Virus record (IMG/VR): IMGVR_UViG_3300013094_000069
Span: 1 to 52,263 of that record
Reading direction: 5' to 3' (one strand)
DNA: 52,263 bases
From: a virus
Shown in pieces: positions 1-52,263 of this stretch; positions within the stretch are counted from its first letter, which is position 1, and each line of letters starts with the position of its first letter. The position numbers were made by a program, and so were the translations under genes. The notes under the pieces were generated by a model, which saw only the letters and a program-made list of their open reading frames with translations, made no database searches and had not been told where the DNA came from.

Positions 1-129
1 GCGATCTAGTCGAGTTTGTATTTTTTGCTTATATGATTTTTTTTCTGCTTTACTTAAGCCATTTTTGGCATGTTTCTTTTTTAATGTTTCGGCTCTTTTT
101 ATTATATGGTCTGAAGTAATATAAGTTAT
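1..129 (-). other. Lysine-rich open frame downstream of gp55-like gene, runs off window
   Basis: Read leftward, the frame that continues directly after the gp55-like stop codon stays open for about 43 codons to the window edge. It encodes a lysine-rich, helix-like stretch (for example RAETLKKKHAKNGLSKAEKK). There is no ATG, GTG or TTG near its beginning and no ribosome site, so it is either a gene with an unusual start, a readthrough extension, or chance. The other two leftward frames contain stops. I cannot assign a function. Confidence 0.25.
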
Positions 130-1005
130 CTACTCTTCATAAACTGGACCGCCGCCACCACCCATTCCTTGTCTAGTGTAACTAGGTGTTAGGTTATTCA
201 TTTCTAAAATATCATCACGTAAGTTTTGATTACGTTTTTCGATGTTTAACACACGAGTAAAGCTATTAGTAATAGCGGCAGTATAGTAAGCAAATGGATT
301 TTGTGATTTTGATTCGTCAAATTGTAGGCCAATTTGGCTTAATTGTAGTAGTGCTTGCCCACGCATTTCTTCATTGTAGGTATATCCCCTCCAATTGCTA
401 CGAGTAGCATATCTCTCGCATAATTTGATAAACATGTGTGCTAGTTTGTTGGTCATTTTACCGTGTTCTCTATTAAAACTGCCAGTATCCAGTGGACCTT
501 TCCAATGGCTTTTACCTACACAAATGGGATTGCCGTCTGCATCCACTTTATAGTGTTGAAATGGCGGAAAGTTACATTTTACGTACTTGGTATTACCAAT
601 TAAATCTAGATCTTCATCGTCGTATTCGCTACGTGGAATAGCACCTTCTTCATCTTCGAGTGCTTTTACAGCAGCCTTGCGACTTTTTACATCATCAACT
701 GGAATATGATCCCAGGTCATGATTCTAAAAACCACATCAGTATCAGAAATGTCTTTAAGTTTAATTTCAAATTCATCTAATTTGCGCTTGACCCCATCTT
801 TGGTAGCTTCTTCATGTGCTAATTTAGCTAACCTGTCGGCTCGATTTTGGCGTGCTTCTTTGATATTCTTTTTATTGATTTTACTAACATCTGGTAAAAT
901 CATATCATAGTCAGCATCGGCTAAATTAATAAACGAACAGTAAGTGGTTTTACTTTTGTGTATTTCTTTTAATATGTCTTTGTTATTTAAATAATTGTGG
1001 CGCAC
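130..1005 (-). CDS. gp55: T4 gp55-like late-transcription sigma factor
   Basis: This is a sigma70-family factor of the T4 gp55 type, which directs host RNA polymerase to phage late promoters. The C-terminal half carries the family signature: a helical region with NKLAHMFIKLCERYATRSN, then GYTYNEEMRGQALLQL, FDESKSQNPFAYYTAAI and NIEKRNQNLRDDI, where NPFAYYT corresponds to the NPFAYFT of other gp55 proteins. The N-terminal half is longer than in T4 gp55 (185 aa) and charged, and the protein ends in a Gly-rich tail (GMGGGGG). A TTG two codons upstream (1011) is also open, but the AAGGA at 1013-1017 sits directly against it, whereas it is 6-7 bases from the GTG at 1005; I therefore prefer GTG. 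The gene is divergent from the tail genes and has its own sigma70-like promoter. This fits production of the factor before the late genes need it. Confidence 0.88.
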   Translation of the reverse strand: MRHNYLNNKDILKEIHKSKTTYCSFINLADADYDMILPDVSKINKKNIKEARQNRADRLAKLAHEEATKDGVKRKLDEFEIKLKDISDTDVVFRIMTWDHIPVDDVKSRKAAVKALEDEEGAIPRSEYDDEDLDLIGNTKYVKCNFPPFQHYKVDADGNPICVGKSHWKGPLDTGSFNREHGKMTNKLAHMFIKLCERYATRSNWRGYTYNEEMRGQALLQLSQIGLQFDESKSQNPFAYYTAAITNSFTRVLNIEKRNQNLRDDILEMNNLTPSYTRQGMGGGGGPVYEE

Positions 1006-1021
1006 CTTCAATTCCTTATAA

Positions 1022-1037
1022 GTTAGTGCATACTAAC
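1022..1037. repeat. Inverted repeat over the gp55 promoter -10
   Basis: A perfect 6-base inverted repeat, GTTAGT-gcat-ACTAAC, covers the predicted -10 and start site of the gp55-like gene. It could be an operator. No T-tract follows on either strand, so it is not a terminator. Confidence 0.4.
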
Positions 1038-1059
1038 ATATTTAATTTCGAGTTGTCAA
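1030..1059 (-). promoter_or_regulatory. sigma70-like promoter for the gp55-like gene
   Basis: On the minus strand a perfect TTGACA (1054-1059) is followed after 18 bases by TAGTAT (1030-1035), a 4/6 match to TATAAT. The predicted start near 1023 gives a leader of about 18 bases that holds the AAGGA ribosome site. Transcription by host polymerase before late genes fits the role of gp55. Confidence 0.5.
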
Positions 1060-1103
1060 CCTATTTGTAAAACAAAAACATTATCTACGCACTTAATTTA
1101 AAC

Positions 1104-1113
1104 AATAAATATT
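1104..1113 (+). promoter_or_regulatory. Late-type promoter motif (AATAAATATT)
   Basis: AATAAATA matches the T4 late promoter TATAAATA at 7 of 8 bases. It lies 22 bases before the first structural gene and is followed by an AGGAAA ribosome site (1122-1127) placed 7 bases before the ATG. The same element recurs at other gene starts here. Confidence 0.6.
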
Positions 1114-1134
1114 ACTATAACAGGAAACCAGCAA

Positions 1135-2136
1135 ATGCCAGTCTTATCAAATCCAGTACTACCCGGTAATTCACTTAACGGATCTTTGGGCAATATGATT
1201 ACCCAAGCCGTATCATCAAGTGCATTGGGTTCTGTTGGTTTAAATAAAGCCAGTGGTAGAATGACTGTAGCACAGATGTACAATTACAGTTATCAAAACG
1301 GTCCTCCTAGTGTTAAATTTCCGGCAGCCAATCAAGATTGGCGTGTTCGTGTGAGTCTTGCTCCCGGTGCTACTTATTTTTATAATGATCCCAGTAACTA
1401 CTTGTTATCACCATTGGTGAATTTACCTGGTGGATTAGGTGGTGCACCAAATTCTACTGCGGCATTATTAAATAGTGCGTTTGGATTAACAACTACTCCA
1501 CGAATAGGAGTTGTATTTCCTTATACTCCACAACTGACAGTACAGCATACAGCCAATTACTCTGAACAAAAATTAACACATAATAATTATACAAACTATT
1601 TTTATGATAGTTCAGCAGTTTCTGCTATAACAATTAACGCAGATTTTACAGTACAAAGCATTGACGAAGGTCAATATTTATTAGCAACAATTTACTTCTT
1701 TAGAGCAGTAACAAAAATGTTCTTTGGCGCAGACCCACAAGCAGGCAATCCTCCGCCATTGGTATACTTAAATGGTTATGGGCAGTATTATTTGCCTAAT
1801 GTACCATGTGTAGTAACTAGTTTTAGTCATACTATGCCTGGAGATGTTGACTATATGGATGTAGTTGAGCCATACGCAACACAAACGGGCGGATATAATC
1901 CTCAGCTGGTTAAACCTGTATTAAATAGTACTAGACTTCCAACAACCAGTACTGTTTCACTAACATTGCAACCAATTTACAGCAGAGCCGCACAAAGTGC
2001 TGGATTTAGTCTTAACGATTTTGCATCTGGTGCACTAGTGAATCCGCAAAATTCTGGAAATCCTGCAACTGCATTTGGATCAACTATTCCTAAACCAACA
2101 TACGCTACATTTAAACCACAGGGCGGATTCTTATAA
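1135..2136 (+). CDS. Baseplate tail-tube cap/initiator-like protein (gp48/gp54 type)
   Basis: This is a 333-residue virion protein that opens the baseplate gene block. Residues about 120-250 form a beta-rich section reminiscent of tail-tube-fold baseplate proteins: VVFPYTPQLTVQHTANY, then ITINADFTVQSIDEGQYLLA, then a proline-rich PPPLVYLNGYGQYY strand and PCVVTSFSHTMPGDVDYMDV. This layout is what I associate with gp48/gp54-type proteins that cap the baseplate and start tube assembly. The C-terminus is low-complexity and rich in Asn, Thr and Pro. No signal peptide or membrane segment is present. The ATG has a good AGGAAA site and a late promoter motif upstream, and the stop overlaps the next start (TAATG). 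The structural role is fairly secure, but the choice between gp48, gp54 or another hub component is inference. Confidence 0.5.
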   Translation: MPVLSNPVLPGNSLNGSLGNMITQAVSSSALGSVGLNKASGRMTVAQMYNYSYQNGPPSVKFPAANQDWRVRVSLAPGATYFYNDPSNYLLSPLVNLPGGLGGAPNSTAALLNSAFGLTTTPRIGVVFPYTPQLTVQHTANYSEQKLTHNNYTNYFYDSSAVSAITINADFTVQSIDEGQYLLATIYFFRAVTKMFFGADPQAGNPPPLVYLNGYGQYYLPNVPCVVTSFSHTMPGDVDYMDVVEPYATQTGGYNPQLVKPVLNSTRLPTTSTVSLTLQPIYSRAAQSAGFSLNDFASGALVNPQNSGNPATAFGSTIPKPTYATFKPQGGFL

Positions 2137-2435
2137 TGGCAACATATACATCTACAAGTCCATACTATAAAACTCAGATGTGGGGACAATATCTGGATGT
2201 ATGGTCTGGTGTTACCATAACCCCAGATCCCAGTGATGCATTGTATCAAATTGATTCAGTATATAACGGAAGACCTGATATTTTAGCATTTGATATGTAC
2301 AAGGACAGTAATTTATGGTGGGTATTTGCAGTACGCAATCCCGATGTTATTCGAGATCCACTTCGTGATTTTCAAACAGGAACAATTATATATGTTCCTA
2401 CGTTTGCAGTGGTTAAAACGGCATTGGGAATTTAA
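2136..2435 (+). CDS. gp53: gp53-like baseplate wedge protein (short form)
   Basis: This 99-residue protein carries the compact core of the gp53 baseplate wedge family. The signature is YQIDSVYNGRPDILAFDMYK, then DSNLWWVFAVRNPDVIRDP, then a final strand GTIIYVPTF. In T4 gp53 the matching part reads as an IYGNPQLYWVLLMCN type motif, and a LysM-like fold has been proposed for it. At 99 residues it is about half the T4 length and lacks the T4 C-terminal part. Its start overlaps the previous stop by one base (TAATG), so the two are probably translationally coupled, and the hub gene follows after two bases. The position next to hub and spike genes supports a baseplate role. Confidence 0.6.
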   Translation: MATYTSTSPYYKTQMWGQYLDVWSGVTITPDPSDALYQIDSVYNGRPDILAFDMYKDSNLWWVFAVRNPDVIRDPLRDFQTGTIIYVPTFAVVKTALGI

Positions 2436-2437
2436 AA

Positions 2438-4750
2438 ATGACTGTTGGTGCAAACTCATCAGTAAGTTTACCGTACTATGCTGACTACAATACTCCGCCA
2501 GCCGGCACATATACTCCACCTACAGGATATGTATTAGCCACATCCAACCAAGTTGAAAATTCGGCCTACACAGGTGCAATGTATGACGCTGTAGGAAATG
2601 CTTGGATTGTTCCGGTATCTGCAAATCAAGTCTCAACAACTGTTGCAACCAGCAGTTCTGCACAACTTAACGCACAAGCGTCAGCAGTATCATCAACGCC
2701 AGTGCAGTTACCACAAGTAGTAATAACAGCAAAAAAATTAAAAAAATCAGCAATACTACCTAACCCACTGAATTCATATGCATCATATACATATGGTTGG
2801 ACTTTATGGTATTTAGATCCTGGCGATTTAAATGCATTGCAAGGTTATACAGACGTTGGACAATCAACAGGTTTTGTTCCCACTGCTGGGAAGAGTTTTG
2901 TTGTTGCTGAAGATGGCGGCAGGTATATATCGCAACGTGTACCGGTATCTTCCGGTCTTAATTATCAAATTCAAACAGTTAATTTTTCTACACATGTTGC
3001 GCCTAGCAAAGCAGGACTTGGCACCAATTTAATTGGTGGTAGTATGACTATACGTGAACCATATGGTTGCACTCTAATAGACACACTGGCATTAACTGCA
3101 TTTGGTCTTAGAAATGCTGGGTCACCAACTGCAAATTATCTCGATTTACCTTATCTATTGCAATTAGATTTCTTTGGCTACGATGACAATGGAGATCCAA
3201 TTCCTGAAAGTCAAACAGCAATATTTAGAAAATATTTTCCTATACATCTAACTGGAATTAAAATTGAAGCTACTACCGCAGGGGCAGAATACAAAATAGA
3301 TTATGTACCTATTGGACATATAGCATTACACGAAGAATATGTTAATATTCCGAAAAATATGCCAGTTGGTGGAGCTACTGTAAATGAATTCTTTAAAAAT
3401 CTAACCGCACAATTACAGATATACTGGGCAGATTCTGTGTCGTCAGGTGTTGCTTTATATGCTGATGGAATATCATTTGAATTTGATCCTATGATAGGAC
3501 AAAGTACAATTGTGTATCCTAAGGATAATTCTTTTGCTGATGCAGATACGCAGGGTGTAACAGTTGATGTTGCAAAACGACAATTTAATATCAGTGAAGG
3601 TACAAAAATCACCGATCTAATAAATCGTGTATTGTCTTTATCTAGCTTTATGACTGAACAGGTAAATGCACAAGGTGGTGCTAACAGCTCACATACTTCG
3701 CCGTTTAACGTATATAAAGTAATGATAGGATGCCAATACGGTGCAATTGGCAATACTAATGCTATACAATTTGAAGTATTTGATCCAGCAAAGAATCAGT
3801 TTCCTAAAGTAATAACATATAAAATACATCAATTTGTTAGCTTTATGGGACATCACCCGGCAATTGATCAAGCACCAGACAGCACACCATTTACTGTTAA
3901 AGCCTACAATTATTGGTACACTGGTAAAAATACAGAGATTATTAATCTTAAAATAAATTTTGATACTACTGCTTATACTCAGGTCCTGTCGTGGACGGAT
4001 ATATTCCCTGGATATCAACCATTGGCAGACGAAGCAACATACCAAGCAGTTAAATCTGCAATTAACATTGGCCCTTCGATGTTAGGAATTTTATATCCAT
4101 CACTGACAAATATCCCATCAGTTACCCCCACTAGGTATATAGGTATTGTTAATGACATGAATATAACAACCTGGGGAGGATTATTGAATGCCCCTGAAGC
4201 ACAAACAAATGCAGATATCTTAAAAAGTTTACATTCAAGACCGAATGGCGACATGTGTACTGTAGATTTGCAAATACTTGGTGATCCACATTTGATTAAA
4301 CAGGATGATTGGTTTGTAATTCCAAGTCCAACAGACGGATCTTATAATATTATCAGCAATTCTGATTTTGCAACCAAGTATGGATGGTTGCCAATGGACA
4401 CCGGAGATGTTATTGTATCACTAACAGTAAACACACCAATTGACCAAGATGCAGACATAACCGGGCAGGGGCTAATGTATTGGGAAGGCGGAACTGCAAC
4501 ACCAAGTAAATCTCTATTCAGTGGGCAATATAAAATAACAACAATCAACAACAAATTTGAAAACGGCAAATTTGAACAAACATTAAAATTAGTAAGATAT
4601 CCAAATCAGGATATTGCAGCAGCAATTGCAAAACTGCAAGATAGTAGAAGTTCAGCAGTTGGCACTAGTTCCGGTAATCAGTTACCCAGTGTATCGCCTA
4701 ATGGTGCTAGTGTAAATACCGGCAGTTCAGCCTCGGTTGCAAATCAATAA
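2438..4750 (+). CDS. Baseplate hub-like structural protein
   Basis: This 770-residue virion protein sits between the gp53-like and gp5-like genes, the usual place for a gp27-type hub. Its N-terminal 100 residues are low-complexity (Thr, Ala, Ser, Gln). From about residue 110 there is a long beta-rich body with blocks such as GSMTIREPYGCTLIDTLALT, DLPYLLQLDFFGYDDNGDPI and KYFPIHLTGIKIEATTAGAEY. An EGTKITDLINRVLSLSSFM segment and a section around YWYTGKNTEIINLKINFD follow, and the end is again Ser/Asn-rich. Hub proteins that carry the central spike share this mix of tube-like beta domains. I do not recognise catalytic motifs. The exact family (gp27 or gp26-like) is inferred from context. Confidence 0.45.
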   Translation: MTVGANSSVSLPYYADYNTPPAGTYTPPTGYVLATSNQVENSAYTGAMYDAVGNAWIVPVSANQVSTTVATSSSAQLNAQASAVSSTPVQLPQVVITAKKLKKSAILPNPLNSYASYTYGWTLWYLDPGDLNALQGYTDVGQSTGFVPTAGKSFVVAEDGGRYISQRVPVSSGLNYQIQTVNFSTHVAPSKAGLGTNLIGGSMTIREPYGCTLIDTLALTAFGLRNAGSPTANYLDLPYLLQLDFFGYDDNGDPIPESQTAIFRKYFPIHLTGIKIEATTAGAEYKIDYVPIGHIALHEEYVNIPKNMPVGGATVNEFFKNLTAQLQIYWADSVSSGVALYADGISFEFDPMIGQSTIVYPKDNSFADADTQGVTVDVAKRQFNISEGTKITDLINRVLSLSSFMTEQVNAQGGANSSHTSPFNVYKVMIGCQYGAIGNTNAIQFEVFDPAKNQFPKVITYKIHQFVSFMGHHPAIDQAPDSTPFTVKAYNYWYTGKNTEIINLKINFDTTAYTQVLSWTDIFPGYQPLADEATYQAVKSAINIGPSMLGILYPSLTNIPSVTPTRYIGIVNDMNITTWGGLLNAPEAQTNADILKSLHSRPNGDMCTVDLQILGDPHLIKQDDWFVIPSPTDGSYNIISNSDFATKYGWLPMDTGDVIVSLTVNTPIDQDADITGQGLMYWEGGTATPSKSLFSGQYKITTINNKFENGKFEQTLKLVRYPNQDIAAAIAKLQDSRSSAVGTSSGNQLPSVSPNGASVNTGSSASVANQ

Positions 4751-4763
4751 TAGGAATCATTAA

Positions 4764-6299
4764 ATGGCAAGTAATCAACATAGAAGAACTGGTACAGCAA
4801 TAACTTCTTCTGTAGACCCTAAAAAAACTGGATTAAAAGTTGATCCGGGTCCATACGTGGGTATTGTGCGTGATTTTGTCAAGGGTACACGTATGGGACA
4901 ATTGTTAGTTGAGATCCCAGAGTGGAGTACAACATCAACATCGACATTTGTGAAAGTAAGTTATTGTAGCCCTTTTTACGGCAAAACTTTTGGTACTGAT
5001 ACAGATGATCTTCCTGATAGTCCAACTACGTCCGGGCAGAGTTATGGAATGTTCATGGTGCCACCTGACCTTGGCAACAAAGTTCTATGTATATTTGCCA
5101 ATGGTGATAGAGATCGGGGCTATTGGATAGGTTGTGTTTACGATAGCCCAAGTCATCACATGGTTCCGGCACTAGGCAGAAATATTGCAGGGCCCAATAA
5201 AACTATTTTGCCACCTACACCTTTAAGCACATCAGTTGGTGCAACCAGCGTATTACCTGTTATGGAATACAACACTGGTGATCCTACTGCATATACAGCA
5301 GATGGACTTACAGCAACACCTCGACAAACACATCAATATCAAGCGGCAGTATTAATCAAGCAAGGACTAGATAGAGATCCAATACGAGGAGCTATCAGTT
5401 CCAGTAGTCTAAGAGAAATGCCTAGTAATGTTTATGGCATAAGCACACCGGGCAGAAGTGCTACACAAACAGCACAAGTACCGTCAAACCCTAATGCAAC
5501 AATTTTTAGAACTGGCGGACATAGTTTTGTAATGGACGATGGTGCGGCAGGGGATTCTGTTAATCCTGTAGGTACAGATCAATTGATTCGCTTGCGTACA
5601 ACCAGTGGACATCAGATACTAATGAATGACACAGAAAATGTGTTATACGTAGCAAGCGCCAGCGGTGACCAGTGGTTAGAGTTTAGCAACGACGGACAAA
5701 TTCATGTGTATTCTACAAATGCAATTAATATGCGTACCAAAGGTGTAATGAATTTTCATGCCGACGGTGCAATCATTATGAATAGTCCTATCATTGAAAT
5801 GAATGCAGTTGACACTTCGGGAGGAACTGGACAGTCAGCTATTGTAATGAATACCCCAGGCAGTATTGCTATGTCTGCTCAGACTGGAATTTCTGCACAA
5901 ACCAATGGATCATTGGGATTAAGTGCTACAATGGGATCGTTTAATTGTTTAGCTACCTTGGGTTTATCATCAGCTGGCATGACTAGTGTTTATGGTACAT
6001 TATTAAAATTAAATACTGGATTCCCAGGTATACCTAACATAAACTTAAATTCAACTCCGCTGAATAAACTAGATGATACAGTCTATTCAGATGGAACAAA
6101 TGCATGGGTTAAATCGCCACACACAATTACATCAGCATGCACTACTGTTCCTGCACACGAGCCCTGGGTTGGCCCCGACGGCAAATCGCGTCCATTGCCA
6201 CAAATACCTGGACAACCAGCTGGTAGTGCATTAGGTACACTAGCTGTTGGTGCGGCATTAGCCGGACTTGCATCAACTATAGGCGGAGCTTTATTCTAA
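4764..6299 (+). CDS. gp5: gp5-like baseplate central spike (OB-fold plus beta-helix)
   Basis: This is the cell-puncturing spike of the tail tip. An N-terminal OB-fold is visible at residues about 29-125 (PYVGIVRDFVKGTRMGQLLV, then GNKVLCIFANGDRDRGYWIG), followed by SHHMVPALGRN. The C-terminal part (about 270-420) shows the short-repeat pattern of gp5/VgrG triple beta-helices: LIRLRTTSGHQILMND, then QWLEFSNDGQIHVYS, then INMRTKGVMNFHADGAIIM. The lysozyme domain that T4 gp5 carries between these parts is absent; a separate enzyme gene follows directly. An AGGAA site lies 8 bases before the ATG, and the stop overlaps the next start (TAATG). Confidence 0.82.
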   Translation: MASNQHRRTGTAITSSVDPKKTGLKVDPGPYVGIVRDFVKGTRMGQLLVEIPEWSTTSTSTFVKVSYCSPFYGKTFGTDTDDLPDSPTTSGQSYGMFMVPPDLGNKVLCIFANGDRDRGYWIGCVYDSPSHHMVPALGRNIAGPNKTILPPTPLSTSVGATSVLPVMEYNTGDPTAYTADGLTATPRQTHQYQAAVLIKQGLDRDPIRGAISSSSLREMPSNVYGISTPGRSATQTAQVPSNPNATIFRTGGHSFVMDDGAAGDSVNPVGTDQLIRLRTTSGHQILMNDTENVLYVASASGDQWLEFSNDGQIHVYSTNAINMRTKGVMNFHADGAIIMNSPIIEMNAVDTSGGTGQSAIVMNTPGSIAMSAQTGISAQTNGSLGLSATMGSFNCLATLGLSSAGMTSVYGTLLKLNTGFPGIPNINLNSTPLNKLDDTVYSDGTNAWVKSPHTITSACTTVPAHEPWVGPDGKSRPLPQIPGQPAGSALGTLAVGAALAGLASTIGGALF

Positions 6300-6967
6300 T
6301 GTCAACTACACAAGGATTTTTACAAGCCGCAACTGTACAGATTAAAAATCCGTTACCGGTGTCTTGGTTAGGTAGAGTAGATGCTACTCCTACGTTACCT
6401 GCTTGGGGGCAAGTTGGCACACTAACTTCGGCGCAAACAAGATGTTTATTAGCTGAAATATCATATGATCGAAGCCAATGGAACTATGGACTAGTTGGCG
6501 CAGATAATCAATTGGGCAGATATCAATTTACTGCAACTGTATTAGAAGAATATGGACTGCTTGCTGCAACATCTGTGGAATCTTACGGTAGTGATGCTGT
6601 AAATTATCTACATTGCTGGACACCCTCAATGATTAGATCTCGTGTAAATTCATATGCAAATTACATGTACAATACCATTAGTTTGCAAAATTTTCTTACA
6701 AGTTATATAGCGCAAGAGCATTTAGCATATCAATTAGTAAGTGATTTATACACTTCTGCTAAAAAATCAGGCGCAATCATTGATACAGATACTCCAGATA
6801 TTGTTGCAGGAATGATATATGTTGCTTGGGTACTTGGCATTGACAATAAAATATCTGTAACAGACTCAGGACAAACTGCATTAACATGGCGCAACAGTGG
6901 CTTAGGTACCAGCGGAGCACAGGCATTTAACACCGGGCGATACGCAATAACAGTACTGAGCCTTTAA
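6299..6967 (+). CDS. Tail-associated lysozyme/lytic transglycosylase-like protein
   Basis: This 222-residue protein probably cuts peptidoglycan during tail penetration. Residues 49-77 match the lysozyme/SLT pattern of a catalytic Glu followed by a Gly-Arg-Tyr-Gln-Phe strand: LLAEISYDRSQWNYG with Glu53 as likely acid, then NQLGRYQF at 70-77. Helical segments with AQEHLAYQLVSDLYTSAKK follow. The gene is coupled to the gp5-like spike by a one-base TAATG overlap. Because the spike lacks the T4-type lysozyme domain, this gene probably supplies that activity as a separate subunit. The family assignment rests on a short motif, so it is moderately sure. Confidence 0.55.
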   Translation: MSTTQGFLQAATVQIKNPLPVSWLGRVDATPTLPAWGQVGTLTSAQTRCLLAEISYDRSQWNYGLVGADNQLGRYQFTATVLEEYGLLAATSVESYGSDAVNYLHCWTPSMIRSRVNSYANYMYNTISLQNFLTSYIAQEHLAYQLVSDLYTSAKKSGAIIDTDTPDIVAGMIYVAWVLGIDNKISVTDSGQTALTWRNSGLGTSGAQAFNTGRYAITVLSL

Positions 6968-6970
6968 TAG

Positions 6971-6980
6971 AATAAATACA
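6971..6980 (+). promoter_or_regulatory. Late-type promoter motif (AATAAATACA)
   Basis: AATAAATACA lies only 2 bases before the gp25 ATG, so a transcript from it would start at or inside the gp25 start codon. It matches the recurring motif but may be non-functional for gp25 itself. There is no good ribosome site before gp25. Confidence 0.35.
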
Positions 6981-6982
6981 AC

Positions 6983-7396
6983 ATGTCACTATACAAAGGT
7001 TTTAGCACATTAATTAGTCCAAAAAGATTTGGTTATACAGATTTTCAATTGGCTCAACGTGATCTATTGAATTATTTCAATATACGCAAAGGCGAAAAGT
7101 TAATGCAACCAAATTTTGGTACCATAATATGGGGACTATTATTTGAGCCGTTAACTGAAGATGTACAGCAAGCAATTAAAAATGATATAACTCAAATTGC
7201 CAGTTACGATCCTAGACTTCAAGTAGGTGAAGTCAGTGTTACACAACAAGACAACGGATTTTTAATACAGTTAGCATTAACTTACATTCCTACTGATCAA
7301 ACAGATGTACTTGAACTAAATTTTGAAAATAGTTCTGCAACATTAACTACAAATACCTTATATACCTCAACTAATTTTAATATTATTGACGGTTAA
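6983..7396 (+). CDS. gp25: Baseplate wedge protein gp25
   Basis: This is a 137-residue member of the GPW/gp25 family, the wedge subunit that links the baseplate to the first sheath ring and has homologues in contractile injection systems (TssE). The hallmark is visible at residues about 35-62: NIRKGEKLMQPNFGTIIWG followed by LLFEPLTEDV. After it come the helix QQAIKNDITQIASYDPRL and the final strand GFLIQLALTYIPTDQTDVLE. Length is normal for the family. It is followed by gp6, the usual neighbour. The start lacks a clear ribosome site, and an AATAAATACA element sits directly upstream. Confidence 0.94.
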   Translation: MSLYKGFSTLISPKRFGYTDFQLAQRDLLNYFNIRKGEKLMQPNFGTIIWGLLFEPLTEDVQQAIKNDITQIASYDPRLQVGEVSVTQQDNGFLIQLALTYIPTDQTDVLELNFENSSATLTTNTLYTSTNFNIIDG

Positions 7397-7419
7397 TTAA
7401 CTAGCCATATTATTATCTA

Positions 7420-7429
7420 AATAAATACT
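7420..7429 (+). promoter_or_regulatory. Late-type promoter motif (AATAAATACT)
   Basis: AATAAATACT lies 18 bases before the gp6 ATG in the 50-base gap after gp25. It gives a short leader that contains an AGG before the start. It matches TATAAATA at 7 of 8 bases and carries the same CT extension as copies at 22018 and 52143. Confidence 0.6.
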
Positions 7430-7446
7430 TTATATAGGTAAAAATA

Positions 7447-10400
7447 ATGGCACAGAACACACGTCAAACAAATCTTTTAGTACAGCAGGACTGGACAAAA
7501 GTCTACCAATCGTTCACTAACGCAGATTTTACAAGTTACGACTTTGAAACTTTGCGTTCAACTATGATGAATTATCTGCAGAATTACTATCCAGATACAT
7601 TCAATGATTGGATTGAAAGCAGTGAATACGTTGCTTTAATTGACTTAATTGCATTCCTTGGACAAAGTTTAGCATTTCGCACTGATTTAAATTCACGTGA
7701 AAATTTCTTAGATACTGCACAAAGACGTGACAGTATATTGAAACTTGCTCGTATGTTGAGCTATAATCCTCAACGTACAAATAGTGCCAGTGGACTAATA
7801 AAAATTGACAGTATAAAAACAACTGAATCAGTATACGATAGTTTTGGTAATAACCTTGCAAATTCAACAATCCATTGGAATGACAATACCAATGATAATT
7901 GGCTTGAACAATTTACTAACATTTTAAATGCTTCATTGGTGTCGGCACAGGCTATCGGCAAACCTGCAAACAGCCAATTGATTTCGGGTATTCAAACAGA
8001 TGAATACACGATTAATCTAAATACAAATTCATTGCCGCTTGCACCGTTTAGTGTAACAGTACAAGGTACATCAACAAATTTTGAAGCTGTAAGTGCAACA
8101 TCATTGGGCCAAACATACATTTACGAAAAAGATCCAACAATGTCTGGACAATTTAACGTATTGTACAGAAATGATAACAATGGAAATAACAGCAATAACA
8201 CAGGATTTTTTGTTTACTTTAAACAAGGTAGTCTACAAGCCGCGGACTTTACAATTACCAATGCTGTGCCAAACAATTATGTAGCAATATCAACAAACAA
8301 TATCAATCAAACTGATAATTGGTTATATGTGTTAGATGTTAATAAAAATCCTACTACATTGTGGACTGAAACTCCTGCATTGCAGGGCATTAATGTTATA
8401 TACAATCAATTAACAAATAAAAATTTATATCAATTGAATTCGCAAGCCGGCGACCAAGTTAACATTGTATTTGGTGATGGCAGTTTTTCAAATATACCAA
8501 GTGGTGCTTTTAGATTTTATTTCAGAGCCAGTAACGGTTTGAGTTATACTATCAATCCTGATGACATGAGCTCAGTGGTGATTGCGTTTAATTATATTGG
8601 CGCAAACAATTCACAACAAGTTTTAACTATCACTGCAAGTTTAAAATACACAGTAACCAATGCAACTGCCGCACAGTCATTGGATAGCATTAAAACAAAT
8701 GCTCCGCAACAGTATTATACACAAAACCGTATGATTACTGCGGAAGATTATAATATTTTTCCACTGACTAATTTCAGTAGTATTCAAAAAATTAAAACTG
8801 TAAACCGTACTAGCTCAGGTGTTAGTTTATATCTTGACCAATTGGACCCAACTGGTAGTTACAGTAGTACAAATATATTTTGTGATGATGGTATTTTATA
8901 TGCTAATACCATAGTAAATTCATCAACGTTTAATTTTTTAAGCACCAATGACGTTTATTCTGCTATCTACAACGATATTGTTCCAATTATTAATTCAGTG
9001 GAAATGCGTAATTACTATTATGCTAACTACCCTAGATTTAATTCTCCAGCTACAAATGTAACATTCAGTCAAGTAAGCTCGTCTACTTCTTCAAGTTCGG
9101 GATACTTGCAGGTCAGTGGTACAACCCAACAAGTTGGTCCTGGTATTACAGGTAATTTGCAATATGTAAACACAGGTGCAAGTTTATTGTTTACTGCTCC
9201 GGCTGGATATTACTTTGATGCACAAAATAATATTAAATCTGGCACTCCAACAGTGAATGGCGACCGTACTAGTTTTTATGCTTCAGTTACTAGTGTAGTG
9301 CCAAACAGCAATGAGTATGCAACACCATCGTTGGTTAACTTTGGTACAGTAGTTCCTTCTGGTGCATTATTGTCGGACAGTGATCTTGATTGGAATTATT
9401 GTATTATTCCGCCGTATAAAAATGATTTAACTACCGGATTGATTTCTACTATCATTACACAAATTAATGCAAAAGTTAACTTTGGGTTAACTTATGATCA
9501 AGTTGATCAAACTTGGGTTAATATACCTCCAGCAAGCATCGGCTCTAACAGCACATGGCTATTAAAATTTGTTTATAGTCAAGGTACATATACTGTAAGC
9601 AGTAAAATTTTACAGTATATTTTTGCTAGTGCTGGTGAAACTAATTTCTATTTTGACCCTACTGTTCGTGTTTACGATTCTATTACTGGTCGTACCATAA
9701 CAGATATTATTAAAATTTTAAAAATAAACACACAACCAAATTCATCATATCCAATGGGAGTTGATGTTGCATGGCAAGTATATGATACAATAACAGATCC
9801 GTCAGGATATGCTGACACTGACAGAGTTGTAGTTCGTATGCCTACTACACAGTTAGATGGTGTGCCAGATAATCCTGATTTATATACAACTGTTGCTGGA
9901 GTATCAACTTCACGTAATGGACTATATTTCCAGTGGCAACATAACAGCCCAAGTAGAAGTAGAATAGATCCTACTCCTATTAATATCATGGATGTGTATA
10001 TTTTAACTGCTGACTATGCCACAAGTTATTTAGAGTGGATTCAAGATATCACTGGCACAGTAGAAGAACCTACATTACCAACCAGTGGTAGTTTAGAAGT
10101 TGCTTATAGTACATTAGATAATTACAAAGCAGTAAGTGACACACTAGTTTACAATCCTGCACAATTTAAACCATTGTTTGGATCTAAAGCTGAATCAAGT
10201 CTACAAGCACGTTTCCAAGTGGTTATTAACCCAGCGTCAAGTATTACGCCAAATGAAATAAAGAGTCAGATGATTGCGGCAATTAACAAATACTTTGACT
10301 TATCTAATTGGGACTTTGGCGACACATTTTATTTCAGTGAACTTGCTGCATACTTGCATACAAGTCTAGCTCCAAATTTAGCAAGCGTAGTAATTGTTCC

Positions 10401-10557
10401 GGCTAATACTGATTTAGTGTTTGGTAATTATTTCCAAATTAATTCAGAGCCATGGGAAATTATAACCAGTGCTGCAACAGTAAATGATATCGATGTAGTA
10501 ACTGCTGTAACCGCAGCACAATTAAATCTAGGCAATCCCTTAGTAGGAACTTATTAA
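7447..10557 (+). CDS. gp6: Baseplate wedge protein gp6-like
   Basis: This 1036-residue wedge protein forms the continuous ring of the baseplate inner part. The N-terminus is diagnostic: YDFETLRSTMMNYLQNYYPD, then WIESSEYVALIDLIAFLGQS, then FRTDLNSRENFLDTAQRR and ILKLARMLSYNPQRT. The middle shows the Baseplate-J-like pattern, with VNIVFGDGSFSNIPSGAFRF and MITAEDYNIFPLTNFSSIQK. The C-terminus has a gp6-type section ITPNEIKSQMIAAINKYFDL and SNWDFGDTFYFSELAAYLHT. It is much longer than T4 gp6 (660 aa); the extra length is mainly central beta-rich sequence. The stop overlaps the giant gene start (TAATG). Confidence 0.92.
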   Translation: MAQNTRQTNLLVQQDWTKVYQSFTNADFTSYDFETLRSTMMNYLQNYYPDTFNDWIESSEYVALIDLIAFLGQSLAFRTDLNSRENFLDTAQRRDSILKLARMLSYNPQRTNSASGLIKIDSIKTTESVYDSFGNNLANSTIHWNDNTNDNWLEQFTNILNASLVSAQAIGKPANSQLISGIQTDEYTINLNTNSLPLAPFSVTVQGTSTNFEAVSATSLGQTYIYEKDPTMSGQFNVLYRNDNNGNNSNNTGFFVYFKQGSLQAADFTITNAVPNNYVAISTNNINQTDNWLYVLDVNKNPTTLWTETPALQGINVIYNQLTNKNLYQLNSQAGDQVNIVFGDGSFSNIPSGAFRFYFRASNGLSYTINPDDMSSVVIAFNYIGANNSQQVLTITASLKYTVTNATAAQSLDSIKTNAPQQYYTQNRMITAEDYNIFPLTNFSSIQKIKTVNRTSSGVSLYLDQLDPTGSYSSTNIFCDDGILYANTIVNSSTFNFLSTNDVYSAIYNDIVPIINSVEMRNYYYANYPRFNSPATNVTFSQVSSSTSSSSGYLQVSGTTQQVGPGITGNLQYVNTGASLLFTAPAGYYFDAQNNIKSGTPTVNGDRTSFYASVTSVVPNSNEYATPSLVNFGTVVPSGALLSDSDLDWNYCIIPPYKNDLTTGLISTIITQINAKVNFGLTYDQVDQTWVNIPPASIGSNSTWLLKFVYSQGTYTVSSKILQYIFASAGETNFYFDPTVRVYDSITGRTITDIIKILKINTQPNSSYPMGVDVAWQVYDTITDPSGYADTDRVVVRMPTTQLDGVPDNPDLYTTVAGVSTSRNGLYFQWQHNSPSRSRIDPTPINIMDVYILTADYATSYLEWIQDITGTVEEPTLPTSGSLEVAYSTLDNYKAVSDTLVYNPAQFKPLFGSKAESSLQARFQVVINPASSITPNEIKSQMIAAINKYFDLSNWDFGDTFYFSELAAYLHTSLAPNLASVVIVPANTDLVFGNYFQINSEPWEIITSAATVNDIDVVTAVTAAQLNLGNPLVGTY

Positions 10558-13500
10558 TGAGTTTAGTAAATACAATTAATTTTTTACCAGAAGTATTTAG
10601 AACTTCTCCAAACCAAGCATTTTTAAATGCAACAATGGATCAGTTAACTGCTGACTCGGTTAATACACCATTGAATGGATATATTGGTCGTACTTTTAGT
10701 CCTACTTATAAATCTGGTGATAACTACGTTCCTGAAATAAATTCATTCCGTAAAAATTATCAACTTGAGCCTACTGTAGTAGTTAAAAACTCTGATGGAT
10801 CAGTTAAGTTCAAATCAACTTATATTGACCTGTTACATAACATTGGAAGCTCTGGCGGTGTTAGCAATAACGCACAAAGATTATTTGGATCTGAAAGTTA
10901 TAGTTACGATGGTAAATTTGATTATGATAAGTTTGTAAACTACTACAAGTACTATTGGTTGCCCAATGGTCCGTCAGCAATTAATGTTTATGCAGACCAA
11001 GTACCGTATACAGCAGACTATACAGTTACACGAAATATAGCCAATGGTGGTTACACGTTCAGTGGGCAAGGACAACAACCAAACACTCCTATTACACTGG
11101 CACGTGGCGGAACATACGAATTTAAAATTAATCAACCAGGATTCCAGTTCTGGATTCAAAATGCACCTGGTGTATCTGGTACAGCCACTGGATTGCCTAC
11201 TGTATCTACTAGACAAATTTTTGGTGTAACCAATAATGGTACTGATTCCGGAACTATCAGATTTAATGTGCCGTTAGCAACTGCACAAGATTTTTATAGT
11301 GGAATGACAATTGCTGGACCAACCAATGGAGTTGATGCTGCAACACAGGAATTTGGCTATACTGCAATACAAAATAAACTATTAAGCAGTTTCTTAGCAG
11401 AATATCCCACTGGCATAGATGGATTGAATAATCAACTAGCCGGTAAAAATATTGTTTTCCTTAATACCGGCACTAATGATGTCGATGATTCATTCTGGAC
11501 TACTCCTGCAGTTCCTGCTGGATTATCATCTATTGACATCAGTGATATTAGACCGGGCTATGTAATACCTACAGATACACGACGCAATGTTTGGACTATT
11601 CGTTTAATACCAGTTGATGCAAATAATTCTGATTATCTAATTCAATTGCATCCAACGTATACAATCAATCCCTCGCAAAAGATCTTTGTGCGTGCAGGGT
11701 TAACCTTTGCTTCTTTACAATTTTGGCTAAACAACAATTATTTGTATACTGCTGTGCCAGCAATAACAGCGGCTGCAGATTATTTGTACTATCAAGATAG
11801 CAGTAATCCCGGATTCTTTGGCGAAATTAAAATCGTTGATAATGTAGGAACACCAATTAATGTTACTACTGATATATTAGGAAAAAAAGGTTATACAAGT
11901 CCTAACGGGGTAATATTTACTAACGGTATTAAAATTGCATTTGACTCTACTGCATTGCCAAGCACTTATGCTAATAGCGAATATTATGTAGACGGCGTTG
12001 GTACTAGCATATCTTTAGTTCCTGTTGATCAATTGGTAGTCCCAGAATCATTTGGTACACAAATTGATGTAAATCCGGATTACGTTACTATTAATAGAAG
12101 TAGCCAAGATCGAAATGCATGGAGTAGATATAATCGCTGGTTCCACACAGACGCATTGGCCGCAACTGCAACATACAATCAAACTGCAATTGACTATGGT
12201 CCAAATATTCCGGCACGTAGACCAATTATTGAGTTTAATCCAAATTTACAATTGTTTAATTACGGTACTACTGCATTAGACAACGTAAACATTGTGATAT
12301 TTTCAAATCCCGTAGCAAACATAGTAAGCGGCGGAACATATACTATTTTGTCAGTTGGCACTACTAACTTTGTGAGTTTAGGTGCTGCCACAAATACCGT
12401 GGGCACTACATTTGTTGCTACTAGAAATGGATCATCAGGCGATGGCACTGGTACAACTACCACTGATGCATTTAATCAAGTTGAAGGACAAGCAACTGCA
12501 ACGGTAGACGGTGTTGCTGTTGCAAACGGTCAGCTTATTGTTTTTGCCAACGATTATGATATAAATGTAAAAAATAAAATATGGAAAGTTGTTATACAGG
12601 TTATAAATGCTGTTAACTTTATTACCTTAGTTAACACTGGCACATCAGTTACTGCTGGTACTAACATTCTTGCTTTGGATGGCGGCAATGCCGGAAATAG
12701 CTATCACTTTGACGGTACCAATTGGCACACATCACAGGAAAAAACTGTAATTAATCAAGCTCCATTATTTGACCTGGTAGACATAAATGGATATAGTTTT
12801 GGCGATACCACAGTATATCCAAACAGTACATTTGCAGGAACAAAAAACTTTGGATATCCTGTAGTTACCAGCGGCACAAATGATACAATTTTAGGATTCC
12901 CACTTCAATATCAGAATTTTGATAACATTGGTGATATTGTTTATAAAAATTATTACGATTCTGACACATTCAGTTATACAGAAAATAATTCAACAGTCAC
13001 TGTAAACTGCAACTCAGGATACTTTGCTGTTAATAGTGGCACATCTGTAACTAAAGAAAACAATTGGGTCGCTAATGTTGAACCCACTGAACAATACCAG
13101 GTGTTCACAAAATTCTTTGATGGTACTACATTAACAATACCTGAGTCTCCATCTATATATCCTGTTAATAATACAGTTGCCGCAGGTGATTATGCTTTTA
13201 TTCAAGTTGACGTATTACCAAATACTACAGAAACTTCAATACCATATGTAAAAGTTTCATTGAACAACACTATATTAACCGCAGGCACCGATTATAATTT
13301 AATTACATTTGGTGTTTATTATGTAGTTCAATTAATGACTTTACCAACAGTTGGTGACAAGATTGATGTGCAAATTTACAGCGATAGTGTGAGCACATTA
13401 GGCTACTATGAAGTTCCTAAGAATCTAGACCAGAATCCTTTAAACGAAGCATTTCCAACAATTACACTTGGTCAATTAAGAACTCACTATACCAAGTTAA

Positions 13501-16500
13501 TTGAAAACTATTCCGGTACAACACCAACTCAGGATACTTACTTAAAGTCACAAGGTGGTACTATTACCACTCACAGTAGTCCTGTGATTTATGCATCAAC
13601 ATTTTTAAATGACCCAACAGTTAATTTTATAAATGGCATAACACTAGCAAGAAAAGAATACAATAGATTTAAAAATAAGTTTTTAATGCTGTGTGCATCT
13701 TTATCTACATTGGATTATAGTAATCCTGTTAGTGGTGTTGATACAATTTTACAAAGTATAAATCTAGTTAAGAACAATAGTTTCCCTTGGTATTACAGTG
13801 ATATGGTACCACAAGGAGGTTCTTACAGTACAATCACTTACAATATATTAAATGCAAATCAGACTCAGTACGAAATTAATTCATTATTTGACAATACAGT
13901 ATTAAGCAATCGTGCGGTATTGGTGTATTTAAATAATGTACAATTAACAGTTAATATTGATTATACATTTAGCCAAGTGACTCCTTCGATTAATATAACA
14001 AAGGCATTGACAGTTGGTGATGTATTAACTATCAGAGACTACTCAAACACTGACGGAAATTACATTCCTGAAACTCCTAGTAAATTAGGATTGTATCCAA
14101 CGTTTGTACCAAGCATATACGTTGATAATACATATCTAAAACCCACTACTGTAATTTTAGGACACGACGGCTCCAAGACTCCGGCGTTTGGTGATTTTAG
14201 AGATCAGTATTTGCTTGAGCTTGAGCGTAGAATTTACAATAATATTAAAACTGATTATAGTACAAATGAAATTGATCGTTATGATATTATACCAGGACGT
14301 TTCAGAAAAACTGATTATTCACTTAGTGAATTCACACAGTTATTAACTCAAAATTTCCTACAGTGGTCTGGAGCAAATAGAGTAGACTACTCTACCAACA
14401 GTTGGTACAACGCAAATAATCCATGGGCATGGAACTATGCTTATTCTCCAGACACAATTGATGGATCTAAGTTACAGGGCTATTGGAGAGCAGTATATCA
14501 ATATTTCTACGACACAGATACTCCTAATATAAGTCCATGGGAAATGTTGGGTTTTGGTAGTGCGCCTTCGTGGTGGATAACACGTTATGGCCCAGCACCT
14601 TATACAAAAGGAAACAGTACACTATGGGACGATTTAGAAGCTGGTTACATTTGGAATAATGGAAGTCCTTATAATGATAAGAGATTTGCTAGACCAGGTC
14701 TAAGCAAAATTATTCCTGTTGATAACTATGGTAATCTATTAGATCCAAGTGCAATTCCTTTATCAACACAAACATTAAACGGATATTCATCTGCAGATTT
14801 TGCAGTTGGGCACCAAGGCCCAGTTGAAACAGCCTGGAGAAACAGCAGTGATTTCCCATATGCTTTGCAACAGGCATTTGCATTGGCTAAGCCAGCTCAG
14901 TATTTTTCAACACAAATTGACACTTCGTTATTGTACAAGAATCCAATAACTGAACAATTCAGCACAGTTAACAATAACAAAATTAATCCAATGGTGTTAA
15001 ACGTAAATGGTGATAGTACCTCAGGTACTACCAAGCGTACCAGCGGTTATATTAACTGGATTGGCGATAGCATTAAGAATCTCGGAATTGATCCAGTATC
15101 TGTTCTTAATAATTACTTTTCAAATTTCTTTGTACAATTAAGTTATAAAGTAGGTGGATTCACTGATAAGAAAATATTAACAGTTAGTGCAGAACAAACT
15201 ACACCAAGTTCAACTAATGCTGGTGTTATTATTCCCGATGAGAATTACAAAATATATCTAAGTAAGTCTGTACCAATTAGCACAGCCACATATAGTGCAG
15301 TTATTGTAGAAAAGACATTAAGTGGGTATAGCGTAAGCGGATATGACCTTGGAAATCCATTCTTTACAATCATTCCAAGTTCTATTAACAATAACAATAC
15401 TTTGTTAACCAGCAATGGCGTATCAGCACCTATATACCGTGACTCATCTAATACAATGTCTTCGGTTGCATACGGAACAGAATTTGCAAACGTACAGCAA
15501 GTAGTAGACTTCTTAGTAAGTTATCAACGATACCTAAGTCTACAAGGATTTGTGTTCACTGAGTATAACACAGATCTTCAAAGACAACAGGACTTTGTAT
15601 TAAGTGCTGAAGAATTTTTGTACTGGAGCCAACAAGGATGGGGTAGTGGTACTATTATTGTTCTAAACCCAATCACTACTAGTTTAGAATTAGTATCGTC
15701 ATACACAGTAGTAGATGAAATTACAAATGATGTTAACGGCAGTCGGTTAGCAGATCAAAACTTTAATCCTATACGCACACACGTAGTAAGCGTACTGCGT
15801 GACAGCGTGTTTTTAGCTGAATATAACAATCCGTGGAATGTATTTAAATTAACAGTAGTTGATGGCACAAGTGTATGCTTTGCTAAATTTAATCTAGTTC
15901 AATATGAACACACATTGCTATTTGATAATGTTGATGACTTTGGTGATATCATATATGTTCCTAGTCAGGGTACTAGACAATTTAGATTAAAACTAAGTGG
16001 ACACAAAACTGGAGCATGGACAGGTATGCTGTCTGCACCTGGCTACGTATACAGCAATCCCACTATTCTACAGTTTAAAACTGATTATGATTATAAAATG
16101 GGTGATATTGTTGAGTTTGGCAGCAATTACTATACTGCACCAATGGATATACCTGCTAGTGACAAGTTTAATATCACACAATGGACACCAATTCTAGCAT
16201 CAGACATACAAACAGGATTATTGCCAAGTCTGGGCTACAATGCACAAAAATTTGAAAATTATTATGATGTTGATGTTCCTCCCCAGGAAGAAGACCTACA
16301 GCTATACAGCGCAGGATTAATTGGCTTCAGAGAACGTCCTTACTTGACTGATCTTGGTATTACTATTCCGAATCAAACTAAATTCTATCAAGGATATATC
16401 AAGCAAAAAGGATCATTGAATTCTATTTTAGCTTTAACTAAAGCAGATTTTGAAAATGTTCAGTCATCAATTACAACCTATGAAGAATGGGCATTTTTAG

Positions 16501-19500
16501 CTGGCAAGTACGGTGACTTAAATCAAATTCAATTCAATGAATTTATTTTAGACCAATCAGTGTTTACTACTAATCCAGTTGCATTTACGTATTCGCCAAC
16601 TTATGCAACTGGTAACATTCTAGTAGATTTAAGTTCTGCAAATATCTATAACTCTAGCAATTTGTCTAGTTCAATAACATCTATATACGATAACAGAACT
16701 GACAACAAATATATTACAGATTTGCCAACAGCAGGTTTTGTTAATTTCAATGACATTAACTCAACATTGTTTAACATAGCTGATGCAACACCCGCTGATG
16801 TATTAAACATTGGGGTTGGACACAAACTATGGGTTGCTAAAAATTCATCAGATAACTGGGACGTATTAAGAGTTACAGAAACAAACTTAGTGGCAACAAC
16901 ACTAGCCTATACTTTAAATTCATATGCACAATTGATATTCAATGGCGCACATGCATTTGAAGCTGGTGATTCGTTAGTACTAACAAACTTTAATACCACA
17001 TACGGTAATTACAACGGAGTTTATTCAGTAATTAGTGTTCCTAATAGTGTATCTGTTATTATAAACATATCACCAGCTGCTGGAAATAATTTATTGTACT
17101 TGGTACAAAATAGTCCAGTTACTGCAACAGGCACAGTATATTCATTGGACTCACTGGTAACTAATTCGTTTGCCAATGTAACGGCACTTAAACCATTGAA
17201 TGGTTGGAGAGACAACGATAGACTATGGGTTAATAATGCCACAAAGAATGGTTGGGGAGTTTATACATATAGCCGTCCATGGTTAGCAAATGCTGTAACA
17301 CATTTAACTGCAAACACAGCAGTATCAAATTCATTCTTTGGTAATGTTGTAAAAATAAACCACCATAATGATACTATATATGTCGGAAATCCCATTCGCG
17401 GCAATGTGCAATCATTTGCAAATGTAAATGGTACATATACTGCATCAACCACATTGTCAAACGCAAATCCAACGTTTGGGTACGGTATAGCCAGTAAAGG
17501 CAATATTACTGTAGTCAGTGCACCACAGGTTGGTAATGTCCATGTGTATTACAATAACTCGCATGTACAAATGATTCATTCACCAAATGCATCGGGACAG
17601 TTTGGATATAGCATTTCAATGAGTGATGATCAACATTGGTTGTATGTTTCAGAACCAGTGTCTGATTATATTCAAGCCTACTGGACTGCAAATGTTGATT
17701 CAACAGTAAATTATACTAGTGTTGCTTCTATTCACTGCGGTGTAAATAATTTCATACAAACTGTTGTCACTAACGGCAATGGTAATATATTGATTGCTGG
17801 ATCTCCGGTTAGTTCTTCACCTAGCCAATCAATCAATGGCAATGTTTATGTATACAAACAATCAGGAAGTGGATTAACTGCAACATACACATTATCACAA
17901 ACAATAACCAGCCAGTATCAAAATAAAAATGCTGGATTTGGATATAGTATTGCAGTTGATTATACTGGTGGCAATGTGTTTATTGGTGCGCCTGGATCTA
18001 CACAATCGGGCGTATTAGCGGGACAAATTGAACGTTATGTTCTAAACAGTGGAACTTATTCTTTTAAAGAATACATTGCACATCCGTTTGGCAATGTGTC
18101 AGCCAGTAACTTCGGAGCAACAGTGGCTGTAAATGGCCCAGGTAATTTAGTAGTAGTTTCTGCAACTGGTGCAAAAGGCCACGAAGAAACTACATTTGAT
18201 AATAATTTATTATTAATTGATGAAGGATCAACAATATTTGTAGATGCTGTTTATCACAGCGGAGCTGCTTACATTTACGAACCTATTATTGATCAGACAA
18301 TTTCTAATAACCTAGGAAACTTTACATTTACACAAGAGCTCGAGTCGCAGGTTATCACTGGCGACCAATTTGGCTACGCAGTTGATGTATCATATGGTAC
18401 CATTGCTGTTACTAGCCCTGGAGCAAATCATAATAGTGGTAATGTTGAAATTTTCCATAATCCTAACCAATTGCCAGTATGGACACTAACTAGGTCTGAA
18501 ACTCCACAAGTTGATATTGACACAGTTAATCGAACATTTATCTATAACAAAACAAATAACAATATATTAGCGGCGTTAGATTACATTGATCCTAAAAAAG
18601 GAAAATTGTTAAATGCTATAGACAAGGATATTGATTTTAAATTAGAAAATGACCCTGCTGTTTATAACGCAGGATCGTCGGCGACAAACACTGACATACA
18701 TTGGGGGCCTACACAAGTTGGTAGAATTTGGTGGGATTTGAGTTCTGTTAGATACGTTGAATATGAACAAGATGAATTAATTTATCGATTAACAAACTGG
18801 GGATCAACCTTCCCTGGCAGTAAAATTAATGTTTACCAGTGGGTGGAGAGTACAGTATTACCGAGCCAGTATGTAAACAACGGTGGTACTGGAACCCCAT
18901 TACATCCAAAAGACACAGAATATTGTACTTACGGATATGTTGATCAAGTTGGTAATGTACACTTAACTTATTATTTCTGGGTAACCAACTTAGATACTGT
19001 TTATCCTGGAAAAACAAATAGTGTAATCAGCATTATTGCTGGAATTGAAAATCCACAAAGTCAGGGTATTCCGTACTCAACAGTATTGCGTGATGATACA
19101 GTTGCATTATATAACGTCAACAATCTATTAACAGGACAAAATAGTGTAGTCCACTTGGAAAAACGTACAGTTGATTCAGGACTAATACACAGTGAGTATG
19201 CGCTAGTTCAAGAAGGAAATCCTGCTAGTCAAATACCTAACGTATTATTAAGTAAATTAATTGATAGTTTATCCGGCGAAGATGCAGCTGGCAATCTGGT
19301 GCCAGATCCTGCACTTACACCTGCACAAGCATATGGCATTAGCATTAAACCAAGACAAGGTATGTTTATCAACAACCAATTGGCGCTAACAAATTATATA
19401 CAACTGGTTAACAAAGTATTAGCATCTTATCCAATCGCTGAACGTAAAGTTTTAACATTAATGAACAGCAGTGAGCCAATCCCAGCTGCTAATTCGGGTG

Positions 19501-22019
19501 TTTATAGTATAGTAGTTGCTACCTATGAAGAACTTGGTTATGTTAATACATCAGGGCTTCCAAATGGTTATGCAGTTTTAGTGTCTAGTGACAGTAACAA
19601 TAATGGAAAATGGGCAGTATACACATGGTCTGGAACTGCGTGGTCAACAACTTCTGCAAATGTACAAAGTTACATGACTCCGCTATACTGGAATTATGTT
19701 AACTGGTATGACAGTTCATATGACCCAACAAGAACAGTTAACGTTACAGTTGCTAATCAACTTGATTTTGGAAAACTAACTTTAGAAGCTAACACTTATG
19801 TTAAGGTGTTAAACAATAGTAGCGGAAACTTTGTTGTTTACTACATTGATAGCAAGTTAAATCAAAATTTGGTTGGTATTGAAAACGGTACAATACAAAT
19901 TAGTACAGCTACTATCCCTGCACTTGAATTGAGACAAATTTTACTTGCAGTTCAAACACAGTTGTTGATCAACGACCTAGCCGGCGATTTCAATACTATC
20001 TTCTTCTCGATGATCAAATACGCTCTAACTGAGCAAAAAAATCTTGATTGGGTATTTAAAACCAGCTTCTTAAGTGCAACGCAATATATTCGTAAGCTAG
20101 AACAGTTTACTGCATATATTCCTGATAATCAAAATTATTATTTAGATTATATAGAAGAAGTTAAACCATACCGAACAATCCTAAGAGAATTCGTAGTTGA
20201 CTATATTGGTAACGATCAGTACGGTAGCGATATTACAGACTTTGATTTACCACCTTACTGGGATAAAGACCTACAGGTATATCGTAGTCCTAGCGGCGAA
20301 CAAACTTATGATGCAAACTTATTAAGTACCTCAGGTAGTGTTTACTCACAGTGGTATCAAAACCATACATATTCTGTAACTTCTATTACAGTAGATGAGC
20401 CTGGTACAGGATTTATATTACCACCACAGATTATTATCACTGGCGGCGGCGGATCTGGTGCAACTGCGGTAGCAACACTCAACGGATCAGGCGGAGTTGC
20501 TGCAATTGAAGTGGTTAATCCCGGTGATGGATATACAACAACACCTACTGTTATTATTAACGGAACAGGTACTGGAACAGTGGCACATGCATTACTGCAA
20601 AATGTTTATGAAGGTAATAATGTCGGGCATAACTTAGTTAGAAGTATTTCTACTACTATCAAATTTGATAGAGTTAATTATGCTGAAACAGTTAACTTTG
20701 TATTCTGGGCCAACATTACCTCTGCAAACATTGGTAATACAATTTCTGCAAATAGCGTGATTGTGCTAAACAACGATTTGTATTTGTTAAATTCGCCATA
20801 TACAATTGATTCTGGGTTGGATTTCCCATTAAGTAGTACAACACAGATCAATTCAGAGTATTTTAATAATGCCAATGATAGAATTGTTGCATATAACGGA
20901 TACATAGATTTATCAGCAGTACAAAAGGGAATCACATATCCTGGCGTAATAATTGATGGTAATACGTTCACTGGAAATACCTATGATGCTACAATATCGA
21001 GTTATTATCCAATAACACAAGCAAATATTGTTGGTGGTAATCCAGTTTACAATGCAAACGGTTTATCGCCTGATAGTTTAATTACAAATGCAAACAGCAG
21101 TATCATCATTGATGGTGGTGCATATTATGATTTGTATAACAGTCATAATCCTGAAGAATTAGTACCGGGCATACTGTATGACAGTTTAAACATGAAGGTA
21201 TTTGCTCCAACAACTGGAAACATATCATTTAGAGTATTTAAAGATATGTCTAATGCAGAGTATTATACTAGAATTGCTGCAAACGGAGTAACAACGTTGG
21301 CATCAAATTTGAATATAACAGACAGTAATATTCATGTTACAAGTACTTCAGTATTACCGGATCCTAATCCAGAAAATTCTATACCAGGTATAGTATTCAT
21401 CGACGGAGAAAAAATTACATACTACACAATTGACCGTACACACAATTTACTTGGTCAAATACGTAGAGCAGTAGACGGAACAGGTGCACCTTTAGTACAT
21501 CCTGCAGGTACATTGGTTGCAGACTCAAGTCTACAACAAGCTATTCCTGCCACAACATTTACCTACGCAAATATTGGCGCAAGTTCAGTAACTTATAATG
21601 TTACAGGCAACGTCAGTTATGTTATTAACTTAAGTTCAACGGTAACTGCAAATATTGGCGATTACATAAATCAAATTTTCTCAGCCAATTCATTGGTTTC
21701 TGCTAATTTACGAGTGCTAGGTAATGTAGTAAATTCTAAGAAAGTTCCAGTTATTGTAACACAAGGTGCCATTACAAGTATTGTAGGCAATGTGTTAACT
21801 CATAACAGTTCATCTATTACGGGAAATATTACTTCATCAGCTGTTTTGGGTATGGTATCATCCGTTGGTAACGTAACAGTTGCGGCAAATACAGTTCTTG
21901 CAAAGGCCAATGACTGGTATAGCACTGGATCTGGTACTGCAACAAATGGACTAGGATTAGCCGAAAGTACAACATTAGAAGCACAATTCTTATTGGCTAC
22001 ACCAGGATATACACCATGA
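10557..22019 (+). CDS. Giant baseplate/tail structural protein (gp7-position), 3820 residues
   Basis: This giant virion protein fills 22 percent of the window and sits where T4 has gp7, directly after and coupled to gp6. The N-terminal part (residues 1-150) reads NTINFLPEVFRTSPNQAFLN, then FDYDKFVNYYKYYWLPNGP. Around residue 590 is a Thr/Gly module (SGGTYTILSVGTTNFVSLG). Residues about 2250-2640 hold FG-GAP-like repeats of the integrin-propeller kind (FGYGIASKGNITVVSAP, FGYSIAVDYTGGNVFIGAPG, FGYAVDVSYGTIAVTSPG). Later there are a helical section around FNTIFFSMIKYALTEQKNLD, a YLDYIEEVKPYRTILREFV block and a Gly-rich module near 3290 (IIITGGGGSGATAVATLNG). No enzymatic motif or membrane segment is evident. 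A wedge or peripheral baseplate role is inferred from position; the propeller may bind other proteins or sugars. Confidence 0.7.
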   Translation: MSLVNTINFLPEVFRTSPNQAFLNATMDQLTADSVNTPLNGYIGRTFSPTYKSGDNYVPEINSFRKNYQLEPTVVVKNSDGSVKFKSTYIDLLHNIGSSGGVSNNAQRLFGSESYSYDGKFDYDKFVNYYKYYWLPNGPSAINVYADQVPYTADYTVTRNIANGGYTFSGQGQQPNTPITLARGGTYEFKINQPGFQFWIQNAPGVSGTATGLPTVSTRQIFGVTNNGTDSGTIRFNVPLATAQDFYSGMTIAGPTNGVDAATQEFGYTAIQNKLLSSFLAEYPTGIDGLNNQLAGKNIVFLNTGTNDVDDSFWTTPAVPAGLSSIDISDIRPGYVIPTDTRRNVWTIRLIPVDANNSDYLIQLHPTYTINPSQKIFVRAGLTFASLQFWLNNNYLYTAVPAITAAADYLYYQDSSNPGFFGEIKIVDNVGTPINVTTDILGKKGYTSPNGVIFTNGIKIAFDSTALPSTYANSEYYVDGVGTSISLVPVDQLVVPESFGTQIDVNPDYVTINRSSQDRNAWSRYNRWFHTDALAATATYNQTAIDYGPNIPARRPIIEFNPNLQLFNYGTTALDNVNIVIFSNPVANIVSGGTYTILSVGTTNFVSLGAATNTVGTTFVATRNGSSGDGTGTTTTDAFNQVEGQATATVDGVAVANGQLIVFANDYDINVKNKIWKVVIQVINAVNFITLVNTGTSVTAGTNILALDGGNAGNSYHFDGTNWHTSQEKTVINQAPLFDLVDINGYSFGDTTVYPNSTFAGTKNFGYPVVTSGTNDTILGFPLQYQNFDNIGDIVYKNYYDSDTFSYTENNSTVTVNCNSGYFAVNSGTSVTKENNWVANVEPTEQYQVFTKFFDGTTLTIPESPSIYPVNNTVAAGDYAFIQVDVLPNTTETSIPYVKVSLNNTILTAGTDYNLITFGVYYVVQLMTLPTVGDKIDVQIYSDSVSTLGYYEVPKNLDQNPLNEAFPTITLGQLRTHYTKLIENYSGTTPTQDTYLKSQGGTITTHSSPVIYASTFLNDPTVNFINGITLARKEYNRFKNKFLMLCASLSTLDYSNPVSGVDTILQSINLVKNNSFPWYYSDMVPQGGSYSTITYNILNANQTQYEINSLFDNTVLSNRAVLVYLNNVQLTVNIDYTFSQVTPSINITKALTVGDVLTIRDYSNTDGNYIPETPSKLGLYPTFVPSIYVDNTYLKPTTVILGHDGSKTPAFGDFRDQYLLELERRIYNNIKTDYSTNEIDRYDIIPGRFRKTDYSLSEFTQLLTQNFLQWSGANRVDYSTNSWYNANNPWAWNYAYSPDTIDGSKLQGYWRAVYQYFYDTDTPNISPWEMLGFGSAPSWWITRYGPAPYTKGNSTLWDDLEAGYIWNNGSPYNDKRFARPGLSKIIPVDNYGNLLDPSAIPLSTQTLNGYSSADFAVGHQGPVETAWRNSSDFPYALQQAFALAKPAQYFSTQIDTSLLYKNPITEQFSTVNNNKINPMVLNVNGDSTSGTTKRTSGYINWIGDSIKNLGIDPVSVLNNYFSNFFVQLSYKVGGFTDKKILTVSAEQTTPSSTNAGVIIPDENYKIYLSKSVPISTATYSAVIVEKTLSGYSVSGYDLGNPFFTIIPSSINNNNTLLTSNGVSAPIYRDSSNTMSSVAYGTEFANVQQVVDFLVSYQRYLSLQGFVFTEYNTDLQRQQDFVLSAEEFLYWSQQGWGSGTIIVLNPITTSLELVSSYTVVDEITNDVNGSRLADQNFNPIRTHVVSVLRDSVFLAEYNNPWNVFKLTVVDGTSVCFAKFNLVQYEHTLLFDNVDDFGDIIYVPSQGTRQFRLKLSGHKTGAWTGMLSAPGYVYSNPTILQFKTDYDYKMGDIVEFGSNYYTAPMDIPASDKFNITQWTPILASDIQTGLLPSLGYNAQKFENYYDVDVPPQEEDLQLYSAGLIGFRERPYLTDLGITIPNQTKFYQGYIKQKGSLNSILALTKADFENVQSSITTYEEWAFLAGKYGDLNQIQFNEFILDQSVFTTNPVAFTYSPTYATGNILVDLSSANIYNSSNLSSSITSIYDNRTDNKYITDLPTAGFVNFNDINSTLFNIADATPADVLNIGVGHKLWVAKNSSDNWDVLRVTETNLVATTLAYTLNSYAQLIFNGAHAFEAGDSLVLTNFNTTYGNYNGVYSVISVPNSVSVIINISPAAGNNLLYLVQNSPVTATGTVYSLDSLVTNSFANVTALKPLNGWRDNDRLWVNNATKNGWGVYTYSRPWLANAVTHLTANTAVSNSFFGNVVKINHHNDTIYVGNPIRGNVQSFANVNGTYTASTTLSNANPTFGYGIASKGNITVVSAPQVGNVHVYYNNSHVQMIHSPNASGQFGYSISMSDDQHWLYVSEPVSDYIQAYWTANVDSTVNYTSVASIHCGVNNFIQTVVTNGNGNILIAGSPVSSSPSQSINGNVYVYKQSGSGLTATYTLSQTITSQYQNKNAGFGYSIAVDYTGGNVFIGAPGSTQSGVLAGQIERYVLNSGTYSFKEYIAHPFGNVSASNFGATVAVNGPGNLVVVSATGAKGHEETTFDNNLLLIDEGSTIFVDAVYHSGAAYIYEPIIDQTISNNLGNFTFTQELESQVITGDQFGYAVDVSYGTIAVTSPGANHNSGNVEIFHNPNQLPVWTLTRSETPQVDIDTVNRTFIYNKTNNNILAALDYIDPKKGKLLNAIDKDIDFKLENDPAVYNAGSSATNTDIHWGPTQVGRIWWDLSSVRYVEYEQDELIYRLTNWGSTFPGSKINVYQWVESTVLPSQYVNNGGTGTPLHPKDTEYCTYGYVDQVGNVHLTYYFWVTNLDTVYPGKTNSVISIIAGIENPQSQGIPYSTVLRDDTVALYNVNNLLTGQNSVVHLEKRTVDSGLIHSEYALVQEGNPASQIPNVLLSKLIDSLSGEDAAGNLVPDPALTPAQAYGISIKPRQGMFINNQLALTNYIQLVNKVLASYPIAERKVLTLMNSSEPIPAANSGVYSIVVATYEELGYVNTSGLPNGYAVLVSSDSNNNGKWAVYTWSGTAWSTTSANVQSYMTPLYWNYVNWYDSSYDPTRTVNVTVANQLDFGKLTLEANTYVKVLNNSSGNFVVYYIDSKLNQNLVGIENGTIQISTATIPALELRQILLAVQTQLLINDLAGDFNTIFFSMIKYALTEQKNLDWVFKTSFLSATQYIRKLEQFTAYIPDNQNYYLDYIEEVKPYRTILREFVVDYIGNDQYGSDITDFDLPPYWDKDLQVYRSPSGEQTYDANLLSTSGSVYSQWYQNHTYSVTSITVDEPGTGFILPPQIIITGGGGSGATAVATLNGSGGVAAIEVVNPGDGYTTTPTVIINGTGTGTVAHALLQNVYEGNNVGHNLVRSISTTIKFDRVNYAETVNFVFWANITSANIGNTISANSVIVLNNDLYLLNSPYTIDSGLDFPLSSTTQINSEYFNNANDRIVAYNGYIDLSAVQKGITYPGVIIDGNTFTGNTYDATISSYYPITQANIVGGNPVYNANGLSPDSLITNANSSIIIDGGAYYDLYNSHNPEELVPGILYDSLNMKVFAPTTGNISFRVFKDMSNAEYYTRIAANGVTTLASNLNITDSNIHVTSTSVLPDPNPENSIPGIVFIDGEKITYYTIDRTHNLLGQIRRAVDGTGAPLVHPAGTLVADSSLQQAIPATTFTYANIGASSVTYNVTGNVSYVINLSSTVTANIGDYINQIFSANSLVSANLRVLGNVVNSKKVPVIVTQGAITSIVGNVLTHNSSSITGNITSSAVLGMVSSVGNVTVAANTVLAKANDWYSTGSGTATNGLGLAESTTLEAQFLLATPGYTP

Positions 22020-22723
22020 TAAATACTGATACAGCGAAATCGCAGAATCAAAATACCAATAAACAAGAGGAAAAAGCAGTGGAAAATAAACAAAAACGTC
22101 CAAATGAATCGTCGGGAGTTTACGTGCGAGGACATATTAAAATCTTTGATCCAGTATCCAAAGAAGTTTTTATTGATAAATCAAACGCAATCCACTATGA
22201 AAACTTTTCAATTGCATTGGCTAATAGTATTGCAGATAAATCGCAGAACTTTATCTATGAAATGAATTTTGGCAATGGCGGTACTAGTGTAGACCCTACA
22301 GGTATTATCACGTATTTGCCTACTAACACAGTGGGACAAAATAGTAATTTATACAATCCAACATACGCAAAAATTGTTGATGATACTAGTGCTGCAAATA
22401 TTGATCCTACAAATAATAAAATGACTGTAAGTCATATTCCTGGAACTGTTTATACAGATATTTTAGTAACTTGTTTGCTTGACTATGGTGAGCCATCGGG
22501 GCAGGCTGCATTTGATAATAGTCAACAGTTAAACAGTGAATATGTATTTGATGAACTAGGTTTACGTGGTCGTAGTACGGATGGTACAGTTGGTTTACTA
22601 TCAACTGGGCTACTACTAACACACGTGGTATTCCACCCAGTGCAAAAAGCGTTAAATCGACTAATTCAAATTGATTATACTGTACGTATTCAAACTTTAA
22701 CAAACTTAAGTTCAATCGGGTAA
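22016..22723 (+). CDS. Virion structural protein, possible baseplate-fibre connector
   Basis: This 235-residue protein overlaps the giant gene by 4 bases (ATGA). Its first 30 residues are Gln/Asn/Lys-rich and likely disordered. The ordered part begins at SSGVYVRGHIKIFDPVSKEV and FIDKSNAIHYENFSIALANS, a layout I associate with structural proteins found between baseplate and fibre genes in marine T4-like phages. It then has a beta-rich C-terminus (ALNRLIQIDYTVRIQTLTNL). A second start is credible: GTG at 22079 (codon 22) has an AGAGG 8 bases upstream, and a late-type motif at 22018-22027 would produce a transcript that can only use this inner start. No specific function is recognised. Confidence 0.6.
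   Translation: MINTDTAKSQNQNTNKQEEKAVENKQKRPNESSGVYVRGHIKIFDPVSKEVFIDKSNAIHYENFSIALANSIADKSQNFIYEMNFGNGGTSVDPTGIITYLPTNTVGQNSNLYNPTYAKIVDDTSAANIDPTNNKMTVSHIPGTVYTDILVTCLLDYGEPSGQAAFDNSQQLNSEYVFDELGLRGRSTDGTVGLLSTGLLLTHVVFHPVQKALNRLIQIDYTVRIQTLTNLSSIG
22018..22027 (+). promoter_or_regulatory. Late-type promoter motif (GATAAATACT) over a gene junction
   Basis: GATAAATACT overlaps the start codon of the 22016 gene and the stop of the giant gene. It matches TATAAATA at 7 of 8 bases. A transcript starting near 22032 would leave out the ATG at 22016 and include the AGAGG/GTG start at 22079. Confidence 0.4.
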
Positions 22724-22729
22724 TAAACT

Positions 22730-24628
22730 ATGTCATATATTATTAATAAAACCGACGGTACAGTATTAACAACAATACTTGATGGGACAACAAATACCAA
22801 CACAGGACTAACCTTAATTGGTAGAAACTATACTAGTTATGGTCAAGTACAAAATGATAATTTTGTACGCCTACTAGAAAATTTTGCTGATACAGAAAGT
22901 CCAGATTTAACTTTAGCCGCAACACCGTTGACTGGTACATTATGGTGGAACACGAATACCACAGATAATACTAAACCAATTGGTCCACGTATGTATGTTT
23001 ACAATGGCGCAGAGTGGATTCCATTGAGTGAACGTACTGTAGCCAGTACAGCACCTAGTGTAGTTAAAACCGGTGACCAATGGTGGGACAGCGTTAACCA
23101 GCAGTTAAATGTTTGGTCTGGTACTGCTTGGATATTGGTTGGTCCGACAAACTCTGCAGGACAAGGAAAGTCTGGTGTTTATATTGAAGAATTTGTTGAT
23201 GTTAGTTCAACTTCACATCAAGTTATAACAACATATTCTGGTGGTACACTAATAAGTGTACAAAGTACTGGCGCATTTAATCTTGCTCCCGCAAACCCTA
23301 ATTATGCATTAGGATTTGGTAATATTGTGCTGGGTATTAACATTAGCAGTACATCGTATTTCAACGGTACAGCCAATAATGCAATAACATTAGACAGTTT
23401 AACACCAAGTCAGTTTGCAAGAGTTGATCAAGACACAGCATTTGGAAATAACGTAAGTATTGCAAAAACATTAAGCGTACAAACATCAAATATTTCAGTT
23501 GACACTGGCCACAACTTATTAATAAAAAATACAAGTCTTGGCGCTAATATTGTTTTTAGTCTTAACACACCCGGTGGTTATATAAACGGACTAACAATTG
23601 ACAACAGTGGTAATTTAATTGCTAGTTCAACACCGGTTATTCCAACACATGTTACAAATAAACAATATGTTGACAATCAAGTTGCGTATGTGCAATCGTC
23701 TGTAACCGACATACAAAATTCTTTATCAAGCGATATCAATCAGGCTATTCAAGATTATGTTGATAAGATTAACCAAGCTTCTGCCGCGGCCGCGGCCGCA
23801 ACTGCTGCTGCTAGTGCTGCCGCTTCTACTGCTATTAGCAGTACCAATACAACTGTAAGCACCGGATTTAATGCATTAAATTCAAACGTTTATACAGTAC
23901 AACAACAAGTAACTAATTTGGATAATTATGTTGCAAATCTTGCACCTGTAAATAATCCAACATTCACTGGTTATCCATCAGTACCAACACCGCCGGCTAT
24001 TGCTGCATACTTTGGCGGAACGATTGAGTATCAACTTTTATTATCGCATTCAGTAAACACAACTATTGGTCAAACTATTACTCAATATAATACCAGCGAT
24101 AATTCTATTATTGCAACATGGACTGTGGCACAAAGTCGTGGGGACAATCAAATTGTTGCTACACTGGCTACTGGTAGTATTAATCAGTCAATTACAAACA
24201 ACGTAGCAATTAATGGTACATTGGTTAGCCCGCCATTGAGCATTACTAACATTGCGTACTTAGGTCCAAATTTAACTTACAATGGATTAGGCGATAATAG
24301 TTCACGCATTGCACCAACAGCTTATGTTGATATTACTGCTAATATTTTACATACTGATTATAATAATCTGGTTAACGCTGCAAATGCACATGCAACTACT
24401 CTTATTAATTCAATATCAACTACAGGCTTTGCGTTAAATGCAAATCCAACATTCTCAGGCACTACATACGCTCCAACACCAAATTCAGGGGATAATAGTA
24501 ATAAAATTGCAACTACAGCCTTTGTTAGTGCGGCAGTTGCGGCCACACAAGTACCATACACAGTTAGTCAAAGCGTCCCTGGACCTTCAGATGGTGTTAA
24601 TGGACAAGTTTGGTTTGTAGTAGGATAA
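22730..24628 (+). CDS. Tail fibre protein 1 (shared head domain, poly-Ala coiled coil)
   Basis: This 632-residue fibre has an N-terminal head domain (about 1-145) that recurs in the genes at 25631 and 27940: TLIGRNYTSYGQVQNDNFVR, LLENFADTESP, then two TLWWNT/DQWWDS type Trp-Trp strands and WILVGP. The repeated head probably docks all three fibres to the same baseplate partner. The shaft is Ser/Thr/Asn-rich. Around residue 350-370 an alanine run (SAAAAAATAAASAAAST) follows a helical DINQAIQDYVDKINQ segment, as expected for a trimeric coiled coil. Two ATTAFVSAAVA/PTAYVDITANI-type repeats precede the short end WFVVG. A glycine-rich adhesin gene starts 4 bases later. Confidence 0.75.
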   Translation: MSYIINKTDGTVLTTILDGTTNTNTGLTLIGRNYTSYGQVQNDNFVRLLENFADTESPDLTLAATPLTGTLWWNTNTTDNTKPIGPRMYVYNGAEWIPLSERTVASTAPSVVKTGDQWWDSVNQQLNVWSGTAWILVGPTNSAGQGKSGVYIEEFVDVSSTSHQVITTYSGGTLISVQSTGAFNLAPANPNYALGFGNIVLGINISSTSYFNGTANNAITLDSLTPSQFARVDQDTAFGNNVSIAKTLSVQTSNISVDTGHNLLIKNTSLGANIVFSLNTPGGYINGLTIDNSGNLIASSTPVIPTHVTNKQYVDNQVAYVQSSVTDIQNSLSSDINQAIQDYVDKINQASAAAAAATAAASAAASTAISSTNTTVSTGFNALNSNVYTVQQQVTNLDNYVANLAPVNNPTFTGYPSVPTPPAIAAYFGGTIEYQLLLSHSVNTTIGQTITQYNTSDNSIIATWTVAQSRGDNQIVATLATGSINQSITNNVAINGTLVSPPLSITNIAYLGPNLTYNGLGDNSSRIAPTAYVDITANILHTDYNNLVNAANAHATTLINSISTTGFALNANPTFSGTTYAPTPNSGDNSNKIATTAFVSAAVAATQVPYTVSQSVPGPSDGVNGQVWFVVG

Positions 24629-24631
24629 TTA

Positions 24632-25588
24632 ATGGCATCATCTAATAGAAATATATTAGTTAAACAAAACGGAATATGGGTTCCTTATGTGCAGACTTAC
24701 GGCAACGTAAATGGAACAACCAGCAAAGTAAAAGCTGTTTACGCTAAACAAGAAGGTGTCTGGAATCAATGTTGGCCTCCTACTGGCAATCAAGGGTTTG
24801 GAACACCAGGGCATTATACTTGGACAGCACCATCTTACATAACTGAAGTAACCGTGATATTAATTGGCGGTGGCGGTGGTGGTGGGGCTGGAATAAGTGG
24901 ACCCAATGGTGGAGGTGGTGGAGGTGGTGGTGGAGCCATTTTAAAAACAACATTACCATTAACTGGCGGAGCTACATATAATATTATAGTAGGTGCCGGG
25001 GGCACAGGCGCTGCGCCAAACAGCGGATTAGCTGGTACAACCGGCGGAATCAGCAGTTTTTCGGGATCTGAAGCAACATTAGTCGCTGGTGGTGGCGGAG
25101 GCGGTGGCGGGGTACACCAACAAGCACCAAGTCCTGGCCAAAATGCCAGTGGTGGAGGCGGAGCTTCCAGTCAAGATACTGGCACACAACAAGGAGCAAC
25201 TGGAGTCACAAATGGTGGATCTGGATGGACAAATAATCGTTGGGATGCCGGCGGCGGTGGAGGCGGCAGTAATTTTGATGGTTTAAGTGGTCACGATGGC
25301 GGAACTGCTAATAATATTCCGGGAGCCGGAGGAGCAGGGTCAAACTTAACATTTAACGATGCTAACGGGGTGTCTAATACATTACCATTTGCTGGCGGTG
25401 GCGCTGGAGGATACTGGGATTTCAATAATAATACCAGTGTGCAATCTCTTGCTAATGTTGCTGGCGGAATAGGCGGAGGCGGAGGCCCCGGAAAAGATGG
25501 ATCTGCTTATGGTGCAGGTGGCGGTGGAAATGCACAAGCAGGTCGCTGCGGGGACGGATATTCTGGAGTAGTGTATTTGTTCTGGTAA
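24632..25588 (+). CDS. Glycine-rich tail fibre adhesin (gp38-like)
   Basis: This 318-residue protein has a short N-terminal part (NILVKQNGIWVPYVQTYGNV and VWNQCWPP). A beta strand pair (TWTAPSYITEVTVILIGG) introduces about 230 residues dominated by glycine runs and ends in DGYSGVVYLFW. Glycine-rich sandwiches of this kind form the receptor-binding tip of the T2/T6 gp38 adhesins and appear in many marine phage fibre tips. Placement 4 bases after fibre 1, with an AGGA ribosome site inside the end of that gene, suggests it caps the fibre encoded just before it. No enzymatic motif is seen. The loops between glycine runs are the likely host-specific surface. Confidence 0.65.
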   Translation: MASSNRNILVKQNGIWVPYVQTYGNVNGTTSKVKAVYAKQEGVWNQCWPPTGNQGFGTPGHYTWTAPSYITEVTVILIGGGGGGGAGISGPNGGGGGGGGGAILKTTLPLTGGATYNIIVGAGGTGAAPNSGLAGTTGGISSFSGSEATLVAGGGGGGGGVHQQAPSPGQNASGGGGASSQDTGTQQGATGVTNGGSGWTNNRWDAGGGGGGSNFDGLSGHDGGTANNIPGAGGAGSNLTFNDANGVSNTLPFAGGGAGGYWDFNNNTSVQSLANVAGGIGGGGGPGKDGSAYGAGGGGNAQAGRCGDGYSGVVYLFW

Positions 25589-25604
25589 AATATCAATAAT
25601 TTTA

Positions 25605-25612
25605 GATAAGTA
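25605..25612 (+). promoter_or_regulatory. Possible late promoter variant (GATAAGTA)
   Basis: GATAAGTA occurs in the 42-base gap before fibre 2, and again at 30108 before the last virion gene. It matches TATAAATA at 6 of 8 bases. Two copies in two of the few true intergenic gaps make it worth marking, but support is weak. Confidence 0.25.
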
Positions 25613-25630
25613 TAGTAAAGAGAAACAAAT

Positions 25631-27919
25631 ATGTCATATAACATTTTAAAAACCGACGGTACACTATTAACTACAATTCAAGACGGATTTCTCGACAGTA
25701 CAACATCATTGTCGCTACCAGGTCCTGATTATGTGGGGTATGGTCAATATTTAAATGAAAATTTAGTATACTTACTTGAAAATTTTGCAGGAAATAACCA
25801 TCCATCTGGACAAAGTATTGAAGGTCAACTGTGGTGGGACAAATATAATAAAATTTTAAATGTTTATAATGGTGTTAACTATACACCTGTAGCAGGAACT
25901 GTTGTATCATCGCTTACTCCTGCTGTACCAACAGACGGAATGATTTGGTACAATACAAACACAGGACAACTATCTTTATACCACGTTACTAGTCAAAATC
26001 CAGCTGGATGGAATGTGATTGGACCTCAAGTACAAGCGGCATTCCCTGTAACAATCGGTGATGCAAGCATAAGCGCAGTAAATCATAATATCATTGAGTT
26101 ACAAGCACAAGGGCAAACAATTGCTATTTTAAGTAGTGATGCACAATTTAGTCCAAGCCCTCCAATATACGGATTTCCTGTAATCTCTCCGGGTATTACA
26201 TTTGCTAACTCAATTCAAAATGCTGCTTTCCGTGGAACAATCACTGGTAATGTAGCAAGTTTACAAGGTACTAATCCTGTAGTAGTTGATACTTCTAAAT
26301 CTGTTGCGGTATTTACGGGCAATCTAGTAGGAAATGTAGCCGGTGGTAATATAACTGGTGGAATAATCAGCGGAACACACACAGGTACATTCACAGGAAC
26401 AACTGTTGCTGGTACTGTAGTAACTGCATCAACATCGGTGCAAACACCAACAGTTACAGCAGGAACAATTAATGCCGCTACTATTGGTAATTCAGGTGCT
26501 GTACTTTACGGTACATTGAATTCATCTAGTGCTGCTCAAACAAATATTACTAGTTTAGGTACGCTAACTGGTTTAACTGTTGGTACGTCTGGTTCGCCTG
26601 CAACTACAAATTTTTATGGGTCAGCATACCTAAACGGCGTTGCTATTGCAACACAAGGCGGAAGTGCAAGTTTTACATCAATTAATAACACACCAATTGG
26701 TAGCATCCAGCCAAGTACTGGCGGGTTTACATCAATTATTGCCAGCGGTGATATTTCTAGTGCAACAATTGGTGGAGTAACACAACCAAGCGCAACTTTA
26801 ACTAACTTAACAGTTAACGGAACACTTACGGCCACTGCCGGATCAGCAAGTTTTGGTTCATTATCTGCAACAACAGTTAACGGTGGCACAATTGGTAAAA
26901 CTGATGGTACCAGTGCAATCATTGGACAAATAAGCTCAACTAGTGCAGTACAAAATAATATTACACAATTACCTACCTTAACCAAAGTTGGGACTTTAAC
27001 TGCTGGATCATTAGGCACAGGATTCGGGGTAGTTCAGCCGGCGCAAGGCGGAACTGGTATAGCAAATACATACACACTAACAGTCACTGGCGCAAACAGA
27101 ACACTTAACCAAGATGTATCAAGTGGTGCTGCACCTGCATTTGTTGGTACTAATTTCAGTAGTATACCAGCATCTGCTATCACAGGGTTAGGTTCGTCAA
27201 GCGGCACAATTACTGGTATACAGGTTAACAATCTAGTAAGTGGATTAAATGTTTATGTTAATGCAGGGATAAGTGGCACAGGAACTAGCGTTAGCTCGGG
27301 CGTAGCGACAATTTCATTGAGCGGTACAATAACACCAGCAACTGCAACTAGTTCTGCACTTGGTATAGTTAAACCAGACAATAGTACAATTACTATTAGT
27401 AACGGTGTTTTAAGTGCGGTCCAAGCGTCAGGCATGACTAATGCAACGAGTACTGTTTTTATTGGATCTATCAACAATGGCACACAAAGTACAAATACAA
27501 TGTACAATGTGTCAGTTACTAATCAACTGTCTATGCCAAACAGTCAAAGCTGGAACTCTAGTGTATTAACTTGTCAAGCAATACACTCATACGGAGATAT
27601 TACTGCATTTTACAGTTCATCTGATGTAAGATTAAAAGAAAATCTTACACCTATAACAGGTGCATTAGACAAAGCGTTACAACTTGCTGGTTACCACTAC
27701 AATTATATTGGTAAGACTGATAAATTAGTTGGCTTGTTAGCCGGCGATGTACTAAAAGTATTGCCTGAAGCCACATACGAATTTACACCTCCTGGCATTG
27801 AAGAAGACAAAGAAAATCCATATATGGCGGTACGTTATGATTTAATGGTACCATTGTTGTTAGAAGCAATTAAGGAATTAAATGCCAAGGTAGAAGAACT
27901 GCAAGCAAAAGTAAAATAA
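25631..27919 (+). CDS. Tail fibre protein 2 with S74 intramolecular chaperone
   Basis: This 762-residue fibre opens with the same head domain as the genes at 22730 and 27940 (SLPGPDYVGYGQYLNENLVY, LLENFAG, QLWWDKYNKILNVYNG). The shaft has repeats seen in phage fibres (SIQPSTGGFTSI, GGTGIANTYTLTVTG, GAAPAFVGTNFSSIPASAI). The last 100 residues are a Peptidase S74 chaperone of the endosialidase type: SSDVRLKENLTPITGALDKA (663-682), then VGLLAGDVLKVLPEA, then a C-terminal coiled coil. In this family the chaperone trimerises, folds the fibre, and cuts itself off using a Ser-Lys pair. Here Ser664 and Lys669 are the candidates, so the mature fibre would end near residue 663. Confidence 0.88.
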   Translation: MSYNILKTDGTLLTTIQDGFLDSTTSLSLPGPDYVGYGQYLNENLVYLLENFAGNNHPSGQSIEGQLWWDKYNKILNVYNGVNYTPVAGTVVSSLTPAVPTDGMIWYNTNTGQLSLYHVTSQNPAGWNVIGPQVQAAFPVTIGDASISAVNHNIIELQAQGQTIAILSSDAQFSPSPPIYGFPVISPGITFANSIQNAAFRGTITGNVASLQGTNPVVVDTSKSVAVFTGNLVGNVAGGNITGGIISGTHTGTFTGTTVAGTVVTASTSVQTPTVTAGTINAATIGNSGAVLYGTLNSSSAAQTNITSLGTLTGLTVGTSGSPATTNFYGSAYLNGVAIATQGGSASFTSINNTPIGSIQPSTGGFTSIIASGDISSATIGGVTQPSATLTNLTVNGTLTATAGSASFGSLSATTVNGGTIGKTDGTSAIIGQISSTSAVQNNITQLPTLTKVGTLTAGSLGTGFGVVQPAQGGTGIANTYTLTVTGANRTLNQDVSSGAAPAFVGTNFSSIPASAITGLGSSSGTITGIQVNNLVSGLNVYVNAGISGTGTSVSSGVATISLSGTITPATATSSALGIVKPDNSTITISNGVLSAVQASGMTNATSTVFIGSINNGTQSTNTMYNVSVTNQLSMPNSQSWNSSVLTCQAIHSYGDITAFYSSSDVRLKENLTPITGALDKALQLAGYHYNYIGKTDKLVGLLAGDVLKVLPEATYEFTPPGIEEDKENPYMAVRYDLMVPLLLEAIKELNAKVEELQAKVK

Positions 27920-27924
27920 ATACA
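27915..27924 (+). promoter_or_regulatory. Late-type promoter motif (AATAAATACA)
   Basis: AATAAATACA spans the stop codon of fibre 2 and lies 15 bases before the ATG of fibre 3. A GGAA ribosome site follows it. It matches TATAAATA at 7 of 8 bases. Confidence 0.55.
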
Positions 27925-27939
27925 CAAACGGAATAACAA

Positions 27940-30084
27940 ATGGCATATACAATTACTCTAACAAACGGTTCAACACTAATCCCCGGTGGATTGTCAGATG
28001 GTTCAATCGATCAAGCGCACACAAGTCTAACATTAATTGGTAGAGATTATGCCGGCTACGGACAATTTTTAAATGAAAATTTTGTTCAATTAACAGAAAA
28101 TTTTGCAAACACTTCTAGTCCCGCTAATCCACTTAAAGGTCAATTGTGGTGGGATACCAAAGATAATATTTTAAAAGTTTATACTGGTAATACACAAAAC
28201 GGAAACTCAGGTTGGAAAGTATCAACTGGCGCAACTGCTTCTCCTAGTGCACCTACAGATTTAAGCGCATTAGGTGGTGACCTATGGTTTGATAGTATAA
28301 ACAGTCAGTTAAAAGTTTACAATGGTTTAGGTACCGGCGGAACTAACAATGATGGTTGGATTGTTGTTGGTCCGTACACTACTGCTGCAACTGGTAATAC
28401 AGGTATTTTTCCTGCATTGATGACAGATACCAGTGGTGGTAATCACGTTGTATTACAAATCACAATAGGACAGGGTGGAATTAACTCTAGTTCTGTGTAT
28501 GCAATTATTTCCACTGACTTATTTAGAAGTCAATTAAATGGTTTTAACCTAGTTAAGCCTGGTATTAATTTTAGTACAGTGGCTACATCACCATGGGGTA
28601 TTAGCATACAGGATACAAATGCTACAGCCAATACTATTGTCCAGCGCGATCCATCTGGTGGAATTACAGTTAACAACATAACAGCACAAGCAGTTACAGC
28701 ATCGTCATATAGTTTAAACGGTGGTTCTTTTACTGGTAACTTGATAGGTAATGTATCTGCTCCGATTGTATCAGCAGGATCAATCACAGCTCCATCAATT
28801 ACAGCAACAACCGGATTCAGCGGAACAATGTTAACTGCAAACCAGTATAACATTAGTAACATCGGTACTCTTGCACAATTAAATGTTAACGGAACAACTA
28901 ATTTAATTGGTACAGCAACATTAAACGGAACAGCAATTGCTACTGTAGGTGGCTCAGCAAGTTTTACTGCAATTAACAGTACAATCATTGGTAATCTAAC
29001 ACCAGCAACTGGCGCATTTACAACCTTACAGGCTACTAGTATTGGTACTATTACTCCTGGTACTTATACATTCACAACTGGTAATGTAGCCGCAGTACAA
29101 GCAAAAGCTATTGGCAACATTACTCCTGGTACTGGTGCATTTACAACATTAACAGCCTCGGCAGTTAATGCACCGATTATTGGTAATGTTGGGGCCGTTA
29201 TTACTGGAAATATCGGAACATCATATCAACCTGCTATCACTGGTGTCGGTATTATTAATTCAGGAACTTGGCAAGGTGCAACAATTCTTCCACAGTGGGG
29301 CGGAACTGGCGTAAACAACGGTTCTAATACACTAACATTGTCAGGTAGTTATACATTAAACCAACGTACTGACAGTGGTGCCGCTCCTACATTTTTTGGT
29401 ACAAATTTTAGCGGTATTCCTAATGGTGCATTGACAAACAGCAATGTTATAATAAATAATACTACAGTTAGTTTGGGCGGAAATGTAACAATTAATCCAA
29501 CATCTAGCCAAATTACTACCGCTTTGGGATACACACCATATAGTAACTCAAATCCCAACAATTATATAAATTCAGTCCCGTCATCAGCAGTTGGTTCTAC
29601 TCAAACCAATGGTAATTTTACCATCTTCAATGGTGGAACAGTTTCTACTCCTTCTTTAGCTTCGTTTACCGTTGGATCGTCGGGAATTTTTATGATTTCA
29701 ATATGGGGACAACATAATATATCAGTACTGCCTAACAATAATACAAACAATGGCCCAGCTGCACCGTTTAGTGTTCAATCTAATTTCCAATTAACTCTTA
29801 GCAATTCATCTAGTTCAGTTTATTGGCAAGACACAATGACGTTCACAGGATCAACTAATTATAAACCATATACCACCGGTGCATTTGGAACCGCTGCTGT
29901 ATTTCAGAAAGTTGATCCTTGGTCAGCAACAATACTACTAAGTTTACCTGCTGATACATACACATTAACAGCTACCAGCGCTGGTGCTTATGCAAACTAT
30001 CAAAGTAATAACTATACTTACTATAGCTTTAACCTTGAAGCATTTGGTAGTTCAAACTTTAATTACATTAAATTAGGTGCATAA
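27940..30084 (+). CDS. Tail fibre protein 3 (shared head and shaft, distinct tip)
   Basis: This 714-residue fibre has the same head domain as the genes at 22730 and 25631 (TLIGRDYAGYGQFLNENFVQ, LTENFAN, GQLWWDTKDNILKVY, DLWFDSINSQLKVYNG). Its shaft shares blocks with fibre 2: GGSASFTAINSTIIGNLTPA, TGAFTTLQAT, WGGTGVNN and SGAAPTFFGTNFSGIPNGAL. There is an internal repeat of an IGxITPGTxxFTT pattern. From about residue 570 the tip is unrelated to fibre 2: a beta-rich domain of roughly 140 residues with many Asn, Ser and Tyr, ending NFNYIKLGA. No S74 chaperone is present. The likely role is receptor binding with an alternative specificity. Confidence 0.78.
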   Translation: MAYTITLTNGSTLIPGGLSDGSIDQAHTSLTLIGRDYAGYGQFLNENFVQLTENFANTSSPANPLKGQLWWDTKDNILKVYTGNTQNGNSGWKVSTGATASPSAPTDLSALGGDLWFDSINSQLKVYNGLGTGGTNNDGWIVVGPYTTAATGNTGIFPALMTDTSGGNHVVLQITIGQGGINSSSVYAIISTDLFRSQLNGFNLVKPGINFSTVATSPWGISIQDTNATANTIVQRDPSGGITVNNITAQAVTASSYSLNGGSFTGNLIGNVSAPIVSAGSITAPSITATTGFSGTMLTANQYNISNIGTLAQLNVNGTTNLIGTATLNGTAIATVGGSASFTAINSTIIGNLTPATGAFTTLQATSIGTITPGTYTFTTGNVAAVQAKAIGNITPGTGAFTTLTASAVNAPIIGNVGAVITGNIGTSYQPAITGVGIINSGTWQGATILPQWGGTGVNNGSNTLTLSGSYTLNQRTDSGAAPTFFGTNFSGIPNGALTNSNVIINNTTVSLGGNVTINPTSSQITTALGYTPYSNSNPNNYINSVPSSAVGSTQTNGNFTIFNGGTVSTPSLASFTVGSSGIFMISIWGQHNISVLPNNNTNNGPAAPFSVQSNFQLTLSNSSSSVYWQDTMTFTGSTNYKPYTTGAFGTAAVFQKVDPWSATILLSLPADTYTLTATSAGAYANYQSNNYTYYSFNLEAFGSSNFNYIKLGA

Positions 30085-30107
30085 TTTGATTAAGATGCTT
30101 ATTTTGG

Positions 30108-30115
30108 GATAAGTA
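30108..30115 (+). promoter_or_regulatory. Possible late promoter variant (GATAAGTA)
   Basis: This is the second copy of GATAAGTA (see 25605). It lies in the 96-base gap before the last virion gene and upstream of a sigma70-like candidate. Confidence 0.25.
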
Positions 30116-30118
30116 AGT

Positions 30119-30148
30119 TTAACACAGATGTATATTGGTAAATATAAT
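30119..30148 (+). promoter_or_regulatory. sigma70-like promoter candidate before the last virion gene
   Basis: TTAACA (30119-30124, 5/6 match) is followed after 18 bases by TATAAT (30143-30148, 6/6). The leader would hold AAGGA (30166-30170), 10 bases before the ATG at 30181. The sequence is AT-rich, so chance matches are likelier than for the promoter at 31146. Confidence 0.4.
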
Positions 30149-30154
30149 ATACAT
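30128..30154. repeat. Inverted repeat over a -10 element
   Basis: A 9-base perfect inverted repeat (ATGTATATT / AATATACAT) with a 9-base loop overlaps the TATAAT at 30143. It is AT-only apart from one pair, so it is a weak hairpin and not a terminator. It could be an operator or a 5' leader stem. Confidence 0.35.
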
Positions 30155-30180
30155 ATCTAATTCGCAAGGATAACAATAAC

Positions 30181-31134
30181 ATGGCATATTCACAAGGTGG
30201 CTTAATAGCAGCCGCAGATTACAACGGATTCGTAGGATCTAATAATACTACCTCAGGAACATTAAACTATGTTTGGTCAACCGGCAATGGACAATATGGA
30301 TACGGCCAGTCTGGGCTAGCAACAGTAAGTGGTGCGGGCACAGTAACAGCAACACAATGGGCGTCATTGATCAATACAATGAATACTGTTAGTCAACACC
30401 AAAGTGGATCGTCGTCTGGATTGAGCGCACCGACAGCAGGTGGATTAATTACATATTTAAGTACAGTTTCTAGTGGCATTAGCACATACAATACAAACCA
30501 TTTAAGTTTTGCTTCACAAGGCTCTACTGCAACTGGTACTGTTTACAGTCCAAATCCTTCAGCAACTAATAATTCAACATACGGCGAATCCACTATTGCA
30601 CAACGTGTTGCAACTTTTAGCTCACCTGACGCAGCACGTTACTTTTTTAATGCCGGCGGTCAACTTAATTTTATTATCACCAGTGTTGCTAATAATGATG
30701 GAACTAGTCGTAGTCAAGACGGTGTTAATGTGATCGGATCTTATTTTGGTGGTGTAAATGCAATCCGCGCAACCACAAACGGTGGCATATCAGGATCAGG
30801 CGGTACAGTAGCTGCTAATAACACTAGCATTGGCTACTATGGATTAACAACCAGTCCAGTCACGTACCATCAAGTTAATACAACTAATAGTACGTATTCA
30901 GGAGATTATGTTAAATTTTACATGAGTTCCAATGGCCCACAGGGATCCAATGGTGATAACGGAACTGTTATTAATATGTACATAAACTATTATACAGCAC
31001 ACACTAGTACCACTTCTGGCTTATATGGTAGCTCGGGGGATACGTTTAATATCACAGTTAACCATCGCGTTGATGTAGTTTACCCAGAATCCAGTTACCT
31101 CAGTAACACCTGGGGCACAGTAACAATCTCTTAA
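30181..31134 (+). CDS. Virion structural protein, last gene of the tail block
   Basis: This 317-residue protein is rich in Ser, Thr, Gly and Asn like the fibres, but it lacks their head domain. The N-terminus (AYSQGGLIAAADYNGFVGSN, then TVTATQWASLINTMNTVSQH) looks like an attachment segment. A predicted beta-rich body follows, with FNAGGQLNFIITSVANNDG, SGDYVKFYMSSNG and FNITVNHRVDVVYPESSYLS. No catalytic motif, signal peptide or membrane segment is seen. It has its own leader with an AAGGA site and is followed by a terminator-like hairpin, so it closes the structural operon. A fibre accessory or short-fibre role is inference. Confidence 0.55.
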   Translation: MAYSQGGLIAAADYNGFVGSNNTTSGTLNYVWSTGNGQYGYGQSGLATVSGAGTVTATQWASLINTMNTVSQHQSGSSSGLSAPTAGGLITYLSTVSSGISTYNTNHLSFASQGSTATGTVYSPNPSATNNSTYGESTIAQRVATFSSPDAARYFFNAGGQLNFIITSVANNDGTSRSQDGVNVIGSYFGGVNAIRATTNGGISGSGGTVAANNTSIGYYGLTTSPVTYHQVNTTNSTYSGDYVKFYMSSNGPQGSNGDNGTVINMYINYYTAHTSTTSGLYGSSGDTFNITVNHRVDVVYPESSYLSNTWGTVTIS

Positions 31135-31145
31135 TCCATTTTAAG

Positions 31146-31174
31146 TTGACATTTGGGGTGTAGAGTAGTATAAT
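31146..31174 (+). promoter_or_regulatory. Perfect-consensus sigma70 promoter for the accessory island
   Basis: TTGACA (31146-31151) and TATAAT (31169-31174) are both perfect and separated by the optimal 17 bases. The expected start is near 31181-31182, about 18 bases before the ATG at 31200. It is the best promoter match in the window. Its -10 lies in the centre of a strong inverted repeat. Confidence 0.75.
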
Positions 31175-31191
31175 TACTATCTACACCTTTT
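31157..31191 (+). terminator. Hairpin with T-tract between structural block and accessory island
   Basis: GGTGTAGA (31157-31164) pairs with TCTACACC (31180-31187). Inside, TAGTA pairs with TACTA around a TAAT loop, with one bulged G at 31165. The stem is followed by TTTTATT. This is a plausible intrinsic terminator for the late operon. The same palindrome covers the -10 of the sigma70 promoter, so an operator role is also possible. Confidence 0.6.
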
Positions 31192-31199
31192 ATTCTATT

Positions 31200-31547
31200 A
31201 TGAGTGAACTTGAAAAACTTACAGCCGAAATTCGTCGGGCAACTGACTACCGAGTTAACAAAACTATTTTGCGAGAGAAGATCCAAACTGATCTTCACTT
31301 TCCCTATAACGGTGGATTGTTTAAAGCCACACAGGAATTAATTGCCTTTGTATATGCGTGGAGTGGCACCGAAGAGATTTGGCCCCAGGATCAAGGTGAC
31401 CCCATCTTCTTAGAAGATACATATGGCAATCCGATTCGCATAGATAATAGAAAAGAATTTTACCAACGAGCCTGCGAACAATATCAACAAGCAATGAATC
31501 AATGGCATCAACAACATGCAGAACTTAAAAAAATTAGAAAAGTCTAG
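31200..31547 (+). CDS. Unknown small protein, first gene of the accessory island
   Basis: This 115-residue, mostly helical, charged protein has no membrane segment or cysteine motif. It begins SELEKLTAEIRRATDYRVNK. The centre reads FLEDTYGNPIRIDNRKEFYQ and the end is a Gln/His-rich helix. I do not recognise the family. It is the first gene after the perfect sigma70 promoter, on a leader with no clear ribosome site. Its end overlaps the next gene by 32 bases. Being promoter-proximal, it should be the most strongly expressed gene of the island, but its function is open. Confidence 0.6.
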   Translation: MSELEKLTAEIRRATDYRVNKTILREKIQTDLHFPYNGGLFKATQELIAFVYAWSGTEEIWPQDQGDPIFLEDTYGNPIRIDNRKEFYQRACEQYQQAMNQWHQQHAELKKIRKV

Positions 31548-32343
31548 GGGTGTGGTTGTATTTGCTTTTAATTCTTCAACTGTTGATTATGTTCGTATAG
31601 CAGATCAAACCAGTAGATTAACTGCACATACACTGGGGCTACCTATAACACTTATCACCGATAGTGATGCCACTCCTAAATTTGCATACGATCATATTAT
31701 AAGGGTAGATACTCCTGCTGAGACTTTGAGATTAGACCAAAATTCAAAACAAATAACCTGGCGTAATTTTGGTAGGTACTTAGCATATGAACTTAGTCCA
31801 TATACCGAAACTATTCTACTAGACACAGACTATCTTGTATTTGATAGATCTTTATTGAATTTATTTAATACTGATTTTGATTATAAATTGATGCATAACA
31901 ATCGGTCCATTGATGGTATGTATACTTTCCCACTTATGGGAGAGACTAGTTTGCCCTTTGTTTGGGCAACCGTTGTGTTGTGTAGAAAAACCGAACGTAG
32001 TAAATTGTTTTTTAATTTAATTGGGCGAATACAGCGTAACTATGAATACTACAGGGCTTTGTATAATGTTCGTGAGCGTAATTATAGAAATGATTATGCT
32101 TTTGCTATTGCTAATACAATCATAAACGGCTATAATCCAAGTAGAGATCAAGGCATCCCGTGGACGATGCACACAGTAGATAAATCAATTGAACGAATAA
32201 TGTTAACTGACAATTTTCTTAGAATATACAATGCAGATGAAGCATTAGTTGTCCCCTACAGTAATCTACATGTTATGGATAAAACATATCTGCAGAGCAG
32301 AGATTTTGAACAAGTGGTGGAGGCCATCTGTGAGCCAACATAA
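31516..32343 (+). CDS. GT-A-like glycosyltransferase, tandem copy 1
   Basis: This 275-residue protein has the layout of a nucleotide-sugar-dependent GT-A enzyme. A Rossmann-like first strand (GVVVFAFNSSTVDYVRIADQ) is followed by LPITLITDSDA, and a metal-binding type DxD motif sits at 103-105 in ETILLDTDYLVFD. Conserved aromatic residues follow around VWATVVLCRKTERSKLFFNL. The donor and acceptor sugars cannot be told. It overlaps the previous gene by 32 bases and the next by 14. The next gene is a divergent paralogue with the same opening pattern (GFVTFAVNTAEVNYGELAYL). No secretion signal is present, so it acts in the cytoplasm. Confidence 0.55.
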   Translation: MQNLKKLEKSRGVVVFAFNSSTVDYVRIADQTSRLTAHTLGLPITLITDSDATPKFAYDHIIRVDTPAETLRLDQNSKQITWRNFGRYLAYELSPYTETILLDTDYLVFDRSLLNLFNTDFDYKLMHNNRSIDGMYTFPLMGETSLPFVWATVVLCRKTERSKLFFNLIGRIQRNYEYYRALYNVRERNYRNDYAFAIANTIINGYNPSRDQGIPWTMHTVDKSIERIMLTDNFLRIYNADEALVVPYSNLHVMDKTYLQSRDFEQVVEAICEPT

Positions 32344-33169
32344 AGAACAACAGGGTTTTGTGACCTTTGCCGTTAATACCGCCGAAGTCAACTACGGAGA
32401 ACTTGCATATCTACAATGCTTGAATGTCAAAGCTACGCAACAAAACAATCGCTATGCAGTTATTGTTGATGTTAATACGTACGAATCGTTTACAGAACAA
32501 CAACTAAACACATTTGATTATGTAATACAGATTGGTGTTGATAGAGACAATCCATTTAGTGCAGAGCCAACAGTTTGGCATCATACTCCATTTAAAGAAA
32601 CAATCAAATTGGAAAGTGACCTATTGTTTACTCGTAGTGTCGATCATTGGTGGACCGCGTTTAGATTAAAAAATGTTTGTTTGAGTACACATGCCAGGAC
32701 CTCTACTGGTGCCATGCTTGATAGGTTTATCAAGTACAGAGAATTATTCGAAGCCAATCAATTGCCTGACGTATACAACGGATTAATGTATTTTAGATAC
32801 ACACAAGAAGCACATGACTTTTTTCTAACTGCTAGAAACATATTTGAAAATTGGGATATTGTTAAAAAAGAATTAATACAATGTGATGTTGCACCTAGTA
32901 CAGACGTAGTCTACGCCATAGCTGCATTGATATTAGGCGAAGATCTGGTAACTATGCCAAGTATGGACTTTTTAAACTTTGTGCATATGAAATCAAGATT
33001 CAATGGCTGGAGCGATACATTAAGTTGGTTAGATACGGTAGTCAATGAAAGAGACGGTGATATTGTACGCATCAACAACTTGAACCAATATTATCCGGTA
33101 CACTACTACGATAAAAGTTATTGTACACAAGAACTAATAGAATATTATGAACGACGAGTTTTGGACTGA
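32330..33169 (+). CDS. GT-A-like glycosyltransferase, tandem copy 2
   Basis: This 279-residue paralogue of the 31516 gene shares the first strand (GFVTFAVNTAEVNY), and the DxD position here reads Glu-Ser-Asp in TIKLESDLLFTRS (95-97). The frame is open upstream to 32249, but the GTG at 32330 has a strong GGAGG site 8 bases before it (32317-32321). Everything upstream lies inside the previous gene and does not resemble this family, so I start at 32330. Changed residues at the metal site may mean a different donor or reduced activity. The end overlaps the next gene by 23 bases. Confidence 0.5.
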   Translation: MSQHKEQQGFVTFAVNTAEVNYGELAYLQCLNVKATQQNNRYAVIVDVNTYESFTEQQLNTFDYVIQIGVDRDNPFSAEPTVWHHTPFKETIKLESDLLFTRSVDHWWTAFRLKNVCLSTHARTSTGAMLDRFIKYRELFEANQLPDVYNGLMYFRYTQEAHDFFLTARNIFENWDIVKKELIQCDVAPSTDVVYAIAALILGEDLVTMPSMDFLNFVHMKSRFNGWSDTLSWLDTVVNERDGDIVRINNLNQYYPVHYYDKSYCTQELIEYYERRVLD

Positions 33170-33494
33170 ACTAGAAAAATTAATACAACCTGTACAACCT
33201 TTGACAATTGAGTATAGGTTGTATTATGATGAAAATGGCAACATAACTTCTTGTTCCATGAATGAACACAAAACTGTAGATAGTTATGTAGTAGTAACAA
33301 AAGAAATATATGAAAATTATTTCAAATATCAAATTGTAAACGGTGTACCTAAATTAATTAATCGAGATAGCTCTCGAGGACGACAACTAACACCCAGCAA
33401 CAATGGCTACCCAGTGGTAAAAGGACATGCTGGATTAATAATCGAAGACACAGAAACGTATCCAGAAATAGAATATTATGCAAGAAACAATTGA
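33147..33494 (+). CDS. Unknown small conserved-looking phage protein
   Basis: This 115-residue protein starts NDEFWTELEKLIQPVQPLTI and has a beta hairpin EYRLYYDENGNITSCSMNEH, then SYVVVTKEIYENYFKYQIVN. It ends with an acidic DTETYPEIEYY segment. The EYRLYYDENGN pattern is one I associate with small uncharacterised proteins of marine T4-like phages; no function is known to me. It overlaps genes on both sides (23 and 17 bases), so it belongs to the same translation unit as the GT-like proteins. No signal peptide, cysteine motif or membrane segment. Confidence 0.55.
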   Translation: MNDEFWTELEKLIQPVQPLTIEYRLYYDENGNITSCSMNEHKTVDSYVVVTKEIYENYFKYQIVNGVPKLINRDSSRGRQLTPSNNGYPVVKGHAGLIIEDTETYPEIEYYARNN

Positions 33495-34371
33495 CGTAGC
33501 AGATTTAGACTGCATATTTTTAACTTATGATGAACCTAAAAAAGAAGAATTTTGGATTAAAGTTTCCAACATGGTACCTTGGGCTAAACGTGTCGATGGA
33601 GTTAAGGGATCTGATGCTGCACACAAAGCAGCCGCAGATGCCAGTGACACTGATCGCTTTGTGCTTATTGATGGTGACAATCTGCCTGATGCTGATTTCT
33701 TTAACCTGCAGTTACATTTGGATTCTACCAATGTCAATAGCGTTTTTCGTTGGCGGGCTCGCAATAGCATCAATGGCTTGATGTACGGCAATGGTGGTAT
33801 GAGTTGCTGGACAAAGGAATTTGTCTACAACATGCGAACACACGAAGCGTCAGATGGATCAGATGATACCGCAGTAGAATTTTGTTTTGATCCTAACTAT
33901 TGGTCTATGCATGATTGTTACAGTACTACATATCCTGATGCAACTCCGTTTCAGGCCTGGAGAGCAGGATTTCGTGAAGGGGTTAAAATGTGTTTAGATC
34001 GCGGTACTAAACCTACATTAGAAGAATTTAACCGACGTATAGTAAATCGCAACTACGATAATTTATGTATTTGGCAGAGTGTCGGTGCCGACAATCCCAA
34101 TGGGTTCTGGGCTATGTATGGAGCACGGCTTGGCACTCATTTAACAATGTTGACCAATTGGGATTATCGCCAGGTACAAGACTTTGACGTATTAAATGGA
34201 ATGTGGAATACTTATAAGAATGCTGGGGAAGAAAATTGTATAGCACTAGGGGAGATTTTAAGAAAAAGATTAGATTTAAACATAGTAGATATGAATGCAG
34301 AAGAAAGTCGTTTCTTCAAGCATCATTATAAAAGTCAGTTTGCAAACAAAGGACCATTAGTACGTGAGTAA
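33478..34371 (+). CDS. GT-A-like glycosyltransferase with DGDN motif
   Basis: This 297-residue protein has FLTYDEPKKEEFWIKVSNMV, then a RVDGVKGSDAAHKAAADASD helix and a strand ending in FVLIDGDNLPDADFF. Asp65-Gly-Asp67 is a likely metal and nucleotide-sugar site. WRARNSINGLMYGNGGMSCW (about 92-111) matches NPVNGLEYGHQALVCY in the C-terminal domain of the gene at 50322, so the two share a domain. That other copy has lost the DGDN, which suggests this one is the active form. The start overlaps the previous gene by 17 bases, and the stop overlaps the first radical SAM gene by 8. Confidence 0.6.
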   Translation: MQETIDVADLDCIFLTYDEPKKEEFWIKVSNMVPWAKRVDGVKGSDAAHKAAADASDTDRFVLIDGDNLPDADFFNLQLHLDSTNVNSVFRWRARNSINGLMYGNGGMSCWTKEFVYNMRTHEASDGSDDTAVEFCFDPNYWSMHDCYSTTYPDATPFQAWRAGFREGVKMCLDRGTKPTLEEFNRRIVNRNYDNLCIWQSVGADNPNGFWAMYGARLGTHLTMLTNWDYRQVQDFDVLNGMWNTYKNAGEENCIALGEILRKRLDLNIVDMNAEESRFFKHHYKSQFANKGPLVRE

Positions 34372-35752
34372 ATCAGATTTCATGGCATCAGCTGAGTGGA
34401 TGCAGGCTAATTTAGGGCCTGCCCTCTGTTTGGCTAAATGGAAACAAGTTAGTCTACACTTACCTACTGGACTTAACAATAGCTGTTATCATCCGCCGTT
34501 GCATGAAATAGATGCAACTGCAATACAAACTAACCCTGGTGCATTGCACAATACCGCACACAAAAAGCAACAACGTGTAATGATGCTTCAACAGGAAAAG
34601 CCCGCAGAGTGCAGTTATTGTTGGAACATAGAAAAACACGATCAACTCAGTGACCGACATTATCGTTCGGGCGAGCCATGGGCTGCCGAAGAATATGATA
34701 CTATTATAAATAGTACAGGAGACGAAGATGATGTGGTTCCTAGTTACGTTGAAGTTAATTTTAACAATGCTTGTAATTTGTCATGTAGCTATTGCAGTCC
34801 ACAATTTAGCTCAACCTGGCAGTCTGAAATCGATCGCTTTGGTGGATATCCTACTAGTACTACTCACAATAGTCGCGAGCATTTTACAGGACGCAATCGT
34901 CCTATCCCTGTAAAAGATCACAATCCATATGTAGAAGCATTTTGGGAATGGTGGCCCACCTTGTATCCCAAATTAAAACATTTTCGCATGACCGGTGGTG
35001 AACCACTAATGGATCGGAATACCTACAAGGTATTTGATTATGTGTTGGCCATGCCCAATCCTGAATTGCATTTGAATGTAACCAGTAACTTTAGTGTAGA
35101 GCAAAATCTACTAGACAAGTATTTGAATTATGTCAAACAGTTGTGTTCTACACAAATAGAGCATTTTATGCAGTTTGTTAGTGTAGACTCAGGGATTCCC
35201 AGTCACGCTGAATATATTAGACACGGCTTAAACTTTAATCGTATGTATGGTAATGCTCAGAGATTCTTAGATGAAATACCACATCGTAATAGTCTAACGT
35301 TTATTATCACGATGAACAATTTATCAGTACTGGGATTGCAACGCCAATTGGAATGGATACTGACCATGCGCAAAAGATTCAGTACAACCTACCAACGTGT
35401 TTGGTTTGATACTCCGTTATTGCGCAAACCTGAATGGCAAAGTCTACAGATACTTCCGCCTGTGTATGTTGGTGTATTGGAACGTGTGGCAGACTGGATG
35501 GAGTTGAACTTGGAAAAGCCAGAAGATCCATTCCATGGATTCAAAGACTATGAAGTACAACGCCTACGTCGAGATATAGCGTGGATGAGAGAAGGTGCCT
35601 CATTGGATTCTGCGTACATTAACCTACAACGTGGTAATTTCTTTAGGTTCTTCAACGAACATGACCGTAGACGCAAAACCAACTTCTTATCAACATTTCC
35701 AGAAATGCGAGAGTTTTGGAAAGAGTGTGAGTATCATGCAAAAAATTCCTGA
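34364..35752 (+). CDS. Radical SAM protein 1 (HxxP subgroup, N-terminal extra cysteines)
   Basis: This 462-residue enzyme has the radical SAM motif CNLSCSYC (Cys137, 141, 144) that binds the catalytic 4Fe-4S cluster, and the SAM-contact GGEP at 211-214. Before the core is a second cysteine set: Cys22 in CLAKW, Cys41 in SCYHPPLH, and Cys83/Cys86 in CSYCW. Together these look like an auxiliary-cluster (SPASM/twitch-like) module placed N-terminally. It is closely related to the 36839 gene (SCHHPLPH, IKTNPKAIHNT versus IQTNPGALHNT). The start is a GTG overlapping the previous stop by 8 bases (GTGAGTAA). The substrate is unknown. Confidence 0.85.
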   Translation: MSKSDFMASAEWMQANLGPALCLAKWKQVSLHLPTGLNNSCYHPPLHEIDATAIQTNPGALHNTAHKKQQRVMMLQQEKPAECSYCWNIEKHDQLSDRHYRSGEPWAAEEYDTIINSTGDEDDVVPSYVEVNFNNACNLSCSYCSPQFSSTWQSEIDRFGGYPTSTTHNSREHFTGRNRPIPVKDHNPYVEAFWEWWPTLYPKLKHFRMTGGEPLMDRNTYKVFDYVLAMPNPELHLNVTSNFSVEQNLLDKYLNYVKQLCSTQIEHFMQFVSVDSGIPSHAEYIRHGLNFNRMYGNAQRFLDEIPHRNSLTFIITMNNLSVLGLQRQLEWILTMRKRFSTTYQRVWFDTPLLRKPEWQSLQILPPVYVGVLERVADWMELNLEKPEDPFHGFKDYEVQRLRRDIAWMREGASLDSAYINLQRGNFFRFFNEHDRRRKTNFLSTFPEMREFWKECEYHAKNS

Positions 35753-36851
35753 TACTTTTTGTTCAGGCAAATGGGAAGAACTTTGCTTTAACTTAAACTA
35801 CAATTATGTCTACGGCTGTTGTAGTGCTAAACCTGTGAAGTTTGTTAAAGACTATAACGAAGTATTGGATCAGCAGAAAACAAATTTATTAAATGGTGTT
35901 AAAGATTCTAGTTGCAATTATTGTTGGAGTGTAGAAGCCGGAGGCAAGCCTAGTAGACGTAATGAATACACTAATGCCTTTGATGGTGACTTAACCCCTT
36001 ATATAAACAATACTGCACCGGTTAAGTTACTAGAACTCAATCTTGGTAATGAATGTAATTTTCAATGTGTGTACTGCAATCCCAAGTACAGTAGTTTATG
36101 GGAAGCAGACGTAAGAAAGCAACCATATAAAGTTTTCACAGATAGATTCAATTACGGTCTACTAGACAAAACCGACGAATCGGTTAGTGATGCTAATATA
36201 GCCGTACTCGAGCAAATTGGGTTTGTAGAAGAAGTACGAATTATAGGTGGCGAGCCACTGATGAACAAGAACCTGTGGCCATTATTAGAAAATGTCAACA
36301 CCGGAACTTTGCATATTACAACCAATTTGTCCTGTAAAACCGAAACATTAGACCGATTATTTGCTACCAAATTTGAACGTATTAGATTACAAATAAGTTT
36401 GGATGCGCCTAAAGCAATATCTGAATTTGCACGATTCGGAACAGACTTTGATCAAATGATGCAGACATTAAACTATGCATTGACATCTGCACCTGAACAT
36501 GTTACAATAACTATTGCAAGTACTTTTTCTAGTTTAACCATTAGGGGTATAGAAGAATTTGCAGAAATGGTACGCAAATGGCAAAAAGTAAGACCTGCAT
36601 TAATATGGACATTGAACTATTGCAGGACTCCAAACATACAAAGTTTTTATACATTGCCTGGCCAGTATCGTGCAGATATAGCAAAAGTACTAGAGCAAGT
36701 TAAGACAATGCCCAATATAGAACGTGTAGAAATTGTAGAGTCAGCGTTAGAGAACTATAAATTTAGTCCTACTATGCACAAAGAATTAAAACATTTTTTT
36801 CAGCAATTTGCTGAACGTAAGAATATAACAATACCAATATGCCTAGACTAG
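35736..36851 (+). CDS. Radical SAM protein 2
   Basis: This 371-residue enzyme has CNFQCVYC at 107-114 and GGEP at 171-174. Its N-terminal cysteines are Cys9 (CSGKW), Cys28-Cys29 and Cys60/Cys63 (CNYCW), the same pattern as its neighbours. The frame is open upstream to 35595, but those 47 codons lie in the coding end of the previous gene and do not match the family, while the ATG at 35736 puts CSGKW at the usual place. It overlaps the previous gene by 17 bases and the next by 13. It is the shortest of the subgroup with a Lys-Trp after the first cysteine. Product unknown. Confidence 0.85.
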   Translation: MQKIPDTFCSGKWEELCFNLNYNYVYGCCSAKPVKFVKDYNEVLDQQKTNLLNGVKDSSCNYCWSVEAGGKPSRRNEYTNAFDGDLTPYINNTAPVKLLELNLGNECNFQCVYCNPKYSSLWEADVRKQPYKVFTDRFNYGLLDKTDESVSDANIAVLEQIGFVEEVRIIGGEPLMNKNLWPLLENVNTGTLHITTNLSCKTETLDRLFATKFERIRLQISLDAPKAISEFARFGTDFDQMMQTLNYALTSAPEHVTITIASTFSSLTIRGIEEFAEMVRKWQKVRPALIWTLNYCRTPNIQSFYTLPGQYRADIAKVLEQVKTMPNIERVEIVESALENYKFSPTMHKELKHFFQQFAERKNITIPICLD

Positions 36852-38218
36852 CAAACGAAACTGACTTAGAATACAAACGTAGAGTAATAGACATCAAGTC
36901 TGAATCATTCTGCGGAGCCAAATGGTACAATGCTACCATATGGTTAGGTAGCGGTCAAACTACTAGTTGCCACCATCCCCTGCCTCATGCAATCGATGTT
37001 GAAGAAATCAAAACAAATCCTAAAGCTATTCACAACACGCAGCGGAAAAAGATGGAGCGTGAGCAGATGCAGAAGGGCGAACGTCCCAGTGGATGTGAGT
37101 ACTGTTGGAAAATTGAAGATATGTATAAAGATCCAAAATATGCTGGTGCAGATGTGCCAGTGCCTATTAGTGATCGTGTATACAAAACTGTAATTTATAG
37201 TGATGAAGACTTAGCCTATGCACATCGAACACCTGCATCTAAAGACGTAGACTTGCAGACTTTGGAAATTGCATTTGACCGTACTTGTCAATTTGCTTGT
37301 AGTTATTGTAATCCTGCATTTAGCAGTACATGGGTTAAAGATATCAAACAAAACGGGCCCTATGTTAATCTTGTCAGCGATGGGCGTAATCACTTTACGC
37401 ATCCTCATGATAGCAGTCAACTTTATAAGTACGGACAAGCAAATCCTTATGTGGAAGCATTTCATAAATGGTGGGAATCAGACTTACATAGAACATTAAA
37501 AGAACTACGCATCACCGGCGGAGAGCCTCTAATGAGTGCCGACACTTGGAAGTTAATTGATTGGTTTAAAACTAACCAAGGCAAAAGTTCTACACGTCTT
37601 GCTATTAATAGTAACTTGGGCACTGATGTAGACGTAGATCGGTTACTGTTGGCTATTGACGGTGTTGAAGTAGACTTGTACACTAGCAATGAAAGTTTTG
37701 GATTACAAGCTGAATACATCCGTGATGGTCTTGTTTGGCAAGACTGGATTAACAATGTTGAGAAGTTATTGGAAAGTAAAAAGTTTCGTGGACTGCATGT
37801 GATGTGTACTATTAATGCATTATGCTTGGATTCGCTACCAAACTTTTTAGAAATGATAATGACATGGAAACGCAAATTTGGTAAAGACTCAATTAACTTC
37901 TCACTAAATATATTACGCTTTCCAAGTTTTCAATCACTGACTGTACTATCAGAAAATATACGATTATCATACTATAATAAACTGCATGATTTTTATGACA
38001 GTTATCGGCATACTTCTGAAATGCACGAGTTTGAATGGAATCAATTAACAAGATTGCTTAGTTATATACATGAAATAGAACAAGCACACACTGAAGCAAT
38101 GTCGCAGAGTATTCTGCAACGTGATTTTAAAAACTTTTATATGCAATACGACGAACGCCGAGGCAAAGACTTCTGTGCTACGTTCCCAGCATTAGCAGAT
38201 TGGTATAATAAAATATAA
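36839..38218 (+). CDS. Radical SAM protein 3 (paralogue of protein 1)
   Basis: This 459-residue enzyme has CQFACSYC at 150-157 and GGEP at 227-230. Its N-terminal cysteines are Cys25 (CGAKW), Cys44 (SCHHPLPH) and Cys86/Cys89 (CEYCW). It is nearly collinear with the protein at 34364, including the AIHNT and NPYVEAFHKWW blocks (NPYVEAFWEWW there), so the two are duplicates separated by protein 2. The asparagine usual after the first core cysteine is replaced by Gln here, which is tolerated. The start overlaps the previous gene by 13 bases, and the stop overlaps the next start (TAATG). Confidence 0.85.
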   Translation: MPRLANETDLEYKRRVIDIKSESFCGAKWYNATIWLGSGQTTSCHHPLPHAIDVEEIKTNPKAIHNTQRKKMEREQMQKGERPSGCEYCWKIEDMYKDPKYAGADVPVPISDRVYKTVIYSDEDLAYAHRTPASKDVDLQTLEIAFDRTCQFACSYCNPAFSSTWVKDIKQNGPYVNLVSDGRNHFTHPHDSSQLYKYGQANPYVEAFHKWWESDLHRTLKELRITGGEPLMSADTWKLIDWFKTNQGKSSTRLAINSNLGTDVDVDRLLLAIDGVEVDLYTSNESFGLQAEYIRDGLVWQDWINNVEKLLESKKFRGLHVMCTINALCLDSLPNFLEMIMTWKRKFGKDSINFSLNILRFPSFQSLTVLSENIRLSYYNKLHDFYDSYRHTSEMHEFEWNQLTRLLSYIHEIEQAHTEAMSQSILQRDFKNFYMQYDERRGKDFCATFPALADWYNKI

Positions 38219-39534
38219 TGGCCGATAACATAAACGATTACTACAAAGACTACAACTACGGTGCACGTAAACCTATCTATATCGAAGAGGATAAGTTGCG
38301 CCCAGATCAGCTTGATCGATTAATTAAAAGCAATGAGTTTTGTATTATTCCTTGGATACACATGCATGCTTTCCCTGATGGTCGTGCATATCCCTGCTGT
38401 TTAAGTGAGCCGCAACATCCAATTGGTAATCTTAAAACACAAATAATGCGTGATGTTTGGAATGATGAGCCATTGCGACAGATGCGAGTAAACATGCTAA
38501 ACAATCAACCTTGCAAAGAGTGTACTAAATGTTATGAGCAAGAACAATCAAAGTTGTTTAGTATGCGTGAAAGTGCAAATAAAAACTTTGGGCATCATAT
38601 TGGCTTAGTAGATAATACTCAAGAGGATGGAACATACGATGACTTTAAAATCCGTTATTATGATATACGGTTCAGCAACTTATGTAATTTTGCTTGCCGC
38701 ACTTGCGGAAGCATCTTTAGCTCAAACTGGTATGCTGACGAAAAGAAAGCTGGGTGGGATCCACAACATCCACAGGTAATGTATGCCGGTAAAGACAAAG
38801 GAGATATGTGGGAACAGATGCAAGAACATATCCCGCACCTGGAGCAAATATATTGGGCTGGTGGCGAGCCATTGATCATGGAAGAACATTGGAAAGTTCT
38901 TGATGAACTAGTCAAGCGTGAAATGTTCCATGTTAGATTAATTTATAATACAAACTTCAGTGAAATGAAATTCAAAGGACGTGATGTATTTGAAATGTGG
39001 AAACTGTTTGATTGTGTTAGCATTGGTGCTAGCCTTGATGGCAGTTATGCCCGTGGCGAATACATACGTAAAGGACAGGATTGGCAACAAACAGTTGAGA
39101 ATCGTCAACGTATGATAGAGATTTGTCCTAATGTAGACTTTTATGTTAGCAGTACTGTAAGCATGATGAATGTGTTACATATCACTGACTTTCATCGTGA
39201 ATGGGTTGAGTTAGGACTTGTACGCCCAATGGATTGGAATATTAATATTCTACAACATCCGTTTAGGTATCGTGTAGATGTATTGCCCAGCAACTTAAAA
39301 CAACAAGCAAAAGCCAAGCTAGAAGAACACATCGCATGGTTACGCCCTCAAGACTCGCTAACACGAGCAACCAGTGGCTACGAAGGCGTTATTAACTTTA
39401 TGATGGCAAATGACAATACACATCAATTGGGCGATTTCTTTAAGAATAACAATCTGATTGATGGTGTACGTAACGAAGACTTCTTTAGCGTATTTCCTGA
39501 ACTAGTGGAGTTAAAACAATATGCCACTGCCTAG
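38218..39534 (+). CDS. Radical SAM protein 4 (SPASM/twitch module at N-terminus)
   Basis: This 438-residue enzyme shows the domain order most clearly. Residues 42-105 look like a SPASM-type auxiliary cluster domain: CIIPWIHMHAFPDGRAYPCC (42-61), then IGNLKTQIMRDVWND, then CKECTKC (99-105). The radical SAM core follows with CNFACRTC (156-163) and GGEP (215-218). SPASM domains normally follow the core, so the order is reversed here. RefSeq uses the name twitch domain-containing radical SAM protein for proteins I believe are of this type. It starts at a one-base TAATG overlap and ends overlapping the next gene by 14 bases. Confidence 0.87.
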   Translation: MADNINDYYKDYNYGARKPIYIEEDKLRPDQLDRLIKSNEFCIIPWIHMHAFPDGRAYPCCLSEPQHPIGNLKTQIMRDVWNDEPLRQMRVNMLNNQPCKECTKCYEQEQSKLFSMRESANKNFGHHIGLVDNTQEDGTYDDFKIRYYDIRFSNLCNFACRTCGSIFSSNWYADEKKAGWDPQHPQVMYAGKDKGDMWEQMQEHIPHLEQIYWAGGEPLIMEEHWKVLDELVKREMFHVRLIYNTNFSEMKFKGRDVFEMWKLFDCVSIGASLDGSYARGEYIRKGQDWQQTVENRQRMIEICPNVDFYVSSTVSMMNVLHITDFHREWVELGLVRPMDWNINILQHPFRYRVDVLPSNLKQQAKAKLEEHIAWLRPQDSLTRATSGYEGVINFMMANDNTHQLGDFFKNNNLIDGVRNEDFFSVFPELVELKQYATA

Positions 39535-40735
39535 TACCATATGTATGTTACCATGGGTAAGTATTGAAACTAGTCCATTGGGTACTACTAGGCCCTGTTG
39601 CTTGGCCAATGATGAAATTGTTGATGAGTCAGGACATAAGTATGATCTAAGCAAAACAGATTTATCGACAGTATATCACAGCAAGTATATGCAGGATCTG
39701 CGTAGACAATTTCGTGCTGGCGAAAAACCTGCTACTTGCAATCGTTGTTGGGAAGAAGAATCGGCTGGACGTACTAGCAAACGAATGAATAGCCAAATAC
39801 GATTAAAAGAATTATACAAGAATGTAGATTGGTATAATGATAACCCGGATCAACTTTGGTTTGTTGATTTAAAACTAGGTAATATTTGCAACTTGAAATG
39901 TCGTATATGCGGGTCTTGGTCTAGTAGTAAATGGGCCGAAGAAGAAATGAACTACATGCCCAACGACTTTGATAAGAAAAAACATCTTGCATATACTTGG
40001 TTAAAGCAAGGCGCATGGCCACGCAAGACTGAAACGTTTTGGGATAACATGCGAGCATTATTGCCTAACATACGTTACCTTGAGTTTACTGGCGGTGAGC
40101 CGTGGTTAATACAAGAACATTGGGATTTGTTACAGTACGCAGTTCAAACTGGTGATTCAAAACACATTGATATTCATTACAATACCAATGCCACACAAAA
40201 TCCAGAAGATCTAGATGCTGATGTATGGAAAGATTTTGGCCGAGTTGACATTGCTTTTAGCATAGACAATGTGGGTGCAAGATTTGAATATGAACGATAT
40301 GGTGCTGATTGGGAGTTGGCCAATAAGATTATAGATTATGTTCATTACTCGCAACATGAAAACCCCAACATCACCACACAGTTGTGTTTTACCATCAACA
40401 TACAAAATGTCTACTACTTGGATGAATTATTGGCCTGGGCTGATACTAAAGGGTTTGGTAGTGTATACTTCAACATGTTACAGAGTCCAGAACGTATGAG
40501 TATACAACACATGACTCCAACTGCACAGGAGTTGGTCCTGAATAAATTAAAAACTACATTTTGGACTACAAATCAGTACCAACAAGAAATTGACAACGTA
40601 ATTCGTTTTATTGAAAATGGTACAGGCAGTGACGGTGTAGAGTTTTTAAGTAGAATGAAACAAACTGATGCGTATCGTCAACAAAACTTTGCTGATACAC
40701 ATCCAGAAATAGCACGGGCAATGGGATATGAGTAA
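39521..40735 (+). CDS. Radical SAM protein 5 (SPASM/twitch module at N-terminus)
   Basis: This 404-residue enzyme has the N-terminal module CMLPWVSIETSPLGTTRPCC (8-27) and CNRCWEEE (73-80). The core has CNLKCRIC (123-130) and GGEP (191-194), followed by IHYNTNATQ and IAFSIDNVGARFEYERYGAD, the usual barrel strands. The protein is in the same PW...CC subgroup as the genes at 38218 and 42585. A GGAG lies about 9 bases before the ATG. The start overlaps the previous gene by 14 bases, and the stop overlaps the next start in an ATGAGTAA junction. Confidence 0.87.
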   Translation: MPLPSTICMLPWVSIETSPLGTTRPCCLANDEIVDESGHKYDLSKTDLSTVYHSKYMQDLRRQFRAGEKPATCNRCWEEESAGRTSKRMNSQIRLKELYKNVDWYNDNPDQLWFVDLKLGNICNLKCRICGSWSSSKWAEEEMNYMPNDFDKKKHLAYTWLKQGAWPRKTETFWDNMRALLPNIRYLEFTGGEPWLIQEHWDLLQYAVQTGDSKHIDIHYNTNATQNPEDLDADVWKDFGRVDIAFSIDNVGARFEYERYGADWELANKIIDYVHYSQHENPNITTQLCFTINIQNVYYLDELLAWADTKGFGSVYFNMLQSPERMSIQHMTPTAQELVLNKLKTTFWTTNQYQQEIDNVIRFIENGTGSDGVEFLSRMKQTDAYRQQNFADTHPEIARAMGYE

Positions 40736-41807
40736 ACCTGTTTTTAATACAACTTGGATACAACCTAAAAAGCCAGATAACTTTGATATAAAGGATCATG
40801 AGTTACTATTTAAACAAAGAAATTATTCATTGCCACTGGTTAAAACACATATAACCAATACATGCCGAGCACCGTTTAATAATTTAGCTGTTGATAATAA
40901 AGGCCGTGTATTCAATTGCAAATGTTCCGGGCATGTTCCCTTTGTTGCTGGGTTAGCGACAGATTTTAATACATTCGAAGAAGTTTTTAATTCGCCAATG
41001 GCATTAAAAAATCAAGAATCTGTTACTAAAAAAGAATTTGAATATTGTGCAACTGATGTATGTGGGATTGAAGCAGGTGATATTATTGCCAAGCCCGGCT
41101 ATATATATCTAGCACTTGAAATTGATCACAGTTGTAATTTTTCTTGCCCTAGTTGTAGGGAACGTATGATTTTTATAAATGATTCCGAATTACTTGATAA
41201 AATAGCAGTTTACACAGATAGAATTTCCCAATGGATTAAAACAACTGATAAACTTGTGATTATTGAATTCTCTGGTGGTGAACCATTTGCAAGTTTAGTT
41301 TATTCAAAATTAATATCAGAATGGTTAACATATAAAAATGTAAACATGAATATAAGGACCAATGGATCGTTAATAAAACAAAATTTATCTAAATTAGTTG
41401 ATTTAGATAATATGATAGAAAATATAACATTGTCTATTAGTATAGATGCAGCATCCAAAGAAGTATATGAACAAGTACGCCGTGGCGGAAAATGGGATTC
41501 TTTATTACAAAATTTAGAATACGTAAAACAGTTAACTATAAAATATCCATCATTAAAAGTTGCGGCATCATTTGTAGTACAAAAAGATAACATCAATGAC
41601 ATGATACCATTTGTAAAATTTTGTAAGGATTTTAATATAACCCCGAACTTTACACCATTGGAAGATTGGGGTACATGGCATAATTATCATGATCATTGTA
41701 TACACTTACCATCCTCGCCTTATTATCGGCAATTTTTAGATATAATTAACGAATTGAAACAAGTTTGTTCACAATCTAATATGTTAAGGTTGTCGGCATT
41801 TATATGA
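40728..41807 (+). CDS. Radical SAM protein 6 (divergent, AT-rich, paired with partner gene)
   Basis: This 359-residue enzyme has CNFSCPSC at 136-143 and SGGEP at 182-186, then a standard MoaA/NifB-like barrel (MNIRTNGSLIKQNL, LSISIDAASKEVYEQVRRGG). The N-terminal extra cysteines are more divergent: Cys46 (CRAPF), Cys64/Cys66 (CKC) and Cys107/Cys112. Its barrel is more typical of free-living bacterial radical SAM proteins than its neighbours, and its DNA is markedly AT-richer (25 percent GC at 41161-41220 by hand count). The stop overlaps the next gene by 4 bases (ATGA), which pairs it with the unknown protein at 41804. Confidence 0.87.
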   Translation: MSKPVFNTTWIQPKKPDNFDIKDHELLFKQRNYSLPLVKTHITNTCRAPFNNLAVDNKGRVFNCKCSGHVPFVAGLATDFNTFEEVFNSPMALKNQESVTKKEFEYCATDVCGIEAGDIIAKPGYIYLALEIDHSCNFSCPSCRERMIFINDSELLDKIAVYTDRISQWIKTTDKLVIIEFSGGEPFASLVYSKLISEWLTYKNVNMNIRTNGSLIKQNLSKLVDLDNMIENITLSISIDAASKEVYEQVRRGGKWDSLLQNLEYVKQLTIKYPSLKVAASFVVQKDNINDMIPFVKFCKDFNITPNFTPLEDWGTWHNYHDHCIHLPSSPYYRQFLDIINELKQVCSQSNMLRLSAFI

Positions 41808-42592
41808 TAACAATTTGTTTTAATAATTTAATAAAATTAAATATTGACATAGAATCATCTATGCTTGGAAGAAATTATGTAAATTTAATTCGTAAAAATT
41901 ACAATAAATCATTGCCGGTGTATCGAGACAAAATAAAGTATGATAGCATATACTTGTTAAAATTAGCTCAACAAGCTAAAGATGCGTTTGGTTGGGATTG
42001 GGCATTACCTGAATATGATTTATCAGTAATACCTGCGTTACACAGAGATCTTGAAAAGTTGTTAAGTAAAACAGGATTTAGTAATGTTCCTGCAAAATAT
42101 GATAATTTACTACACGAATTGCATTATTGTTTACACATTGTACAACACCCAGACAAAGTTCACACACGCATAGGAAATTTACAAATAGAATGGTTTAATG
42201 ATTCAGGTTTTCCTCTTCCATATGATTTTGAATTTAAAACAGAATTAAAGTTTGGAGATTGTTTATTACAAAATCCATATGTTGGTCACGGTCCTGTACA
42301 AATTGATAATGAAAATGATTGGGACAGCATCGACCAAACGTGCAGATTTCATGATTTTGTTAAACCTGGTATAGTTATATACACTGGACCAAATTACACA
42401 ATAGATAAGCAAAGCATATTAAATAAATTTAATCAACATAATCCTAAGTTTGTAAATAAACACACTGAGCAAACTATTTTGCATTACACAGGAGTTCCAG
42501 TTATTGGTCAAGTAAGAAACATTAATGATCTTATTAATATTGTTGAATATCCTGTTGCGATTGAATTAACCGACATAACATTTGATGAATAA
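41804..42592 (+). CDS. Unknown radical SAM partner protein, copy A
   Basis: This 262-residue protein lies in an ATGA overlap directly after radical SAM protein 6. It has a helical first half (YVNLIRKNYNKSLPVYRDKI, ALHRDLEKLL, DNLLHELHYCLHIVQHP). The second half is beta-rich, around EWFNDSGFPLPYDFEFKTEL, KFGDCLLQNPYVGHGPVQID, FHDFVKPGIVIYTGPNY and a final HYTGVPVIGQVRN. The layout follows that of the longer protein at 43894 (shared LHELH/MNELH and ...FGxxYL/FGDCLL blocks), so both probably belong to one uncharacterised family, each placed after a radical SAM gene. It may be the substrate, a chaperone or a subunit. The DNA is AT-rich like the preceding gene. Confidence 0.6.
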   Translation: MITICFNNLIKLNIDIESSMLGRNYVNLIRKNYNKSLPVYRDKIKYDSIYLLKLAQQAKDAFGWDWALPEYDLSVIPALHRDLEKLLSKTGFSNVPAKYDNLLHELHYCLHIVQHPDKVHTRIGNLQIEWFNDSGFPLPYDFEFKTELKFGDCLLQNPYVGHGPVQIDNENDWDSIDQTCRFHDFVKPGIVIYTGPNYTIDKQSILNKFNQHNPKFVNKHTEQTILHYTGVPVIGQVRNINDLINIVEYPVAIELTDITFDE

Positions 42593-43901
42593 ACCTGACA
42601 CACTATGTATGGCTCCTTGGGTACATACGTATCTGAGCCCACAAACTGAACGCAGAATGTGCTGTGCGTCTCGAGAGCCTGCACAAAATTTTCAACAGTA
42701 TATCGACACCAGCGCCGGTTCTGGCAAGTATATACCTATCACTCTGGACGAACATTGGAACGGTGATCACATGCGCTCCGTTAGAAAACGCATGATGGCC
42801 GGTGAAACCCTGCCCGAGTGCGAAGTATGCAATGATAAACTGTTAAATACCAGCGTTTACCGTAGTTATTTTAATCAGTTGTTTGGACATAAGTATGATA
42901 GTATAGCAGAAACTACAGATGAAACAGGCTACACAACAATGCGACCTGTAAGTTGGGACTATCGGTTCAGCAATCTCTGTAACTTCAAGTGTCGTATGTG
43001 TGGAGACATGTTGAGTAGTGCCTGGGAGACAGAAGAGCGTCAACATAAAATGATTGATTACACAAATCCAAAGAACAATTGGATGCAGCCCGAAGTCAAG
43101 CAACAAATTGAACAGTTTCAAGACACCCAAGTAGAGCAGGAGTTTGCCGAAGCTGTGGAACAGCATCACATCGAGGAAGTTTACTGGGTAGGCGGCGAAC
43201 CGTTGATGTACGAGCAACATTGGCACTACATGCAACGTATCATTGAACTGGGAGATGGACCGAATGTTTACGCTAGATATAATACTAATCTTTCCCGTAT
43301 TACTTATCGTGGTATTAATTTGTATGCTGATATCCTTGGTAAGCTACGGGATTGGCAAATCTGCGCAAGCCTCGACGGAACAGGCAGAATTGGAGAATAC
43401 ATTAGAACAGGTCTCGTCTACAATGAATGGCTTGAGAACTTCACTGAAGGAATTGCGCATTCGACTCATCATAGACAGATGCGAATCGACTTCACCCTTA
43501 CCTTGCCGGGAATGTTTGAAGTTGAACGGATTGGAAGATTGTCCTCAACCCTCGCCGTACAAGTTCTGGCGAAAGTGATTTTTAGTTTTAGTCCGGACAT
43601 AGTTATGTCGCCGTTAGCACTACCTAGAGAATTATTACATTCCTGGGTAGATGAAATATTGGATGACCACCCAGGGGGTATTAACCATGTACCTGATAAC
43701 AGTCCCTTACGAGACATACTTGTCCAGCTAAAAACTAGACCAACATTTGCAGAACAATGGCCTGACCAATATAAATCTGGATTAATTCGTGGTAAAAAAC
43801 GTATATTAGAGCTTGAACGAATTCGTCGAGATGTGTATACTATGAGAGATATACTCGCGGAACGTCCGCAAGTTTTAGAATGGTGGGATTCTATTGAATA
43901 A
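42585..43901 (+). CDS. Radical SAM protein 7 (SPASM/twitch module at N-terminus)
   Basis: This 438-residue enzyme has the N-terminal module CMAPWVHTYLSPQTERRMCC (8-27) and CEVC (79-82). The core has CNFKCRMC (132-139), GGEP (203-206) and the SLDGTGRIGEYIRTG strand. A TTG lies one codon upstream; I use the ATG at 42585, which forms an ATGAATAA junction with the previous stop. The first 900 bases are clearly richer in GC than the two genes before it (52-53 percent in the 60-base lines at 42661 and 43141 versus 25 percent at 41161), which suggests separate acquisition. The stop overlaps the next gene by 8 bases. Confidence 0.87.
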   Translation: MNKPDTLCMAPWVHTYLSPQTERRMCCASREPAQNFQQYIDTSAGSGKYIPITLDEHWNGDHMRSVRKRMMAGETLPECEVCNDKLLNTSVYRSYFNQLFGHKYDSIAETTDETGYTTMRPVSWDYRFSNLCNFKCRMCGDMLSSAWETEERQHKMIDYTNPKNNWMQPEVKQQIEQFQDTQVEQEFAEAVEQHHIEEVYWVGGEPLMYEQHWHYMQRIIELGDGPNVYARYNTNLSRITYRGINLYADILGKLRDWQICASLDGTGRIGEYIRTGLVYNEWLENFTEGIAHSTHHRQMRIDFTLTLPGMFEVERIGRLSSTLAVQVLAKVIFSFSPDIVMSPLALPRELLHSWVDEILDDHPGGINHVPDNSPLRDILVQLKTRPTFAEQWPDQYKSGLIRGKKRILELERIRRDVYTMRDILAERPQVLEWWDSIE

Positions 43902-44955
43902 AGTTCAAGTTGTATTACGAAATCCGTTAAACAAGTCTAGTCAAACGGATTATACCATCACGGTTGAAGATTCGGAATTAGGCAAATTGTGGCATACAGC
44001 ACTTGTAGATCTACTTGCTGGTGCAAAACATTTAGAAAAGAACTTTTGCTTTTTAGGATTTCCTGATAGTGTAAGAGATTTAAATTTTATATGCAAAGAA
44101 TTAAAATGGGCAACTGATCAGATAAATGGGTTTTTTGAACCAGAAGAGTATCGCATTAGTGAAAAATTTACTCCAGAAACTCTACGACCTGATGGATTAA
44201 ATCCCAATCAAGACTTAATGAATGAATTACACAATCATTTTGAACATCTACAAGGTACAGTAGAAAATTTAAGTGAATGGTATAAACGTGCAGACCACGA
44301 AACTAAGTTTGCTATTAGACAATTAAATAATTTATGTCATGAGGCCGAAAGTCTCATGTTGAGCCAACGTAAAAAAGTACAGGATCCAGTTTGGATTAGA
44401 CCTAGCCAAATTACTACATTCTTAAATGCAGAACGTTTTGAATTTCCACTAGAGTTGCGTAGAACATTTGATAAATCAAGATATGATAGAAAGTTTGGTC
44501 ATGTATATCTACATTGGACACAAATAGGTAAAACCATTTATGAAGTGTTCTGCGACGAAAACGGAGCAGACATAGATCAAACAGTCTGCGATGCAATAAC
44601 TCATTTAAAATACTATAGCGGCGAGTTTGATATTGAGTGGGGTCGAGATACAGTTTATTACGGCAAGACGCCATGGCATCGAGAAAGAATGGATAAGTTT
44701 GGTGATTGGTTATATAAAAATAATTTTGATCCCAACGATCCTGAATTTAATTATGGATACCACGAAATAGGGCAAGTAGAAAATTTAGGAACACCAGAAG
44801 AAACTTGGGTAATGTTAAGCGAACATTCGGATATATATAAAATTTCAGCAGGTGGTAAAACAGCAGTATTTGATTATTCGTGGGCGGATAATCATTATGA
44901 TAAACAACAATTAGCAAGATTGAAACGCGGATATGATTATAGTAGCAGGGGGTGA
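43894..44955 (+). CDS. Unknown radical SAM partner protein, copy B
   Basis: This 353-residue protein starts with TTG in a TTGAATAA junction with radical SAM protein 7. The N-terminus reads NKVQVVLRNPLNKSSQTDYT. The helical region includes LMNELHNHFEHLQGTVENLS and AIRQLNNLCHEAESLML. The C-terminal half contains FEFPLELRRTFDKSRYDRKF, GHVYLHWTQIGKTIYEVFCD, a GEFDIEWGRDT strand and an FGDWLYKNNFDPNDPEFNYG block. It is a longer relative of the 41804 protein. No catalytic motif, signal peptide or membrane segment is visible. The recurrence of this family right after a radical SAM gene argues for a joint function. The end overlaps the SGNH gene by 23 bases. Confidence 0.6.
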   Translation: MNKVQVVLRNPLNKSSQTDYTITVEDSELGKLWHTALVDLLAGAKHLEKNFCFLGFPDSVRDLNFICKELKWATDQINGFFEPEEYRISEKFTPETLRPDGLNPNQDLMNELHNHFEHLQGTVENLSEWYKRADHETKFAIRQLNNLCHEAESLMLSQRKKVQDPVWIRPSQITTFLNAERFEFPLELRRTFDKSRYDRKFGHVYLHWTQIGKTIYEVFCDENGADIDQTVCDAITHLKYYSGEFDIEWGRDTVYYGKTPWHRERMDKFGDWLYKNNFDPNDPEFNYGYHEIGQVENLGTPEETWVMLSEHSDIYKISAGGKTAVFDYSWADNHYDKQQLARLKRGYDYSSRG

Positions 44956-45757
44956 TAGTTTTATACACGGTAGCGAACTAAAAGATCAAAAACCGACTAT
45001 TTTTAGTAAGTTCACTATTCCAGCATTGTTGGCAAAGAGTGTATCGGCTGATTATGTATGTGTGGCCGAACCGGGCAATGCTAATAACGCAATAGCACGT
45101 CAGGTAATGAATGCATGTGAGCAATATAAAGGACAGTCGCTGTTTGTATTTGTAATGTGGTCATTTACTCACAGATATGAATTTAGATTTAATTATGATA
45201 CTGGACGCAGAACATCGCCTTGGTATAGTTTAAATTTGTGGGATATAGTAGACAACGTTGCAAGTTTAAAAAAACATTTTCATACATTTGATCCAGTGGT
45301 ATTTGATGATCATGTAAACAATAAAAAAATTTTAAATAACAGCGGACTCACTGAGTTTGTGAAAACTTTTTACAAACATGTTGGCAATAGTGAGTTTTAT
45401 GAAAATTATACAAGCTACAAAGAAATACTTTTCCTGCAACAATATTTAAAATTAAATAATATTCCGTATATGTTTACCTCAGCAGATTTAGATTTTCAAA
45501 GTAGTTTGAATTATCAACGACATAAAAATGATGTAAACATGTATACACTTTATAATCAAATTGATTGGGGCAATTGGTTTAGCTTTGCTCCTGGAGTCGG
45601 GAACAATCAAACAGAAATGCCTAGGGGATTTTATCAATGGGCAGTAGAAAGCAATTATCCATTGGGTACTACTCATCCGTTGGAGCAAGCACACGCAGAT
45701 GCAGCAAATTTAATGCAAGGAAAATTTAATGAATTGGTTAAAAAATCTATACAATAG
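44933..45757 (+). CDS. SGNH/GDSL-family hydrolase 1
   Basis: This 274-residue protein has the block I serine motif GGDSFIHGSEL (Ser9) at the very N-terminus, an Asn-rich block (EPGNANNAIARQVM) corresponding to the Gly/Asn oxyanion blocks, and a C-terminal HPLEQAH (248-254). The usual Asp-x-x-His pair is Glu251-x-x-His254, a conservative change that may alter activity. Members typically remove acyl groups from sugars or other esters. No signal peptide is seen, so the target is inside the cell or on a nascent virion. It overlaps the previous gene by 23 bases and the microprotein by 29. Confidence 0.7.
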   Translation: MIIVAGGDSFIHGSELKDQKPTIFSKFTIPALLAKSVSADYVCVAEPGNANNAIARQVMNACEQYKGQSLFVFVMWSFTHRYEFRFNYDTGRRTSPWYSLNLWDIVDNVASLKKHFHTFDPVVFDDHVNNKKILNNSGLTEFVKTFYKHVGNSEFYENYTSYKEILFLQQYLKLNNIPYMFTSADLDFQSSLNYQRHKNDVNMYTLYNQIDWGNWFSFAPGVGNNQTEMPRGFYQWAVESNYPLGTTHPLEQAHADAANLMQGKFNELVKKSIQ

Positions 45758-45830
45758 AATTCTATTGGAAATACGTTATCGTAAAAAGTTAAAAGAACTA
45801 CGTAAAAGAGATCCCTTTATTTACAAATGA
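45729..45830 (+). CDS. 33-residue basic microprotein
   Basis: This tiny gene starts at an ATG with AAGGAA six bases upstream, overlaps the SGNH 1 gene by 29 bases and ends in an ATGA overlap with SGNH 2. It therefore fills what looks like a 69-base gap exactly. The product begins MNWLKNLYNRILLEIRY and ends RKKLKELRKRDPFIYK: an amphipathic, strongly basic helix with a defined RDPFIYK end. I associate that ending with short conserved peptides in marine T4-like phages. It has no cysteine or signal peptide. It may bind nucleic acid, membrane or a neighbouring protein; the function is unknown. Confidence 0.8.
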   Translation: MNWLKNLYNRILLEIRYRKKLKELRKRDPFIYK

Positions 45831-46489
45831 TTAAAAACATACTAACAATCGGCGACAGTTTTACTTACGGTGAAGAACTTAAGGACCGCTATCAAGCATG
45901 GCCCTATAGACTTGGCGATATGCTTGGTGCCGGGGCAGTTAACCAAGGATTGCCTGCTGCCAGCAATGACAAAATACTACGTCTAACAATAGAATCGATT
46001 GTAACAGAACCTGATGTTGATCTAACAGTAATTGCATGGACCAATTTGGGACGCAGTGAACATGCTGACGAATTTGGGTACTACGATGTTTGGCCTGGAT
46101 ATCAAGGAAATTTATTTAAATTAGATAACAGTGAGTGGAGAAATGATTTAGTATCATATATAAGTCAGTATCATAATCCACAGGCTATGTATAAAAAATT
46201 TATACAACAAGTATTGATGTTACAGGCATTTTTAGAAAAGCGTGGACGTCGATATTTAATGCTAAACACATTACAAAACGAATACTATAAAAAAAGAATT
46301 TTTCCCGACGATCAACAATTTTTTAGTATGATTGATCAAGATAAATTTATGGGATTCAATAAAAGTGGAATGGCAGAGTGGGTAGGGGACAGTCCAAAAG
46401 GACCAGGCGGTCACTTCTTGGATCAAGGGCACAGAATCGTAGCAGAAAAAATATATGACCATATTAGGCATCTCGGCTGGATTTCATGA
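45827..46489 (+). CDS. SGNH/GDSL-family hydrolase 2
   Basis: This 220-residue protein has block I IGDSFTYGEEL (Ser11), GLPAASNDKILRLTIE as the Gly/Asn blocks, WTNLGRSEH in the middle and a canonical DQGHRIVAEKI at the end with Asp199 and His202. All catalytic blocks are in place, so it is probably an active esterase or deacetylase. It shares the GDSF-GEEL opening with SGNH 1 and 3. It begins in an ATGA overlap with the microprotein and overlaps the carbamoyltransferase by 35 bases. No signal peptide, so it is probably cytoplasmic. Confidence 0.8.
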   Translation: MIKNILTIGDSFTYGEELKDRYQAWPYRLGDMLGAGAVNQGLPAASNDKILRLTIESIVTEPDVDLTVIAWTNLGRSEHADEFGYYDVWPGYQGNLFKLDNSEWRNDLVSYISQYHNPQAMYKKFIQQVLMLQAFLEKRGRRYLMLNTLQNEYYKKRIFPDDQQFFSMIDQDKFMGFNKSGMAEWVGDSPKGPGGHFLDQGHRIVAEKIYDHIRHLGWIS

Positions 46490-47960
46490 TGCTGCTGTTA
46501 GCGTTATAAATACGCATGGCGACATATTGTTTGCTGGCCATGCTGAACGCTATAGTAAGATAAAAAATGATCCGCATATTAATGATCAGTTAATAGCAGA
46601 TGCGTTATCTTATGGCAATCCAGAGCTAGTAGCATACTATGAACGCCCATGGGTTAAAAAAATTCAACAATTATATTCGGGACAATATTGTGAAGCAGTG
46701 GATTTTAAAAATTTTACTCTTGGTCAGTATATTCGTAAACATATATCTGTACCTGTTCATCAGCAGCGACTACTACAATGTCCTGGAAAATATATGTCCC
46801 ACCATCTTAGTCATGCCGCAGGAGGATTCCAAACCAGTCCCTACAACAAAGCCACCGTTGTTGTTATAGATGCCATTGGCGAACTGGATACTATATCAAT
46901 TTGGGCAGCAGAGTACGATTCCTGTGGAAAAGCAAAATACAAAAAACTATGGGGACAACGTTATCCGCACAGCATAGGCCTGTTTTATAGTGCAATGACT
47001 CAACGTGTTGGACTCAAGCCAAATGAAGAAGAGTACATCATGATGGGAATGAGCGCATACGGTCTACCCAATTTAGGAGATTTACTCAAAAGAAGATTGG
47101 TACAAGATGAGTGGAATATCAAATTTAAAGACAATTTGCATCTGGGATTAGATCCAGATTTTATGAAGGATGCCAAAAACGAGGATTTGGCAAGCCTAGC
47201 ACAAGACTTATGCGAAAATCTAGTGTACAATGTAATTGCACGAGCAAGAAGTTTTAAGTGGAGCAATAATTTGGTCTATATGGGTGGTGTTGCACTCAAT
47301 TGTTTGGCCAATCGAAACTTAGGAGATTATTTTGATAATATTTGGATTATGCCTAATCCTGGCGACGCTGGCTCTAGTCTTGGGGCCGCGGCATTGGTTT
47401 ACAAAAAGCGTCTTAACTGGACTAGTACTTTTCTCGGTGCTGACATCTCCGGTGCTTACCCCGTTAACAATGTTCTTGATCATTTACTTAGTGATAAGAT
47501 CGTTGGCGTGGCTAGTGGCCGGGCCGAGTTTGGACCAAGAGCACTTGGCAACAGAAGTTTACTCGCAGACCCGCGAGGAAAAGAAATAAAGGAACTTGTA
47601 AATGATATTAAGCGAAGACAAAAATTCAGACCATTTGCGCCCGTTATTCTGGAGGAGTTGGTTGATGATTACTTTATTGTCCCTAGTGGGTGGAGTGACA
47701 GCAGGTATATGCAGCTCGTCGGTGATTGTAGGTTTCCTAATTTATTTCCTGCTATCTGTCATCATGATAATACCAGTCGTATACAAACTGTACCAAAAGA
47801 TGGAAGCGGAATTCGGGAACTTTTAGAAAAATGGTTTGTAGTAACAGGATGCCCTATGTTGCTCAACACTAGTCTAAACATACGTGGGGAACCCATGGTC
47901 AATGATCGCGGGGACGCTGATCGTTTCGAACAGTTATACAATATAAAGGTCTGTTCGTGA
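46455..47960 (+). CDS. Carbamoyltransferase (NodU/CmcH family)
   Basis: This 501-residue enzyme probably transfers a carbamoyl group from carbamoyl phosphate to a hydroxyl group, usually of a sugar, through a carbamoyl-adenylate. The ASKHA-like N-terminal domain starts ILGISAGFHDAAVSVI, with the His cluster HHLSHAAGG (116-124) typical of the active site. Then come MGGVALNCLANR (about 275), NPGDAGSSLGAAAL, the C-terminal YrdC-like part with GRAEFGPRALGNRSLLADPR (about 353-372), and NTSLNIRGEPMV (about 471). Length is close to normal for a phage member. It sits between two SGNH hydrolases, which supports a glycan target; some phage relatives may act on DNA bases or virion sugars. Confidence 0.92.
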   Translation: MTILGISAGFHDAAVSVINTHGDILFAGHAERYSKIKNDPHINDQLIADALSYGNPELVAYYERPWVKKIQQLYSGQYCEAVDFKNFTLGQYIRKHISVPVHQQRLLQCPGKYMSHHLSHAAGGFQTSPYNKATVVVIDAIGELDTISIWAAEYDSCGKAKYKKLWGQRYPHSIGLFYSAMTQRVGLKPNEEEYIMMGMSAYGLPNLGDLLKRRLVQDEWNIKFKDNLHLGLDPDFMKDAKNEDLASLAQDLCENLVYNVIARARSFKWSNNLVYMGGVALNCLANRNLGDYFDNIWIMPNPGDAGSSLGAAALVYKKRLNWTSTFLGADISGAYPVNNVLDHLLSDKIVGVASGRAEFGPRALGNRSLLADPRGKEIKELVNDIKRRQKFRPFAPVILEELVDDYFIVPSGWSDSRYMQLVGDCRFPNLFPAICHHDNTSRIQTVPKDGSGIRELLEKWFVVTGCPMLLNTSLNIRGEPMVNDRGDADRFEQLYNIKVCS

Positions 47961-48823
47961 TACTCGATGATTTTAATTTATATCAACTAGTAGGTAAAAG
48001 TTGGATTAATACAGATATAGATTCACTGGCACATTGTGTTGATCCAAAACATTTTAAATCATACCCTTATGCAGTAGAATACTTGTATAACTCAAGGGGG
48101 TTCCGGGACCGTGAATGGCCTGATGATCTAAGCAATTGCGTATGGTGTTTTGGGGATAGTTTTACTGTGGGGCTAGGCAGTCCAGTTACACATACATGGC
48201 CTAGCCTATTAGAAGATAAATTAAATCAACGATGCATTAATGTAAGTTTAAATGGTGCCAGTAACTTTTGGATTGCGAGAAAAGTAATACAAGTATTGGA
48301 AAAAATTAAACCCAAATTAATTGTTATACACTGGACTTTCACACATCGCATTGAAAGTCACGACAGTTCAAAGTCTGACGAAGATCGTAGACAATTTGCA
48401 GATCCATCTAGAACTACAGAAATGATGTTGTTTGATTTTTTTGATATATTACATACTTTAAAAACAGTACAAGGCAATACAAAAATAATACATTCCTTTA
48501 TACCAGACTGGAGTACGGTTACCACAGAAGAAATAAGAGAATACAGATGGAATTTTTTCAAAGGTTCTGAGTGGCCCGCATGCCCTAAAACTCATGCTGA
48601 GTTAAACTTGTTAAATGCAAAAATTCTAAAAGAAGTAAAACAAATCAGTGAGCTTTATAATATATTAGTTGATTCATTTGAGTATTATAAAGTGCTAGAA
48701 TCAGAGCTTAATAAAATTCTACACATACCCGAATTTATTAAATTAGACTTTGCTCGAGACGGGTATCACTATGATATTAAAACAGCAACAAAATTTGTAA
48801 ATGAAATTTTAACACTACTATGA
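47957..48823 (+). CDS. SGNH/GDSL-family hydrolase 3
   Basis: This 288-residue protein has a 60-residue N-terminal extension with YLYNSRGFRDREWPDD, as in sugar-linked SGNH proteins. Block I is WCFGDSFTVGLGS (Ser68), then SLNGASNFWIARKVIQVLEK and VIHWTFTHRIES, and finally DGYHYDIKTATKFV (Asp268, His271). The catalytic set is complete. The NSRGFRD segment is a common start of acyl-modifying SGNH domains. It starts with a GTG in a GTGA overlap with the carbamoyltransferase and ends in an ATGA overlap with the kinase gene, so the three are translated together. Confidence 0.8.
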   Translation: MILDDFNLYQLVGKSWINTDIDSLAHCVDPKHFKSYPYAVEYLYNSRGFRDREWPDDLSNCVWCFGDSFTVGLGSPVTHTWPSLLEDKLNQRCINVSLNGASNFWIARKVIQVLEKIKPKLIVIHWTFTHRIESHDSSKSDEDRRQFADPSRTTEMMLFDFFDILHTLKTVQGNTKIIHSFIPDWSTVTTEEIREYRWNFFKGSEWPACPKTHAELNLLNAKILKEVKQISELYNILVDSFEYYKVLESELNKILHIPEFIKLDFARDGYHYDIKTATKFVNEILTLL

Positions 48824-49227
48824 AACGTATATTAATAATGGGATTGCCTGGATCTGGAAAAACTACCTTAGCCAAAGCACTAGTAGAAAAAATAGATGCC
48901 ACATGGTTTAATGCAGATGAAGTGCGTAAACAGTTTAATGATTGGGATTTTAGTCCTGAAGGTAGGCTAAGGCAAGCAGCACGCATGCGTGAATTAGCAG
49001 ATAACAGTAATACACGATTTGTTATTGCTGACTTTGTTTGCCCATTGCCTGAAATGCGCGAAGTATTTTCAGCTGATTTCACTGTATGGATTGACACTAT
49101 ACCCGAAGGTAGATTTGCAGACACAAACAAAATGTTTGTATCACCTGACTATTATGATATTAAAGTACCAACACAAGATGCAGATCATTGGAGCGATATT
49201 ATCGCAACGCATCTGTTAAATTTGTAG
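48820..49227 (+). CDS. Adenylylsulfate kinase-like P-loop kinase
   Basis: This 135-residue protein begins with a Walker A motif GLPGSGKTT (8-16), followed by FNADEVRKQFNDWDFSPEGR (30-49) and a RQAARMRELAD helix. These correspond to the APS-binding part of CysC kinases. VIADFVCPLPEMREVF and DTIPEGRFADTNKMF follow. APS kinase makes PAPS, the sulfate donor, but related short phage kinases may phosphorylate other small molecules. It is shorter than bacterial CysC (about 200 aa), and no sulfotransferase is visible in this window. Its 3' end overlaps by 29 bases the opposite-strand gene at 49199-50323. Confidence 0.7.
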   Translation: MKRILIMGLPGSGKTTLAKALVEKIDATWFNADEVRKQFNDWDFSPEGRLRQAARMRELADNSNTRFVIADFVCPLPEMREVFSADFTVWIDTIPEGRFADTNKMFVSPDYYDIKVPTQDADHWSDIIATHLLNL

Positions 49228-50323
49228 TCAATTCATTCCAGCACTCATCTAATAGATCTTGACTATTAAATCTATTGTAGTTGTGTTCTAATGTACCGCG
49301 CATTTCTAACAGCATTTCTTTTAATTCGTTAAACGGATAACTAGAAATAGTAGCTAACAATTTACCAATTGCTTCCATGCGTAGTATAGGGTCTTCAATT
49401 GTATCATAACTTTCGTCCCACCAGTATCCAAATGTTTTGAATCCATAACTGCGTAAGTATTCTAAACTGTGTGCTGGGCCCACTAAGATAAAGGGCATAC
49501 GACTTACAATAGGTTTAAATATTTTTTCTGTTAAATGTCTTTTACGTTCCCAATAACAAGTTTCTGTAACTACGTATACAAAACTTTCTTGTGTTTGTTC
49601 AACAGCACTTAATACAAAACTATGATTTGGTATTGTTTTTTCTGTTTGATAATCGATGCGTAACGGCAATGAAGTTTTTGCAATGTTATCAATTGATTCT
49701 TGCATTAGTGAATCAGTGATTAATCCAGAATCTCGTGCTTCGGTTAAGTTGTATACATAGTCTTGATTGTTGTCAGGACAGACGTCGTTATAGCTGACAT
49801 GACCGTATTTTATTAAATTTCGTTTGATTAATTCGTTTAAAAATATACTGCGGTATACACGTTTGCCGCTGGTAAGTCTGTTAAACGTAATATATTTTCT
49901 TTTTAGATTTCTATTTTCTGGCGCTATTAATCTACTATCATATCTGGAACCTCTAAACCAATCCTGTGCTGCAAACAAATGATGAAAGTAATAAACAACG
50001 GGACAATTATAAATACGTTGAATTTCATCTACTGCATCGCTGGACTTTTCGGTTGTGACAAATATAAATTTCTGTCCTTGTGCAAAGTTAGTACATACAT
50101 TAGCAATCAGTGGAACATTAGTTTCTAACAAAACTGGTTCTTGATCCTGACATAAAAATAATGGACCACGTTCACCAGGCCAGTGGCTCATATCGTTCAT
50201 TAAGAATTCTATGTTTTCTGGATTAATTGATCCATACGGCATTAGGTAAAGAACTCTTGGATCTGCTACAATAGTGTTTAAATACTGAAATATGTTTTCG
50301 TAATGACTATTAATATTATACAT
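49199..50323 (-). CDS. Glycosyltransferase-like protein (exostosin/fucosyltransferase type)
   Basis: This is the only leftward gene in the island. The 374-residue protein has an N-terminal part with VLYLMPYGSINPENIEFLMN, GPLFLCQDQEPVLLE and VVYYFHHLFAAQDWF. A C-terminal donor-binding type domain follows: FVYVVTETCYWERKRHLTEK, IFKPIVSRMPFILVGPAHSL and YGFKTFGYWWDESYDTIEDP. That TEKIFKPI...PFIL.G pattern is shared by exostosin-like (GT47) and fucosyltransferase-like (GT10) enzymes. Its ATG (50321-50323) shares the CATG palindrome with the next gene's ATG, and its tail overlaps the kinase gene. No clear ribosome site is present. The sugar is unknown. Confidence 0.6.
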   Translation of the reverse strand: MYNINSHYENIFQYLNTIVADPRVLYLMPYGSINPENIEFLMNDMSHWPGERGPLFLCQDQEPVLLETNVPLIANVCTNFAQGQKFIFVTTEKSSDAVDEIQRIYNCPVVYYFHHLFAAQDWFRGSRYDSRLIAPENRNLKRKYITFNRLTSGKRVYRSIFLNELIKRNLIKYGHVSYNDVCPDNNQDYVYNLTEARDSGLITDSLMQESIDNIAKTSLPLRIDYQTEKTIPNHSFVLSAVEQTQESFVYVVTETCYWERKRHLTEKIFKPIVSRMPFILVGPAHSLEYLRSYGFKTFGYWWDESYDTIEDPILRMEAIGKLLATISSYPFNELKEMLLEMRGTLEHNYNRFNSQDLLDECWNELTTNLTDALR

Positions 50324-52154
50324 GTTTGATGTTTTCTACTTTGGTCCTAAACCAAATCTATTTGAGTTTGAGCGCCCTGCAAAAGACCTAGATGATGCTG
50401 CGGCACAATGCCGAACTGGCTATTACTGGTATATTTATGGGGGCAACGATTACTCAAACTTTGATTTTGATTGGAAGCCAGCTCCCTGGGAAAACACCTA
50501 CGTCCATGTATTTCCTAGCCAATGGCAACGCAATGGCGAAGTATATTTTGCTAACAAATATACAGTAAAAAGCCGTGAATGGTGTTTTAGACAAGAACAA
50601 GCTGTTAGACGTTTAGCAGATCGTTCCATATGGCATATTCCTGACAATATAGATGACAGTGATTTTGACTATAGTTGGCATCCAGATCGCACTGAGCCAC
50701 CTTATGAATATCACTTTGGTACACAATGGCAACAACAAGGTGGGCCGGTATATCCTGGAACTGCGGGTGTTAAGATAATGGGAGATCAAAAGATTAAGAT
50801 GGGTGCTACTCAAATTTTCTTTATGGATTTTCTAAACGAACAAAGTGATGGGCAGTTTGAAAAGATTAAACGCCGTTATCCTACTATTAAACGAACACGT
50901 TATGTAGACAGCCATTTGAATGTTATGACTCGTATTATGAGCATGGCAACAACAGAGTTTGTATGGATAATCAGTAGTATTTGCCATTATGATCAATTTG
51001 ATTTTACCTGGCATCCACGTCCCGACCAGCGTGAAATGATACATTGTTTCCCTAGTCGTAATCAACCACGTGGTGATACATTTTATATTCATGTGCCCAG
51101 TTTTAGACAGCAAATAGCTGAGCTAGAAGTATTAGATTTTTTTAATGTAATCAACTATTGCGATGAGCAACGTGTGGATAGGTATGCAACACCTGTACAT
51201 GTGTATCAATCTGATAACTTGATTGAAGAAATCAAAAATTACGATTTCAAAACTCCTTATGTGATGTTTACAAATCAAAAGGATGTGCGATTTCAAGACA
51301 GTCCCTGTCTGTGGACTCGCAAAGACCGTGTTGTAGAACGTTGTAGCGTATCGGGTGCTACCTGCATAGTACCTCGTGACATTAAGGTAGATTTAGTCAG
51401 TCAAATCTACGATTATCCCTACCACGAGTGGTCGGTTTTGCAGATTAATGAGTACTATAATAACAAACATTATCCTGGGCTTGATATTATATTTGTTAGT
51501 AATGGAGAACCAAACGAACAGCAGAATTATGACCATGTAACATATACCAGTAATGACAGTGATATTAAATGGATTCAAAATATCAATGGTCGTTCTGAAG
51601 CACTACGTGCGGCCGCTGAAGCAAGTACTACACCATGGTTCTTTTGTGTGCCGGCTAAGTTACGAACACAAATAAACTTCGATTGGTTTTGGTTACCAGA
51701 CTATTGGCAAGGACCTAAACACTACATTTTTAATGCACATAATCCTGTAAACGGATTAGAGTACGGACATCAAGCACTAGTCTGCTATAATAAGAATTTG
51801 GTATTAAGTACAACTGATCCTGGTATTGACTTTACATTAAGCCAACCACATGAAGTTGTACCAATTATATCCGGAGTGGCTGAATTTAATGTAGATGCCT
51901 GGACTACCTGGCGCACAGCATTTAGGGAAGTAGTTAAGTTAAAACACTATATGGCAACAGAATCTACACTAGAAACTGAGCATAGACTCAATACATGGTG
52001 CACAACAGCATTTGATGTAAATTTCAGTGACTATTGCTTAAAAGGTGCAGCTGATGCGGTAGAATACTACGATAGTGTTGGGGGCAATTACACAGAAATA
52101 TTAAAGACTTATAGTTGGGATTGGTTGCAAAATTATTTCAATAATAAATACTAA
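50322..52154 (+). CDS. Multidomain GT-like protein with three aromatic repeats
   Basis: This 610-residue protein has three repeats of one unit: NFDFDWKPAPWENTYVHVFP near 45, DFDYSWHPDRTEPPYEYHFG near 113, and QFDFTWHPRPDQREMIHCFP near 224. Each is followed by a QWQ..G or NQPRG type turn. They may be sugar-binding. The C-terminal domain (about 390-560) resembles the GT-A-like protein at 33478 (INGRSEALRAAAEASTTPWF, NPVNGLEYGHQALVCY), but the DGDN position reads VPAK, so this domain is probably inactive or has another role. The start codon shares a CATG with the divergent gene at 49199-50323. A late-type promoter motif lies at its 3' end. Confidence 0.6.
   Translation: MFDVFYFGPKPNLFEFERPAKDLDDAAAQCRTGYYWYIYGGNDYSNFDFDWKPAPWENTYVHVFPSQWQRNGEVYFANKYTVKSREWCFRQEQAVRRLADRSIWHIPDNIDDSDFDYSWHPDRTEPPYEYHFGTQWQQQGGPVYPGTAGVKIMGDQKIKMGATQIFFMDFLNEQSDGQFEKIKRRYPTIKRTRYVDSHLNVMTRIMSMATTEFVWIISSICHYDQFDFTWHPRPDQREMIHCFPSRNQPRGDTFYIHVPSFRQQIAELEVLDFFNVINYCDEQRVDRYATPVHVYQSDNLIEEIKNYDFKTPYVMFTNQKDVRFQDSPCLWTRKDRVVERCSVSGATCIVPRDIKVDLVSQIYDYPYHEWSVLQINEYYNNKHYPGLDIIFVSNGEPNEQQNYDHVTYTSNDSDIKWIQNINGRSEALRAAAEASTTPWFFCVPAKLRTQINFDWFWLPDYWQGPKHYIFNAHNPVNGLEYGHQALVCYNKNLVLSTTDPGIDFTLSQPHEVVPIISGVAEFNVDAWTTWRTAFREVVKLKHYMATESTLETEHRLNTWCTTAFDVNFSDYCLKGAADAVEYYDSVGGNYTEILKTYSWDWLQNYFNNKY
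52143..52152 (+). promoter_or_regulatory. Late-type promoter motif (AATAAATACT)
   Basis: AATAAATACT overlaps the last codons of the 50322 gene and lies 2 bases before the ATG of the next gene. It is identical to the copy upstream of gp6 (7420-7429). It marks a return to late-type signals at the right end of the island. Confidence 0.5.
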
Positions 52155-52263
52155 ATGCTCATTAATGAAGTTGTTGCAGAAGCTCGAGAATCTATACGCA
52201 GTCAAATCATCAACGCAGTTGACAAAGACGGTGGTTCCACCAACGAATATTTTGTACGTTTTA
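52155..52263 (+). CDS. Start of a further gene, cut by the window end
   Basis: An ATG directly follows the stop of the previous gene and opens a frame of 36 codons to the window edge. It begins MLINEVVAEARESIRSQIIN and continues DKDGGSTNEYFVRF. It looks coding (balanced charged and aliphatic residues in AT-rich DNA) but is too short to assign. A late-type promoter motif lies immediately upstream, which hints at another late or virion gene. Confidence 0.55.
   Translation, partial: MLINEVVAEARESIRSQIINAVDKDGGSTNEYFVRF

Follow-up and report, generated by a model that had tools for sequence, protein, structure and literature searches.

The window, the whole stretch of 52,263 nucleotides analysed here, comes from a large uncultured T4-like jumbo-type phage and carries, downstream of its tail-fibre genes, a run of seven radical SAM (rSAM) genes, designated A to G (Table 1). 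Five of these (A, C, D, E and G) represent core types that are all present in 85 of 90 uncut IMG/VR loci, and in 73 of those 85 they stand in exactly this order. The five recur next to genes for handling sugars in about a hundred related viral fragments. Their co-occurrence in a fixed order is most naturally read as a pathway of several steps, or as a set of linked substrates, as a preliminary description of this DNA had suggested. The best explanation, to which we give about an even chance, is that a glycosylation module of the phage works together with a multi-enzyme radical SAM tailoring pathway.

All seven reading frames are free of internal stops, and each encodes one CxxxCxxC and one GGEP motif. 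The run forms a single plus-strand block in which consecutive genes overlap by 1–17 nt, with P1 between F and G sharing 4 nt with F and 8 nt with G. The profile PF04055 (Radical_SAM) matches all seven proteins (E 5.5e-14 to 4e-7, 4.1e-7 at most), five of them above the Pfam cut-off, and in every case the matched domain contains the CxxxCxxC and GGE by which the superfamily is recognised. The preliminary description, which named seven rSAM genes with intact motifs, overlapping their neighbours and with the seventh placed after one partner gene, is thus confirmed, and chance does not explain such a run. Matches to the T4-type late promoter TATAAATA number 3 where 8.8 were expected, so that late expression from this motif finds no support.

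Table 1. Position and assignment of the genes in the rSAM array and its surroundings (window coordinates).
Gene	Assignment	Coordinates	Strand	Basis and remarks
GT31.5	GT-A type, GT8-like glycosyltransferase	31516..32343	+	PF01501 E 0.01, weak
g32.2	probable GT8/glycogenin-like glycosyltransferase	32357..33169	+	glycogenin-1 match; position conserved
g33.1	small, variable in relatives	33147..33494	+	
g33.5	putative GT-A glycosyltransferase	33478..34371	+	IDGDN motif; no family match
A	rSAM, core type	34364..35752	+	NF033640 302 bits
B	rSAM, optional extra	35736..36851	+	NF033640 191 bits; tree
C	rSAM, core type	36839..38218	+	NF033640 279 bits
D	rSAM, core type	38218..39534	+	NF033640 403 bits; N-terminal SPASM PF13186
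E	rSAM, core type	39521..40735	+	NF033640 338 bits
F	rSAM, divergent CKC type, optional extra	40728..41807	+	PF04055 45.6 bits
P1	partner protein	41804..42592	+	no family match; in several loci next to F or to G
G	rSAM, core type	42585..43901	+	NF033640 283 bits; 41 orthologues
P2	predicted cyclophilin-like barrel with helical insertion	43894..44955	+	structure only
SG1	SGNH/DUF6071-like	44933..45757	+	weak match
SG2	DUF6071/SGNH-hydrolase-like	45827..46489	+	PF19547 E 1.4e-14
CT	NodU/Nol-type carbamoyltransferase	46455..47960	+	PF02543, PF16861; phrog_1601 E 1e-89
SG3	SGNH/GDSL-like, variable	47957..48823	+	PF13472 E 2e-5
KIN	small P-loop kinase	48820..49227	+	PF13671, PF01583; phrog_10255
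GT49	putative glycosyltransferase, conserved	49199..50323	-	no confident family match
X50	putative glycosyltransferase, conserved right-hand boundary	50322..52154	+	no PDB match

Six of the seven proteins (A, B, C, D, E and G; 191–403 bits) pass the 170-bit cut-off of NF033640 (N_Twi_rSAM, twitch domain-containing radical SAM protein, NCBIfam) and cover nearly the full model. The seventh, F, reaches 81 bits over residues 124–311, under that cut-off; it is an rSAM whose N-terminal region carries a C-x-C variant. PF13186 (SPASM) scores above its cut-off in both D (E 7e-12, residues 42–105) and E. Four N-terminal cysteines are 100% conserved among the orthologues of A, C, D, E and G, which are thus predicted to be enzymes of the twitch/SPASM auxiliary-cluster type. 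In line with this, the rSAM profile has a match in its N-terminal part to the twitch region of the aminocyclitol dehydrogenase BtrN (4m7t, E 1.6e-6).

Across the surveyed loci, the seven cluster-ligand cysteines are invariant in about 220 core-type proteins; in A these are C22, C41, C83, C86 and C137, C141, C144 (44 orthologues), and the cluster cysteines of G are likewise invariant in its 41 orthologues. For the core types, dN/dS lies between 0.01 and 0.15 in nearly all close pairs, indicating purifying selection. Loss of the cluster cysteines in relatives, or a dN/dS near 1 in most copies, would have spoken against a working system; no such loss is seen and dN/dS is mostly low, and the earlier view of a functional, maintained set is upheld by this and by its fixed composition. 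The suggestion that A and C arose by recent local duplication has to be abandoned: they are about 30% identical, and all core types are ancient paralogues on long tree stems. The rSAM proteins had also been sorted into at least three types; they do fall into distinct types, but the number becomes five conserved orthologous types plus two sporadic ones, B and F. Orthologues of B occur in loci L008 and L023, and a few distant loci show B-type matches. Each core type has an additional specific cysteine (D C303, E C289, G C261, A C455, C C329). As a lead, these might act as hydrogen donors by analogy with radical epimerases; in the alignment, D C303 seems to precede a barrel strand, outside the active site.

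GT8-like glycosyltransferases, SGNH proteins and a carbamoyltransferase constantly accompany the array, as does one protein without a known family. Nearly every viral locus has GT31.5, with a D103-x-D105 motif invariant in 20 homologues, upstream of the array. The reading frame of g32.2 opens at 32249, with a likely start near 32357, and its profile matches glycogenin-1 (E 2.5e-5) over profile positions 6–111. For g33.5, identity is 49–75% over 20 loci and no significant match was found in the PDB; paralogues of GT49 recur within the array of relatives, and P2 follows G in most loci. From their sequences, we infer that g33.5, GT49 and X50 are probably glycosyltransferases. In a comparison of distance matrices, the correlation of A is 0.80 with CT and 0.73 with g33.5, which favours the proposed pathway.

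In the proposed pathway, the GT8-like glycosyltransferases (GT31.5, g32.2 and probably g33.5, GT49 and X50) would build or attach a sugar chain. The five obligate N-terminal-twitch enzymes, each predicted to bind one auxiliary cluster besides the [4Fe-4S] cluster that cleaves SAM, would carry out several C-H activation steps on the sugar or its precursor, with dehydrogenation, epimerisation, deoxygenation and C-C or C-X bond formation as possible reactions; as the family has no characterised member, none of these can be assigned to a given enzyme. The carbamoyltransferase and SGNH proteins may add or trim carbamoyl or acyl groups, and optional rSAM and glycosyltransferase genes between the core genes may vary the product, which would probably be a modified glycan on the phage tail fibres or the host surface.

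Structural comparison places D near both sugar-acting and peptide-acting enzymes. The best neighbours of the D model (mbf6325ff0408) have Z of about 9 and include the sugar-acting BlsE and DesII, in favour of a sugar substrate, but the likeness to peptide-acting SkfB, SuiB and anSME is about equal, which argues against a glycan substrate. The sugar- or cyclitol-acting BtrN, BlsE and DesII and the peptide-acting SkfB, SuiB and EpeE share the radical SAM core with the array enzymes, and several of them also carry auxiliary clusters, as predicted for the array; the best structural neighbours are at Z 8–9. However, identity is about 6–18%, and the matched twitch region is C-terminal in BtrN (residues 184–258) and N-terminal in the array enzymes, and no reaction can be transferred from any of these six.

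Relatives of the array occur in bacteria and in cultured phages. A Bacteriovoracaceae chromosome (MAG UBA6144, locus L068) carries types A, C, D, E and G at 34–49% identity, but in the order C G E D E A C A with duplicates, as opposed to A, C, D, E, G in phages; unlike the phage loci, it lacks adjacent glycosyltransferases, which counts against a glycan substrate. A-type genes were found in 90 of 369 Bdellovibrionota genomes, and the same query at E <= 1e-60 found none in 398 sampled Pseudomonadota genomes, an empty answer that is weak by itself. Among 87 neighbour proteins at the bacterial loci are three carbamoyltransferases, two GDSL proteins and one DegT sugar aminotransferase, in favour of a glycan. 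Most bacterial family members stand in varied contexts, which again speaks against a glycan, and these mixed neighbourhoods, with their weak carbamoyltransferase/SGNH signal, were set aside as a guide to substrate. In the cultured Vibrio phages K566/K567 (OZ196521), five proteins match NF033640 at 133–202 bits, two of them above the cut-off. The K566 cluster, near 161.6–178.9 kb, alternates with two GT8 genes and one possible GT4 gene, providing independent support for the glycosyltransferase association, although its members are only about 22–25% identical to the rSAM proteins of the window and differ in gene order. A tblastn search with D found rSAM relatives only in Vibrio phages, and not in PA5oct and the CBB group, the cultured relatives by baseplate.

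The same enzymes could instead modify a protein, introducing crosslinks, D-residues or other backbone or side-chain changes into the tail fibre or the adjacent upstream tail protein S317 (317 aa), with P2 or P1 presenting the substrate. We consider this unlikely, but a serious alternative. In nearly all loci, tail-fibre genes immediately precede the array, peptides are common substrates of SPASM/twitch rSAM enzymes, as is generally known (PMC8326336; PMC5682303), and the Bacteriovoracaceae array also fits a protein substrate. Additionally, the P2 model (AF2, pLDDT 85) is cyclophilin-like, all 50 matches listed being cyclophilins or cyclophilin-like chains (Z 7.2–8.4). This fold match lacks sequence support, as the P2 profile did not match the cyclophilin profile. 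Foldseek against the PDB returned nothing at E <= 0.001, and tblastn among annotated phages found no relatives. BFVD holds ten P2-like phage proteins, one of them from Agrobacterium phage Atu_ph07; profile searches did not recover a P2-like protein from the Atu_ph07 record, nor P2 from that of K566 at the threshold used. A RiPP system with its precursor next to the maturase was rejected, as the window run leaves no intergenic room and the interval from A to G has no gap of at least 60 nt in 77 of the 90 loci; most arrays thus have no space for a dedicated precursor, although a protein substrate could be encoded elsewhere. Against S317 as the target, its median identity is 33%, far below that of A, C and G (62–69%), whose conservation fits a chemical substrate that does not change, and the interleaving of distant members with GT8 genes in K566 also disfavours protein modification.

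Two further explanations dispense with a glycan pathway. If the region were a hypervariable host-recognition island, the rSAM genes would be individually useful surface cassettes, independently acquired and without a common pathway. Indeed, B, F, other rSAM genes and glycosyltransferases are gained and lost between the core genes of relatives, and rSAM cassettes distinguish pelagimyophage host-recognition clusters (PMC7029224). The constancy of five specific types and their order, D identity of 46–87% over the surveyed loci, the fusion of D and E in one clade (837–852 aa) and the correlated distances of A, C and G make such an island improbable. Cofactor or Fe-S/heme auxiliary metabolism, tRNA or nucleotide chemistry, or viperin-like antiviral chemistry is very improbable. 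It could draw on 261 'ahbD' genes in a Baltic Sea virus survey, where their function is unclear (PMC9301287), on an A-type Fe-S carrier gene in seven of 15 large records of phage relatives, and on weak viperin_w_prok matches to some members. Yet the scores fall far under the cut-offs, at 15–40 bits where matched for viperin (pVip, NF038283; cut-off 180) and, among the best 25 of 43 families, at 34 bits for F against heme b synthase (AhbD, TIGR04545; cut-off 500), with no listed TIGR04545 match for A, B, C, D, E or G; moreover, the module contains no heme or nucleotide genes.

The earlier statement that no described phage system needs so many rSAM genes requires qualification, as phages with several are known, but the reports describe neither a system nor a function. 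The T4-like ocean phage TARA_ERS488813_N000010, like the window phage large and marine, has 12 rSAM genes, given as a count in a list of Fe-S genes in which order, orthology and module are not described (PMC5332604); relatives of the window phage, too, have Fe-S carrier genes. In pelagimyophages, rSAM cassettes with glycosyltransferases beside tail-fibre genes are described as hypervariable additions (PMC7029224), whereas the window array has a constant five-enzyme core. NF033640 itself is a subfamily name without a function, outside whose description the fixed array falls, and no description of a fixed five-enzyme module was found in the literature. It is conceivable, at somewhat less than an even chance, that T4-like jumbo-type phages and Bdellovibrionota share a new system in which five distinct, obligately co-occurring twitch enzymes act one after another and produce a radical-modified glycan or glycoprotein of a new kind.

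Radical SAM enzymes carry out chemistry that few other enzymes manage, and a constant set of five different ones must bring some specific benefit to the virus that maintains it. Together with the Bdellovibrionota counterpart and the cultured phage K566, the five-type set makes the question of rSAM genes in marine phages directly testable, as it offers a defined series of reactions for reconstitution.

The window, a virus record of 52 kb, has a minus-strand gene for a late sigma factor, genes for the baseplate (gp25-, gp53- and gp6-like wedge proteins and a hub protein) and tail-fibre genes, with a run of overlapping plus-strand genes downstream of the tail fibres. Its gp6-like protein shares 34-36% identity with the counterparts in jumbo T4-like phages such as PA5oct, CBB and Salicola phage SCTP-2, and the baseplate/tail region holds a structural protein gene of unusual length. 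The seven radical SAM genes (A to G) reported in the preliminary description are real, as each ORF contains one CxxxCxxC and one GGEP motif and no internal stops, and neighbouring ORFs overlap by 1-17 nt. All seven match PF04055, and six exceed the cut-off of NF033640, the NCBIfam model for N-terminal twitch (N_Twi) radical SAM proteins. The exception is F, a radical SAM protein that diverges more.

Coordinates and loci of the features discussed
Feature	Position or loci	Description
Large structural gene	10557-22019	3,820 aa; baseplate/tail region
Overlapping genes	~31.5-49.2 kb (+)	Downstream of tail fibres
A-G	34364-43901 (+)	Core types A, C, D, E, G; extras B, F
GT31.5	Left of array	GT8-like; D-x-D conserved
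g32.2	Left of array	Glycogenin-like GT8
g33.5	Left of array	Very conserved; IDGDN motif
Right-hand genes	Right of array	P2, SGNH/DUF6071 proteins, NodU-type carbamoyltransferase, small kinase, GT49 (opposite strand), X50
D+E fusion	L026, L027, L028-L032, L035, L037, L039, L043, L045, L047, L050	ORF near 9968-10013 mostly; 5048 or 5614 elsewhere
Bacteriovoracaceae cluster	L068:6046-18042	Eight N_Twi radical SAM genes
K566 (OZ196521; L060, L271)	161.6-178.9 kb	Five distant N_Twi-like radical SAM genes

With D as query, 44 relatives were found in IMG/VR, and a broader profile scan returned at least 593. DNA was read for 121 viral loci, including the window, and gene order and content were counted in the 90 whose array is uncut by a contig end. 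All five core types are present in 85 of these 90, a count in which the presence of D is built in through the choice of loci by similarity to it, while that of the other four types is not. The exact order A-C-D-E-G is kept in 73 of the 85, and A-C-D-G-E is found in six loci. B and F, with three orthologues each in the close set, and several other genes are optional inserts among the core genes. In one clade, D and E form a single ORF of up to ~850 aa, a fusion that suggests the two act together.

In a maximum-likelihood tree, each core type forms one clade (41-46 sequences) on a long stem, indicating that the types are old and that the array did not arise by recent duplication; the local duplication of A and C raised in the preliminary description is not borne out as a recent event. 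Its view that the set is maintained holds, as three SAM-cluster and four N-terminal cysteines are invariant in 220 core proteins, and pairwise dN/dS in close pairs is mostly 0.01-0.15, with neither random loss of the motifs nor values generally near 1. The two higher values, 0.19 (D) and 0.40 (E), come from a pair in which synonymous changes are nearly absent. In the N-terminal part there is a match to the twitch region of BtrN (E 1.6e-6) and, in D and E, also one to the SPASM family. Together with the invariant cysteines, these matches make it probable that each core enzyme carries two [4Fe-4S] clusters.

The genes listed to the left and right of the array are its constant neighbours, and compact loci such as L193, L205, L175 and L049 keep the gene order GT31.5-g32.2-g33.5-A-C-D-E-G-P2-X50. 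In L103 and L116, GT31.5, g32.2 and g33.5 (and X50 in L103) adjoin a single D-like radical SAM gene, so the glycosyltransferase part can occur without the five-enzyme array. For P2, the gene directly after G, a structure was predicted with pLDDT 85. Foldseek gave no significant match to this model in the PDB, but each of the 50 rows in the VIA-align listing is a cyclophilin or a cyclophilin-like chain (Z 7.2-8.4; ~140 residues aligned at 3.4 Å). Since profile comparison gave no match, P2 is described as cyclophilin-like with reserve. The model also matches a 768-aa phage protein (BFVD A0A6J5T9P3; TM 0.77 by query length), which at that size could be P2 fused to a radical SAM partner. The phage module or array was also seen on contigs from Rickettsiales, Pelagibacter, Verrucomicrobia and Flavobacterium MAGs (L062-L065), which are probably misbinned phage contigs.

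Among GenBank phage records, tblastn with D, A and G found relatives in Vibrio phages only. In Vibrio phage K566, two GT8 genes and a possible GT4 gene are interspersed among the five radical SAM genes. One of these radical SAM genes adjoins a pair of genes (90 aa and ~330 aa) that recurs in Vibrio phage nt-1.

A Bacteriovoracaceae MAG contig, which is chromosomal, as an L21-L27-obg gene group adjoins the array, carries the cluster C-G-E-D-E-A-C plus an opposite-strand A. The cluster contains the same five types as the phage array, the best member of each being 34-49% identical, but unlike the phage array it has no adjacent glycosyltransferases. A small secreted Sel1-like Cys-containing protein is encoded between E and A. 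In Bdellovibrionota, the phylum of this MAG, 90 of 369 genomes encode A-type proteins, as against none of the 398 genomes sampled from another phylum. Bdellovibrionota may have many members of the family. First-look counts with the A-type profile gave 33-39 candidates per genome in G248, G249 and G225, which suggests a large expansion of the family in this phylum. Bacterial family members lie in varied gene contexts, with carbamoyltransferases and GDSL proteins among the recurring neighbours.

That five different enzymes stay together in a fixed order implies that the reactions they catalyse are linked. In combination, the glycosyltransferases, the carbamoyltransferase and the SGNH proteins form a typical toolkit for glycan assembly and decoration, and the independent pairing of radical SAM and GT8 genes in K566, combined with the synteny, is the best evidence for a putative glycan link. 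In the proposed pathway, the radical SAM enzymes would use radical chemistry to alter sugar residues, either before these are attached or afterwards, and the product would be a glycan on tail fibres or the host surface. Median identity is 62-69% for A, C and G versus 33% for the neighbouring tail protein, a difference that fits a chemical substrate that stays constant. The main rival is that a virion protein is modified directly, and the best structural neighbours of D (Z ~9) include both enzymes that act on sugars (BlsE, DesII) and enzymes that act on peptides (SkfB, SuiB).

Viral radical SAM genes were reported earlier: a 2017 paper lists 12 of them in a T4-like ocean phage (PMC5332604), radical SAM cassettes were noted as a difference between pelagimyophage host-recognition regions in 2020 (PMC7029224), and 261 viral radical SAM genes annotated as 'ahbD' were tallied in a Baltic survey, which gave no function for them (PMC9301287). 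In the open-access literature searched, no description was found of the array with its five fixed types, of the synteny between the array and GT8 genes or of the Bdellovibrionota counterpart; there is a real chance that the array represents a new biosynthetic system.
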